A stretch of DNA of 64,000 nucleotides, taken from NCBI GenBank assembly GCA_003118195.1, contig BEXV01000863.1:88495-152494 (forward strand), written 5' to 3'. The position numbers and the translations under genes were made by a program. Shown piece by piece: positions 1-64,000 of this stretch. The notes beneath the pieces were generated by a model. It was not told the origin of the DNA and did not search any database. It saw only the letters and a program-made list of their open reading frames with translations. The DNA is from Hemicentrotus pulcherrimus. Lineage: Eukaryota; Echinodermata; Echinoidea; Camarodonta; Strongylocentrotidae. Within the stretch, counting starts at the first letter, position 1, and every line of letters starts with the position of its first letter.

Positions 1-2482
1 TTGCTTTGGCAAAGAGCGTGACCTGGTCAAGCGAGAGATTGAGGTCATGAAGAAGCTCCATCATCGTCGTCTTCTCAACCTCCATGAGGTCTTTGAGACC
101 AACGAAGAAATCATCATGATCCTGGAATTGTAAGAATCGTTTTTTTTTCTCCCCACTAATCGATGAACATCGTTCTAATTGAAAACATGTACTTCATATT
201 CATTAGGGTTTCAAGAAGTGAACCAGAGAATATTTAAAGTTCCTCAGCAAATGAATGTTAATGGTAAATGCATTACTAACGAATTCATTCATTCGCCCGT
301 TAATAACTTCTATGACTACACTGCACATTAATGGCCTCCGACAGACAATGTTCAAGGTTTTAACTTTGTTACGAGAACTTATGACATTCTGACAAATTCT
401 TGTTTCATATTTGTCATTTTTCTTTTACTTTTACAGCTTATCTGGAGGAGAGTTGTTTGACCGTCTGGTCGATGAGAACCACATCCTGACAGAGCCTGAA
501 GTCGTCTTCTATATGAAGCAGACCTGTGAGGGTGTGAAGCACATGCATGAGAGGCACTTGGTCCATCTAGATCTCAAGGTCAGTTTCACAATCTGACAAC
601 GAAATTAGGAGCCACAAATTCTATGTCTTAAAAAATTAAAAGCCAAAACACTCATCAATCAAAGAAAACAGTTTAAAAAAAGGCAATCAACAGTGGTGTC
701 GCTTTATGTCAATTCTTTCCTAGTTTTGGAAAACTGTTCTACAGTTTGCTTTGAAATTGGCAATATAAATGCTGGAACTAAATGCATCTATGAGAAATTC
801 AAAGAATCATGAAAAGAAGAGTGTAATTGAGTAAGTATCCGGTACCTATATAGAAATAGGTTTGAGTCACAGGAATGAAAGTTTAAAGATAGATGGCAAT
901 CAATAATACATTTATATTACTTTCATGCTCGCTCATACACTAAGATAAAAGTGAGCAAATTCTTTTAAATTCTTATGATAATATTGGAAACGAAACCCTC
1001 ACAATTCATGCTTTTGAATCTTTCTTTTAATAAAACATTTTAAACATCTTTATTTGCAGCCTGAGAACATCATGTTGTGCGCTCGCAACAGCGACGACAT
1101 CAAAATCATTGACTTCGGTTTGACCATGGAGCTTGACCCAGACAAACCTGTCAAGATCATGTTTGGTACACCTGATTTCATCGCGCCTGAGGTCGTGAAC
1201 CACGAACCCATCGGACTACCGACAGACATGTGGGCGCTAGGTGTTATCGCATATCTCATGTGAGTAAAAGAATAGTAATAATTTTAGTTTTCTTGAATAA
1301 TGCAGAGATCACAGTTTTCATTTGTACTTTTCCCAGTTCATACCGTGGCTTTAGCTAGGCATCCACTTAAAAATGTTAGAAACTTTCCTGGTAAAGTCTT
1401 TCTCCAAGCTATTCATTTTCCGCATCTACGGGTCAAAAGAGAGGTCATTGGACATAAGGTGTCTTTTCTCAGGATATAAAAACTAGACAGTAATTCAAGA
1501 CATCATGATTGGAAGGTTTATAGACATGACCCATTTATAGAAGTCTTCTTTACTTAGATCTAGACGAGTGAAAACAAACTTGCTTGCACTGTTTTTATTT
1601 CCAGATTAGATTTTTGTTTAAAGATTGACAGTATGATAAAGAATAACAAAGGGCATCTGAATCAATAGGGTAAATAGAAAATATTTTTTCTCATTTGAAG
1701 ATGCTGGCATCTTGAGGTCTTGTTGAGGACATGTTTTTTTTTATTGCATCTGTTTTGCTTGCCTTTGTATATTTGGTATTAAAGGCATAAGAACAAACAT
1801 GCCCAGTTATATATATAAGTACCAATTTGATAATGTATGTGTATCATGTGTGAACATTTGTTCGTGCATACAAAAATAAACTATTTATACATATTCTGAT
1901 AATTCTTGACCAGGTTGAGCGGTATATCGCCATTTGAGGGAGAGACAGACCGTGAAACCCTCAAAAATGTTGCCACAGGAGAATGGGACTTTGACGAGGA
2001 AGCATTCGCTGACATCTCAGATGAAGGTCTTGACTGGATCGAGAAGATCCTCATCAAGGAGAAAGAGTAAGTTGAAGTTATACCAAACCCTGCTGATATC
2101 GATGTCAGTGCACAGTTCATTTTGCTACCCAAAGTTTAACAATTGATCAGTTTTTATACTCTTGATATTGTAAAGTTTCGCTATACATTAGTTAATAGAG
2201 TGGGATTAATATCTTTTGCGTAACACATTTGCCACACATAGTTTTCTTATGTAAATTTATTTGAAAAGTTGCTGATACATATTCTTGAAAAGAACTTTAA
2301 AACAATTTGTTATGACTGGTCATTAAAAATTTGAAATAACACCTAGATTATGCTATTCATATTGTTTTTATTTGGTGATATATGGAGAATAGATATATGT
2401 ATTCATGTCATCTTTGCTTCTATCGTGATTTTTCAGGGGAAGAATGACCATCCAAGAAGCTCTTGACCATCCTTGGCTCCAG
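1..2482 (+). other. Protein kinase catalytic domain, MLCK-like (exons 1-5)
   Basis: Exons 1-129, 437-578, 1060-1259, 1914-2066 and 2437-2482 encode the kinase from the alpha-C helix to the end of the C-lobe. The phosphate-binding loop and VAIK lysine lie upstream of the window. Visible motifs: alpha-C Glu in REIEVM, hinge EFLSGGELFDRL, catalytic loop HLDLKPEN (the HLD form usual in MLCK/titin kinases), IDFGL, FGTPDFIAPEVV, PTDMWALGVIAYLMLSG, and IKEKEGRMTIQEALDHPWL. FGTPDFIAPEVVN, IKEK and EALDHPWL resemble smooth-muscle MLCK more than twitchin. Catalytic Asp, Lys, Asn and the DFG Asp are all present, so it is probably active. Confidence 0.9.
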
Positions 2483-5400
2483 GTAAGCTTTGATCAGTCA
2501 TATCATTTGAGACATATCCCACCGCTGCCACCACACTAAGAAAGAGTGTTTTAATCACGTGATTACAATTCTTTGACCAACCATCTATTACAGTACTGGT
2601 GTTTATGCAGTTGACGTCGAATGCTACAAAAAGGCAGCAAATATTATGACATGGGAAAATTGTGATTGTTAACTATATATTTTTCAGAAAGCAACACTTT
2701 GGCTCTGTCTTCAAAAAAACAAATAAAGCATTATGAGCCACAAACAAAAACACTATAATTTTATGTTGTAGTTAATGTGCAAAATTATCACATTTAAATA
2801 GATTTATTCATTGATGTTGAGATTCTTGATATATAAGACGTTATAAGGAATATATAAGGAATATATTTTTATGTCTACCTTCAGATGGAGACTGATGAGA
2901 TGGCCAGACGCCGTGCTCGTCGCCTTGACAACAGCAGACTCCGCAAGTACCGTGACAAAAACGCACCAAAGGTTAGCAAATCTGACTCTCTTTTTTGCTT
3001 ACATTTATTTCACTGTGTTATTTGACACTAGATTAATTTATATTCTTCTGCACTGCTGGGAAAGAGTAAAAATTGAAACGATAGGCTCTTCATTTTTAAC
3101 GAATCATGGTATAAGTAAGCATATACTCATGTGTTATATATGGGAAGTATATTTCCTTATTTCAAAATATTAATATCTAATTGCAGATTTCTGCATCATT
3201 CAGATTTATTACAAGAACTTATATGACATTCTGTCATTCTGTCATATTCCCTATTTCATTTTCATTTGCTAACCAGGGAGCTGGACGAACTGTCAATGCC
3301 ATTGGACATCTGGCCCATGGTGGCGCCCTTCGTGAGATGCACAAGATGTACCGTGGCAAACCTCTCATGGAGAGGGAATGCTACATGGGTAAGTCAGGAG
3401 TTATTCATTACTTAACAAACTGTATATTCTTATTTTTGTAACAAAGATATGCTTATCCATCGACCACTGAATTCTCTCATTCTGCTTCATTTTATCCAAG
3501 AACCATTTACTTTTCGTAGATAATGGGTTAAATGTCAGATGAAAGTTAACAAAAATCGATTTTGAATATATTGTCTGGCTCATGTTGTCCATAAGGTATT
3601 GTAGATTTATTTGATTTATTTTAAAAGTACCCAAAGAAAATTAACTTCTTTTATTCTAATATGCTTTATCTTACTTAACGATGACGAATTACACTGACCG
3701 CTTCAATCGTCTATTAACATTAACGATATTTTCTTGGCATATTTTAGATGTCCGCGATGCAGCACCCAAGTTCATCAAACCCTTGGAGAACACCATGGCG
3801 ATCGAAGGTAACGCTGGTCGCTTTGAGTGTGAGGTCTCTGCCCTATCTGAACCTCTCATCACCTGGTTCCGAGGCAAGCAAGAACTCATCATCAGTATCA
3901 AGTACAAGATGCTCTACGATGACCACAAGTACACACTCATCGTTCAAGATTCTGAGTTCGATGATATTGACGAGTACACGTGCAAGGCAGTCAACTCTTA
4001 CGGACATGCTACCTCATCTGCCAGCCTAGATGTGCAACGTGAGTTATTTTATCATAAAGCATTCCACAGATTTCCGTTTGAGATTTTGAGTTTTAGTGTG
4101 CCTTGATAGCTCTTAATGGCTCACTATCAAACTGCAACCTTTTTGTTCCTGCAATTTCGATATTTTCTACTGTACGCTAATAAACATTAATCTGTATCAC
4201 TAATTGAATTTGAATTTTTAACAAAACGAAACTAAACATCATAAAATTATTATCAAATGCAATTAATTATCCTCATTTTTTCTGTTTCAATACAGTGCTT
4301 GACGCGAAAGAGCTAGACACAAGAGGAGAACGTAGAGGTCTTGACATGAAGAGAAAGAAGTAAGTCATTTCATTTCTGTTTTTCCGTCACAAATTATCTT
4401 ATTTTTGTCTCACTAGAACTAGAAAAGGAAACCATTATCGAAATACATTTTTAGATATATCTTTAAGTATTTGTAATATCTTATGCAAATATTCGAAAGA
4501 TAAGAGTAAGTTTTATAAGTTTCATAGATTTGTGTGAATTTGAAAGATGATCCAAGGATGACAAATGTTAAGTTAAGTCGAATTAAATCAAGAATGTTTC
4601 CATATCTTATGAAGATATGTGCAGGAAATGGTGTCCCCCTGTGCCATGTCCACACTATATCATCGTGAGGTAAAACGTGGCTCACCCAATCCGTCCTTAA
4701 CCGTTGTACATCGTATTCATTATTATTTCGTCGTATTAGGATTCCTCTGGGTGAACGAGCCAAGAAGCTCAGAAAAGCCCAGGCGGAGGCACCCAGCAGT
4801 GACAAGGCTCCACAGCTGATCAGACCACTTGAAGACCAGGAATGCGGCTTTAGCTTCATCATGCCTCTCTCTTTCCAAGGTGCGTTAACCCCCCCCCCCC
4901 TTTTCCCCCGTTGTAAGCAAACCAGAACTAGAAATTACTTCCAATGGGTATGTATCGTTTGCTCATACTTTACTCCAGATAGCAAAAATTATTTAAATTA
5001 TCGGTGACAGGAAAAAGAGGGGTCTACATAATCACTTTCAACCAATCTTGTTTATTCAAATAGATTTGAGTGTGCAGTACTAGAACAAATCAAAGCAAGT
5101 CTGTAATATAATATACTCTTGCTGAGATTAGCATGAAACACCCAGGATTTTTATCCAAATGGTTCCAAAGTATAAGAGCATATAATTTCTAATCTTTCAT
5201 GCAATTTGGAAGAACGTTCGCAATCGACAGAAATAATGTTATTTAAAAAGTATCTGAATTTTTATCTGAAAGAAAGGGATTACTTTATTTTTTAACCGTG
5301 ATATTCTGAATATGGCATTTAACAGCATAAAAATTGGGACTGATATTTACGCCACATGTTCATGTAGTCCCATATACATCTTTCTATGTACAGTGTTTAA

Positions 5401-8400
5401 TGGCCCACTGTTTCTTTCAACAGTTGCCGAAATCCCAGGTATGCCTGAACCCAAGGTTAAATGGTACCACGAGGACAGGCCACTGAAGCCTGGTGCTCAC
5501 TACCACTTCTACAAGGAAGATGGAGTACACACACTGGAAATTGACGGTACTACTGAGAAAGACAAGGGGCAGTACACTGCAGAGATTACCAACCAGTATG
5601 GAAGTATCGCAACCAAGTGCAGACTGGACGTCAATGGTAAGATTTGTTTTCCAATTTTATTTCAGGTAGTCTTAGCCTATCCTAGTGGTACTTGCAAGTT
5701 TCCATGTATAAGGTATAAAGTATAACGTTCAGGTATAGAAATTAAGTATAGTGTATATGTTTAGAAAAGGTGGACTCACGAAAGAAGATTTCTCCGTTTA
5801 CCTTTTTGTTGATTCTTGGAATGATTGTTTCTTCTTTTTTTTTGGCCAAATTGTTGGAGACTCCCTCTAAAAAAATTAAAGTTTTTTAACTTTCTGCTTT
5901 AAAAAAACAACTAACATGAACTATATAAAACGTGCTTCAATCATGATAAAACATCTAAACTTTCCTTCCCACACGTATTAATTTTGCAGAACTATTCTTG
6001 ACAAAGTTCAAGGACTACCGCAAACCTCACTTTGACCTCCACCTACGGGACATCTTCATTGTGGAAGGCAGTGCTGCTAGACTCGACTGCAAGGTGACCG
6101 GAGTACCTGAACCCAACATCAGATGGTATGTATCTAAACAGTTTTAATACCTTTACGGTTTCCTTTGTTTTACGATGGCCAAAGTTTTAATTTGATGAAG
6201 ATATATTCTTGTGAACTCTCGTCGATTGTCTGGCAAAATCTGGGATTATTAACAAACGGTTACAAGAACGGAGACAGAGATCTGGTGTTAATTGGTAAAT
6301 GAACGTGCAGAAGTATTAGTTTATGAGGTTCCAACATTTAGAAACGACTATATTATATGATGAATGATATTCTAGGCTATTCATGACTTAGATTATTTGT
6401 TGTATGCGTTTGACATATTTGATAATGAACTTCGTAGTTTAATTTTATATCAATATTTCAGCTCTTTTGGAGGTACAATTCTGTCAAAGTGATGTTTTGT
6501 TCACACACACAAAAAAAATTCAAAGCATATTAAGCTACAAGATAAGTAAATGCCGGAAAATGAAACTAGAGCGTTTTAAACTTTAGTGTTCGATCCACAA
6601 GACCATGACATCTCCCTTTGGTTATATCCTCCAGGTTCAAAGACCACAAGGAGATCTTTGATGGCCAGCACTACTCGATCGAGTTTGGAGAAGACGATGA
6701 AACCTGTAGCCTAATCATCCAAGAGGCTTTCCTCCAAGATGCAGGAACCTACACCTGTCTGGCCTCCAACCTCCTTGGAAGAATCTCATGCGATTCCTAC
6801 GTCAGGGTAGAACGTAAGTCCTCCATGATTCTCTTATCAGTTGTTCTTTTAAATTATGAATTCCATTGTGGAACTAATTGTACTAGGGATTGTGACTGAT
6901 TTCACAGGCCAGATAAGACTAAAGAAAACCAATACGTTTTGGGTTTTCCTTTTCACCAAATTTTATTCTGGATTATTTCTTACAATTTTTATGAAAAGTA
7001 ACAGTTGCATTCACAAATTCAGAAAAGTTTAGAGATTTATTTATCAAACAAAGAAAAAAGAGAAACAATAAATATATGTTAATTTTAAAAATAGGCAGGC
7101 AATAATTAAAATGCTGATGTTAAAAAATACGTTCCACACCATAATTGTATGTAATACAGTTTGCATGATATAGAAATGTAATACTGAGAATGAAATTGAC
7201 TTTAAAAAATTCATGTGAATGAGTGGATGTGTGTGTGTGTGTGTGTATGTGTTAAATATGTGTCAACATATTAACATCTTAAAATTGCACAGTATATCTA
7301 TAGAGAGATGTGTCATTTTCTTCCTTTCCCAACAGTTATTAAAACATAAAAAAAAGAAATGTGTCAGTGTGTCTTTATTTTCTATATATATTGAAAAATT
7401 GGCCGTGTGCTTCCTTTTGATGAAGTGATGGAAGGATTCATGAACAGTGTCCATTACTATTTTGTGACCATTATTGCCTTATACATGTACCTTCAAGAAC
7501 ATTCAGTTTTTCAGTTTGTAAGAAATTGCACTTGTAAAAACTGGGAAACGAAAGATAAGCGAGGACCAAACCTTAGGTTGAACTTTTGGATGAAGTCTAG
7601 CTATGAGAAGATTAAATGCAAATAAATTTGTCCTCAGGAGCAGGGACGATCTGAGAATTTCGATGCGACCTGTAATAGATCACAGGTCAACCAGCTCTTA
7701 AGCAAAATTATCGAGCAGCCCATGGGGAAAACCCCCAAACTCATTGGAGTGGAAGAATTATCATTATTTACTTGGAGAAGAGGGTGACGGACCGCACATT
7801 GTCATAAAGCGACAAGTGAGAACATAAGTGGATCTAAGCCACATCAAAGCATCACTGAAAATACATTGCACGTAGGAAACAAACACCACTAGGAAGCACC
7901 AAGGTGAGAGAAACATGGACTGGATCATATTACATGTGTATTGCAGTGAATGATAGAACTGACAATTTGACCTCAAAGCATCATTTCATGATGAAACGAT
8001 TGAAATGTCAAATCCACCAACATTCAGGGACGGAATGGAACTACAGAAAAGGAGGAAGAGAACCCTTTTTTTTTCATTTGAAAGTGTATACTTTCATTTG
8101 AGAGTACATGTGAACTGCTCTGCAGAAGAAAGCTACACGGAGGGCATTGTGATGAGGCTAATAAATTGATGAAACAGAAGACTCGAACGTAGGGTCCGTA
8201 ACCATCTAGTCCACTCGAAGTGGAAAGAGGACCGTTTGTCAAGAGGGAGATGCTTGAAATCTGTTCCAAAAGAACCTAAGAAGAATAGGGGTTACTCGAT
8301 GTTTTCAACAGAAGCCCTTGTGAAAATGGAACAACCAGTTTTAAGAAAGAACCTCAGGAATAACTGGATAATTTGATTAACATCACAGTTCCACCCTTGA

Positions 8401-11400
8401 TTGTGATTGCTAAAAAGAACTGAAAGTGCGTGTGTAATGCCAGGAACCGGTTAAAAACACATCCTTGCTGGATTTTAAAAACGAAATGGGAGTTCTGTTA
8501 ACTGAACACTAGAGAAATTAAATGATTGTACTTATGTCGAAAGAATTTCAGAAGTGCAATCTATGAGGAAAATAATTTGCATAAATGGAAAGAGCGAAAA
8601 TGTAGAATATAATGAGTACATTTTTTTTTTTGATGAACGAACGAACGAATGTATGAATGAATGAATGAATGATTAAAGGAGTGAGAGGAGCATAGAGGAG
8701 TAAGCAGGGAGCAGGTGAACGAGGCGTGAAAAACGAGAAGCCAGCAAACAAATAAATTAATGTCATATGCACTACCTAACATCGTTGCAATATGACTATG
8801 ATTATGGTTTTGCGTTGGACTTTGTTGACGTGATGCCTCTTTCGACAGATGTTTCTATTTATCTTGATAATTATAATGTGGTTGGGTGATATTTAGGAAT
8901 AGCAGTGGGATGTTCAAGGTTGGCATCCTATCCTACGCTTTCATTAACATGTCTGGAAATTAACCAAACATGATCATACATGTACGGTGTAGGAGCAAGC
9001 TCTCTGTAAACTTCCTTCTAAAAAGATAATTAGAAAATAGCTCTAGAGTGCTGTGGACGTTCAAGTTTTCATTCATAGACGTAAAATTAGACAAAAAGTT
9101 ACCTCATGTCTATTGGTGAGAGAAATCTTGTTTTAGTTTTAATTTGTTAATGTCTGTCTTTCATTAATGTGAGCAAAACATGTGGAGGTTTAAACTTTAA
9201 AGTGTGTATAGATTTGAAATAAACTTCCTGATATGAATGGTAAGAGCTGAAAATGACGATATTCAATTTAGGACACAATTCTCAAAAAAAAATAGTCTGT
9301 TCAGATCTTCGCCTGTCAGTGAATTAATTAAGGAATCAATCAATTGAAAATTACAAAACGCAGAAGTACATTAGGGTTGTGTAGTATGATGGACTTTAAA
9401 ATCGATCGAAAAGTCACTTTATATCTACTGAAGACAGTAAATTCATCCAATATAGGCCAGTAGAATTTAATTTTAAATTTGATTTGATCTTTACTTTACC
9501 TACCTATTACTTTATAGAATGCCAGTGTAGGAACTTAAAAAGTAGCTGATACAAATTTTAGAAAACAACTAGCTTTGAAATTATGACAAGCATGTTCATA
9601 TCTTCATCTGATAACACAGTGAAATGATTGCAGTTTGAATTTACCCCCCAATTTCAAAACCCTGAAAGATAGGTTTATGATTTAGTCAGTCAAAAGACGA
9701 CTTTAAAAGAGCAACTAGAACACAAGATGTCCATGGCGCCCAGTTTCCCGTTCGAGCACCGAGTATCAAGTATACAAAGGTCTCATGTTATTACGGAAAG
9801 CATAAACATAACGGAAGGCATCAACACTCTTTGACAGCCTTAAAGGGTAGATAACAAATGATTTATTGAACATATTTTATGTCAGGGGTTAAACTTTAGG
9901 TGATGAAATGTATCATATGATTGGTACTAATATGGGTAGACAATTAGATTCTTTATTTTGCGAACTATTAAATCGCTGATAACATGACCTTTAATTGGAT
10001 GCAGGCCAGGGATACATGTAACTTACAATGTAATAATAGATGAACTTCTATTGGACTTGATTTTGATTGTTCTAAAAATTCTTGTAGTTTTTGTCTTGAA
10101 TTAAACATAAACCGATTCGACATGAAATTGAGACGAATGTGAACGTTTTGTCAAACATCCCTCAACAAATTTAATGCAATTTTCCCAGAGACTCCTCAAT
10201 CCCTGTCAAATTAACAACATTCTGTACTCTATGCCTTTCAGAAAATTCTCAAATTCATACATTGTTTCTATATTTTTCATTTAAAGATATAAAAAATTGT
10301 CGGGTGATCACAATTTAAACTTTTGTAGGCTATCGAAAATCGACCACAGAGAGAACATGCATTTAACAGTTTTTGTATGCGTTAACTTAAAAGCAATGTG
10401 GTATAACATTTAAGTATGTTCTTAAGTATCCTCACGCGATATACTACACGTATGCCCTTTCCGTTTATCTTCATAATCCATTGCGTAAACACCAGCTAGG
10501 CATTTAACTGTTAGTTAACAATGCCGAGTAAGCACACTTGCCACATGCAAACGAAACAATCTGTCATAACATTTCAATATACCGTTCGGTGCTCTTTTAC
10601 TTACTCCTATTTCGATGCTCCAGCGGAGACACAAGCAGGTATGCCGCCATACCTGGACAGCGAAATGTCAATTGTCATGAGGTGATTTTTAGCTTCCCGC
10701 CAGCTGTAAAATGATGCGCGTAGAAAGGTTGGTCGTCTGTAACTCGTCAAGACTCATTCCTTATGTTACGAATGAGTGAATGAAGCTATTAAGACGTCAT
10801 CTAACGTCGGACAATTACTAGGAATAACTGTATTTGTATTAAGAAAGCTTAAAGGTATAGACCAGCTTTGGAAACGCTCCCCTTTCAAAAAAATGAAATG
10901 GAAGCTCTTATTACTAACCATGTGAAAGAATGTTTTGACTAATACGTGATGATACAAATTTTGCCGGGAAACCTCCTACTAATTTATATATTTGGTAAAT
11001 TATCACTATCAATCCGGCCTGGATAGATATCGCGAATGCACTTCAACATTAAATATTTGGGCATATATGTCTGTTTTTTGCGAATTTAGGCTGAAGTAAT
11101 GCCATCCAAATCTCTGAAGGCAATACTTAAACAATATTTAATGGATATTTTGCACCCACAGCACTTGAACCGAAATTGTACCACTACTGCCGTTATATAT
11201 CTTTAGGCTTAATAGCCTCTAGAGTTCGTCACAAATGTAGCTTTAATGGATTATTTCAACATTTTCCAATACTCGTGAGTATTTCTATTCAAAATGCATT
11301 GCCAAGCAAGGCGAATACATTTATGTTTTGATGATTATCTTCCTTTCTTGTGTTGAATCTTTCGCTGTGAAATATGTAATACAAAATAAACAGAATATTT

Positions 11401-14400
11401 GACCAATGTACCTTTAGAAACCGATAAAACACATGCCCGATAGGGAATTAGCTACCTTATTTAGCACAGATAATTAATTTCGGCAAGCGACCAAAGTACG
11501 TGAATGCGTTTTGTGTCCTTAGCTTTTAGGGGAGGCTCTCATGTTGTTAGATGAATCATAAATGTTGCATCGGGCCTATAATGACTTTGGGTCTTGTCCA
11601 ACAAAGTATGAACGGGGTTTGGGGATAGATGAGAAACGGAACCACTCAACATGGACCATAGCACCACTGGAGAAAATTAAGGGTTTGATGACAGATACAA
11701 TGTATGAGGAGTGGGCAGAAAGGTAAATCGTGATTTAGGGGTTAAATTACTTTAAAGAAGACAAATCATGAAAGGAAATGAAGACGTATAATAGGCAAAC
11801 AAAGCTACATATTTTGAGAGGCGCTATAGACACGCATTCTCTGTTATGGTTGAAATGATTGCATCACATCTTTATACGACCAAGCCCGAGTCGTAAATGA
11901 CCAGGCAGGTAGGTCTTTAAGATACACTTCTCAACTCGCCGTCACCCCTAAAGAGGAATGCAACTCTCCCGAGTTCGTTTCACTCTGTAATTAACACCAT
12001 CGCTATGTAGCTCTGGACTGCTTTTGAGATTAGGCAAGAGATGGTGAATATGAACTCAGTGTAAACCACATGATTACAACAGAGAGAGTAGAGTGGTGTA
12101 TTCATCATAGTATTGTTTATACCCCCTTTAATTACCGAACTTTTTTGTTGATCCTGTACATCTGTCAGATCCAATTTGAAGCGCTTGCAAAATCAAATTG
12201 TCTGGCGACCGCACTATGCTTGTCATGATGTTGAATCCAAGTAGGTTGATACGTGAAGGAACAGAAGGAATTGTTCATTCCGAAAGGGGCAGTGTGAAAG
12301 CAATTATAATTAAAAGCTCATTAAGCGAATATGCTTTATAATTGTTATCATAACATACATGATAAATGATTTTCACAGATTAATGTTCAGGTAGGCAAAG
12401 GAAGATTTGACATTCTTAAGCTTGTAAAGTGATACGTTTCAAGTGCCTTTCACTTAATATGCATTTACAAAAGTGATCCGTCTCAGATATAGGCCCATAA
12501 TTGAAAGTTTATCTTTTCCAAGTAAGAGTTTAATTACACATTTCTGCGTATATATGTTTCACGTTCGTTTAATACATGTACAATGGCTCAATCGTCCGTA
12601 GACCCTCAAGTCTCTAGAGGGTTACAAGTCCAGCACATCTGCTCTGATTTGCATTGTCAGAAAAGGTTAGCGATATGTTTGATTCTCTTTCGAGATTCTT
12701 CATTCAATTCCGAAATTAACTGGATGATTACATTAAATTTAAGCCAATCTGGAGAAAATCGAAGTTGGGAAGATCATGTTAATATCTGTTACGAAAAACA
12801 AATCCTTTACAAGTGTCTGCGTCATCCGACGCACAACATAAAACCAATTCAAGAGAGAAGACGAACCGTTAGGGTGGACCGTTTAATTGTTTACTTAGGC
12901 GTCTTGATGATAAGGTTTTATCAGTGTTGTGACAACTTCCTCTGAATACTCGTTTACCTTGTTGACTGATAAACACAGCACCAGCCCACGCTTAATATGT
13001 TTTAAGATGAGGGCATCTCGTCTCTATGCAAACAGATTGTAAGTGTATGATTAAAGGAGAGTGTGAATGGTGAGACGAGTAAGGTGTTTGTTGTCACTTA
13101 TTTTGTCAATCGTTAAGGACTGTGCCCGCGATAACCCTGCTTTTCAATAGCTTTAATGAATTTGGGCAATTTTTTATAACATGGATGCGTTCGATCGATG
13201 ATTGGAGTATATCCAAATGACACGGCTAGGAAAGAGCAGAATTGTGAGATGGTCTGTCGTAGTTTTCAGCTTAACAGAATTATCTGATTGGATCTTGTTT
13301 GAAGAAGATCAAGAAATCGTTTGATATTCCAATTTGATTAGAATCCAAGACGATGAACCCCAGTTGGAATCGTGAGATTTCCATCGACTGACCCACCGTG
13401 CGTGATGACAAAAGCCGTGTCTGGCGGCCTGGTTCGTTAGAAGAGGCTTGTAACCGGTAATGAACTCCACATCATACGTCGCTCAGGGTAGCTGTATCTG
13501 TATACAGCCGATGTGGTAGATCCATCGGCGGACTTTAACAGGCGCCAATTGGACGCACCAAATAAGGCAGCGTTTTGCTCTGGCTGGCCTCGCCGTGTCG
13601 ACCCTCGCCCCTGCTTTTACCCTGCGCTGTAGGCACGGCAGGACACCCCACGCTTAGGCATCTCGATTCTCGTGACATTTTCAAGTGAGCTAACGGCTGT
13701 TCGTGGGCTGCGCTGGATGGCTGGCCTGGCGAAGGGGGTGTCATTTGTCTACGCTGCCCCTCTTAGGTTTCAGATTTCACCACCCAACTGGCATGACTGC
13801 TATTTCATGTGATCAGCTTACATCGTTTTCTCGCTCGTAGTATGACGTGTGGTGTGAGCAAGTGAACTCACTTCTCTCGCTCTCTTTAGCCACCCGACCC
13901 CCGGCCCCGCGCTTTACTAATATCCAACACTACATTCATCGTTGACGATTGTACTTGGTTTGGAAAGAACCGCTACTGAGTGGCGGTTTTGCCTTTGCTA
14001 CCAACCCGTAGCGTGAGCGCGGCCGGGTCGGAGTGGAGGGAAATTATTAGGCCTGCATTGGAAGAATAAGCTAGCTGATTTTTAAAGATCATTGGAACAA
14101 TCGCGTCTTGTTAATCTTTTTAAAGGACTTTTTTAGGAATTGTTAAGGATATTTACGTAACTTGCAGTGGTGAAATAGTTAGGCATTGCTGTGCTACCCC
14201 TTCTGTGTTATCTTGGATTTTCCTGCTTTGGTTGTGTGATGAGTTTTTGGAATAGTACGAGGAATTTCATCCTTGTTTTTATATTGACCATCAAATTTTC
14301 AAGGATTTCAACATAGACCTTCAAAAATTATTATTTGAACGGAATCAGGATTTGATTCTCATATCTGATGTGTATTTAGCAGAGGTGCATTAAATGGGAT

Positions 14401-17400
14401 ATTATTTGATTTAGACTTTCATTGGTCTTTAAGACAGTATAGCTAAATATGGAAGACGGACATGTAAACGGCGAAGTCTTGGGCGAAGAGGAGATCGGAG
14501 AACTAAAGCTAGACGAGGATGTCTTAAATACATCTGTTGGAGGATACGATGACGAGCTTATGATTCGAGAGGATGGAGATTATCCATCGGATAAGCGAAG
14601 TGGAGGGGGTAACTCCGATATCCTCACCCCAGCCGGTAGCGTCTCCTCGGGTGAAGGGTTAGCGACGATGTCTTCAGCGGCAAGAGCTAGCAGCATCCCT
14701 TTTGAGCGCGAGATGTCGATTGATGACGAGATTACCATGGAAACAACCGATCCAATCACAGAGGAGGATCCTCCAAGCATCGCGAGTGAGATTGAGTCTT
14801 TCCCGCGCGACGCCCATGACGGAGAAGAAGAAGATAGTCAGAGACTGCAGCATCGATACCGAGGTACTACAGGCACCGGGGTGAACACCTCGATGGATAT
14901 GCGATCAGCAGCATCAGCATCAAGGAGTTCTTATCGGCCTAGCAGTCCCACGGTCAAGGACATGATTAATTCATATCTTTACCGTGATCGAGACACCGAC
15001 CCCTACGATCTCCTGCTCGACGTCCCCGACATCGAGGTCGATACGGACAGCGAGGAGTATGAATTCGATTACGAGCCGGTGTCCGATAGTGACAGAGGGG
15101 TCAAGGACCTCCTCACTGCCCTCGAGGATCAAATTCGATGGAAATCGGATCGTAATGATAGAAAAGCAAAAGGAACATTTGATGAGCCTAGAAACACCCT
15201 TATTAGTCGGTATGATCCTCAGTATAAAGCACCGCTCGAGACCTATGAACCTCGTTCCGTACCTAGAAGTTTTCCTACCACTAGCTCTGGTGCCTTAGAT
15301 AGAAGCAAGCGACGTTCTAGTCTAGACGCCACCACTCGCGAAATATCAAATCGTTACCTAGCACCACTCAACAAGAAATTAAGCACATCCTACGATAGTC
15401 TACCTCGATATGTTCCCTCGAGTACTACCAGTTCCTCATCGTCCGGTTACTCGTCTCTAGGTCGTTATGGGAGCGTTGATTCGCTGGCGCCATCGAGATC
15501 GTATCGCTCTCGCAGCGAAGAGCCTGCGTCGTCGTATCTCTCTAAACCGTCGTATTCTAGCGGATTGGGATACCGATCGCACAGCAGTAGTGATGTATCC
15601 CGAATCACGCCCTCGTATCGCGCGAGCTACGAGGATACCTATTCTTACGACAACGACGATGACAGCGAAAGTAGGAGCGAAAGCGACGATCCTTATTTCT
15701 CTCCCCTGGCACCTCACAGGGCTTATCAAGCTCACCGTGAGGGAAAGAGCGTTAAAGGACCTTACGCGAGACACATGGGCAGATTTAGTTCGACCATCAC
15801 ATCGACGTCAACACCACCACGATCACCAGCGACGTCGAGAAAGAACGAAGTCCCCATCGATGAACGGCTTCGTCAGATCCGAGAGAACTATCGTAAAAAT
15901 CACAAACTTGACTATCAGCGTAATCAGCCATATTCTACTTCTTCCTATGCAGGCCTTGGGGTGGATAGCGAGGGAGGATCCGCACTTTCAATGTAAGTAA
16001 AATAGAAAATATTTGATTTCATTTTTTTTAACTTTCAATTTGTATTTTTGATGTGTCGTTAATGTATAATTATGCATGTGTGTGAACTCTTATAATGTAC
16101 CGGATTTTGCATTAAATTCAGTGCCAGATCAAAAGATTGTTGGATGGATTACAGAATAATAGAATAAGTCTTGCATGCAACATACTTTGAACAATTCAAT
16201 ACGCTAATTAGTGAATATACAGTTGTACTGTCAGTGCGTGTTTGCAAGGTTTTGACATCTTAAAATTAATGCGATAGTCACCTGTAACATTTCATAGATG
16301 ACTTATTAAAGATAAAATTACTGAGGTTGCTGTGTTGACACGTTCCAAATTGCAATATACAATTACATGGAATTAATTGACTCATATACTTATGTAATTC
16401 ATATCTCTAAAATCAAAATACCCCTTTGTAACAAATTCCATGCAATGTCTGAGATTTTCATGTTTATTTTTTGTGAAATTATCGATTCATGAGCAGTTGC
16501 TGTTAAAGTTTTTGTGTTTGTGTGTTCCAGTTTGCATGTAAAGCAGTTTTATAAAAGAAAGTCTTACAGGTAAGTAATCATGGAAATACATTATTAAAAC
16601 TATGTAGTCAAAGTAATTGTAGAGAACTTCCTCAATAGATAACTTTCAACAACATAAAAATTGCATGCCTGTCATATTGTACGTACGTAACATGAATTGT
16701 AGATATTTCAATAACAATCAGAAAAATAGATGTAGACCTACACTAGTTATTGATGAAGCGAATGAATATCAACAAAGTTTTAACGAATATAGTCAAGAAA
16801 TTTCATTCCACTGGAGAATTGCAAGGGTAGGAGAGCCAATAAAAGATAAGGATTCGGATGTGACAAGAATGAGATTAACAGTAATTTTGTAAAGTAAATA
16901 AACAAGGAAGTAATGAAACTGAGAGAACTAGAGAAGAGGAGCAAAAGTTATAAGGTTAACTGATGTTTCTCTTTAAATCGAGGAGATACATCAATATAAT
17001 CCTTGGTAAAGCAGAAGGCAGCGGGCTGTCTATGTAATGGATCCTCGCTATGTAGTGTTTATGTCTCAGCCCTCGCGACATTCCTATCATACCTATCAGA
17101 TCAAGGGTCACCATGCAAGTTCGTTCCCTCATCTTCATCATCATCCATCTCCTCACTCCCATCACATCCCTCCTCCTCCTCCGTATCCCTTTACCCTTCC
17201 CCTCACCCTCAACCTCAACATTCCATGTCTGTCCATCTCTGTATTAAGCCCAACATCATTCTATATCATGGCGAACGATCGACTCCCTCCTGTGTGCCTT
17301 TGTATTGTAAGAGACTAATGTTTAACATGTTCATTTCCACCGTCCTGTGATCCCCATCTCTTCATCACTCTCATCACACCCCCTTCTCCTCCGCATCATT

Positions 17401-18053
17401 TTACTCTTCTCGTCACCCTTTACATTCCATGTCTGTCCCATTTCTTTGCTAAGCCGAACGTCTCATGATAGCGAACAATAGACTCCCTCCTATATGTCAT
17501 CTTACTGTTAATGATTAACGTTAACATTTTCATTTTCCCCCGCCTTGTGGTATGAACCCTATATCTGTCTGTCTCCCAACCCGTATCTGTCTTTCTAAAA
17601 CTTTACTCAGTCGATTGCCTGTATCGTCGACCAAATAAGAAATGGTTTCATTGTTTCCTTCGGTGAGAGATCGTAGCAACAATATACCTACTTTGATCAT
17701 CCTCTCCCTCTGAATCCTGTTTTTTCATTCCATCTTTCCATCCTCAGTTCTTTCATCATCCCTAACTCTTCTCCTTCTTCACATGTTCTTTATAAACACA
17801 TCCCTGAATCGATAGCTTATCATGACGCTGTAACATTAATGTCACTACCCGGGGATCTTAAAGTGATCTGATGGGTATGTGTTATCTCCTAAATACCAAC
17901 ACATGTCCTATCTATAAATATCTTCATCGTCATCGCAGGCATCAGTTAACTGTGCTCGTCTTCAGCCTCAGACACACTTATTTCTTTTCACCAATGCACT
18001 TTGTAAAATATAAAGTTCGCAATAACAAAATAGTATCAACAACATTAGGTATT

Positions 18054-18085
<32 letters not shown>

Positions 18086-21000
18086 AACGACGGCGCAGCC
18101 GACGACGATGATAATGATAATATAACAAGGGTATGAAATAACCATCATCGTCTCATGATATTGATAGAACTAACAATTATTACCATATTAGATAGTATTG
18201 CTATATAAAAGTAAAATAACAGTCGTGAATCATACCGTTTTAGTTTCCTGACCCCTGTATATCTGATGGCATTATTCGTCGTTCTCCTTTGACAATTGCG
18301 AAGAATAATATCATATTCGGGCACCTCGAAATTTTTATTAACGATTGTGTTTGACAAAGATTCAAACAATTGTTAGTCCTTTTAAACCACTATAAGCGAT
18401 CGTGTTTTCTTCCCATATAAAATGAACGCTCAGAAACGTACAGTAATTAGGAAGTGCATGCAAAGTCTTCGATATTAGATAGAATAACGGACGATTTGGG
18501 GGATATTTTTTCTTACTCAAATCTTGAAAAAATGGTATGCATATTGGCCCAACATTCGTTATTTGTGTTCTATAGTGATTCACCATTCATGACAACCTAC
18601 CAACCCTACCCATCTTTCATTAGGTGGGGCCGGTGTGCAATGATTATACACACAGTAAGGTATTTCAAGAATGGCAAGGTTGATGTACAGAGACAGATTC
18701 CCCCAACGAATTCGTGGAATTCGATCAAAACATGTGGCACCAACGTAAATCAGTGTCATCCTCATCAAAATGCTTTCCATTCTGTTCGAGACCATATTCC
18801 TAATGCATGGCCACTACAGAATTTGCCTGTAAATTTTCGATGCAGTATACACTTTAGGGTGAATAGGCAGTAGGTTCATATATTATGCTGTTTAGAATTG
18901 GTTTGCTTTAACAAGAATCTAGGTTATGTCACATTCTGAAATAGGTAATTGGTCAGATCACGTGTAATTCCTTTGAAACATTCTTTTTGTCATTTTATAT
19001 TATCATAGAAAGTAGGATCAGAGATCTCAAAACGATCTCAAAACAAAATCATATAATTTAATATTCTATTGAATCATTTAATTAGATATTTCATCGATTG
19101 CAAACTTAATAAGGATGATAATTTTGAAGAAAAAAAGGTTTGTCATGTTGATATTGATATCTCCATTGTGATAATAAAGATGATAATTTTTAAGAAAAAA
19201 AGTTTGTCATCTTAGAAAAATGCTAAACCTTAAAGTGATCGACTCAGTAAACTATATTACGTAGGAACATTGACGCTGTCCAAGAAGTTTTCGGAAAAAT
19301 ATGGTCTTGAAGACATGTATGCACGAGGTATTATGGTGATCCAAATGCAAAGCAAATAATTCCATTGTACATGCTAAAGTTCTCGATAAGATGTTATTGC
19401 ACATAAAAGAAAGGTTTTTAAAAAAATATTTTTAGATTCATAACACAGAATATGATAACCATCCCACTCTTATGTTGTCATCTCGGTATGTGAGAGGCGA
19501 TACGATATAGTTAGTCGAAAGGTCAAACGTGTACTTTGAAATTTTAACTAAGTCTAAGTAGGGTGTTTCCAGATGAATAATTCGTAATATTTTTTTGTCA
19601 AGTTAACACAACTACGCGCAACAGAATTTTAATTGCTTTTTCCTCAAGTAAACATGCCAATACTAAGAAGTCTTTTATTTTTAACTGCCACCAATCGAGA
19701 TGGGGCCTCAACTCTGTGTAACTCGAGTATTGTTGGCAAATGCCTTTGCAGGCCAACTTCACGTAAATGCAACAGACATCTAGACCAGTCATATGAAGAA
19801 GAAAAAAACCTTTTTGATAAATATCTTTTACCAATAATGAAACCATACCCCCACATCTTGTATTGAGAGTAATGTGGATAAAGTTTGTAAGCCGAAGACG
19901 ACACTTTAAATATACTTTTAAATCCCACGTCTTTCAAGTTTACTTGCATCTGTTACTCATGTCCTTTAAGTCGCGCGGCTGTTGAGGTAAATGAATGTGA
20001 AATCGATAGGGTGTGGATTTATGAACAAGTCGGTGGCTCTCGAGCTATTAATAAAATGCGTCTTCTCTGGTGAGACACATTCAGAAATCCTCTCCCACTC
20101 CACTTACACAAACAAGAGCTGAAGACGTACCGGAATCATGTCTATCTTCAGTATCTACGGTAGATATGGACTTAGGAGACGGTATGACAGGTAGTCAATC
20201 ATAGCAGTTATTCTTGTTTTTATTGGAAATAACTTTGTTTTTCTTTCTTAATGAATATCGGATTATGTAGCAGTGGGGAGGTAAGCTTAAGTTTGAAGAT
20301 ATATTTTCGAATCATTCTTCCACAACACGCGTGAACAATCCGGAATTCGAAATCTGTATCAAAAGTTCCTCGCATGTTTTTTTTTAAACCTTTTAAATGT
20401 TTTACCTTCTAAATTGTATACCATTGTCAAAGCGTATTGAAGTCCTAATTGTCCTTGTAGTGTATATTTGTATCTAGGTGTTTCCAATTCAGTATTTGTA
20501 AACTGCTTTGCCAACGTACTCACTGAAATAATAAATAAATTCTATATCCATTTTGTGATACCCTTGTATTCGGATGATGAGTACCCTTTTTTTTTGTTTT
20601 TTGAAAGCTTTATTAGTTATTGGTTTGAAGTTAGATAACTGGACGATCGCGTAAACTTTTGGATATATTCCCTCTTAGACAAATGGGAGGATTTATAATC
20701 TATCGAAAATGAAATTCTCCTTATGGTCTATTTTATATCCCTGTCTATTTTTCTTTTAGGAACATTTGGTATATGAGTAGTTGAACCGTTACTTAAAAAC
20801 ATTACGTACACATTAATTGACAATAACGGCACCATCGGGTCATAGTATTCACAGATAGATAGCTAATTACCAAGGTAAGGACATTTCAAGTACATGGTGA
20901 TTTATACGCTCTTGTATTCTAGCCAACCGCCCCTATTCCCGGGCCCCATGCCCCCTGAAGACAAGAACATAGCTTGGGTATGCGACCCTGTCATCTCATA

Positions 21001-24000
21001 GATTCCAAGCAATAATTATCAGCCTGGCCCGTGCCCGTGTCATTAGAACCAAAACGTCTTTCTATCTTGTCTCCTCCATCCCTGCACCACCCGATCTGTC
21101 TCTGTCTCTCAAGTCCAACACCTCCCCTCGTACCCCATCGAGCGAGAAAGATGAATCATGAGGATGGTATGCCATGTCTTTCATGGTTAGGTTCTTTCAC
21201 CTGACATCCAGGCATTTACAGATAGTCCAATTCTAGTACATGAGAAAAGAAAAGTTGTGATGAATATTTATGATATTCGTTGGTTTCTATAAAATCAGTG
21301 ATTTACTGAAAAATAAGCCAATTTCTTTTAAACACCCTTTGATCTTTTGTGTTAATCGTTAATGATAGCATAGATTGCTTGATTAAATCCATTCTTATCC
21401 GAACTCCTAGCTCTTCCTCCACACTCGGTCTGTAAACAAATCAGTGAAACCGGAATGATCATTCTAGATACGTTCCCCATCCAGATTTTAGCAAATACAT
21501 TCCTAAAAATGAAGTACGCATTTGTGTCTGTCAAATTAAGCATTTTATGCTACGGTCACAAAGGTTCGTACGAACGATAATTTCGTACGAATCTCCCAGT
21601 TTTTCCGTTGTCTTCCCGAATTTCCAATGTCTGAAAATCGTTCGTACGGCGTTCGTAGCAGTTCGGAATGGCATTTGTGACCGAGGCTTTAATGGCGGAT
21701 TCTATAAAGTTACGATGATAGCAGAAGCAAAAGTTGTAAATGGATCATTTCAGACAATGTATCGATGTAAGACACGTCAGCTCTGATTCAGAGCAACTAA
21801 ACGAGATTAAAAACATTGCCGAGAAAATTTCGAATACATCCCGCATTACGAAGTCCCTATTTTTAACGGGAAGAAACACGTAATGTATTGTACGTACGCC
21901 GACCTTGTTTGTACATAGGAATGCCGAGATGGGACGAGATATTTCATTCGGCGGTCGACGAACAGGCAAGATAAGATGTCTGAATAAGATTCCGATGTAA
22001 ACTGGAAGCCCCGAGGGGTTATTGCAAGTGAAATCGCCCTAAATCTGCGGTATCAAAACTTGCTTCAGATCTCTGATTTGTCGGAAGGCAGTTTGATTTG
22101 AATTCCTTCTTCGTAATTCCAACTATGACCCACGGTAGGCAGGAAAAGGAAAGAGATCTAAAGGGGTCTGACAAGTAAAAGAGTGGCTATGGCCGAATCA
22201 CGTAACTGCGATCGACATAAATAACTTCCTTTAGAACATTACGGACTTCAATTTGATTCTCTGGTGGGTCTTTTTATCAATATTACCAAGAACCAAAGTC
22301 ATTTCCCTTTTTTCCCCGTCGGGCGGAAATACCGATATTTAGAGGCCGAGACGCAATGGGATTAATCAAAAAGTAGGCGCTCCTCTCCTCCCTTGATCTC
22401 CCGTATGGAAAGGGATTGTACATGTCCCATTGCCCTCACCAGGCGGGTTAAATTTAGCTGCTGGCATGTCAAGTATTCGCAACTGATGAACAGACCTAGA
22501 CCAGAGCGGGAATTCACTCATACATTAAGCGGATACACTATAGTGTAGAGATCCTATAATATAATGGAACTTGTCTCTTGTTTAAGACCGGATTAACATT
22601 GTTTTGGAAAGGGATATGGCATATGGGTTTAAAGTATTAATATGTAGTCTAGTTAAGTATAAAAGTCGGGTTTATTCTTATGAAGTGGGTTATAGTATTT
22701 TGTAAGAAATGGAATTAATTTAATATAATATTATGATATAGAATTGGTTATTTGTACTTCACCTTTTCTGAATTTTAGATGGACACCAAAAGGCTTTTAT
22801 CATTGATTAGCGCCTATCAAATAACGAAGTTATTCAAAAATCTATATTCAAGGGAGTGTAAAAAGTAACCATCTAGTAAAAAACGTACCCATAAAATTGC
22901 ATAATTATCGAGTTGTTTAAGTTTATGTAAACAAAGCTATATTATAGATCAGTCCATCACAAAGGTTAGCATCACACATTGAAATTAAATCTAGAGACTC
23001 AATTCTAATGGGAATAAATCTCCACCATGCACCTGTTCTGCATCAACACCTGATATATCAATGCATTTAACGTTGGCATCACACATTTGACCATTCACTC
23101 ACTCGGGGTTTAACCTTGTAAAAAAAGAGCCCTCCAACGATTGATGTAAACACAGACCTGTCCTCCCAGCTCGAGAGGCCTGTCTGAACAAATCTAATTT
23201 GATTGTAATTAAGGGAGGTCAAAAGCTCCCCGCCGACTGGAGGGCAATCTTAATGAGAACTTTTATGGTCCCAATACCGCGTTAGTGACATAACCACGTG
23301 TGTTTAAGACCTCTCTCAAAGGTCATTATAATCGGGCTTGAGCTTTGGAGACAAACGATAAAAACACGATTAGTCAAAACTAATTACGTAGCGTAAAACC
23401 ATATTAGAACCTCTCAAGAGGATGATTCAACTAATCTTGGTTAACTCTGTAGGATGGAATGCTAAATGTTCAGGATGATACAGTAAGATAATAATGTTTC
23501 AAACTCTTGATGTGCATGCTTTATCGATATTGTCTTAGCTTGCATGTTTCTCTTTTCTGTTTAGTTTCAAATTGTGATGTTGTTATTCCTCCTTTGAACC
23601 AACTATGCATGCTTCTAGATATTTTATTTCAGTAGCTATTTTTTTTAATTTCATAAAAGTCTTACATTGTTCGATTTTTACACATCTAAAAGTTCTTTAA
23701 GATGCTTCGTAAAAATGTTTATTTCTTCTTGTTTAATTTGACTTGTTCATTTTTTTATCTAAATTGACATGTCTTAAATCATGTTCAGTGGCAAAGGAGA
23801 TTTGGATTAACCACGAAAAAGGTGGCATGCGGTCATTTAATTATAAATTGATTACATTAGTCATACAACTGTTTTCACATCTACATTAGATAAACACGCA
23901 TATTTTTCAAGCAACGTGATCTAAATCGCCATATTCTTTTAAACTCTGTTCCTTGATGCAGGGAGTCTAGCGAGGACGAGCGTATTGTATCCCGAGCTAG

Positions 24001-27000
24001 GATCGAACCGGTCCGAAGCAGCAACCGTTTGCAACTACCTTTCTTCAGTCTCCCGCTACGCCGAAAGACCGTGTACGACGGCGAACCGGCGCGTATCAGC
24101 TGCAACGTGCAAGGAACACCGAAGCCGAAGATTTCGTGGAGCAAGAACGGCGTACCGATCTACGATGGGACGTTCTACAATATCACCTACCGATGGGGCG
24201 TGGCCATGGTGGAGATCCGTAACGCAAGCAAGGGTGACACCGGTACATTCAGGTGCACTGCCACAAATGCGGAGGGTGAAGCGACCTCCGCGTGCGAGCT
24301 GGTCGTTGAACAGAGTAAGTCCGACGGTCAATATACACACATTTCGATAAAAATGGTAACAATAATAAACAAGCGATGTTTTGAGAGAGTTAACTTTCGA
24401 AAATTTTAATGTATTTTAACAAGGACAGAGGAAATGATCCGTATTGATTTCACAAAAATAAATATAACTTTTATTCTTCTCTCTTTTTTATATTATCTAC
24501 TGTCTTCTTGATTAAATAAACTGTGCATCCTTGGTTCGAAACGCTTAAGCGCGATTCGCATCTCTTCAAGTTTTATGCCGTGGTTCCGACGGTCCTATTC
24601 ACGTGCCCCATTATCTATAAAGATTTACAAATATAAGACTAGTGTTGAATCATCGTTGACGTGTAGAAATCGACAAATTTATTATATTATTTGTTTCTTT
24701 TTTAGGAGTACCACGTAGTGAAACGGAGGACTACATCCGTCCGTCTTTCGCCAAGCCGCTGCGCAGAATCCGTGCCAAGGAGGGTAGGAAGGTCCGGCTT
24801 GAGATCCAAGTCATGGGATGGCCGGAACCAAAGATCACCTGGTAGGCCATGGAAAAAAAAAATTAAACTATCATTTTGACGTTTACGGACCTATAAGGAA
24901 AGCCATTTGTTTCACATTCTCTCGTCCATTGCTCTGGTTACCAAAGATATATCATTTTATTACAGAACAAATGATTTTATTTTAAAACATCCTTAACTGA
25001 AATTGTCTCGCTCATAACTAATTTTGTTAATGTGGTTGATGATGTTAATTTCTTTTTGTCTTCGTGAATATCATCTTGAAGAGATGCTTTGAAAAACTAT
25101 GAACTGAATAGATTTTGCAATGAGGGATGTATTAATATTCATTTAGATGGAGACATATCCCTTCCTTAGAAAAGTACAAAATCGCTTCCCAAAGAAGGTA
25201 CTAGAATGCAGCCGTTGAATTCAAACAGTCGCAATTTCATGTTCGTTTTTGTTATAATCATTAGTGTTACTGTGTTACGTTCAATATGTTTCCTGTCAAA
25301 TATGTTTATATATTTTGGGTTTTTTCTCGTAAAAGGTTGAAGGACAACGTCGAGGTCGTGCACTCAGATCACATGTACGTCGAGAAGTTCCCTAACGGAC
25401 TTCAATCCCTGGTCATCTACCGTGTCGTACCAACAGACGCGGGTCGCTACCAAGCGATCGCTTCGTCGCCAGCTGGCAAAGCCACATGCTCTGCCGATGT
25501 CGACGTGATTCCAGGTGAATAATTGTTTTTTGTTTTTCTTGTTGATAGTGGGGAAACTGAATTTAATGAAAAAAAACAATGATCATGCAATGCGTCATAA
25601 TATGGCGTAGTTCTGAAATATTTTTCGGGATAGATGTGTACGTTCTCGTTAAAAGCTGCCTGCATGTTGACGTTACTTCATGTTTTTATTCCATTTCTCT
25701 CTCCAGCTAGGTGGAATGTAAGTTTTTGATGAATGTGGACGAATGAGAATGGAGATGTAGATACAATGGGGTCATTTTTGTTTTTACATGAGTTTTGTAT
25801 TTTATAGTCCTACCCATCAAACATTTACCCCCTCCTTTTCCAACTCTCAAACATTCGGACATTGATATTGAAAGCATAAAATCGATAATTGTGTTCGTCC
25901 TTACATTCAAATGACAGTTCAAAAGCAAAAGTAGTTTATCTATAATCACTTTGCATTGATTAATATCCACCAGGGGAAGCGTTACCAGATCGCGGTGGAG
26001 ATGTTGGGCGTGGGCGTCATAAGACTCGCAAGGCACCACGATCACCTCGCAGTTACCTCGATGTTGCCACCGAGAGTACCCGCCCTCATCAAAAGCGTTC
26101 AAAGCACCGACGCGACCCATCAAGCCTTTCACCAACATACACATACGAATCAAAGCGCACACAACGCAAGGATTATTACACACCAAGAACCGAAGTTCTT
26201 GCGCCGTCACGCAGCCGTTCCTTCAGTCCGACGTCACCAACGGGACTATCGCCTTCATCGCGCTATTCTCCATCCCGCCCGTATACGCCATCAACCTACC
26301 GCCCGTCGTCACCGATGGGAACGTATAGGCCTTCTTCCCCGACGTATCGTTCACCGTCACCGGCTTACCGCCCCACATCGCCGACATACAGGCCGTCATC
26401 ACCATACCACAGCTACGCAACATCAAAACGTCTTAGCAGCCGACAAGGTGTAGAAGACTCGGGTGTAGACTTTTATCAGGCAAGGTCTGACAGACCTTCG
26501 CAATATGCTGAAATGAAGGAATCTCGGAGAACGACGCGAGACTCTGGACCCGGGTATTTAGATGTAACGCGTACATCGGCGACATTCACGCGATCTGGTG
26601 GCAGACCCCTGCCAAAGTTGACCTCTTACACCACATGGTATGATAACATGCGGGCCAACCGCGATCGACCATCGACGCCAACAACGACTGACCGCACACG
26701 ATACACTGAGCCACACCGCCCAGCATACACTGAGCCGTACCGCCCAGTGGTGCGAGATCGACCCGTAGCGGGGCCCACGAGGATACCGCGTCGCGTCTAC
26801 CGCAGCGAAGAGGAGGACTATTACTCAGCACGCCAGGAGCCAAGTTCCTACAAACTGGATGACAGGTACAGCCGAGAGTATGGCGGTTACGAGGTAAGCG
26901 ATGATGAGTTTACTATGCGAACATACGCACCCAGCGCTTCGGGAGTCGCAGTCGACGACGAGGAACCAGAGTATGCGGCACCAGAAGAACCAGAACAGGC

Positions 27001-30000
27001 CGGACCTCCGTCCTTTGAAAAGAAGTTCCAGGACATGTCTATCCGTGATGGAGAAAGGGTAGTCCTGGAGGTAGTGATTACCGGTAAGTTTGATGTTGTG
27101 TTTTTTTTTTTAAAGAAAATCTGAAAATCTACCATCTAAAATGCTAATAGTGTTCTTGACTCGTGAAATAAGAATTGGATTTTTTTTTCCTTCTCTTTAT
27201 GTCGGATAATTGGTTTGTATGTTTTGAGCGAAAGATGACAATGTCCATTACAGTGACTTAACAGAGAAGATATTTCTCATGACACTTAAATAAAAGAATG
27301 CTGAAGGAAAAATCACAATATCTGTATCCGGTCACTGAAACAGAAAACAATCGAGCATCTTAACGAATTTTCAATTTTGAGACAAATTTGAATAAAATCT
27401 CATTCTACTAGATACGGTTATCAAATTAAACTCATAATCCACTTTTTTTCTTTAAACAGGCTCTCGTCCAATGGACGTCGGCTGGCTCCGCAATGGACAG
27501 GACATCGTTGACTGCAAGGAGTTCCGCTACGTGAGCCGTGGTAACATCTACCAGCTGGAGATTGCTGAAATCTTCCCCGAGGACAGCGGCAAGTACACTT
27601 GCGAAGCCCTGAATGACCATGGAGAAGCCGAGTGCAGCGCCATGCTTACCGTCAATGGTGAGTGCAAACAGTTTTTGGCGTAGCACCAATTGCGACATGA
27701 AAAATTATTGACGCACTCTTAGGTTTTATCACCGCATCCAAATCTTTTGCTGAGGGAATCTATCATACTTACGTCCTTTATATTCATGGATGATTATACT
27801 TTTCCATTCTCGTTCCTTCTTTGTAAACTTGAGTTTATAGTACAATTCAAGCGCAAATTGTTTAACATAAAGGTTACAATTCTTGCATTTTTGTCCTATT
27901 CCTCTTATTTCCAAGAACATAAACAGCAATTGTAGTGTTTAGACACTAAATTATCAACTTAAACGACAATAACTAACTTCATTCTAATTTTGCAGAAGAG
28001 CCAAGCGTGAGCATCAGTATCTCACAGAGCATGGATGTTAGTCTGAGTACAGACATGCCATGCACAGCAACCATGGACGAGGATCACATCCCACCAGAAT
28101 TCTTTGAAGAACCTCAGTCACAGATGGTAGAAGAAGGCAGCACTGCAGTCTTCACGTGTGATGTAGATGGTGACCCAGTGCCCTCTCGTAAGGAATATTG
28201 ACTTGTTTAAGATCTGTCTGTCTTTGCCTTCTTTTCTCTTTTCCATCTTCTCCCTTCCTCTTCTCAGCTTGCGTAGGGCGAATGCATTGTTTTACTGTTT
28301 GCACATTTTGGTTATTCGTTTCACAGAATTCAGCGGAATTTTCACACCAGTAATTCCGATGTCACGGATATATATCCCACCGTTGCCACTATGGCAATGA
28401 AGGGTAATTCGCACACCAATCCTTCAATTGTATGAGTTCATATCCTACCGCTGCCACTACGCCAATAAATTATGATTTACACACTGATCATTTCAATGAT
28501 ATGAGTTCCTATCCCACCGCTGCCACTATGCCAATGGAGGGTAATTCCCATATCAATTAAATCCAATATCTCTTCTAATAAACAAGTTAATTTGTTTTTG
28601 CAGTGACGTGGTCAAAGGATGGTCGTCCATTTACAGACGGTGGTCGTATCTCGATCCGAAGTGACAAGTTCACGCACACCTTAGAGATCCAGAATGCACG
28701 CTCAGCCGACGCTGGTGTTTACGCCTGCACGGCCAGGAACAGCGAAGGCGAAGTCGTTTGTGAGTTCACGCTCGATATCCTGCCAACCGGTGCTGATGAT
28801 AAGGGAATCACCGCCTCCGATGTCAGGTAAGTTTTATTTTTCCATCTTAATTTTGTTTCAATTGATCAAGGTGGATCAGGAGGAAAAAGATCAGTTTCAG
28901 TTTCTACTGAATAAATTATTCTCGCAAAAGAACCGCATCATCGGCCCTTATTTTTTTCTATTAACTACTCTCTCATTTACTAGAAAAAATATTAATTTTG
29001 AATTTAATGACATTACTGTTAAATGTTGGTGGTTTAGCCAAATCAATTGTTGTAGTAAGGATTTTTCACTGCCCATAATTGAGCTGTACTTATGTATATA
29101 GTTTTCCTGGATAGTTTTAACATGGTAGTCATGTTTTATGAATAGAAATAATCAAGAATTTCAAGCACACTGTTATATTTTGTGTACCTGCTTATTCGAA
29201 TTCTTGTGCAATCTTTAAGAAGCAATATTTTCTACTAAATTTATATATGACTGTATATCTTCTTTAACGTGAAAGCCTTGTCAACTCAACCGATGTTATA
29301 TTTTCATACCCTATATTTTAATAATAAATGCAAAAAAAAAAAACATGAAATATTTATTGATCATTTGTTTTGGAACTGCATCAACATTATAAGCCGACAC
29401 TTTAGATATGTATTATGAAGTATACACGCGATGTCATATATCACTTGATTTTGAAACAATGCACATATTTATACATGTCTAGAGAAATTAGTTAGTATTT
29501 CACACTTTCACACTTTTTGCACAACGCACAGTAGTGCTGCAGCACGCGACTCTGCCGAGTCTGCCAAGTCATCCTCTGCACCCTCCGCCGAACCATCGGC
29601 ATCAACAGCACCCCAGGGCTCCGCTGGCAAGGGACCTAAAGACGGGTTAGAACTTTCTTCTCTGTAGATAGTATTCACTCACGTTTTTTTAATTATTTTA
29701 ACAAGACAACATTTTACAATTATTTTTGTTTATCGTTAAGGCATCTACTTTTTATTAAATATCATAATCTGGAATAAGATATGGGATTTATTTAAGAATA
29801 TAATTTTCTTCAACAGAACCTAGATGTAACAATTACCAAGAGGGAAGTAAGTGGTCGCAAAATGTAAATTATCACAAAGTTCAAATACAACGAAAACTGC
29901 TATTCCGTCATAGGAAAGAGTATGGTTTTTGGTGGTTTAAAGGTTACCTCTGAAACAGAAGTTTGAAAACCAGAAGAATCTTAATATGCTCCGGGAAACA

Positions 30001-33000
30001 ATGCCCTTTTAAGAATGATAGCGCCTACCTGGCTATATTTTTGTAAAGCATTGTAATATTATCAAAAAGAAACTATTTATATCTGTCCATTTATCTATTT
30101 GCAGCGAATCAACAACAGGAGTTTCTGGATCCGACACAGATTCACAAGAAGGATGTCCACCTAAGTTCTTGAGGGGTCTTCAAGAAGAGGTATGAGATTT
30201 GATCCTTTAATCATTGATTCTTTCGCCATTTTGTTTTAAAGAAACATTCAGGCATTAAACAAGGGAAAGGGGGAAAGCAGGACCCAGAGATATACGGTTT
30301 AGAAAAAACAGAAGAATAAAACGGAGCATCATTAAAAAGAAGTTGATCCTACTAAAGTCGATAGTTATTGGATAAAACAAAAGCAGAAAAATGAAGAAAA
30401 TTATTCTTCTTATGGATAATAACTCAATATTCATTACTGCCGATAATAATAAATAACACAAACACAATTATTTTCAATTTCTTAATTTTCAGGTTGCCTG
30501 GGAGGAGGACGAGGTCGTACTTGAATGTCATGTCCAAGGCGTTCCCATGCCAACAGTCAAGTGGTTTGTCCACAACAAGGAAATCGAGTCTGACAAGTTC
30601 GTGGTCATCACAACAGACAACGACGGTGTTAGCCGCCTCACCATCTCTGAAGCTTTCCCGGAGGACTCGGGCGTGTACCGCTGCGAGGCGACCAACACTT
30701 CAGGAACGGCTTCAACATCCGGAGAACTCATGGTTGCAGGTCAGTACTAGAGAATGCTTCTACATTCATGTTTTTGATATCGCCGCTGAATGAAGTTCAA
30801 TGGGGGACTGTAGATCGGCCTGGGGTGGGTGTGGGTGTGAATTCCTGTGTAGAAAATCACCAAAAACAACTGCTCTTTTATTTCTTGACCGATGTGATTC
30901 TGCTTGTTTTATCTGAAACGACTAGGTAGTGTCTTTAAACAAATGTACATATAAGTCTGTATTCATCAATACTTTGTTGTGCTAATTTATTCCAAATCGC
31001 ACTCCAAAAAAGGTCGAACATGTCACCAATCTGCACGCTCTGCATAATTTACTCATTTAATCGGGGGAATAGTAAATTCATGAGTTCATCCAAGTCGTTA
31101 GTTAGTTGATATGCTAGATTGGTCTCAACTCATTCAAGGAAAAGCGTATAACACATTTATCCTTGTGAAACTCCTACAGGTAAAGTGGTCGTTCCCAAGG
31201 CACCTGGCGGTAAGCCAAAGGTGGAACAAGCCTCCAAGACCTCCTTCAAGATCACATGGGCAGCACCAGCAGAGGACGGGGGAAGTCCCATTTTCAACTA
31301 CAAGGTGTGTATACAAACTGGGCACATAACACCAACTAAAATGACCTTCTTATCCTTAAACAGTTACGAATAATACTTATTTTAATGTGCTGTGACCAAT
31401 CACTTCCATTTTCCATTTAATTTTGTGTGAAATATTGATGAAGGAAATGATGTAGTGACTGTTTTAGGGTATCAGTCTGGTGTTTAAGCATTAACATATC
31501 TCTTCAGTCATATGAAACTGTCATTTTGTCATTGTTTTGGAGCATCTGATATGGATCTGATATGGATCCTCTCCCTTTTTTCCTTCCCTGATTTGTTCAT
31601 AATCATTAAGAGTTGTTCTTGAACTATGTCTTTTTCCTGTGGTCGGATTTTCTGGATGTAAATAACATTAAAAATATGTATATATTTTGTAAAGGTACAA
31701 GAACATGTATGTCTTACGTTTACTTTGTACACATAGAAATAAATGTTGTACATGTAATGCCTTTCAGTTCTATATTTCTTTGATTATATCAGTGGTGTAA
31801 CCTGTTTCGTTGCATGCTATAATCACCCCCTTCCTCTCATTCCGTCCACCTCATTCTGTTGCTAGGTTGACGGCCGAAAAGCCAAAGAAACAGGTTGGAC
31901 CGAAGTCGCAAACGTCACTAAAACGTCTTTTGAAGTTACGGGCATAGTCCCTGGCGTTGAGTACGTTTACCGCGTCTCGGCCGAAAACGAAGCCGGCTGG
32001 TCCCCGTCAACTGCAATCTCAGATCCCGCAGTTATTACAGAGTCAGGTAGAAAATGAAAATCAAACATTTTTCTTGTTCTCGCTTTTGCACTGATAGATA
32101 TATAGAATAAGCAGCATGAAATATATTGGAAGATGATTAATTTGGATTTATCATCCAGTCTCTCAGTACGCTTTGCACCGTTGTAATATAAGTGAATATG
32201 TAGATGGATAGAAGTTGCACATATCAATATTTCAATATTGCTTCAACCAAATCTCTTTTAAAACAAAGATGTCCTCAAAGTGGGGATCTATTCAGTCGTT
32301 TGTAGAAATAGAATATTTGGCTTTTGCAAGCTATTGTCTTGGTATGTAAAGTCTGCAGCTCAATATTTGTCATTTCATAAGTGCATGTAACAAAAAACTT
32401 TGTAGAATATTAATCACATAGTATATCTCTTCTTCTCTGACAAATTAACTTGGAATGGAGTAGGTAATTTAGCCAAAACACACCGTTTGACGAGCAGCTT
32501 CATTCACACATATGAATTAATAGAAACTTGTTTATATAAAGAACAATTGTAATTATATTCTTTTTTTGAAAAATAACCTTTTCTTAAATTTGCATTCTAT
32601 TTGCATATNGAGAAAAAAAAAGAAAAAGGATTAATACCTAATGAATATTTGTAATCATTGCTCGATTTAAAATTTGTATGTATATTGGCATTATTTCAAT
32701 ACAGATTAAATTTGTACAGAATCATTTTATACAAGGTACGTTGGTCGCTTTGCCTAGCTAGATTTTTTCCAATTCTGCATTTTCATCATTAAAGTATCAT
32801 TCATATGTTATATTCTCCCTTCCCCTTGCATAGCTCAAGAGAACTACCCTCATTATCCACTAGCATATTCATACTATATTTCCTTATATTTTTGCTCTTT
32901 TGCATGCCACTGCCTCATAAACTTCACATTACGCTTGCATGCAGCACTACCGCACTTACTTTTCATCGGTTTAATACTCATTTTTGTTTTATGTTTCATG

Positions 33001-34445
33001 TATTAGTAAACGGAGTTGAATAGAGGATGAATAGTGGGAATAGTAGATAAACTGATAAAACTGTTATGGCTAAATGATGAATAACTTCTTGATTATGCAC
33101 TGTGGGTGACTGGCAAGTACTACTTCAGATTTGGTCAATATAACCCACTTTTCTACTCATCCAAAAACTGCAAAATTTGACTTCCTGCCTTCTCAAAATA
33201 AATTCATTCAGTTCAGAATACTTGGTTGGAGAGAAATGTAACTGGTCAGAATTTTTTTAAAGATAGTTGTTATTTTTAAGACATCGAGTAATGTATGGAA
33301 ATCTACACATTACCAGCTTCCTTTTTGCACTTTCCAAAGGAGCGGCCTTTACATGAAATGAAATGTAAACCTTTGCAAGAAACCTACATGGAGTGATGAT
33401 ACGAAACCCTTTGATGACATGCGCACATTTAATTTTGAAAACTTGCAATCTTTTCTCCTTTTTCCAAGCATTGACTTATTATCGCATAGTTTCATCTCAC
33501 CAACTTCAGTTTTCACCCTTCAAAATCATATTCAAGTATTTATAATTGAGATTTATTCTTATATAGTTTGTAATATTCAATTAGCACGTACAGTCAAACC
33601 TGTCTACAAAGACCACCTGTCTACAAAGGCTACGTTTGTTGTTTCCCTTGAAAATGGTTTCTCATCGAATCATGTACTACAGGAACCTGTCTACAAAGAC
33701 CACCTGTCTACAAAGGCCACTTTTTGTGTTTCCCTTGGGTGGTCGCTATAGACAGGTTTGACTGTACTTTAAAAAAAATAATCCTGTGGTGTGGTCAAAA
33801 AGAAAAGAGCTTGTTTTGCAATTGGTTGACATTTCTTTCCCCTTTTCTCCATTCAAGCCGACTGCAAAAGTTTTACCCCTTTATTTTAAGTTTTAAAGAA
33901 TGCATTTCCAACCCCCTTGGCGACCCCAAATATACTTAAGTACCTTGACAATCCCCGAATTACAGTATAAACAAAGATGTTTATGTTGAGTATAAAATTA
34001 CTTTAAAGAATGAATGTTAAAAGTGATGATCATATGGCATCAAAAATGTATCCATTGTGTCTTAGATGCAGAAAGTTAAAACTTCAGTTTATTCTAATTT
34101 GAATAGTACTGAATTCTTTTTAGCACAACTTTGTAATTTTGGTTTACGAAACGCTTCATGAGACAAAAGAATTATAGGAAACTTCCTATTACTTTTGATA
34201 TACTGGTAAATAGAAGCCATGAGCTTGATAAAATCCTGTAAGCCTTGTTTTTTTATGTTTTTCTTTCAGAGTCCCCGCCAAAAACGTCATCTAGCACCGA
34301 CAAACCGCCAGTTCTAAAGGACAGTCCACCCAACAAAGATCAAGCAGGAAAAGGCCCCGGCCCTAAACCATCATCAGCACCTCCCCCTCCCCCTAAGCGA
34401 GGAGGTGGAGCTTTAGCTAACCGGATGGCCAAATTCTCAAAGTAG
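1..34445 (+). CDS. MLCK-like Ig/Fn3 giant kinase, long isoform (5' partial)
   Basis: Multi-exon gene entering the window inside the kinase domain. Proposed coding exons of the kinase isoform are 1-129, 437-578, 1060-1259, 1914-2066, 2437-2482, 2885-2971, 3277-3388, 3748-4038, 4296-4359, 4740-4879, 5424-5636, 5990-6125 and 6635-6813. It would then join the shared 3' exons 24706-24841, 25336-25514, 25974-27083, 27460-27657, 27996-28187, 28604-28826, 29532-29645, 30105-30189, 30493-30739, 31180-31304, 31866-32046 and 34270-34445. The first 13 exons give about 630 codons and end in phase 1. The 24706 exon accepts phase 1, so a 6813 to 24706 splice keeps frame. Order: kinase, regulatory-like tail, Ig1-3, then Ig5-8, Fn3, Pro-rich tail. 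The family phosphorylates myosin light chain or scaffolds muscle filaments. I infer an MYLK/stretchin-MLCK relative rather than twitchin. The 17.9-kb junction is inferred. The kinase transcript could instead end in an unseen exon in the 6814-14448 interval. Confidence 0.75.
2496..2540 (+). repeat. Single copy of the 69-bp repeat motif in a kinase intron
   Basis: The sequence around ATATCCCACCGCTGCCAC matches the core of the tandem repeat near 28343-28560, including an upstream ATCATTTGAG-like segment. It lies just after the kinase exon ending at 2482 and is not spliced into the coding sequence. Confidence 0.6.
2885..3388 (+). other. Post-kinase regulatory-like segment
   Basis: Exons 2885-2971 and 3277-3388 encode a basic stretch following the kinase (ARRRARRLDNSRLRKYRDK), then GAGRTVNAIGHLAHGG. 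The spacing K-Y, then G..V.AIG.L, matches the autoinhibitory/calmodulin-binding tail of MLCKs, where a K-Y-x-A-R-R-K-W segment precedes a V-x-A-I-G-x-L segment. The Trp and the basic cluster of the canonical calmodulin anchor are missing here; an Asp-Lys-Asn-Ala-Pro segment takes their place. Calmodulin binding is therefore uncertain. Positional homology is my inference. Confidence 0.6.
3748..4038 (+). other. Ig domain 1 (I-set)
   Basis: A single phase-1 exon encodes a complete I-set Ig. It opens with APKFIKPLENTMAIEGNAG, has B-strand FECEVSA, core Trp in ITWFRGKQEL, and F-strand EFDDIDEYTCKAVNSYG. Both canonical cysteines are present. The usual Gly of the D-x-G-x-Y-x-C corner is Asp. It directly follows the kinase tail, the position of the telokin Ig in vertebrate MYLK and the first post-kinase Ig in twitchin. 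Confidence 0.9.
4296..5636 (+). other. Basic linker and Ig domain 2 lacking the canonical cysteine pair
   Basis: Exons 4296-4359 and 4740-4879 encode a basic linker (TRGERRGLDMKRKK, then GERAKKLRKAQAEAP) and the N-terminal part of an Ig. Exon 5424-5636 supplies the rest (GMPEPKVKWYHEDRPLKPG, then KDKGQYTAEITNQYG). The core Trp and the D-x-G-x-Y corner are intact. The F-strand position normally Cys is Ala, and no Cys sits at the matching B-strand position. This is consistent with a cytosolic Ig that folds without a disulfide. Confidence 0.8.
5990..6813 (+). other. Ig domain 3 (two exons)
   Basis: Exon 5990-6125 ends inside the codon for the core Trp (EPNIRW) and exon 6635-6813 resumes with FKDHKEIFDG. 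Signature residues are B-strand RLDCKVTGVPEP and F-strand LQDAGTYTCLASNLLG, with both cysteines present. The exon ends at 6813 in phase 1 with donor GTAAGT. This is the last clear exon before a gap of about 7.6 kb. Reading through the donor gives a stop at 6897-6899, so intron retention could make a short kinase product. Confidence 0.85.
6814..13379 (+). other. Intronic interval, no coding exon found
   Basis: Roughly 6.6 kb of AT-rich sequence. It contains a (GT)n run near 7228-7252 and a degenerate (GAAC/GAAT)n run near 8635-8672. Short ORFs (for example 7904-8101 and 12583-12945) show no recognisable domain and lack convincing splice context. A terminal exon or polyadenylation site for a kinase-only transcript could be hidden here; I could not identify one. 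Confidence 0.6.
13380..14448 (+). promoter_or_regulatory. Putative internal promoter and 5' UTR of the kinase-less isoform
   Basis: About 13380-14050 is visibly richer in GC and CpG than the AT-rich introns on either side. It is followed by AT-rich sequence leading into the ATG at 14449. An in-frame TAG at 14440-14442 closes the reading frame nine bases before that ATG, so the exon begins with untranslated sequence and does not extend an upstream ORF. I see no convincing TATA box. The exact start site cannot be placed from sequence. Confidence 0.5.
13558..13567 (+). promoter_or_regulatory. Perfect CArG box (SRF site) CCAAATAAGG
   Basis: CCAAATAAGG fits CC(A/T)6GG exactly and lies about 0.9 kb upstream of the internal start codon. 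SRF/CArG control is well established for muscle genes, including the vertebrate telokin promoter. By chance about four such sites are expected in 64 kb, so position supports but does not prove function. Confidence 0.45.
14449..15992 (+). other. Large disordered N-terminal exon of the kinase-less isoform
   Basis: About 515 codons in one exon, starting MEDGHVNGEVLGEEEIGE and ending at donor GTAAGT (15993). The first third is acidic (Asp/Glu). The rest is rich in Ser, Tyr, Arg and Pro with many SY, SYRS and PSYR-like motifs. No folded domain is recognised. Possible conserved islands are YRPSSPTVKDMINSYLYRD near residue 165, a DIEVDTDSEEYEFDYEP acidic patch, and IDERLRQIRENYRKNHK near the C-terminus, which looks helical. 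The YRPSSPT motif recurs in the linker exon 25974-27083. Likely phosphorylated and flexible (inference). Confidence 0.8.
14449..34445 (+). CDS. Kinase-less Ig/Fn3 isoform from internal start
   Basis: Exons 14449-15992, 23962-24314, 24706-24841, 25336-25514, 25974-27083, 27460-27657, 27996-28187, 28604-28826, 29532-29645, 30105-30189, 30493-30739, 31180-31304, 31866-32046 and 34270-34445. Their lengths sum to 4863 nt, which is 1620 codons plus TAG, and all junctions are GT-AG with matching phases. Order: long acidic/Ser-rich N-terminus, Ig4, Ig5, YRPSSP linker, Ig6, Ig7, Ser/Ala linker, Ig8, Fn3, Pro-rich tail. Exon 23962-24314 needs a phase-2 donor, supplied by 15992 but not by 6813, so it belongs to this isoform. 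Tandem Ig/Fn3 modules without catalysis suggest a sarcomeric or cytoskeletal scaffold, by analogy with telokin and palladin-like proteins. It could be annotated as a separate gene. Confidence 0.8.
17126..17550 (+). repeat. Pyrimidine-rich tandem duplication, about 220 bp x 2
   Basis: Two diverged copies, about 17126-17350 and 17351-17550. Shared landmarks in the same order are ATCACA followed by CTCC-rich sequence, CATTCCATGTCTGTCC, AAGCC, GCGAACRATMGACTCCCTCC, and a terminal CATTTTC...CC..CTGTG segment. Divergence suggests an old duplication. Confidence 0.65.
18053..18085 (+). repeat. (ATG)n microsatellite
   Basis: About eleven uninterrupted ATG/GAT triplets, followed by GATAACGACGG and further GAT-like triplets up to about 18120. 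Intronic. Confidence 0.9.
21553..21683. mobile_element. Short MITE-like element with CGGTCACAAA inverted ends
   Basis: Begins CGGTCACAAA and ends TTTGTGACCG, a perfect 10-bp inverted repeat about 131 bp apart. The interior has repeated palindromic TTCGTACGAA-type words. It is too short to code for a transposase, so it would be a non-autonomous DNA element or a large imperfect palindrome. Confidence 0.5.
23962..24314 (+). other. Ig domain 4 (kinase-less isoform specific)
   Basis: A single exon encoding SSEDERIVSRARIEPVRSS followed by an I-set Ig: VYDGEPARISCNVQGTPKP, core ISWSKNGVPIYDG and KGDTGTFRCTATNAEG, with both cysteines. Exon length is 353 nt (not a multiple of three) and entry is phase 2. 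It would therefore shift frame if spliced from the kinase exon ending at 6813. Acceptor is CAG at 23961; donor is GTAAGT. Confidence 0.85.
24706..25514 (+). other. Ig domain 5 lacking the canonical cysteine pair
   Basis: Exons 24706-24841 and 25336-25514; the intron splits the core Trp codon. RPSFAKPLRRIRAKEG, then EIQVMGWPEPKITW, then LKDNVEVVHSDHMY and TDAGRYQAIASSPAG. The B-strand position is Ile and the F-strand position Ala, so both halves of the disulfide are missing together, as in Ig2. The first exon accepts phase 1, making it the in-frame target for the kinase isoform. Confidence 0.85.
25974..27083 (+). other. Linker exon with YRPSSP repeats and start of Ig6
   Basis: A 1110-nt exon in one frame. 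The first part is basic (Arg/Lys/His). From about 26270 to 26410 there is a tyrosine/proline repeat with units YSPSRP, YTPST, YRPSSPMGT, YRPSSPT, YRSPSPA, YRPTSPT and YRPSSP. A Tyr/Arg/Pro/Thr-rich segment follows (YTEPHRPAYTEPYRP), then an acidic stretch (VDDEEPEYAAPEEPEQAG). The last about 80 nt open Ig6 (PPSFEKKFQDMSIRDGERV). Many Ser/Thr-Pro sites suggest proline-directed phosphorylation (inference). Confidence 0.85.
26998..27657 (+). other. Ig domain 6 (intron in the B-C region)
   Basis: Starts in exon 25974-27083 (PPSFEKKFQDMSIRDGERV) and continues in exon 27460-27657 (SRPMDVGWLRNGQDIVDC, then FPEDSGKYTCEALNDHGEA). The F-strand Cys is present but the B-strand position is Val. Confidence 0.85.
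27996..28826 (+). other. Ser-rich spacer and Ig domain 7
   Basis: Exon 27996-28187 encodes a spacer (SVSISISQSMDVSLSTDM) and the Ig start (PPEFFEEPQSQMVEEG, then FTCDVDGDPVPS). Exon 28604-28826 gives LTWSKDGRPFTDGGR and ADAGVYACTARNSEGEVV. Both cysteines present. The intervening intron holds the 69-bp tandem repeat. Confidence 0.85.
28343..28560 (+). repeat. 69-bp tandem repeat, three units
   Basis: Cores TATCCCACCGTTGCCAC (28373), TATCCTACCGCTGCCAC (28441) and TATCCCACCGCTGCCAC (28510) give periods of 68 and 69 bp. Each is preceded by a CACACYR...TTCAAT...ATGAGTT-like segment and followed by GCCAAT. A related single copy lies near 2496-2540, so it is a dispersed family. Confidence 0.75.
29532..30739 (+). 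other. Ser/Ala linker and Ig domain 8
   Basis: Exon 29532-29645 encodes a low-complexity linker (RDSAESAKSSSAPSAEPSAS). Exon 30105-30189 continues GESTTGVSGSDTDSQEG and opens Ig8 (CPPKFLRGLQEE). Exon 30493-30739 supplies EDEVVLECHVQGVPMPTVKW, FVHNKEIESDKF and FPEDSGVYRCEATNTSG. Both cysteines present. The 114-nt linker exon is a multiple of three and could be skipped without a frame change. Confidence 0.85.
31180..32046 (+). other. Fibronectin type III domain
   Basis: Exons 31180-31304 and 31866-32046. Hallmarks: KPKVEQASKTSFKITWAAP, then GGSPIFNYKV, VANVTKTSFEVTGIVPGVEY, and YRVSAENEAGWSPST. The conserved Trp, the Tyr of Y-x-V and the N-x-x-G-x-S-x-S turn are in place. It is the only Fn3 visible and lies C-terminal to all the Ig domains. 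Confidence 0.9.
32047..34269 (+). other. Last intron of the Ig/Fn3 gene
   Basis: About 2.2 kb, AT-rich, with one ambiguous base at 32609 and a TIR element at 33588-33767. No coding exon seen. Confidence 0.6.
33588..33767 (+). mobile_element. MITE-like element, CAGTCAAACCTGTCTA ends, copy 1
   Basis: Starts GTACAGTCAAACCTGTCTA and ends with its inverted complement TAGACAGGTTTGACTGTAC; TA flanks both CAGT...ACTG ends. The interior repeats CCTGTCTACAAAGACCACC at about 33599 and 33683 and TTTCCCTTG twice. At about 180 bp it has no coding capacity. A TA target with CAGT ends suggests a Tc1/mariner-type origin (inference). Confidence 0.7.
34270..34445 (+). other. C-terminal Pro-rich tail and stop
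   Basis: Phase-1 terminal exon. Encodes a Ser/Thr/Pro/Lys-rich tail with SSAPPPPPKRGGG, ending ALANRMAKFSK and TAG. The polyproline run could bind SH3, EVH1 or profilin-type partners (inference). Confidence 0.85.
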
Positions 34446-36730
34446 AAGATAGTTTTGTAGTTTTAGTGTAGACTCTTTCTTCACACCACTAAAATTCTTC
34501 CAAAAACTATTAATAAAAAATTCTAAAACCCAACGAAAAATTATAAAATAAAAATATATGATAATTCTGTATTTCTTCCTCTTAGCATTGCATGATTTTA
34601 GATAAACTATAATTTCTTTCATCTCTTTATGATTATTTGATCTGTACATAATAAATCTCTATTTTGGAATGTTTTCTTCAGAAGTATGTCTGAGAATTAT
34701 CCTGCTTGACTTTGGTAATGACTGCGCCGGCTAAAGACAATACAGTAATGCATATGATTGGATATGCCTCAAAGTGATTTATGTTTTATAAGAAGTGAAT
34801 ATGGAAACAATACCATAAAAGCTGATGAATTATCTGTCATTCTTATAAACAATGCGTACGCATGATGTTACTTAATTTTGCTTTACCATCAAGCAAATAG
34901 AACGACCAACATTTTCGTACAAGGAGAACTATAACATTTTTTTGTATGAAACAAGCGTAACTAAGTTAAACTTTTCAAAGCAACTTGAAATCACACAATT
35001 AATGTAAACAAGATTATTATGTAATGTAATATTTATCATAAAATCATGCTTTTTACCTGCGGGTGATGATGATTTGTAACCGACATAGATGTAAATAATT
35101 CCGCTAAAATTTGTTTTCTTTCCGACGGTCGGTGTCAGATGAGTTTTTTTTTTATAAAGCTCTTTTTTTCTTGTTTTTTCAACTGGAATAAAATCTGTTG
35201 GTAAGTGTACACGATTGGAAGACCCAGACTATGAAATGAGAATAGAAATTGTTTGATTCTCAATAACTTGTATAAAGATATTTGATTGATTTGATCATCA
35301 ATGTGCCTTTATTATGAACCATAAATCTGTACTATGTCTTGATGACATGAATCATATGACAGCTATATGATAATGCAGGTCATGTGACTTTATATATTAT
35401 AGTCTTCCATTTTGTAAGAAGCAGTTTTCAAAAGGAGACAATGTGCCTTTTTGGTGCTATATTCGAAAGGAGACAATGTACCTTTTGTGGTGCTATATCT
35501 CAAAGAAATTTGTTTCTGAATATACCACCTATTTTTATGAATCTGACTATGCAACTGTTGTATGCTGATAAGTGACAGAATCATTAACTATTTGAAATAA
35601 ATAGTGAAGACTAATGTAAAATCAAAAGTGATTTGCAAATTTTGAGAATGTATCAAACTTTGAGGAGACTAATCCAGTAGTCATTGATATGAAATGACAA
35701 TGACTTTTTTATATAAGCAATATGCAAATGAGTGCAAGGAGAATAAATTGCAGATATGTTATCAAAATTTCAATGAATACTCATGAGAACAATGAACAGG
35801 AGTTTTGTGGCTGTGGTGGACACATAAATTCCGTTTGCAGTGTGGTGGAAATTATACATGAACTTTTCATTGAAATGTTGATAAAACGTATTTTTAGGGC
35901 ATTTGTTTTGATATTGTTTTTCAGAATCAAATAATTGTGGTGGTTATTTGATTGAAAAACATATAAAATAATGACCTTGCATTCATTTGGAATATATGCA
36001 TTATATTTTACATGATCAGTAGCAACGAAAAAGAAATTAAGCGATAAGTTAAGTGAAAGTAATAGTTTTTTTTTTATAGAAAAGAAGAAATTTGGAACTG
36101 CTTGTAGTGCTTCTTGTAGAAATATTAAGTTGCTAAAGATTTTTTTTTTTGCGCATTGTGTTTGGGCAGCCAAACGTACCTTTAATGTTTTTATTTGTAG
36201 TTTTGTTTACTTTGTAGTTCTTCACTTTTGTAAAAAATCTTTTTGTAGATGCGTTTTTGTCAAGTATTAACCTTTCACGTGTAATTTAATGCTTTTAGTT
36301 TCTTCTTTTCCCTTTTCTTCTAAAACAGCAGTTCTAGCTTTGCTTTACCTCCAATATGTAGTACTCGTGCAGTGGCGTTGACTAGAAATATACCGTGGAT
36401 TTAAACAGATTGTTTTTACACTTTATCTCTCTCCTATGATGTATGTATAGTTTGTAATATCAATGTAGAAAGGAACAGTAGGAGGGATAAATCCTTCAAA
36501 ATCTATTTCGTTTTTGTTCTGTAATTACTAAATTTAAAAGTTTTTGTTATTTATTTATTGTATGTATTGATTGTATATCAAGTGCCAAAAGCGTTTATCA
36601 ACAAGTTCTAAAATAGAATACTAATAATATATTAATTAAAGGCATAATATTGCACATTATTGGCAAAATAATTTATCATCACAATGCGAAACGAAGGAGA
36701 AAAATGCAACTCATTTAACCATGCAATAAA
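34446..36730 (+). other. Putative 3' UTR of the Ig/Fn3 gene
   Basis: AT-rich sequence after the TAG at 34443-34445. Candidate AATAAA signals occur at 34512, 34650 and 36725. Contains a 2-copy tandem repeat near 35429-35503 (GGAGACAATGT...GGTGCTATAT). Which signal is used cannot be decided here. Confidence 0.4.
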
Positions 36731-36803
36731 GAATGTTCGGGGCAAAATTTCAATGTTCGATATCTATCTGCTGAACGCTTTGCGTGTACCCAATTTTCAA
36801 GAA

Positions 36804-36982
36804 GAAATTTAGCATCCTTAATTACCGTTGAATAAATGTGCAATTGTATCTCTAGAATTTTATGGTATTGTGTCATATTTTAAGGTGTAACAGTTTGGTG
36901 TTGATAAGAAAAACAACAATAGTTTGAGACAAAAATAGTCAAAAAGTGATGAAGTATGAGACACAGAGAGGGAGAGTGTGTG

Positions 36983-37030
<48 letters not shown>

Positions 37031-37165
37031 GGAAAGGAGGAGAGCAAGAGACATACCATAAGGACAAAGAGAGACAGAGAAAAGAGATTTAGCATCCTGT
37101 AGTACCATTGAGTAAATTTGCAATTGTATCTCTAGAATACTTTGACATAGTGTCGTATTTCATCG
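36804..37165 (+). repeat. 85-bp direct repeat flanking a GA microsatellite
   Basis: Copies at about 36804-36883 and 37084-37165 share TTTAGCATCCT, ATTGCAATTGTATCTCTAGAAT-like sequence and a following TGT(G)TC(A/G)TATTT. Between them lies a (GA)n run at about 36986-37025 inside purine-rich sequence. Confidence 0.7.
36986..37025 (+). repeat. (GA)n microsatellite
   Basis: About 20 uninterrupted GA dinucleotides inside a longer purine-rich tract. Confidence 0.95.
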
Positions 37166-37549
37166 AAGACTGAGAAAGAAAGTAAGAGAGAGGGGGGAGA
37201 GTGAACAGAAGAATGAGAGAGGAAGAGACATACAGTATGGGACAGAGTATGAGAGATACAGAGGTGGGGCAAAAGCATGGGAGAAAAGAGGAAAACAATA
37301 TAAGGGGAGAAAAAACTTGTTCTAACATTGTACATCTTGATGTACACATACATTTCAAGGGAATGAAGCAATAATCGGATTGAGTGGGAGAAAAGAGAGA
37401 TGGAGACTGAGAGGAAACTATAGAATGAAAAGATTCATGCATGTATGGTTGCTGATTGTAAGTGTAGGATTGACGATTGTATTTAGACAGGTGTTAAAAA
37501 CATTTTTCCCTAGATTAATCATTTTGCTTTTATTTAATCTCTCCCCTCT

Positions 37550-37552
37550 CCC

Positions 37553-37590
<38 letters not shown>
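37550..37590 (+). repeat. Compound (CT)n(CA)n microsatellite
   Basis: About 12 CT units followed by about 8 CA units. Confidence 0.95.
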
Positions 37591-37591
<1 letters not shown>

Positions 37592-38095
37592 TGCACATAC
37601 TGTTCATGCACACTCTCTCTTTCTCTTTCTCTCTGATGCTTCCTTTAACAATATCACTTATTACACCTGTGCATCTTTTTCTTACTGTCTACCTCATAAT
37701 TTTCTTCCAACAAATCGAAAATTTATTGTCTACACAATAAGAATTTGCTCTGTTTTACATGTTCGGGATCCTTTCCGAGGATTGCACAGGTTTGAGGCAA
37801 TGTCCATATATCCCTGCATGACTGAATGCAAGATAGCGAAATATATGCCCTCAGGGTTACCTACTCTTCAAAACTAACAGCTGGCTATCTAGTCATCTCA
37901 TAATCCACAAAAATAACTAGAGCAGAGGACATCCCCATGGACAATAAAATACACCCTGAAATCAACAAATGTCTATTGTCTTGACTCATTGGTTAATTAT
38001 TTGCAAGATGATAAAAAATCTCAAAATTGAGCTTTACTTGAAAGCTCAATAAATGAAAAAGATAAAAGCTCAATTAGTGCACACTTCTGAAACAC

Positions 38096-38101
38096 TTTAT
38101 T
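38096..38101 (-). terminator. Candidate CFAP65 polyadenylation signal
   Basis: TTTATT on the + strand reads AATAAA on the minus strand, about 1.6 kb past the CFAP65 stop. Other AT-rich signals are possible. Confidence 0.3.
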
Positions 38102-39743
38102 CACAAATGTAACAAAGTTTCTGGTAAATACATGAAATCTCAAGAGTAAAATATACTTTACCTATTTACAGAAACAGATGGTGATAGTTCAAACTTTAAA
38201 GCAAATTTTGTTGCAAGTTGGTAGACAACTCCACATAGTATGAATATTTGTTGTCGTAATATTGCCTGTTAGAGACATAAAGATTTTCTATGATATCCTG
38301 TTTTCTAGACTGTTATTATCTTTTATCTACTGAATATGTGACAAAGGCATACAGGTCTGAATCTTTTAAACGTTGGGTTCACATTCCTCAGATTATACTT
38401 CCTTCAAAGACGGATTTTCATTCAATATAGTGGAGAGCTTTCCCTTAAGTTCTTTGATAGTTTAACTGAATCATTGGATATTGCTTGTAGATATACATAG
38501 AACACTTCATTAAGCCTTGTTACTATATATCCGTAGTGCCAGGTGCAGTATTTTCAATATAATCAGTTCATTAAACAAATATATACATAAATCAATACCT
38601 CAACAAAGGAATATGTGTATCTATATACAAATATTTACAGTATTAACAAATAAGGACGGTTGCTTAATACACATTGGCATTTATATATACATGTACACAC
38701 ACAAGCAATGTTGCTTGTCAGTTGGATTATAATCAAAGAAGAATAGACAAGCAAGAATGTTTAGTTTAGTATCTCCTCTAAGGTTGGTACAAGGCATTTG
38801 AAAGGCACACTGAACAATTAATCTTACATCACATACATACCTTGGTAATTATGGTTCCTTTCAAAAAAAAGGGTAGAGGATCAAGAAAAGTATTCTAATT
38901 TTTTACTGACCATTCACTAAAGTTTGGTATCATAAGTGATGACAAGTAAATAGCATCAATATATAGTACACTCTTGTTTGCACAAATGTAATGAAGTAAC
39001 TATACACATTCAAATATGTTTTTTGAAGCAAAAGATATAATACCATCTACAGTATAAAGTTTTCATTTATAAAGGTCATATCTCGTCTTTACAATAGAAA
39101 TATTCTTTATACAGTACACATTCATGGTAACAAAATACCATAATACAGGTACACAATAGTCATTCCTTCTCATAGTTCTTTGTTTTGTAAAACTTTTAAA
39201 TGAATTACAATTTTAACTATTGCTCCTATGCACTGGATACACTGTTTTAGATGTTTGTTCATAGGAAAGTAAAAATATTGTTGATAAAATACAGAAATAT
39301 CAGTTCGTAACTCCTTTCTACATAATCCTTTCCTCTCCAAATAAATACTAATAGATTCTGCAAACTTGCTAACATATTCTCATATCCACCTTGCTTGCAG
39401 TAGATGCTACATAAATTACAGCATTAAATTGCCTATGCTCAAGGTTTTTTAAAACATTTAAGAGTTACCCTCACCATTTTCTTTAAAAATGCATTATTCT
39501 CCACAATACAGATCACAGCAATTCCAAAATTGACTGATTTCCATTTCAACAGATTCCAATGTGTCATGACACTGTATTTCTAAATTCATTTTAGGAAATT
39601 TGATTTAAAGCTGAAATAGATAACACGCAAAAGGCCACAAATGTGTTATTACATGAAAGACATGAAAATACATGTGCTCATAGATGTTCATCATGTTATC
39701 CATTGATTTCCAAAAGATATTTCCAGGAACGATAGCATCTCTG

Positions 39744-40092
39744 TTATTTTGCTGTTACTTGAGAGGTTTGACTTCCCCTCCTCCCCGTCGATCCCACCAG
39801 CTCCACCGAGACCTTGGGCGTGTCCACGGACCGCACCTTTCCACCAGACCCTGCTCTTTCTCCTTTGGACGTCTTCCCTGACCCAGGTCTGGTGCAAGCC
39901 CCTGCTATGACAGAGGCCTGCTTGGGTTTGGCACCTGGCCCGGTGGGTGGGGTACGGGGAGGGGTGGAAGGGGGTAGGGCTATGAGGCGGGGTCTTGCAG
40001 TCAGGTTGATCTCTCCCCCAAAGGCCTCCATCATGATGTTGAAGAGGGTGTTCTCAAGAGCTGATTCTACACTGGTAGCAAACTCTGGTAAT
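39744..40092 (-). other. CFAP65: CFAP65 terminal coding exon
   Basis: Encodes LPEFATSVESALENTLFNIM, GGEINLTARPRLIALPPSTP and a Pro/Gly/Ser-rich basic tail ending SQTSQVTAK and TAA. The conserved helix and TARPRLIALPP box near the C-terminus are CFAP65 hallmarks; the low-complexity tail after it is likely lineage-specific. Confidence 0.9.
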
Positions 40093-43000
40093 CTGTACAA
40101 AGACAACAAAAAAGTGATGTGTATTAAGAATAAATCCATTTCCTACAGCAATGATGATGAAAGAGACTAACAAAAATTAACATATTGTCGGTGGGGTGAC
40201 AAAACCTAGTATCTCAATTTTTTGAGATCTTGATTTTTTTGCATAATTTTGTAGCTAATGGCCTACGACACCACCTGATAAATCCGTGGAACGCCTCCAG
40301 TCTCGGTTTTTCACAAATCCACACAGACACCCTTAAACTAAACCTCGTAACTTTAACCCCCTTTGAAGCTGCACTGACAAAACCTCGTAACATGAGATAC
40401 GTAATTCCTTTTCCTCGTAACTCACACANNNNNNNNNNNNNNNNNNNNNNNNNNNNNNNNNNNNNNNNNNNNNNNNNNNNNNNNNNNNNNNNNNNNNNNN
40501 NNNNNNNNNNNNNNNNNNNNNNNNNNNNNNNNNNNNNNNNNNNNNNNNNNNNNNNNNNNNNNNNNNNNNNNNNNNNNNNNNNNNNNNNNNNNNNNNNNNN
40601 NNNNNNNNNNNNNNNNNNNNNNNNNNNNNNNNNNNNNNNNNNNNNNNNNNNNNNNNNNNNNNNNNNNNNNNNNNNNNNNNNNNNNNNNNNNNNNNNNNNN
40701 NNNNNNNNNNNNNNNNNNNNNNNNNNNNNNNNNNNNNNNNNNNNNNNNNNNNNNNNNNNNNNNNNNNNNNNNNNNNNNNNNNNNNNNNNNNNNNNNNNNN
40801 NNNNNNNNNNNNNNNNNNNNNNNNNNNNNNNNNNNNNNNNNNNNNNNNNNNNNNNNNNNNNNNNNNNNNNNNNNNNNNNNNNNNNNNNNNNNNNNNNNNN
40901 NNNNNNNNNNNNNNNNNNNNNNNNNNNNNNNNNNNNNNNNNNNNNNNNNNNNNNNNNNNNNNNNNNNNNNNNNNNNNNNNNNNNNNNNNNNNNNNNNNNN
41001 NNNNNNNNNNNNNNNNNNNNNNNNNNNNNNNNNNNNNNNNNNNNNNNNNNNNNNNNNNNNNNNNNNNNNNNNNNNNNNNNNNNNNNNNNNNNNNNNNNNN
41101 NNNNNNNNNNNNNNNNNNNNNNNNNNNNNNNNNNTACACGAAAATTCTTATATGCTAGATGATCAACCTTTTCTGGTCGATTCCACACCGTTTCTTTCAC
41201 AAAGCAATCGCATGACCAGAACTCAACTTCATCTTTAAGTCACACTTAGAGTTAAGTTCAACTTAGGATCTTTGTGAAACACCCCCCGGGTATACAATGG
41301 TCAATTATTCTCATAGTACTTTGCTTTTAAAACTCTCAACAGATATCATCTGATATTCTTATATCTCTACCTTATTATCCAGGACAGAAATTCAAAAATA
41401 AAAACATGGTCAAGTATCATGATATCAGTTAAATATAAATCAGAAACTGCTCAAATTGAAGACAGGATGCAAAAAGTCTTAAATTAACAAGCAATCTTTC
41501 ACTCAGTGGACGAGTACATACCTCTTAAGATTCTGTTGCTGCAGTCTTTCCCTCTCCTCTCGCAAGCTTATCTGATAGTCATACTCGGTGTGCATTCCAG
41601 GGGATGACTGAAGCACAGACCTGGAGAAAACATGTCAAAAAATTGATTAAAATTTGTATCAATTTCAAGTTGGTCAAACTGCAATGACCCCAAGTTTCAC
41701 TGTCCATTCTGAAAGAACTCCTTTGTAAAGGAATTTAAAAAAAACTTTAAAAAAACTGTCACACACAAAGACACAAATAAGTCATTTATTCCTTGTTTAT
41801 ACACCACATCAGGATGTACTACAAATGAACTAGGAATCTTAAAGTAACAACAGATTTTCATGGCTGAACACACTATTCAATAGCACCTTTATAACAACAC
41901 AGTATATACGAAAAGACAGAATTCGACAACGAAAAGCAAATTTAAAAATCCTGAAATTACATGATGGAAACTACAGAGAGTTCCTGCAAAAAGGACATTG
42001 CCTATTGTGACATTTCCCTTCACTTCATTATCAAACGCACTAGGCAAAGGATACATTAAATCCTGACTCTACATACCTTGATGTCATGAGACCAACATCA
42101 TCACCAGCAGGAGCAGAGGGAGGTTGCTCAGTAACAGAATCACGCATCACCGTTCTGCTGGGCACCCCATAAGCTGTGCTATCTGGTGTACGCACTCCCC
42201 GACTTTCCATTTCAATCTGGACTGTCTTGGTGGGGCTCTCCATGGCTTCATGTCGCTGTTGGAAAAAAAATCAGGATGATTATCAATTTTCTTGACTACT
42301 TGTCTATCATATACCAATTTATCATTGTTACTGTCACTGGTTCAATTTTTTGAAAATCATCCTCTTCAATTCAATTGTTATTCTAGTGATCAAGATGTAT
42401 CCTACAGTAAACTCCAAAGATTAAAGAAAGAAAAAATCCTCTCACAAAGAGCTTTCTTTAACAAATTTGCAAGATATATTATTCATTGAGGTAGGCATTT
42501 CTGCATACTCTTGAAATTTTACTCCTTCCTACTTGTTCCCCACCTACATTGAAAAAACTCAGAGATAGTTGATACTTCTCTATTGTTTCTCTTTTTATAG
42601 ATACATAATTAAATGTGGTTTTTTTCGCTATCATCCAACATCAGCATCACAAGCCATGGCAATTATCAATGTTCTGTAATGTTTTGAAAACGGATACACC
42701 CAGGACTACTTCGCCGTCACTCCAGTCAAAATCTCTATCACTACTTCTTGAAACCTCACCATGACCATTACAACCAGTATTAGATATTCAACAATAAAAG
42801 ATGAATAGTTTACTACGGTGAAATCTTTCATCGTTAAGGATTTAGGTCGGACTAACCTGAGCAGCTTGAGAAGGGGGAAGCGAGGTGAGTTTGAGATCCT
42901 CCATCCGAGACGGGGACTGGGGTCTGTCTCCAAACTGAGTGAAGTATGGGATAGGCTCATTGGGGATGTCCCTCAATGCCTCATGGAAGTCATGATCATC

Positions 43001-46000
43001 AAGTAATGCTCTGCAACGACAAATACAAGATTAATTTCTTCATCAAAAAACAATATTGTTGATTATATAGCAAAGCAAACTTTAAATACATATGAGAACA
43101 TGGAATAATTTCACAACTGTACATGTTCTTATAAGGAATAAGAAAAGGTGACATAGCAACAAGCCAAATCGAATAGAAATAGCTAACAGAATTAAAGTCT
43201 GGATGATTTTGTTTCTTTGTTTAAAGAATTCAGAATGTGCGGAATGTACATTTGCATCTCTGATGCGGGCATTACTGATATCAGCAATGAAGATGGGGTA
43301 GAAATGAGAATGAATTATTTTCTTTAGGTATGATTGATTGAACAAACTACAGTCAAACTTTTCACTGCTGAATACAATGCTAAAAGCCCAAATACAAAAA
43401 TAAAAGAGAAATGGAAGGATGAAGAAAGATAATCAACAATAATTTGATAGAGATAGATGGATAGAGTGAGTTTATATTGTTATCACCATACCTGACAATA
43501 GTGCTCATGACCTCACTGACGACTCCAGCCGCCATCTCATCACAGGCTTCAGGTTCCATGGATTCATTTCTTTGTGATTGCTTTCCTTTACCGCTTGTGA
43601 TTACCCTCTCACTCATACCCCTAGAAGAGGCAAAACAGATTACAAGCACTAGTTATCAAACAAATAGTGTTCCAATACCAGTACTCCAATCTTTTTTAAC
43701 TGGACTGGAAAATATTCAGACTCCAGCCCAATGGAAATGCAAATTGAATACAAATTATGAAATATAAGGCAGTTTGCAAAGTGTTAATGAAGAAAGTCTC
43801 ACAATATAACAATGTCTTAGCACTTTGCACCAAATTTTAAGGAACTGCCATGTGTGAAACTGTTGCATTTTAACTTTTATCACCTGTTGCACTAGCTTTT
43901 TAAGCTTTACTCTGCAATAATAAATGATATACTTTAACATACAAATTAAATACAGCGACATGCTGTTGCATGAGAGAGAGCAATGTTTTATGTAATCAAG
44001 ATTGAAATATCTCAAGCTTTGCAAAGACTCATTATCGTACAATCTAATACTTTAACAAGTATTAAAAAAGAGACTATTTTTCAACTTAAAGTGACAAAGC
44101 TGTGCAAGACCCTTTTCAAGTAAATATCTACAGTACCTGTCAATGAAGAACTTCTGGACCTCGTTCGGGAAGTTGCTCTGGAACTCAGCAATGGTGTGAG
44201 TTCGTGCCGTCACCCCGAGGTGCATGACAAACGTCTCTGGTTTCTCAGGTTTGGGCCAAAGCTTGCTACCATCTTTTGCAGAGTGTTCGCCTAAACATTC
44301 AAAAGTCAAGTGGTTCAAAGAGTAGTCAGTGTTCTAGAAATTAAAGTGTTGGGAACTTTTCTTCTTTCTTTCAAAGGGTATGTATCTGATCTCAAGCAAT
44401 GGTACATACCACATACAATATTTTAATTTGGCAATAGAGGTACAAAATTATATTTTTGCAGGAGTACTTTATATCCCAATATTTTAAATTCTACTGCAAC
44501 ACTTACGTGTATACTGTTCATCAAACTCCTTCTCATTCTTGACATTTTTGATGGGAGGCAGGGTCTGGTAGCGCTTGAATTCTTCAGGAGGTTCCGGTGA
44601 ATTATCCAGAGTGCATTCCCGTTTAAAGCGACTCCTGCCTTCAGGGCCTGCGATGCTTCCCTGTTTGAATATCAACCAAATTACACATTGATAATTAGGA
44701 AAATAATGTTGCTGTATTTACATAAAGATCATTGTTCCTAGTATTTGTGTGCTCTTTCCTTGATCCTGATAGAATTTCAAGATTTCAGGATCATGAAAGG
44801 GGGCCTTTTACGAGCTATGACTTCACCATAGTCAATCATCAAGTCAACATCCTTTTTTTTAATCCCTGCCTCGCACGCAGGAACTCAATTTTCATGCTTT
44901 TTCAGATTCCCAGAGAGCTTGGAACATTCAATGATGCTCAGTAAGAAGAAATATAAAGACATGCTCCAAATATATCAAATTTGTGTCTTAAAATAGAGGA
45001 TGGGTTACTTACATCTTTCTTTGTGTCATCACTAAACTCTGTGATGGTGAACTCATATTTCTGCCTCTCTCTCTCTGCCTCCCAGTCTTCAAGCGCCTTC
45101 CTGTATTCTGCCATGACAGTCTCATCAGCAACCTATGCCAGGCAATGAAGCAAATGCGTCATTCAAAAGGAAAACACAACTAAAGTCACAATTCTAGAAT
45201 GTGTTTAGGAGTAGAATACACTTATAAGGGGAAGCAAAATTTGTCCCTTCTTAACAGTACATGCCATAAAAACTTTGACACTGTTTTTAAACAGAAAGAT
45301 ACATGCAAGACCTGCTTTAACAACACTTTTGACTGAACATTGGAAGTGGTAAAGGCATAAATACATATAGTTTGATAGGGTATAGTTTATCAATTCCATG
45401 GTATGTCACACTGACTGACTTTGATAGAATCAAATATCAAGACCGTTTCATTAACTTGATATCAATATAAATTGCTATATTTCTGCAACAAACTTGCTCC
45501 CAGCCACTAAAATGTAATGATTTCAGTAGCTTATGTTTGTTATCTGTCATTTGTTAAGGATAACAGTTTTATAAAACAGGGCCAAGATATTTAACATGGA
45601 ACGGAATTTAAATCTCATGAAACTTCAATGATCTCATGAAACGTTAAACACATCTGATGACTAACCTCACAGATGACATCAAGGTCATAAAATGAAGGCT
45701 CTCCTATAGATGTGAAGACCACCTTACACATGCAACCCTCTCCGGGATGAAGAGTTCCTTTGGGTGGTTGGATGTCCAGCACCTAGGTAGCCGCACAAAG
45801 GAGTTTACTTTTATCAATTTTGATCAATATCATCAGCATATTAATAAAAAGATCAGTAAGTTAAATCCTTCCTTTTTCTAGAAAAAAATATTTAGGTAAG
45901 GTTCACATCCATAGAAACAGATAGAGAAAATATTATGAAAATGAATAGGATCACAATGGATTAAAAAAATTGAAGAGATAATGTATTGAAATACAACTAA

Positions 46001-47273
46001 AAAGTTACAAGATAGATTGGAACTTAGGAAAATGCCAGAAATTTACAGTCACAAAGTGATCAAAGTAAAAAAAGAAAGCTATTCATAAGATTCCCTATAA
46101 TAGTCTAGGAAATGCTTCTGAAACTTGTTTGTCAGTAGCACATATTACTTATCACGAAGGAGGGATAACAGAATTGTTTAATTAATAAAAGAATGCTTTT
46201 CTCCATTACATACAGGAAAATGTCGAAGAAAAGGACGTAACTGAGCAAGAAATTTACTCAACATGACACTCAGACAAAGTGACATACAACTAAGCAAACG
46301 GGGTTACTACAACACAACTGGGAAAAGACCTCACCTGTGAATCATCCTCTGATGTCACATACCACTCGAAGGACACAGTGTGGCTAGGGGAGCGGTTGGT
46401 CAGGTACACCACCTTGCGCTGCTCACTGAACAGTGGAAGATTCCCAAAGGCCACTCTCTCCTCGCTTGCATACAGGAGCTGCTCCCTGAGGGGGATGCTC
46501 TGGACGGAAGGAACCCCAGTCAGTTCTGTGCCGTCCGTCATGGGCATGGTGGTGCCCAGGGAGCGCTTGTCATAGCCCACACCGGTGAAGGTGATAAGGG
46601 CGGTGTCACCGCCGATGATGTGGATTGGAACGTCAACCTGAAAGATACAGCGGATAAGTTTATTTGAATTGACATAATTTTTTTCTTCTTCTCCAATTTC
46701 CAATAAAAGTACATTAAGACTTGCATGTAAAAGTCTTAGTAAGTAATAATAATGTATGTTGATATATGAGGTCCAACTCTTTTTCTTGTTTAAGCATTCA
46801 AAAATGAACTTGAAATAGTATTAATAAAGTACTTACAGCTTCTTTCATGTCTTTTATTACAATTAATGCTATGTCACATCCTTTCTTAACAGCATGAATA
46901 AAATAGTGTCTACCAGTATTACATAAATACATATACATGTACATATGGGTGACAACTTTCAATGTTCTTGGCATCAAGCTGCTAGGCATTCTATTTCTTA
47001 CCATATAGGTATTTGCTTCCAGTGGAGAGAAGATCCATTCCACTTTGGCTGTTCTACCAGCTGGTATTACACCCTTGGGATTCAGGCAATCAAAAATCCT
47101 GTGATTGAAGTTTTCCTGCATGACATGAAATTGTGGTAAGACATTGAAGAATTTATTTGTTTATATAAAGAATTATGTACATTAATACAACACATTGAGT
47201 GAAAACAGAAAGCTACTGAAGGAAGTTTGAAAATATGTAAAAAGTGGAAAATATATAGTCTTAGGAAGAGATA

Positions 47274-47316
<43 letters not shown>

Positions 47317-50300
47317 ATATATATATATCTCACTCATATAAATACATTTATCTATATACATATCCATATCAATCTATCCATCTATCTCTCTATGTTTCCT
47401 CCAATACATATATACATTTGCCTCTTTGACAGTCTTAGAACACAAAAAAGCATCTTACAGTTATTTTATTTGCAAATGTATACTAAATAAATAGAGAATT
47501 GATTTTGTCTAAAAAATGAAAACCATACCTCTTGAACTTGCTCCAAAGCAGTCAGGTCTAACTGATACATGACCTCCATACCTCCACCATTATACAGCTC
47601 ATAGACCTGCTTGGGGTTGATGACACCCCCTATAGGCACGGGGGAGAACATGTGCTTGTTGCTCGGGAAGTGGACATAGCGTCTGTCCTCGTTTACCGTC
47701 ACACCAGTGAAGTTCAGCTGCAAGAAGTCAGGTTGAAAAGGAAATGATAATCAGGCCATTGATACAAATAGTTCATGTCGAGCCATCATATAAACACAAG
47801 GACAATTCATGAATGGACTTTGTTGGAGCTTATTTCACCAACAAAAGGACTGACTGACAGATATGTTCCATTTGAAATCTGAATTTCATACCAGTGTAAT
47901 ATTCAGACCTATAGTATTGTGTTGAGGATGACAACAAAGTCAGTTTTCAAAGTTCATTTGGAATATATACATAGGAAATAGTGAATGGACAGACCAAAGA
48001 GATACATACATGTACTTTTACAACCAGGTAATCTGTGGGTGTTTCCCGAGAAGATGTAATTTAGATCCATAGAGTCTCAATGGTCTTTTGACATTTGGAT
48101 ATTAGTGACAGGTCAGAAATGTGGTGTGAATTCAGTTCACCTATATTATTTTGACAGTCAACTTACCAGAACCTCTCTGCCCCTCATGATCTTGAAGAGG
48201 ACGGGAAGCCTGTCTGTTCCTGCAAACTCATGGCAGTAGGTCATAGTGACCGTCTGGCATTGACCAGGCATGAGGGATCCACTGCTTGGCTCTACTGTGA
48301 ACAGCTTGTTATCCATGATCCTCATCTAAAGCAAAACACACACATAAAATATGATGATGATGATGATGATCCACAGCACTTGGATGGTACCATTTATCTG
48401 TTTTAAACATTCAAAGGAACCCACTCCTCCAATAGTCATGGACTACACATATACTTGAAAAGATTGGTTTTGAGGGCTTACTTTTGTGATTATTTGATGA
48501 TCAAGGGAAAATAACCATCTCATGATTCTTCATTTATGGCTGGTGATTAATTTGTTTATACTTGTGTACACACATACTTTAAATGAGTGATGACATGTAA
48601 CTTATTCACATCGGTTGACTTAAAACTCAACTAAAAGGTTAGATTTAAGGGACATTTCTGTCCATCTTTGAGTACCTATCTTAATTGGAGATTACTATTA
48701 TGAAGGTTCCTATATACATCCACATACACATCATGTATTATTTGCTACTGATCAAAATCTAGCCTTAGAATAATCAAAACATGTATGCTTTGTACCATTA
48801 CAAAAGCATTGTTCTCAATGTGCCTCCATTTTGACAGGGGTTCATTGTAAAAATTGTGATTGCTAGTATTCAGTTATATCATACCTCATGAAGTTCATCA
48901 TGATCAAATTCTCCTGTCTCAGCCCAGTATTCCATCTCTAGTTGAAGATCAGTTGGAAACAGATAAGCCCTACAAAGAAAAAACAATTATAAAAAACTAA
49001 AACTTTCAGGCTCAAGCTTGATCATAATTTGTATGTGAAAGTTTCTTACATGAAATCAAGAACAAGACAAGACTTGGCATAAGAATGTATTGCAATTATA
49101 TTTTCATGGCATTTTCATGGCAGTTAANTCTAAGGAGACTTGGAGACTTTTTGAAGCAGTGTGACACAGCTTCGAAGTATGTTCACCATTTAAGCCATCT
49201 TGATGATGAACGTGAGAACAGGAAGCTACTGATGAAACTCCCAGATTGGTTGGTCATGAAATGGAGCAGAAAGGTTGTGCAGTGGAGGCGAGAGTGGGGG
49301 ACGTTCCCACCCTTCTCTATTTTCACCGACTTCATTGATGAAGAAGCTGTAGTAGCTTTTGACCCTGTAACATCTCTTCAATCTCTGCAGACCTCGAATG
49401 AAAGGAAGAAATCAGCTACTTCCAGCTTTATGCATACAGAAACTCATCAGAATCAGAGAGATGGCTCTGCTGAGAGAGAGACAAGTTCATGCACCTTCTG
49501 CAAGGGTCGACATCACCTCACTGAATGTTCTTCCTTCAACTCAGAGACGATGCAGAAGAAAAGAAAGGTTGTTAGGGATAATGGACTCTGTTTCGGCTGC
49601 CTTAAGAAGGGACATACATCAAGGAGATGTAACAAGAGAAATACATGCTCTTCTTGCAGAGGGAAGCATCCTACTGTTTTGCATGATGATGAGTGGAAAG
49701 AAAGACGAAAGGATGCTGCAAACAGAGAAAGGGGTAACAAGGGAGCCTTGGAATCAAACTCCTATGCATCGAATTCTGATTCCAGTCATTCTACAAAGTC
49801 ATCAATGATAGTTCCTGTGTGGCTGTCTCATGAGTCCTGCCACAAGGATAGATTAGTATATGCTCTGCTGGACACACAATCTGACACATCCTTTATTCTC
49901 ACAAATACTAAGGAGGCTATGAGAATCAAAGGAGTAGGGGTAAACCTGCTACTCTCTACCATGACCAAGGCGAATGAGAGAATTGCAAGTGAAAAGGTGA
50001 CTGGTCTTCAGGTGAAAGCATTCAACGACTCCACGAAGATCATAAGCCTCCCTCCTACCTTCACGAGAGACATCATGCCAGCAGATCGAAATCACATCCC
50101 TACTCCTGACATGGCAAGATCCTTCCGACATCTGTCCAGGATTACTGACATGATAGCTCCTCTTCAAAATGTTGAAATAGGACTCCTGATTGGCTACGAC
50201 TGTGCCAAGGCTCTCGCTCCACGTGCTGTTATCCACTCTCCTGATGATCGAGGACCATACGCAATCCAGACAGACCTGGGATGGAGCATTGTTGGCACAG

Positions 50301-53300
50301 TAAATGCAGAGTATGCCGATAGTCACAACGATCCTATGGGTGTGAGTCATCGCATAACAGTACGATTTGTGCCTGATGAGGTACAGCTAAAAGGACAGCG
50401 ATCGGAAGTGATCTTTACTCATTCAGCTACCATGAAGGAAGAGATAGCCCCTCTTCATGTTGTTCGACTTCTAGAGGCTGACTTCACTCCAGATAGGAAA
50501 CAGAAACCCTATTCGCAGAATGACATGAAGTTCATTAGGCTAATGAAGAAGGAGGTCCACATTACAGAGAGTGGACATTATGAGATGCCGTTGCCGTTTA
50601 AGGAGGAGGAGATGCCTACGCTGCCTAACAACAGATTTGTGGCCGTTAAACGTCTGGACCATCTCAAGAGGAAGTTTGAAAATGATGCTACCTATTATGA
50701 TCGGTACCTACAGCAAATGAACAACCTTCTTCACAAGAAGTATGCAGAGAGGGTATCTGAACCGAGTGAACCAGGCAATCGATGGTACATTCCCCATCAC
50801 GGAGTGCAGCAACTAAAGAAACTCAGAATGGTGTTCGACTGCAGCTCACAATTTAAGGGGGAATGTTTGAACTCTCATCTTCTGACGGGTCCTGATTTGA
50901 CCAATGCACTAGCTGGAGTACTTTGCAGGTTTAGGAAAGAGAAAGTGGCCTTCATGTGTGACATAAAGGAAATGTTCCATCAGTTTCATGTCAACAAGGA
51001 ACATCGTGACTGCTTACGCTTCCTCTGGTGGCCAAATGGAGACTACCACCAAGAGCCTGTTGACTATCGTATGAATGTGCATCTGTTCGGAGCCGCTTCT
51101 TCTCCCGGATGTGCCAACTTTGGTTTGAAACAGATAGCAACAGACATGGCAGATGTGATAGGTCAAGATGCAGCCAAGTTCATACAGCAAGACTTTTATG
51201 TTGATGATGGGCTGAAAGCTGTAGCAACAGAAGAAGAGGCTATCGAACTACTCGCAAAAACCAAGAAAATATGTGAACATGGAGGGCTACATGTCCATAA
51301 AGTCGTCTCTAACTCCAGAAAAGTACTTGAATCAGTTCCAGCAGAAGACAGAGCCAAGGAAGTTAAAGAATTGAATCTTCTACACGACAATCTTCCCATC
51401 GAGAATGCACTCGGGGTCCAATGGTGTGTAGAGTCTGACACGTTTCGCTTTAGGATGACCTTCCAAGATAAGCCACATGCAGGACTGAAGACAGATACTT
51501 TAATTCACGAACTATAACTTAAATGATCAAACTGCAGACATTTTTCTTTAATTTGAACTTTAATTCACCGAGAAATTGATTCAGTGAATGTGCAACGTAT
51601 AGACTCAAGTCAAGAATATCTAATTAATGTATTTGTTTGTTTTATAGTCCGAGAGATTATGGATGACTGTTTGAAGAATATAATGTATAATCTAAGATTC
51701 ACCATTTAAATGCTTCATTTTTGATTATGTACTTAATTCCATTTTTTGACAGTATATTATAACATGAGTACTTTGTTCGTTCTTGTGTGATATTGAATTT
51801 AAGCGACAGATATTATGCTATATGCAAGTTTTAAGCTTTACAATTGTATTCTGATGCTTTAGGTTTAGCCAAGGCTGTTGCTCATTTTGTTTATTCGGAA
51901 TAGCGTTCAAGAGGTAAATTAATTCTTAATTTAAAGGAGCCATGTTGTGACAGTTGCACTTGTTTATTGTTATCACCCAAGTCNTTACTTAATAATGAAC
52001 TATAGAAATACATGTTTGTATATATCTTGATAACTTTTTGAAAGAGAGTGAATATAAATGAGATCAACTTAAATCAAAAGATGTTAGCACTGCTGCCAAG
52101 TGATTATTAAAAAAAATACATAATGAGTAAGAGAACATACCAGTCTGCGCTGACAGTCCCTGTGTTTTCCAACATGAGATGAACGATGCAAGGCTCTGCT
52201 CCAACCGGTGAAGCACTGAAGTTGAAATCCAGCAGTGCTTGGGTTAACACCACAGCCTTACGTCGCATGTTGTGCTTTGTGACACGCGAGAAGATGAGCT
52301 CAACAGGAGAGGGGTCCGAATCCAGACAAGAGTTCAAACTAATCGGGGAAAAGTGAAAGCATTTGATATTAGTTTGGTACATGTTTTTCCTTCTTCTGCC
52401 GTTTAAGTATTTATTCACATAACAATGGGTATCATTCAAACCGGTATCTGATATTTTTGGCTTCTTCAAGTTCAATTCGTTAGGATTTAAATGAAAATAA
52501 AAGACATCTTACATAGATTATTTGTTAATCAGATGGGTGCATTTAACATGTTTTGATTTGGTGGTACCAGTATATTGTTAACAATGACATTCAGAAAGGA
52601 ATAAATACATAACACAATATTCAAAGAAATTCACTTTTTATGGCAAAATCTCTGTTTGGAATCATTCAAACTGAAGTAACTTACTTATCCAGGGATAAGA
52701 GACTCCAGAGCCTGGCCTTGCTAATCCCAGCAGCACTGCCATAGCAGCGGGCATCAGTGATCTGGAGAGTTGGGTACACCCCTACCGCAGTCATCTCACA
52801 AAGCTGGTGCATAGTGCCACTGACAGGGACCAGGACACTCTCCTTGCTCATCTCAGAAACACTCTTTGACTCTTCTTCCTTCTTCTCTCCCTCCTTCTTC
52901 TCGTCTTCCTTCCCCTCCGTTTCTTCATCCTTCTTCTGCGTCCTCTCCAGGTTTGGGATGGACGGGGTGAGGAGACGGTAGCCGATGGAGAAGGTGTAGC
53001 CAAGACGTCTCTCAGGGCGGATGGTGGCTCGGATGACACGCCTTGAACGGGCTGGAAGGACGTCCCTTGTTCTGTCTAAAGTCAGAGCTGGAAAAAGAGG
53101 ACAAACATTGTACCTATCTCAAAATCTCTGTTCTAAATGATACAAAAATGCCCATATATAGCTCTCAACAGACAACAACGCAAACAGAAAAAGGAAATAT
53201 TTGCACGACATATGAATACATTGGTGAATATAAGCAATATTTCATTCGTATTTCATATTCAATCGATCATTCAAGTACCAATATATGTACTTCCTAAAGC

Positions 53301-56300
53301 CCTATCTAATGTTTCAATTAAAAGTGTTCTGATTTGACATTTGCTCTGATGACAATTTGTGTGGGCTTTATTTTTTGTAAAAGATACAGGGCTAGGGCTA
53401 AGGTTGCAAGAGGTAGTTTAATATTTAGGAGTTAAATTTAGGATAAGGTACAGTGTTTGATACCAGGTTGAAGTTAGGACTTTGGTAAGCGTTACAACTT
53501 TACTTCAGAGTGACTGTCGTCAGAACATGCGTCATAAAATACAATGCCATGAGATACCTACCCAGGTCATCTGTTTCAGCTGCCTCCTCAGCATAGCTAC
53601 CCTGCATGGTCTGCTCCACGCTAAGCTCATAGTGGAGGCTGCAGTTGCTGTTATTATGCAGGACTATGTCTCTGCTGACTGCGGTGTTCACTACCACATC
53701 AGACAAGTCTACCACAGGTTCTTCACACTAAACAAACAAAATAACAGGAAATAGTAAGCAATGATATCTAATGTACGTTTTTTCCTAATGATAATGGAAA
53801 ATTTTAACAGCATGAGAATAGACATTCTGAAACTTGTTTAACAATGTACATGGTTATCTATAACCTTATATCTACATGTACATTATCTACTAAAGAATAC
53901 TGCCCCCATAATGATAGGCATTTTCTTACTCGGCTGAGAGTGATTTCATTATCATAATCCTATGAAACCCCAATTCATAGATTAATGCAAGAACATTAAA
54001 ACCTACTTATTAAAATTAATTATTATCAGTATTATAAGTGGGGGGTTCCTACACACTATCAATCGATAATATATACAAAAGAAAGCTGATTAATAAACAA
54101 AAACAAGTTATATAGATTTACCCCTCCAATATCTGGACAACATTATTTCCTTGTCAAACTGACTGATAATCACTTCTGTATCTAATTACCTTGATTCTTC
54201 CGATAGATCCTTCTCCAAGAACTCTGAGCAAGAACGCTTTCCTTCTCTTCAAATCCCTGCATACATGCAGACAAAATGTAATATGATCATATCAAAATAG
54301 CATTTAAAATGCACATGAGAATAGAGGTACGAAAGAAGCAGGCTGAAATATGAATGTATGCAATGATTTCCATACTACACACAAATATGGTATAATAACA
54401 CAGGTAAATTCAGTCATGGGAGTGTTGAAGTGATTTGAGATGATGGAGCGGCCATATACAAAACAAATCATGTTGAATTAAAAATGTTTTTATTATTTTG
54501 ATACAATTTTTAAAATTTATACCATTAAATTGTGTTTTTTTTTTAAATCAAGCTGCCAACTGTATCAAGATTCACACAACTCATTTGCCTTACTTACCCA
54601 ATGTGGTTGATGTCTTCAACATACATGGATGGCTTGACCACATACTTGACTTCCTCGCTGGGCGTGAAAGTCCATACATGGGACTGAAGGGAAAATATGG
54701 ATGAAACAACGGTAAAAATATGTACTTCTAGCCTTCATAAACAACTACATTCTCCCTTTGATAACAGTCATTCAAATTGTATCTTACACAACATTAAACT
54801 TAAAAAAACACAGCACATGTCCTACGATAATACTATAATTTTTAAAGAGTAATGAATTTGAAACTGCACTCTTCCAAGGAGGCGAGATAGCTCAGTCAGT
54901 AGACCAGTGGTCTCGTAATGCTGTGACTCGGGTTCGAAACCAATTCGGCATTAATCCTCATTACCAGATCCCTCGGAGAGGACCTAAAGCCATCGGCCGT
55001 CTGGTTGCTTACTTACAAGCATTTATGCTTTCTTAGCAGTCAGGTAAAATAACTACCACCATTCCATTCCATTCCAACCACCATTCTATTCCATTCCAAT
55101 AACTTAAATGCTAGTTTACATAATCTCAAAAAATGCTGTGTGTACAACAAAATTCTATAAATTGCTTACAATAATTTCATTTTCAAAGAACATGATACAC
55201 GTATCCAATTTGATGAAATACAACCAAATAAAACAGAGAAAAGAGTACAACGTTCATTTGGAACAAAATATCTCAGGTAATATGATACCCGACATTGGCT
55301 AGTTAGAGAGAACAAACATTTAAACACTTCATCTTATTTCTCGCATTCCCCTTCAATTAATTCAGAAACCACCTCATTCCCACAGACGGTGGGTAAAAAG
55401 AGTATAACAGTAACAAGTTGTAACTGTACCTGTGTTTCATTGGGCAGTATGATACCGGTGATTGGGTAGACAGAGAGGAGATCCCTATGGTGGTGAGGTA
55501 CCTTCCATCGGTACTTGAGAGCAATCCGAGATGTATTCTTGACCTTGTAACTCCTCTGAGAGGAGGTACCAATGCATGTACTCTTGAAGTATAGCACACC
55601 CTGTAAAATGAAGCAAAATATCAGTGAAGATCATGTCATCTACTTATACTAATGTAAAATGATGACAAGATCAACTTGTAATAATCACTGATTTAATTAC
55701 TTCTATATCCTAAAGTAAACTGTTACTGGGTAAAAACTTCCTGATTTTGATGAAATATGACTCATACAATTTCTGAGTGGTCACTTTATTCTCAAAATAC
55801 CACTGCCCCAGTAATATAAAAGAAAGTTATGATGCACACTTGTCATTTGAAGCAAGTTGACCAAACCCAGGCACAGGTTGCAGCAAAATATTCAGATGGA
55901 TCATTAGAGGAGTTTAAAGAACAACATTCTGGAAAGTTACTATAGTTACAGGTATCAGCATAGAATACAATCTTCATTCAACTTGCTTGCTAGAGCTTTC
56001 CCATCATAATTATTATTTTTTTGTATATATTATCAGAGGAGAGCCAGAATGATGCTCACTCATACAAATTTACATAGATGTAATGCCCTTCAGGCTCTCA
56101 GGCACGTTCCTCTGTATATAATTGTCTCACTGATGAGATGAATGTACATACCTCTGTGTCAAGCAGTACCCTGGGTTGTTCCGATGACCCCAGACAGTCC
56201 ATGGTCTGGATGTGTTTGTCCGAGTCATTGAGCCTGCAGGAGAACTGATGCCTTAGAGTCATGTCCTTGACCTTTGGTATGACCTTGAAGACAAAGAGTT

Positions 56301-59300
56301 GATGCTTGTCTCGGAGTAAACCGGAGGATGGCTTGACCTTGAATGTCCTGTTGTGAAGAGAAAATGAGAATGATTTACTTTTCTACCATGTTGGCCCCAG
56401 CATTGCTATACTGCAACACTGTTACTGACAAGAAATAACTGTGTGGATCTCCATTACCATAAATGAAGGTTGGATGCTATTTGATCCTGTAAACAATAAT
56501 GTTGTATTTAAATCATATGAGATGTTTACAGCAAAACTCCATCAATTCATCTAGATTTCAAAAACAAATTAGATCGCACCTCTTGTGAATAATGGATTTG
56601 CAAGTGGCAACTCCAATATGAGTCGTCAGATGTATCAAATTAAATATGTCAAATTTGTTTACGTAACACATTTCACTTTTTGACCTTCCTAGTGTAATCA
56701 TTTAAAGGTATTTCTACCAGCAAATAAAACCTTGCCAACTGAATGGCCTATCAAGGGTAATAAAAACAAAGATAAATACGCCTATGACTCTCATCACTCA
56801 GAAGAAAACCTGACTCTGGAAGCTTCTACAGAGCGTTACTCACCCCGATGGATCATCTGGGATGCTGAAATGAATGGGCGTGGTCCCTGCGTTGCTAAGC
56901 AACATGGTCTTGTAGATGGAATCACCAACATCAACAGCAGGGAAAACCTAATGATAACAATAATATTCACACATCATAATGTTTAAATCAATTAAATCAA
57001 TTCAGTAAAATAGGTAAACCCTGTATATACTTTGAATATATGTTTCTGTTAGGAGAAAATTCTAGTAGCTCGGAGGATATTGCAACAAAATTGGAACTGG
57101 GAAGACCTGGGTTCAATTCTGAGTCTGTGCAATAGTGCCTTGGATAAATCATCAATCTTTTATTACGAAGCCTTTTGAAGAAGTGAATATGTTTTCTTGC
57201 TGTTTAGCATTACGTATTTGATTTTTTGTTATTGATTTTTTTTTTTTTTAAATATATAGAATATTGTTTTCTTACCCTCCTATACAAATATACCCACTAA
57301 ACCCCAACAGTGAGACTCTTTTAACTAACCAGTTTCTTGGTATCCAGTGTGTAGCGTGGCAGGAAAGTTTCGTTATTTGGTTGGAAGGTCTGTCCCACTG
57401 CAGCAACGGTCAGACACCATGGGGGAGAGAAGGTCTCATCCTGGACCAAACGATAGTCTCTCATGCTCTGTGAGAAGGAACAAGAACAAACGATTAGAGG
57501 AACAAGGAATTCTTTAAAAGAGCTCCAATGAAATCGAAATCTAAAATATCTAGAATCTATCTCAGTAAAACCTTCAACTCAATTCATTTCAATTTCAATT
57601 AAATAAATATTTATCATAAACAATATTCATGATTATGGTAACAGCTAATTTTCTCCATGTGCTGTTAGTGTTAGATTTCACAGTGTCTCACACTATAAAA
57701 TGATATATTACTATGTCTTACCTTGTAACATGCATAACCTTCAAGTTCTGTGCCAAAGAATTGGTTGGGAGCATTCTGAAAATTAAAGAATAGAGAAGAA
57801 AAAAAAGATCATAATTATAAACATAATTATGAAAGTTCTGAGACTAGAATGTATATTCAATAGTATCCATCCAAGTATCTATCTCTCGCAGACAATCGGG
57901 GCCCTTTATTTTTTTGTAAGCTTTATTCCTTTATATTTGGCTCTCTATTCAATCTTGAGGGCAAGACAAAAAACTTCAGTACGTCTTTATTCACATCTAT
58001 CCTACAATTTTGAAGAACCAATCATCTACATTCAAACCTGTCTATAGCCAACGCCCAAGGGAAACGCAAAAAGTGGTCTCTGTAAACAAGGGGTCTTTGT
58101 AGACAGGTTCCTTTAGTACATGTTTCAATGAGAAACCATTTTAAAGGGAAACAAAAAATTTGGTCCTTGTAAACAGGTGGTCACTAAAGCAGGTTTGACT
58201 GTATTAAGTTTTCAATTTATTCCTAATTCCTACCCAGGAGAACTCAACTTACAGGTTTGAAGGTCACTCTGAACGACGTCATCTTGAGAGGTGGGATGTC
58301 GGCTGATACCGGCGAGATGGAATAGATGTGGTTTTCATCCCCCATCCAGGTGACCGTGATCTTGCCCTTGGTGTGGTTGGTGATGTTGAGGGTCTTCTGG
58401 AGAGGGCGGCGGAGGTCCTGCACGTTCCCAAAGTCAACGTGGGTGGTATCGATGGTCACATGCACCGGTTGCTGTAGAGAGATGTGGTCGAGAGTTGGGG
58501 TTAGATTGGAGTAAACTTGTAGCTCTAGATATTTGTGCATACCAGAAATGAATTTATGAAACATTGCTATGTTCATTATAGAGATTAGCTACTGATGGGC
58601 TCATGCTATGACAGTTCATGAATCTAAAAATTTACCTAAATGGGTATCTTTGTTAGAACTCTAATCATTAACTTTAAGCATGCAAATTGACATTTATAGT
58701 CAGCTTGAAAAGAGATGAAACAAAATGGTACATGAATGTATAACTTGGGGTGGTCTAATATATTCAATTTGAAATAATAATTAATAAAGTTACTTTTAAG
58801 GTGAACACACCACTTAAGGATTTTAAAAAACCGCTTTCACATCCTTGGTGAAAAATCTACCAAAGAATACCAATGGTGTACTATACATTTGAACTAAGTA
58901 AATCTAGATTCTCTATCCGGTAATGGAAACAAAAGTATATGTATCATTGCATTTGTTCACAAGGATATCATTACAGGCCTGATCTAACACCCAAATAATA
59001 ATAAATTTTAATTAAAAATTTGACTTAAAAAGTTAATTAATGTTAAATCATTGAAACCCGGTGGCACAGTACGAGTTAATTAATAGTATGGTTGTCCAAA
59101 AACTTACTGTATATTCGCCATGTCTGCCATCATCGAAGTACTCCTTCATTGGAGGGAGTGGTGTAGGGCTTTGTACGAGATCCTCCACAGCTTCAGCTGA
59201 TGGATGTGTCAGGCAATTGTTAGAATCCAATGTAAGCTTCCCATCCTTTACCATCTCATTCAAGTGCTAGAAACAAAATATTAAGTAAATTGGATGTTTG

Positions 59301-61259
59301 ATACAATCAAAGCATAACATTTTATTACAGTATGTTTTTTTTTTCCAAATGAGTATAGACAATGTTCACATGCATTATCTTAAGATGAGTGTGATCACAG
59401 CTGGAGAATACATGCAGACAGATAAAGACATTTTCTAACAATTTTAAGTTGATTCTTGTCACTTTTGTCTACATCCTCTCCCATTGTAATTCAATGGTTG
59501 CTTCTTCTTTTTCTTGCCCTGAATCCTTCTTCTATTTTACACCTGTGTGCAAGGGCCAATCCAAACTCTATTGACTACTACAACATCTTAGTAGACCTTA
59601 TGAATACTTCAAGTTGAAAGCTCTTCTACAGCTTCGACCAGATCAAACAATTAGGGAAGGTGACACCCATTCCTTATTTTATGTATTATTTAACATTCTT
59701 GGTAATTTATGCAAAATACCGAAAATGACTAAACATATTGATCTTGCTCAAAGCTTACACAAACCACAATTATTATGTACCTATATTCTTGTTACAATCA
59801 GAAACATCTTTACAAGATCTCATAAATTAGGGAACCTTATTCAATTGCATATGTTTTTTTAAGGTTTCCTCCTCATTACTGTAGATTAAATTAGCATCCT
59901 TAGTATTTAATGACTTGCATAAAATCGTTTTTATTGCTTTAATACCATATACTGTAGATAAGTGTTGTTACCTTGTGCATGCCTTACTTATATGCAGTTA
60001 ATGTGGAAATAAAACCTAATTGAATTTTGTTTAAATATATATATATTCATTGTATTTTCACCTCAGGGGGGAAGACAGAGAAGCCACCAGCTACATGCTG
60101 ACGATACCTGGTTAGATGGAAGGGTTGAAGAACAGCTGGCTTACACAGCTCTGTATGGCAGGTACCAATCATGTCTATGAACAATGGGTCCTGTCATGGA
60201 GTAAAATGTAGAAATCAGCAAAAATATCATGAACAATTGTTAAAACTCAATGTCACGGTGTTTACATATTTGTACAGCACTCAACACTTACAAGATGGAT
60301 GAAAAAATGTGTTTTAGTCAAGGGGGTTTAAATATTTGACTGATGATGGATGCAAAGATTATGTCTTTGATCCCATCATGGTGGTACGTCCTAAAGCACA
60401 ACAATTTATCTGCATTGCTTATCTCTATCATAACTTTATTATGCTCATCATCTGTTCCAGAAACCCCTCTCTCAAACAAAAATATCTATAGTTGGTCTTG
60501 ATTGTCAATTATGAAAATGATTATATAGGACAGACAAACATATAAAAGACAACAACAATTCCAGGATATTTCTTTTGACTTCTTTTAAGCAGGGCTGCAC
60601 TACTTGTTGCTACTTGCGCCCTTTATGTAGCAAACATTGCACAAGCGGTACCCGTTGGTCCCCCATGACCCCTTTTTCTTATATTAATTGAGAGCTGATT
60701 TGATGAGATAACCACCTGTCAGTGACCATGCAGGGAGGTCTAAACCCTCCTGACCAAACTAGTGCCGAGGGGCTTTAAATGTATTCCCAGTTCCCATGGA
60801 GACCAATCAGCATCACATGAACTAACCTGATTCTGTACAAGGCATGTCACCCTCCTGTAATGGTTGATTGGGTGGGACGGTGTAAATGTGACAATGAGGG
60901 TTTGAGTGGTGTGCGGCTCCACCTTACCACACTGGACACTCATCTCAAAGACACTCTGCTGACCATCTATCATAAACTGCAAATAAAATAGAATAAAGTG
61001 TTAGAGTAAGCACAAAGCATGATCCCTTACCAGGACTGGTTGGGATGAATGTAACACTGATTTTATTTGAATAGTGATTATATAGCATGCACACTCAAAA
61101 TGAGAGATGCAGAACTTGGTTAAATCAACACAAAGTATTTTTTACATAAATTAAGTTTTCCTACTCTCTTGCTTCCCCCTTCTCTTTCTCTTTCTGTCTT
61201 TCTTTCTTTCTTTCTCTCTCTCTCTCTTCCTCTCTCTCACCTCTCTTCTCTTCTCTTCT

Positions 61260-61295
<36 letters not shown>

Positions 61296-64000
61296 ACTGC
61301 CTCACTCTTTGTGGCTATAACTTTGTTCTAGATGATATTATGCCAATTATTACTGAGTGAATGGTATCTCAGATATATTATATATTAAGTTCAATATATG
61401 CTCAAGATAAAATTGTCATAACTACTTATCACAAGGGGATTAGAAAAACATTTACCTGATAGTACGCTGCTACGTCAGACTGGTTGACAATATCAAGAGT
61501 CCTGGTTGCCGAGTCCCCCAGATTGAGGAGGCCAAAATTCAACACTTCTGAACCAAGTGTTACCACAGGGCCTGAAAAGTCAATCATAAGACACACATTA
61601 AAACCAATATATCACTTACAAAATATTTTTTTTGTTAATTATTGTTAAATAATATTAGACTAAGAAGATGTAATCACACAAAAAGCTGATAAATTTTCCA
61701 TGCAGACTCAAATATATTAATATATTAATATATTCAAGAAATTGGATCACACAGAAGAAGGCCTTGCTGAATGTTAGTTGTAAGATTTATCTTTGGTAAA
61801 TTATGTTGAAAAAAAATACTGCAGTTGTCTCTAATTAATCACAAAAATATTGATTCTAATGAATCAAACTTATTTTAAATGAAGCACTATGAAATCTTTA
61901 ACAAATTATTCTTGTTTTACCAGCACAACTTGGCTTTCTAATTGGTACTAGCTATCAATGTAAGGATTAGGCAGTGTACATAAAGTAAAGCATAGATGTG
62001 CTTCTCCATATGGGCACTATCTCTACCTTGATATTCCAAAATATACTCAAGAGAAAAGAAAACTTACCTTTACATCTACCATGAAGTTTGACAATGGTTT
62101 TGCTGACTTTGCCTATAGCTTGGATATGAAGGTAGTCCACACTCTCTTCATTTACTGTGTTTGGGGTAAAGCTTACCTGTGGAACATACACAGAATGATA
62201 CACAGTCGTAAATTTCCTTAAAATGTTTAATCACACTAGAGGTTTACAATAAAGTTTTCACAAAGTTAAAAGGCTCACAGTATGTATGTTGCCTGTTTTT
62301 TTGTTTTTTTTTAGTTATTATTTACAAAGTAAATGGAAGAAAAAAAAATATTTGTAAAGTTACAAAAATTCTACTTTCAAGATAAGAATGAAAAGGAAAA
62401 GTTTCATTTGTATCATTTATAAGTTAATGACACATGAATTAGTAAGATATTGGAGGGAAAAAGGGAAAATTGAGGAAAACGAACACCTGGGGTCAGCTTT
62501 TTCTGCATCTGCGAGTTATAACTCATCATTCGCAATGAGTCTGTCAGAGCTGAGATAAACACCTATTCAACTTATTTTTCATTCCATATAAAAACTATTG
62601 GGACAATGTATTCTTTGGCAGGTTCCATTTCAGAAAGTAGGGGTGAACTTACCGGTATCCTGCTGATACTCTCTGGAGGGACGGTTCCTGATTTTTGATG
62701 ACAAGAGAATACCGTGTCAATTCTTGTACTTGCAGTGGGGTGGTCGACTTTGAAAGGAGAATTTACCTGTAGAGGAGAAAAGATATATAAAGAAGGTTAA
62801 AGTCAGGTATAACTCTTTAACAGATTATTCATCATGAATTCACTGAATTTCAACTTTATGCCAATCACATAAAATATGAAATGTAACACCCTCTAGTCTC
62901 CTATAAGTTTTTAATCTCTTCCTTTTCATTCTGTTCAATGCAGTAGACAGCAAGATTTAATACCAACAAAAAGTAAATTTAAAACTAAAACTGTTTCAGT
63001 TCATAATTACCAATGATAATATATAATATCTGGGTAGTTTCATCAAAATATCCACACTAAAAACAAAATACCTGATTCCATTGTATTGCAGCCATAAAGT
63101 TATATCAGTTCCTACATCTTTGATATATAAAATAAATTCAGTTTAATCAAACTGCCAGTAATTATCCTTCCCCTTCATTGAACAATAACAAATACGATTA
63201 ATCTTCACAAAAAAGGGGAAAAATCCCCCTAAAACTAAATCATTTTCCCACCACACAAGATAATTTTCTTACCGGAGCCAGGTTATGTAGCTCGATCCAC
63301 TTCTCTGCTGTAGATCCAATAGCTACATCACCAAAGGACACCACACTCTCAATGTTAAGGTTCTCCATGGCTCTGGGATGCCTACCAGCCTGGGCGACTA
63401 GTAAGTGAGGCAGCTTACCTGAGGGATAGATCGACACATGGAAGTGGTGCATAATAACGATTATTGCCTATCATATAGCTTTGGAAGGTGGTATCATATG
63501 AGATTTAAGGACTTTTCAGTTGACACCTCTTAAAGCTTAATTCAATTCTAAAGTGAAAAAATATTCAATGATTGATCTTCATTTTGTCAATGTTTGTATC
63601 ACTTTGACAAAAAGAAAGTGGAATGTACTTCTGAATGATGAAACTAATGATTATTAATAAGTTGATAAACTTGAAGGCTTATGTTTTTGTTTCACTACAT
63701 ACATTGATCTCATACTTGTAAGCTCTAAGTATGAGGTATCAACAAATGTTTGTACTGTTAAAGTTCATATTTTAATAAAAAGAAATCTATCACTAAATTT
63801 CTGCTTTTAAAGTGCATAAGATACGCACTTTTAAAACCAACCCTATTAAACGCAACAAGAATTAACACATTTCCAGTTTATTTCATCTCACATGAAAAAA
63901 ACATAATTTTGAATCCTTTGATGATGAACACTCACCTATTCCTTCCAATTTAAGCATCTTCTTACAAGACAGGGAATCCGACCCATAATGCACTTCAGCC
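39744..64000 (-). CDS. CFAP65: Cilia- and flagella-associated protein 65 (N-terminus off window)
   Basis: Minus-strand exons, 5' to 3': 64000-63936, 63418-63273, 62766-62653, 62176-62068, 61571-61456, 60976-60827, 60190-60062, 59266-59108, 58471-58253, 57775-57722, 57467-57330, 56947-56844, 56347-56152, 55600-55430, 54683-54598, 54256-54190, 53727-53562, 53087-52685, 52338-52141, 48969-48885, 48325-48167, 47717-47529, 47115-47002, 46637-46335, 45782-45666, 45132-45013, 44660-44507, 44290-44137, 43620-43492, 43010-42857, 42255-42077, 41620-41522, 40092-39744. Total 5095 nt, 1697 codons plus TAA, all junctions GT-AG and in phase. Landmarks match vertebrate CFAP65/CCDC108 as I remember it: DARCYGSAAGISKARLWSLL, ELYNGGGMEV, NPKGVIPAGRTAKVEWIFSP, VDVPIHIIGGD, TARPRLIALPP. 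Repeated ASH/MSP-type beta modules are typical. The family acts in axoneme assembly and sperm flagella. Human CFAP65 is about 1925 residues, so about 200 N-terminal residues are probably missing here. Confidence 0.92.
40429..41134. other. Assembly gap (706 N) inside the last CFAP65 intron
   Basis: A run of N between exons 41620-41522 and 40092-39744. Splice phases on both sides match (AG|A), so no coding exon need be missing. The left edge carries three CCTCGTAAC words within about 85 bp, suggesting a repeat that broke assembly. Translated ORFs spanning the gap are artefacts. Confidence 0.95.
46335..46637 (-). other. CFAP65: CFAP65 exon with ASH/MSP-like beta module
   Basis: The second longest internal exon (303 nt). 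It begins VDVPIHIIGGDTALITFTGV, closing one beta module of the previous exons. The next starts with REQLLYASEERVAFGNLPLF, then KVVYLTNRSPSHTVSFEWYV. The pattern of 'gene-name strand, F-G-x-x-P, then L-x-N' is typical of ASH/MSP repeats. Confidence 0.85.
47280..47312 (+). repeat. (CT)n microsatellite in CFAP65 intron
   Basis: About 16 CT units, followed by TATA repeats and (CTAT)n-like sequence. Confidence 0.95.
48970..52140 (-). other. CFAP65: CFAP65 intron hosting the retroelement
   Basis: Flanking exons 52338-52141 and 48969-48885 join through a split Trp codon (TG|G), so the insertion does not disturb the reading frame. The 51518-52140 part has no recognisable coding content and carries an ambiguous base at 51984. 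Confidence 0.8.
49129..51517 (+). mobile_element. Truncated BEL/Pao LTR retrotransposon fragment (gag-pol)
   Basis: One long frame of about 795 codons in the 3.2-kb CFAP65 intron 48970-52140, antisense to the gene. In order: BEL gag-type region (LLMKLPDWLVMKW), zinc-knuckle motifs (CTFCKGRHHLTEC, CFGCLKKGHTSRRC, CSSCRGKHPTVLH), an aspartic protease-like site (ALLDTQSDTSFI), the BEL signature QTDLGWSIVG, and a reverse transcriptase with FDCSSQFKGECLNSHLLTGP, DIKEMFHQF, RFLWWPNGD and FYVDDGLKA. It then stops (TAA at 51515) shortly after ALGVQW, the start of the A17-type peptidase region. RNase H, integrase and both LTRs are not seen, and the gag N-terminus is missing, so the copy is defective. 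A Met codon at 49085 lies upstream of an ambiguous base at 49128 and is not part of the element. Confidence 0.9.
52685..53087 (-). other. CFAP65: Largest CFAP65 exon with charged insert
   Basis: 403 nt. Starts LTLDRTRDVLPARSRRVIRA, continues LGYTFSIGYRLLTPSIPNLE, then a Lys/Glu-rich insert of about 35 residues (QKKDEETEGKEDEKKEGEK region). It resumes with VLVPVSGTMHQLCEMTAVGV and the strongly conserved DARCYGSAAGISKARLW. The charged insert sits in a loop between beta modules and is a likely lineage-specific disordered segment. Confidence 0.85.
54879..55100 (+). mobile_element. tRNA-derived SINE
   Basis: Pol III promoter boxes are clear: A box TAGCTCAGTCAG (54888-54899) and B box GGTTCGAAACC (54931-54941). 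A non-tRNA body follows (CCTCGGAGAGGACCTAAAGC ...) and a CCATTCCATTCCATTCC-type tail. The head lacks a convincing acceptor-stem pairing, so it is a SINE, not a tRNA gene. It lies in the CFAP65 intron between exons 55430 and 54683, antisense to the gene. Confidence 0.8.
57066..57175 (+). mobile_element. Degenerate SINE remnant
   Basis: A-box-like TAGCTCGGAGGAT and B-box-like GGTTCAATTCT (57110-57120) about 45 bp apart, then a GTGCCTTGGATAAATC segment resembling the CCTTGGGCAA core of deuterostome SINEs. Poor preservation; intronic in CFAP65. Confidence 0.45.
58027..58203 (-). mobile_element. MITE-like element, copy 2, inverted
   Basis: Starts TACATTCAAACCTGTCTATAG and ends AGGTTTGACTGTA. It contains CCCAAGGGAAAC, which is the reverse complement of GTTTCCCTTGGG in copy 1 at 33588-33767, so it is the same family in opposite orientation. 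Length is about 177 bp. Inside the CFAP65 intron 57776-58252. Confidence 0.7.
61162..61296 (+). repeat. CT/CTTT-rich low-complexity tract
   Basis: Pyrimidine-rich tract with (TTTC)n, (TTCTC)n and (CT)n runs in the CFAP65 intron 60977-61455. Confidence 0.9.

Follow-up and report, generated by a model that had tools for sequence, protein, structure and literature searches.

Exon anatomy of the locus

The window, a stretch of 64,000 nucleotides from the Hemicentrotus pulcherrimus contig BEXV01000863.1, opens inside a twitchin-type kinase, the 5′ part of which lies beyond it. All features described here are on the forward (+) strand. The kinase domain is encoded by exons 2-129, 437-578, 1060-1259, 1914-2066 and 2437-2482, whose phases fit; PF00069 was matched from profile position 43 onward, and the motifs HLDLKPEN, DFGL and APE were found. 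Two post-kinase tail exons (2885-2971 and 3277-3388; phases and alignment to P0123) are followed by Ig1 (3748..4038; c1 HMM and tree), by a linker with Ig2 (4296-4359, 4740-4879 and 5424-5636; phases and tree) and by a telokin-type Ig3 (5990-6125 and 6635-6813; tree), which ends in a phase-1 donor at 6813.

A putative 17-kb intron separates this kinase block from a tail block on the same strand. The tail block comprises the Ig4 exon (S2, 23962..24314; phases, I-set), Ig5 (24706-24841 and 25336-25514; phases and tblastn), a basic linker with YRPSSP repeats running into the start of Ig6 (25974..27083; phases), the remainder of Ig6 (27460..27657), Ig7 (27996-28187 and 28604-28826; phases, HMM and tree), a linker with Ig8 (29532-29645, 30105-30189 and 30493-30739; phases and tree), an Fn3 domain (31180-31304 and 31866-32046; PF00041) and a last exon (34270..34445) with a Pro/Lys tail ending in RMAKFSK, a stop at 34443-34445 and an AATAAA at 34512. 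Ig6 is of the twitchin c4 / MYLK class (c4 HMM, with a MYLK Ig equally near) and Ig7 of the twitchin c5 / MYLK class.

A conserved, predicted kinase-free product

Within the intron lies a large exon, S1 (14449..15992), acidic and rich in Ser and Tyr. As the original prediction had it, the exon starts with an ATG at 14449, an in-frame TAG (14440-14442) stands nine bases upstream, and 515 codons extend from the ATG to the donor, the last of them split by the intron (the stop-to-stop ORF has 517). The phases were also read correctly: donor 15992 is phase 2 and compatible with acceptor 23962, with which the phase-1 donor 6813 is incompatible, while acceptor 24706 is phase 1 and accepts both 6813 and 24314. 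The resulting spliced ORF is the predicted Ig/Fn3 protein of 1620 codons.

A predicted protein of 1690 aa from Diadema antillarum (P0001) matched this product with 63% identity over 100% of the query. The alignment takes in the start, the 14449 exon and the 23962 exon (77% identity in the latter), and the C-terminal tail is also the same. Such an end-to-end match is more than chance would give, and the kinase-free product, with its own start, is thus conserved. Judged from sequence, a conserved kinase-free protein with Ig4-Ig8 and Fn3 is predicted from the 14449 exon onward. By composition, its 515-residue acidic head is probably disordered; S1 had no match in NCBIfam, whose families are bacterial and archaeal, and Rfam at gathering threshold gave no match.

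The Diadema models at hand leave kinase and tail unjoined, so there could be two neighbouring genes, an ancestral twitchin gene having split into a kinase gene that now ends short of 13 kb, behind Ig3, and a tail gene with its own promoter; we consider this unlikely. The D. antillarum match, which counts against one gene, bears the name ‘uncharacterized protein’ (another source has ‘isoform X2’), which under NCBI naming practice suggests a gene model without kinase. The twitchin-like protein of Diadema setosum is a separate model (P0149), and it too counts against one gene; yet P0149 ends inside the kinase and is visibly broken, which makes the Diadema models weak evidence. No echinoderm protein of 890-8750 aa joining kinase and tail was present among the best 120 of 359, 424 and 614 matches, and no full-length echinoderm twitchin among the best 120 of 614.

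Relationships of the kinase and Ig domains

The upstream kinase is, as far as its sequence tells, twitchin-type and outside the MYLK groups. In the kinase tree it falls in a clade (98/94*) with the D. setosum ‘twitchin-like’ kinase and a kinase of the acorn worm Saccoglossus (named titin-like), and this clade contains none of the tree's MYLK kinases. Union with protostome twitchins is unsupported either way, and the nearest rows by path beyond the clade are MYLK kinases. In BLAST searches protostome twitchins came first (58% versus at most 53% for MYLK); the best solved relative is Aplysia twitchin (1kob).

Ig1 corresponds to c1, which in twitchins is the first Ig after the kinase (HMM 77.6 bits versus 52.0 for the next; clade 99/95*). 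Ig2 clusters with Saccoglossus Ig2 (100/97*). Ig3, on a long branch, joins a 97* clade with MYLK post-kinase Igs, the telokin Ig P0006_1846 included. Of the downstream Igs, Ig4 is twitchin-like (c2 77.1 bits, c3 75.0 bits), and the Igs of the window that best fit the c4 and c5 HMMs are Ig6 (104.6 bits to c4, next 68.5) and Ig7. Of the 17 protostome twitchins examined, 16 have a c4-c5 tandem behind the kinase on the same polypeptide. The resemblance of Ig6 and Ig7 cannot serve as proof of twitchin descent: it held with no MYLK in the tree and weakened once MYLK Igs were added, MYLK Igs and c4/c5 then being equally close to Ig6 and Ig7 (p-AU 0.455-0.613 for the tested pairings; the tree already had Ig7 with c5 as a branch, at 84 and not starred).

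One could imagine that the downstream block derives from a MYLK whose kinase was lost, and that its place behind a twitchin gene is a coincidence. In MYLK-like proteins of hemichordates and brittle stars, the Igs preceding the second kinase are matched in order by Ig6-Ig7-Ig8 (93, 89 and 83 bits for the MYLK-like P0274), Ig8 groups with those Igs at 88 (not starred), and the AU test permits such an origin. Twitchin would then have had to lose its own c4-c5 tandem, however, and tblastn found no further c4/c5 Igs in the window; moreover, the same-strand order of kinase, c1, ..., c4-like and c5-like domains is that of twitchin. We regard this scenario as highly improbable.

An in-frame bridge inside the first exon

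The original prediction joined 6813 directly to 24706. The phases do fit, but this is not the sole in-frame continuation: a strong phase-1 acceptor at 15953, within the 14449 exon, had been missed. The 40 nt from there to the donor (15953..15992) take donor 6813 in frame into 23962, by way of an alternative 3′ splice site within S1, and every Ig is kept. Ig4 need therefore not drop from the kinase form, and we propose 15953..15992 as an internal exon of the kinase transcript. That the kinase form lacks Ig4, with exons 14449 and 23962 belonging to the kinase-free form only, is in our judgement improbable. The join is compatible in phase and the acceptor at 24706 is strong (leave-one-out 10.1); still, it would drop one Ig despite an in-frame route with strong sites that retains it, and Ig4, given its c2 and c3 scores, is not obviously specific to the short form.

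Acceptor 15953 has a PWM score of 9.9, against a median of 7.9 for real sites and a best internal acceptor of 6.1 in the 14 other coding exons >150 nt. Synonymous shuffles attained 9.9 in 78 of 2000 cases in phase 1 and in 96 of 2000 in any phase; within the last 150 nt the phase-1 figure was 13/2000, and at the identical site 6/2000. We also searched all acceptor-donor pairs in the intron, with the gene's own medians or lower quartile as cut-offs. Requiring both sites to reach the medians leaves a single in-frame bridge, the segment 15953-15992 (three bridges pass at the lower quartile); this favours a single gene whose 14449 exon is both first and internal. At the sequence level, then, an acceptor inside a first exon is in phase with an upstream donor, as in a hybrid first-internal exon. 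Codon conservation is no proof of the 40-nt exon: over the final 14 residues of S1 it is at background, 177 of 502 windows being as good.

The intron between the blocks

The region 13314..14448 is a candidate internal promoter or 5′ leader. GC is 0.53 at 13314-13813 and CpG o/e about 0.9-1.2 in the candidate region, although 1.23 is reached at 10314-10813 too; a CArG-type CCAAATAAGG occurs at 13558, and a strong acceptor at 14383 may indicate a spliced leader. Motif counts in the candidate promoter were not significant: one CArG site (as many in 29 of 200 shuffles), three looser CArG sites (10/200), two MEF2 (38/200), three TATA (41/200) and 10 E-box sites (68/200), with no CAGSTG. As entries from the kinase, two acceptors were rejected: 14438, which fits phase 1 but meets an immediate TAG (score 3.9), and 14443 (score -0.3).

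For two neighbouring genes one could also cite the stop at 6897-6899 reached by read-through past donor 6813, the 18 AATAAA/ATTAAA signals in 6814-14448 and the phase mismatch between 6813 and 23962. Poly(A) signals of that sort do occur by chance in AT-rich introns, a strong in-frame bridge is present, and acceptor 24706 fits 6813 too. Searches by tblastn (E 1e-4) with 359 proteins recognized no terminal coding exon between the blocks resembling any of the fetched proteins (a lineage-specific one would escape) and, in 6814-14448 and 15993-23961, no additional exon for an Ig, Fn3 or kinase domain; the sole signal there was low-identity alignments overrunning from the 23962 exon.

The favoured reading: one gene with two products

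We favour, with a probability of roughly 0.55, one twitchin-type gene with two products, a kinase form and a kinase-free tail form. Of the original prediction to this effect, the kinase-free protein and its own start stand with the Diadema match, while the splice route of the kinase form is changed. The long transcript would contain the kinase and Ig1-Ig3 and proceed, most likely via the 40-nt exon, to Ig4-Ig8, Fn3 and the tail. The other transcript would start within the 17-kb intron, perhaps at ∼13-14.4 kb, from a putative internal promoter, read through the 15953 acceptor and be translated from 14449 into 1620 residues, the acidic head followed by Ig4-Ig8-Fn3. The kinase-free protein may act as an Ig/Fn3 binding protein of the thick filament or M-region and could occupy the tail sites of the giant protein without bringing a kinase.

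More tentatively, at somewhat less than even odds, the kinase-free tail protein arose in sea urchins independently of vertebrate telokin, through an internal promoter in a twitchin-type gene; a 40-nt internal exon would have been extended upstream into the 515-codon disordered head, so that one exon is internal for the kinase form and the first exon of the tail form. If true, a giant muscle kinase was uncoupled from its own tail domains at least twice, in separate members of the gene family, there is a clear molecular path from micro-exon to coding first exon, and the role of a kinase-free tail in muscle can be studied in sea urchins.

Comparison with known systems

The gene resembles twitchin and projectin in its kinase, which belongs to a deuterostome twitchin-like clade, in Ig1 as c1 and, by best HMM fit, in a c4-c5-type Ig tandem downstream, to which MYLK Igs are equally near. 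Twitchin and projectin have five post-kinase Igs, whereas here there are eight plus Fn3 and the Pro/Lys tail, and the post-kinase region holds, unlike theirs, a large exon that has a start codon of its own. Among the best matches in open-licence PMC papers we found no literature on a kinase-free twitchin tail product.

The kinases of UNC-89, the C. elegans obscurin, lie at its C-terminus. UNC-89 is likewise a giant Ig/Fn3/kinase gene and multi-promoter, with three promoters and at least 16 polypeptides according to PMC12812942; the gene described here belongs to another family.

Telokin is described in PMC9343278 as a kinase-free C-terminal MYLK product that starts downstream of the kinase exons. 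The likeness is that here, too, a giant-kinase-family gene would yield a C-terminal product without the kinase from such a start; the product predicted here has 1620 residues and its own 515-residue head, unlike the 17-kDa telokin. Shared descent, which had been raised as one explanation of the parallel, is not supported: the gene, with its kinase in the twitchin-like clade, is not MYLK, and the telokin-type Ig (Ig3) is in the kinase block and absent from the short form, which makes the parallel one of arrangement, not descent. On these sequence relationships the resemblance to telokin would have arisen by convergence.

Human hybrid first-internal exons are terminal in one transcript and internal in another, and about 35% of human alternative first exons are in EMATS structures, as given in PMC10256964. 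The dual use that we propose for the 14449 exon would be of this kind, with the difference that here a 40-nt internal exon would gain about 501 coding codons in the first-exon form.

Gene structure and the kinase-free reading frame

On its plus strand the window carries a member of the giant Ig/Fn3 muscle-kinase family, cut off on the 5′ side and ending at 34445; 27 exons of this 3′ part were reconstructed from splice sites and phase. The kinase block (2–6813; 630 codons inside the window) encodes the kinase, its tail, Ig1, a linker, Ig2 and Ig3, with a kinase and three I-set stretches recognized by Pfam. The downstream block (14449–34445) encodes Ig4–Ig8, Fn3 and a tail, with five I-set stretches and one Fn3 in Pfam. 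The original prediction had proposed a kinase-free isoform starting at ATG 14449, with a TAG nine bases upstream and an ORF of 1620 codons; the reconstruction reproduced all three, as well as the phases given for donors 15992 (phase 2) and 6813 (phase 1). An assembly gap occupies ∼40421–41155 and, by eye, holds nearly all of the 709 N in the window.

A candidate junction between the blocks

To connect the kinase block with the tail, a 6813–24706 splice had been suggested, a join that drops Ig4 (exon 23962–24314). We found an in-frame alternative that keeps all eight Igs, through an acceptor at 15953, inside the exon that starts at 14449. This acceptor is of phase 1, as is donor 6813; the exon that it forms with donor 15992 is 40 nt long and shifts the frame to phase 2, which 23962 requires. 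The bridged frame is open from kinase to tail, with 1750 codons counted from the window start, stop included. Sites were scored with profiles trained on 25 acceptors and 26 donors of this gene. Acceptor 15953 scored 9.9, against a leave-one-out median of 7.9 for the real sites; the top internal acceptor in the other 14 coding exons longer than 150 nt reached 6.1. Among all intron acceptor–donor pairs giving exons of 15–2000 nt, 15953–15992 was the sole in-frame bridge when both sites had to reach at least their median scores; lowering the bar to the lower quartile gave three. Synonymous-codon shuffling produced an equal or better acceptor in 78 of 2000 trials in phase 1 and in 96/2000 in any phase, falling to 13/2000 for phase 1 within the last 150 nt and 6/2000 at the same place. 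Together, the site scores and the shuffles are moderate evidence that acceptor 15953 bridges the kinase block and the tail. Two points count against it: conservation of the 14 residues behind the acceptor was not above background, and the training set for the profiles was our own exon calls.

A transcript started within the intron would read through this acceptor, thus fusing intron sequence and the small internal exon into one exon. In human, exons that switch between a terminal and an internal position from transcript to transcript are described as frequent (PMC10256964). The candidate promoter stretch, 13314–13813, is GC-rich (0.53) with undepleted CpG (CpG is undepleted also at 10314–10813), and one perfect CArG-type site is present at 13558; promoter motif counts were not significant. 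As there is a strong acceptor at 14383, the leader may be spliced and transcription may start further upstream.

The predicted kinase-free product and the number of genes

The short form is matched best by P0001, a predicted protein of the echinoid Diadema antillarum, with 63% identity over 100% of the query; among the best 120 of 359 matches listed, P0001 alone covered the query whole. Its start is similar, and it has a head of 526 residues, Ig4–Ig8, Fn3 and a tail ending ...RMAKFSK. P0001 represents a cluster of four sequences, called ‘uncharacterized protein’ in one source and ‘isoform X2’ in another; as it is itself a prediction, it is evidence for conserved coding sequence and exon order rather than for a capped transcript. 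The short form matched 13 Pfam families, all of them Ig or Fn3 models, with no hit reported in the head (exon 14449–15992), which is acidic (pI 4.8, Ser 17%), as it is in Diadema. The linker at 25974–27083 is basic (pI 9.8) with YRPSSP repeats, and is basic with repeats in Diadema too. Three TYRPSSP repeats were seen in it; S/T-P sites were somewhat enriched in the Diadema version (22/1000 shuffles had as many), with enrichment not clear in the window's own (77/1000). The linker might be phosphorylated.

We estimate at about two in three the probability that the kinase block and the downstream block form one gene. The main case for two separate genes rests on the name given to the Diadema tail product and on the finding that, among the best 120 matches listed per search, no echinoderm protein of 890–8750 aa joins kinase and tail. 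However, the Diadema setosum ‘twitchin-like’ model P0149 stops inside the kinase and continues into an unrelated end, which makes the Diadema models poor witnesses.

Relationship to twitchin, MYLK and telokin

The kinase is 78–82% identical to that of P0149; with the identity of the short form to P0001, this points to a sea urchin outside Diadema as the most likely source of the window. Among solved structures, Aplysia twitchin is the best relative of the kinase. A tree built on 41 kinase domains placed it in a clade with D. setosum ‘twitchin-like’ and the Saccoglossus protein P0123, named titin-like (support 98/94*), apart from every MYLK and obscurin/SPEG group. The tree did not resolve a grouping with protostome twitchins, the nearest rows beyond its own clade being MYLK kinases; BLAST ranked protostome twitchins (58%) ahead of MYLK (53% or less). 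Two hemichordate proteins (P0121, named MLCK-like, and P0274, named unc-89-like and with a third kinase) and a brittle star protein (P0354, MLCK-like) possess, close to their N-termini, a second kinase of MLCK type; in the two hemichordates both kinases form one cluster (98/94*), a pattern that would fit duplication inside the gene.

In 16 of the 17 protostome twitchin tails examined (19 were picked) the kinase is followed by five Igs, c1–c5. Scored against a profile for each position, Ig1 fitted c1 best (77.6 bits, against 52.0 for the runner-up), Ig6 fitted c4 (104.6 against 68.5) and Ig7 fitted c5 (73.7 against 64.2); a 95-Ig tree that held no MYLK Igs agreed. After MYLK Igs were added, Ig6, Ig7 and Ig8 were equally near to them and to c4/c5, and AU tests rejected neither grouping (p 0.455–0.613); we therefore assign the downstream block to a c4–c5/MYLK class. 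What makes descent from twitchin the simpler reading is the position of the Igs, not the tree.

In vertebrates, telokin is a 17 kDa protein that corresponds to the C-terminal part of MYLK and is made from an internal promoter (PMC9343278). The parallel drawn with it earlier would be a likeness of arrangement rather than of descent: the kinase belongs to none of the MYLK groups, and it is Ig3 (5990–6813), in the kinase block, that grouped with MYLK's post-kinase Igs of the telokin type (97*, on a long branch). The telokin-like arrangement, if real, would be convergent. Giant-kinase genes with multiple promoters are already known, UNC-89 being one (PMC12812942); among the papers listed in searches of open-licence PMC, none described a kinase-free tail product of twitchin.

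Neighbouring elements

Tail to tail with the twitchin-type gene lies its neighbour, a CFAP65 homologue with minus-strand exons at 46293–47160 and 52110–53118 (Pfam CFAP65 Ig-like domains; PDB 9ijj). Between these opposite-strand exons sits a retrotransposon-like ORF of 829 codons (49028–51514, plus strand). Visual inspection showed zinc-knuckle-like motifs in it, and its match to reverse transcriptase was weak, falling short of Pfam's cut-off (E 8.7e-4).
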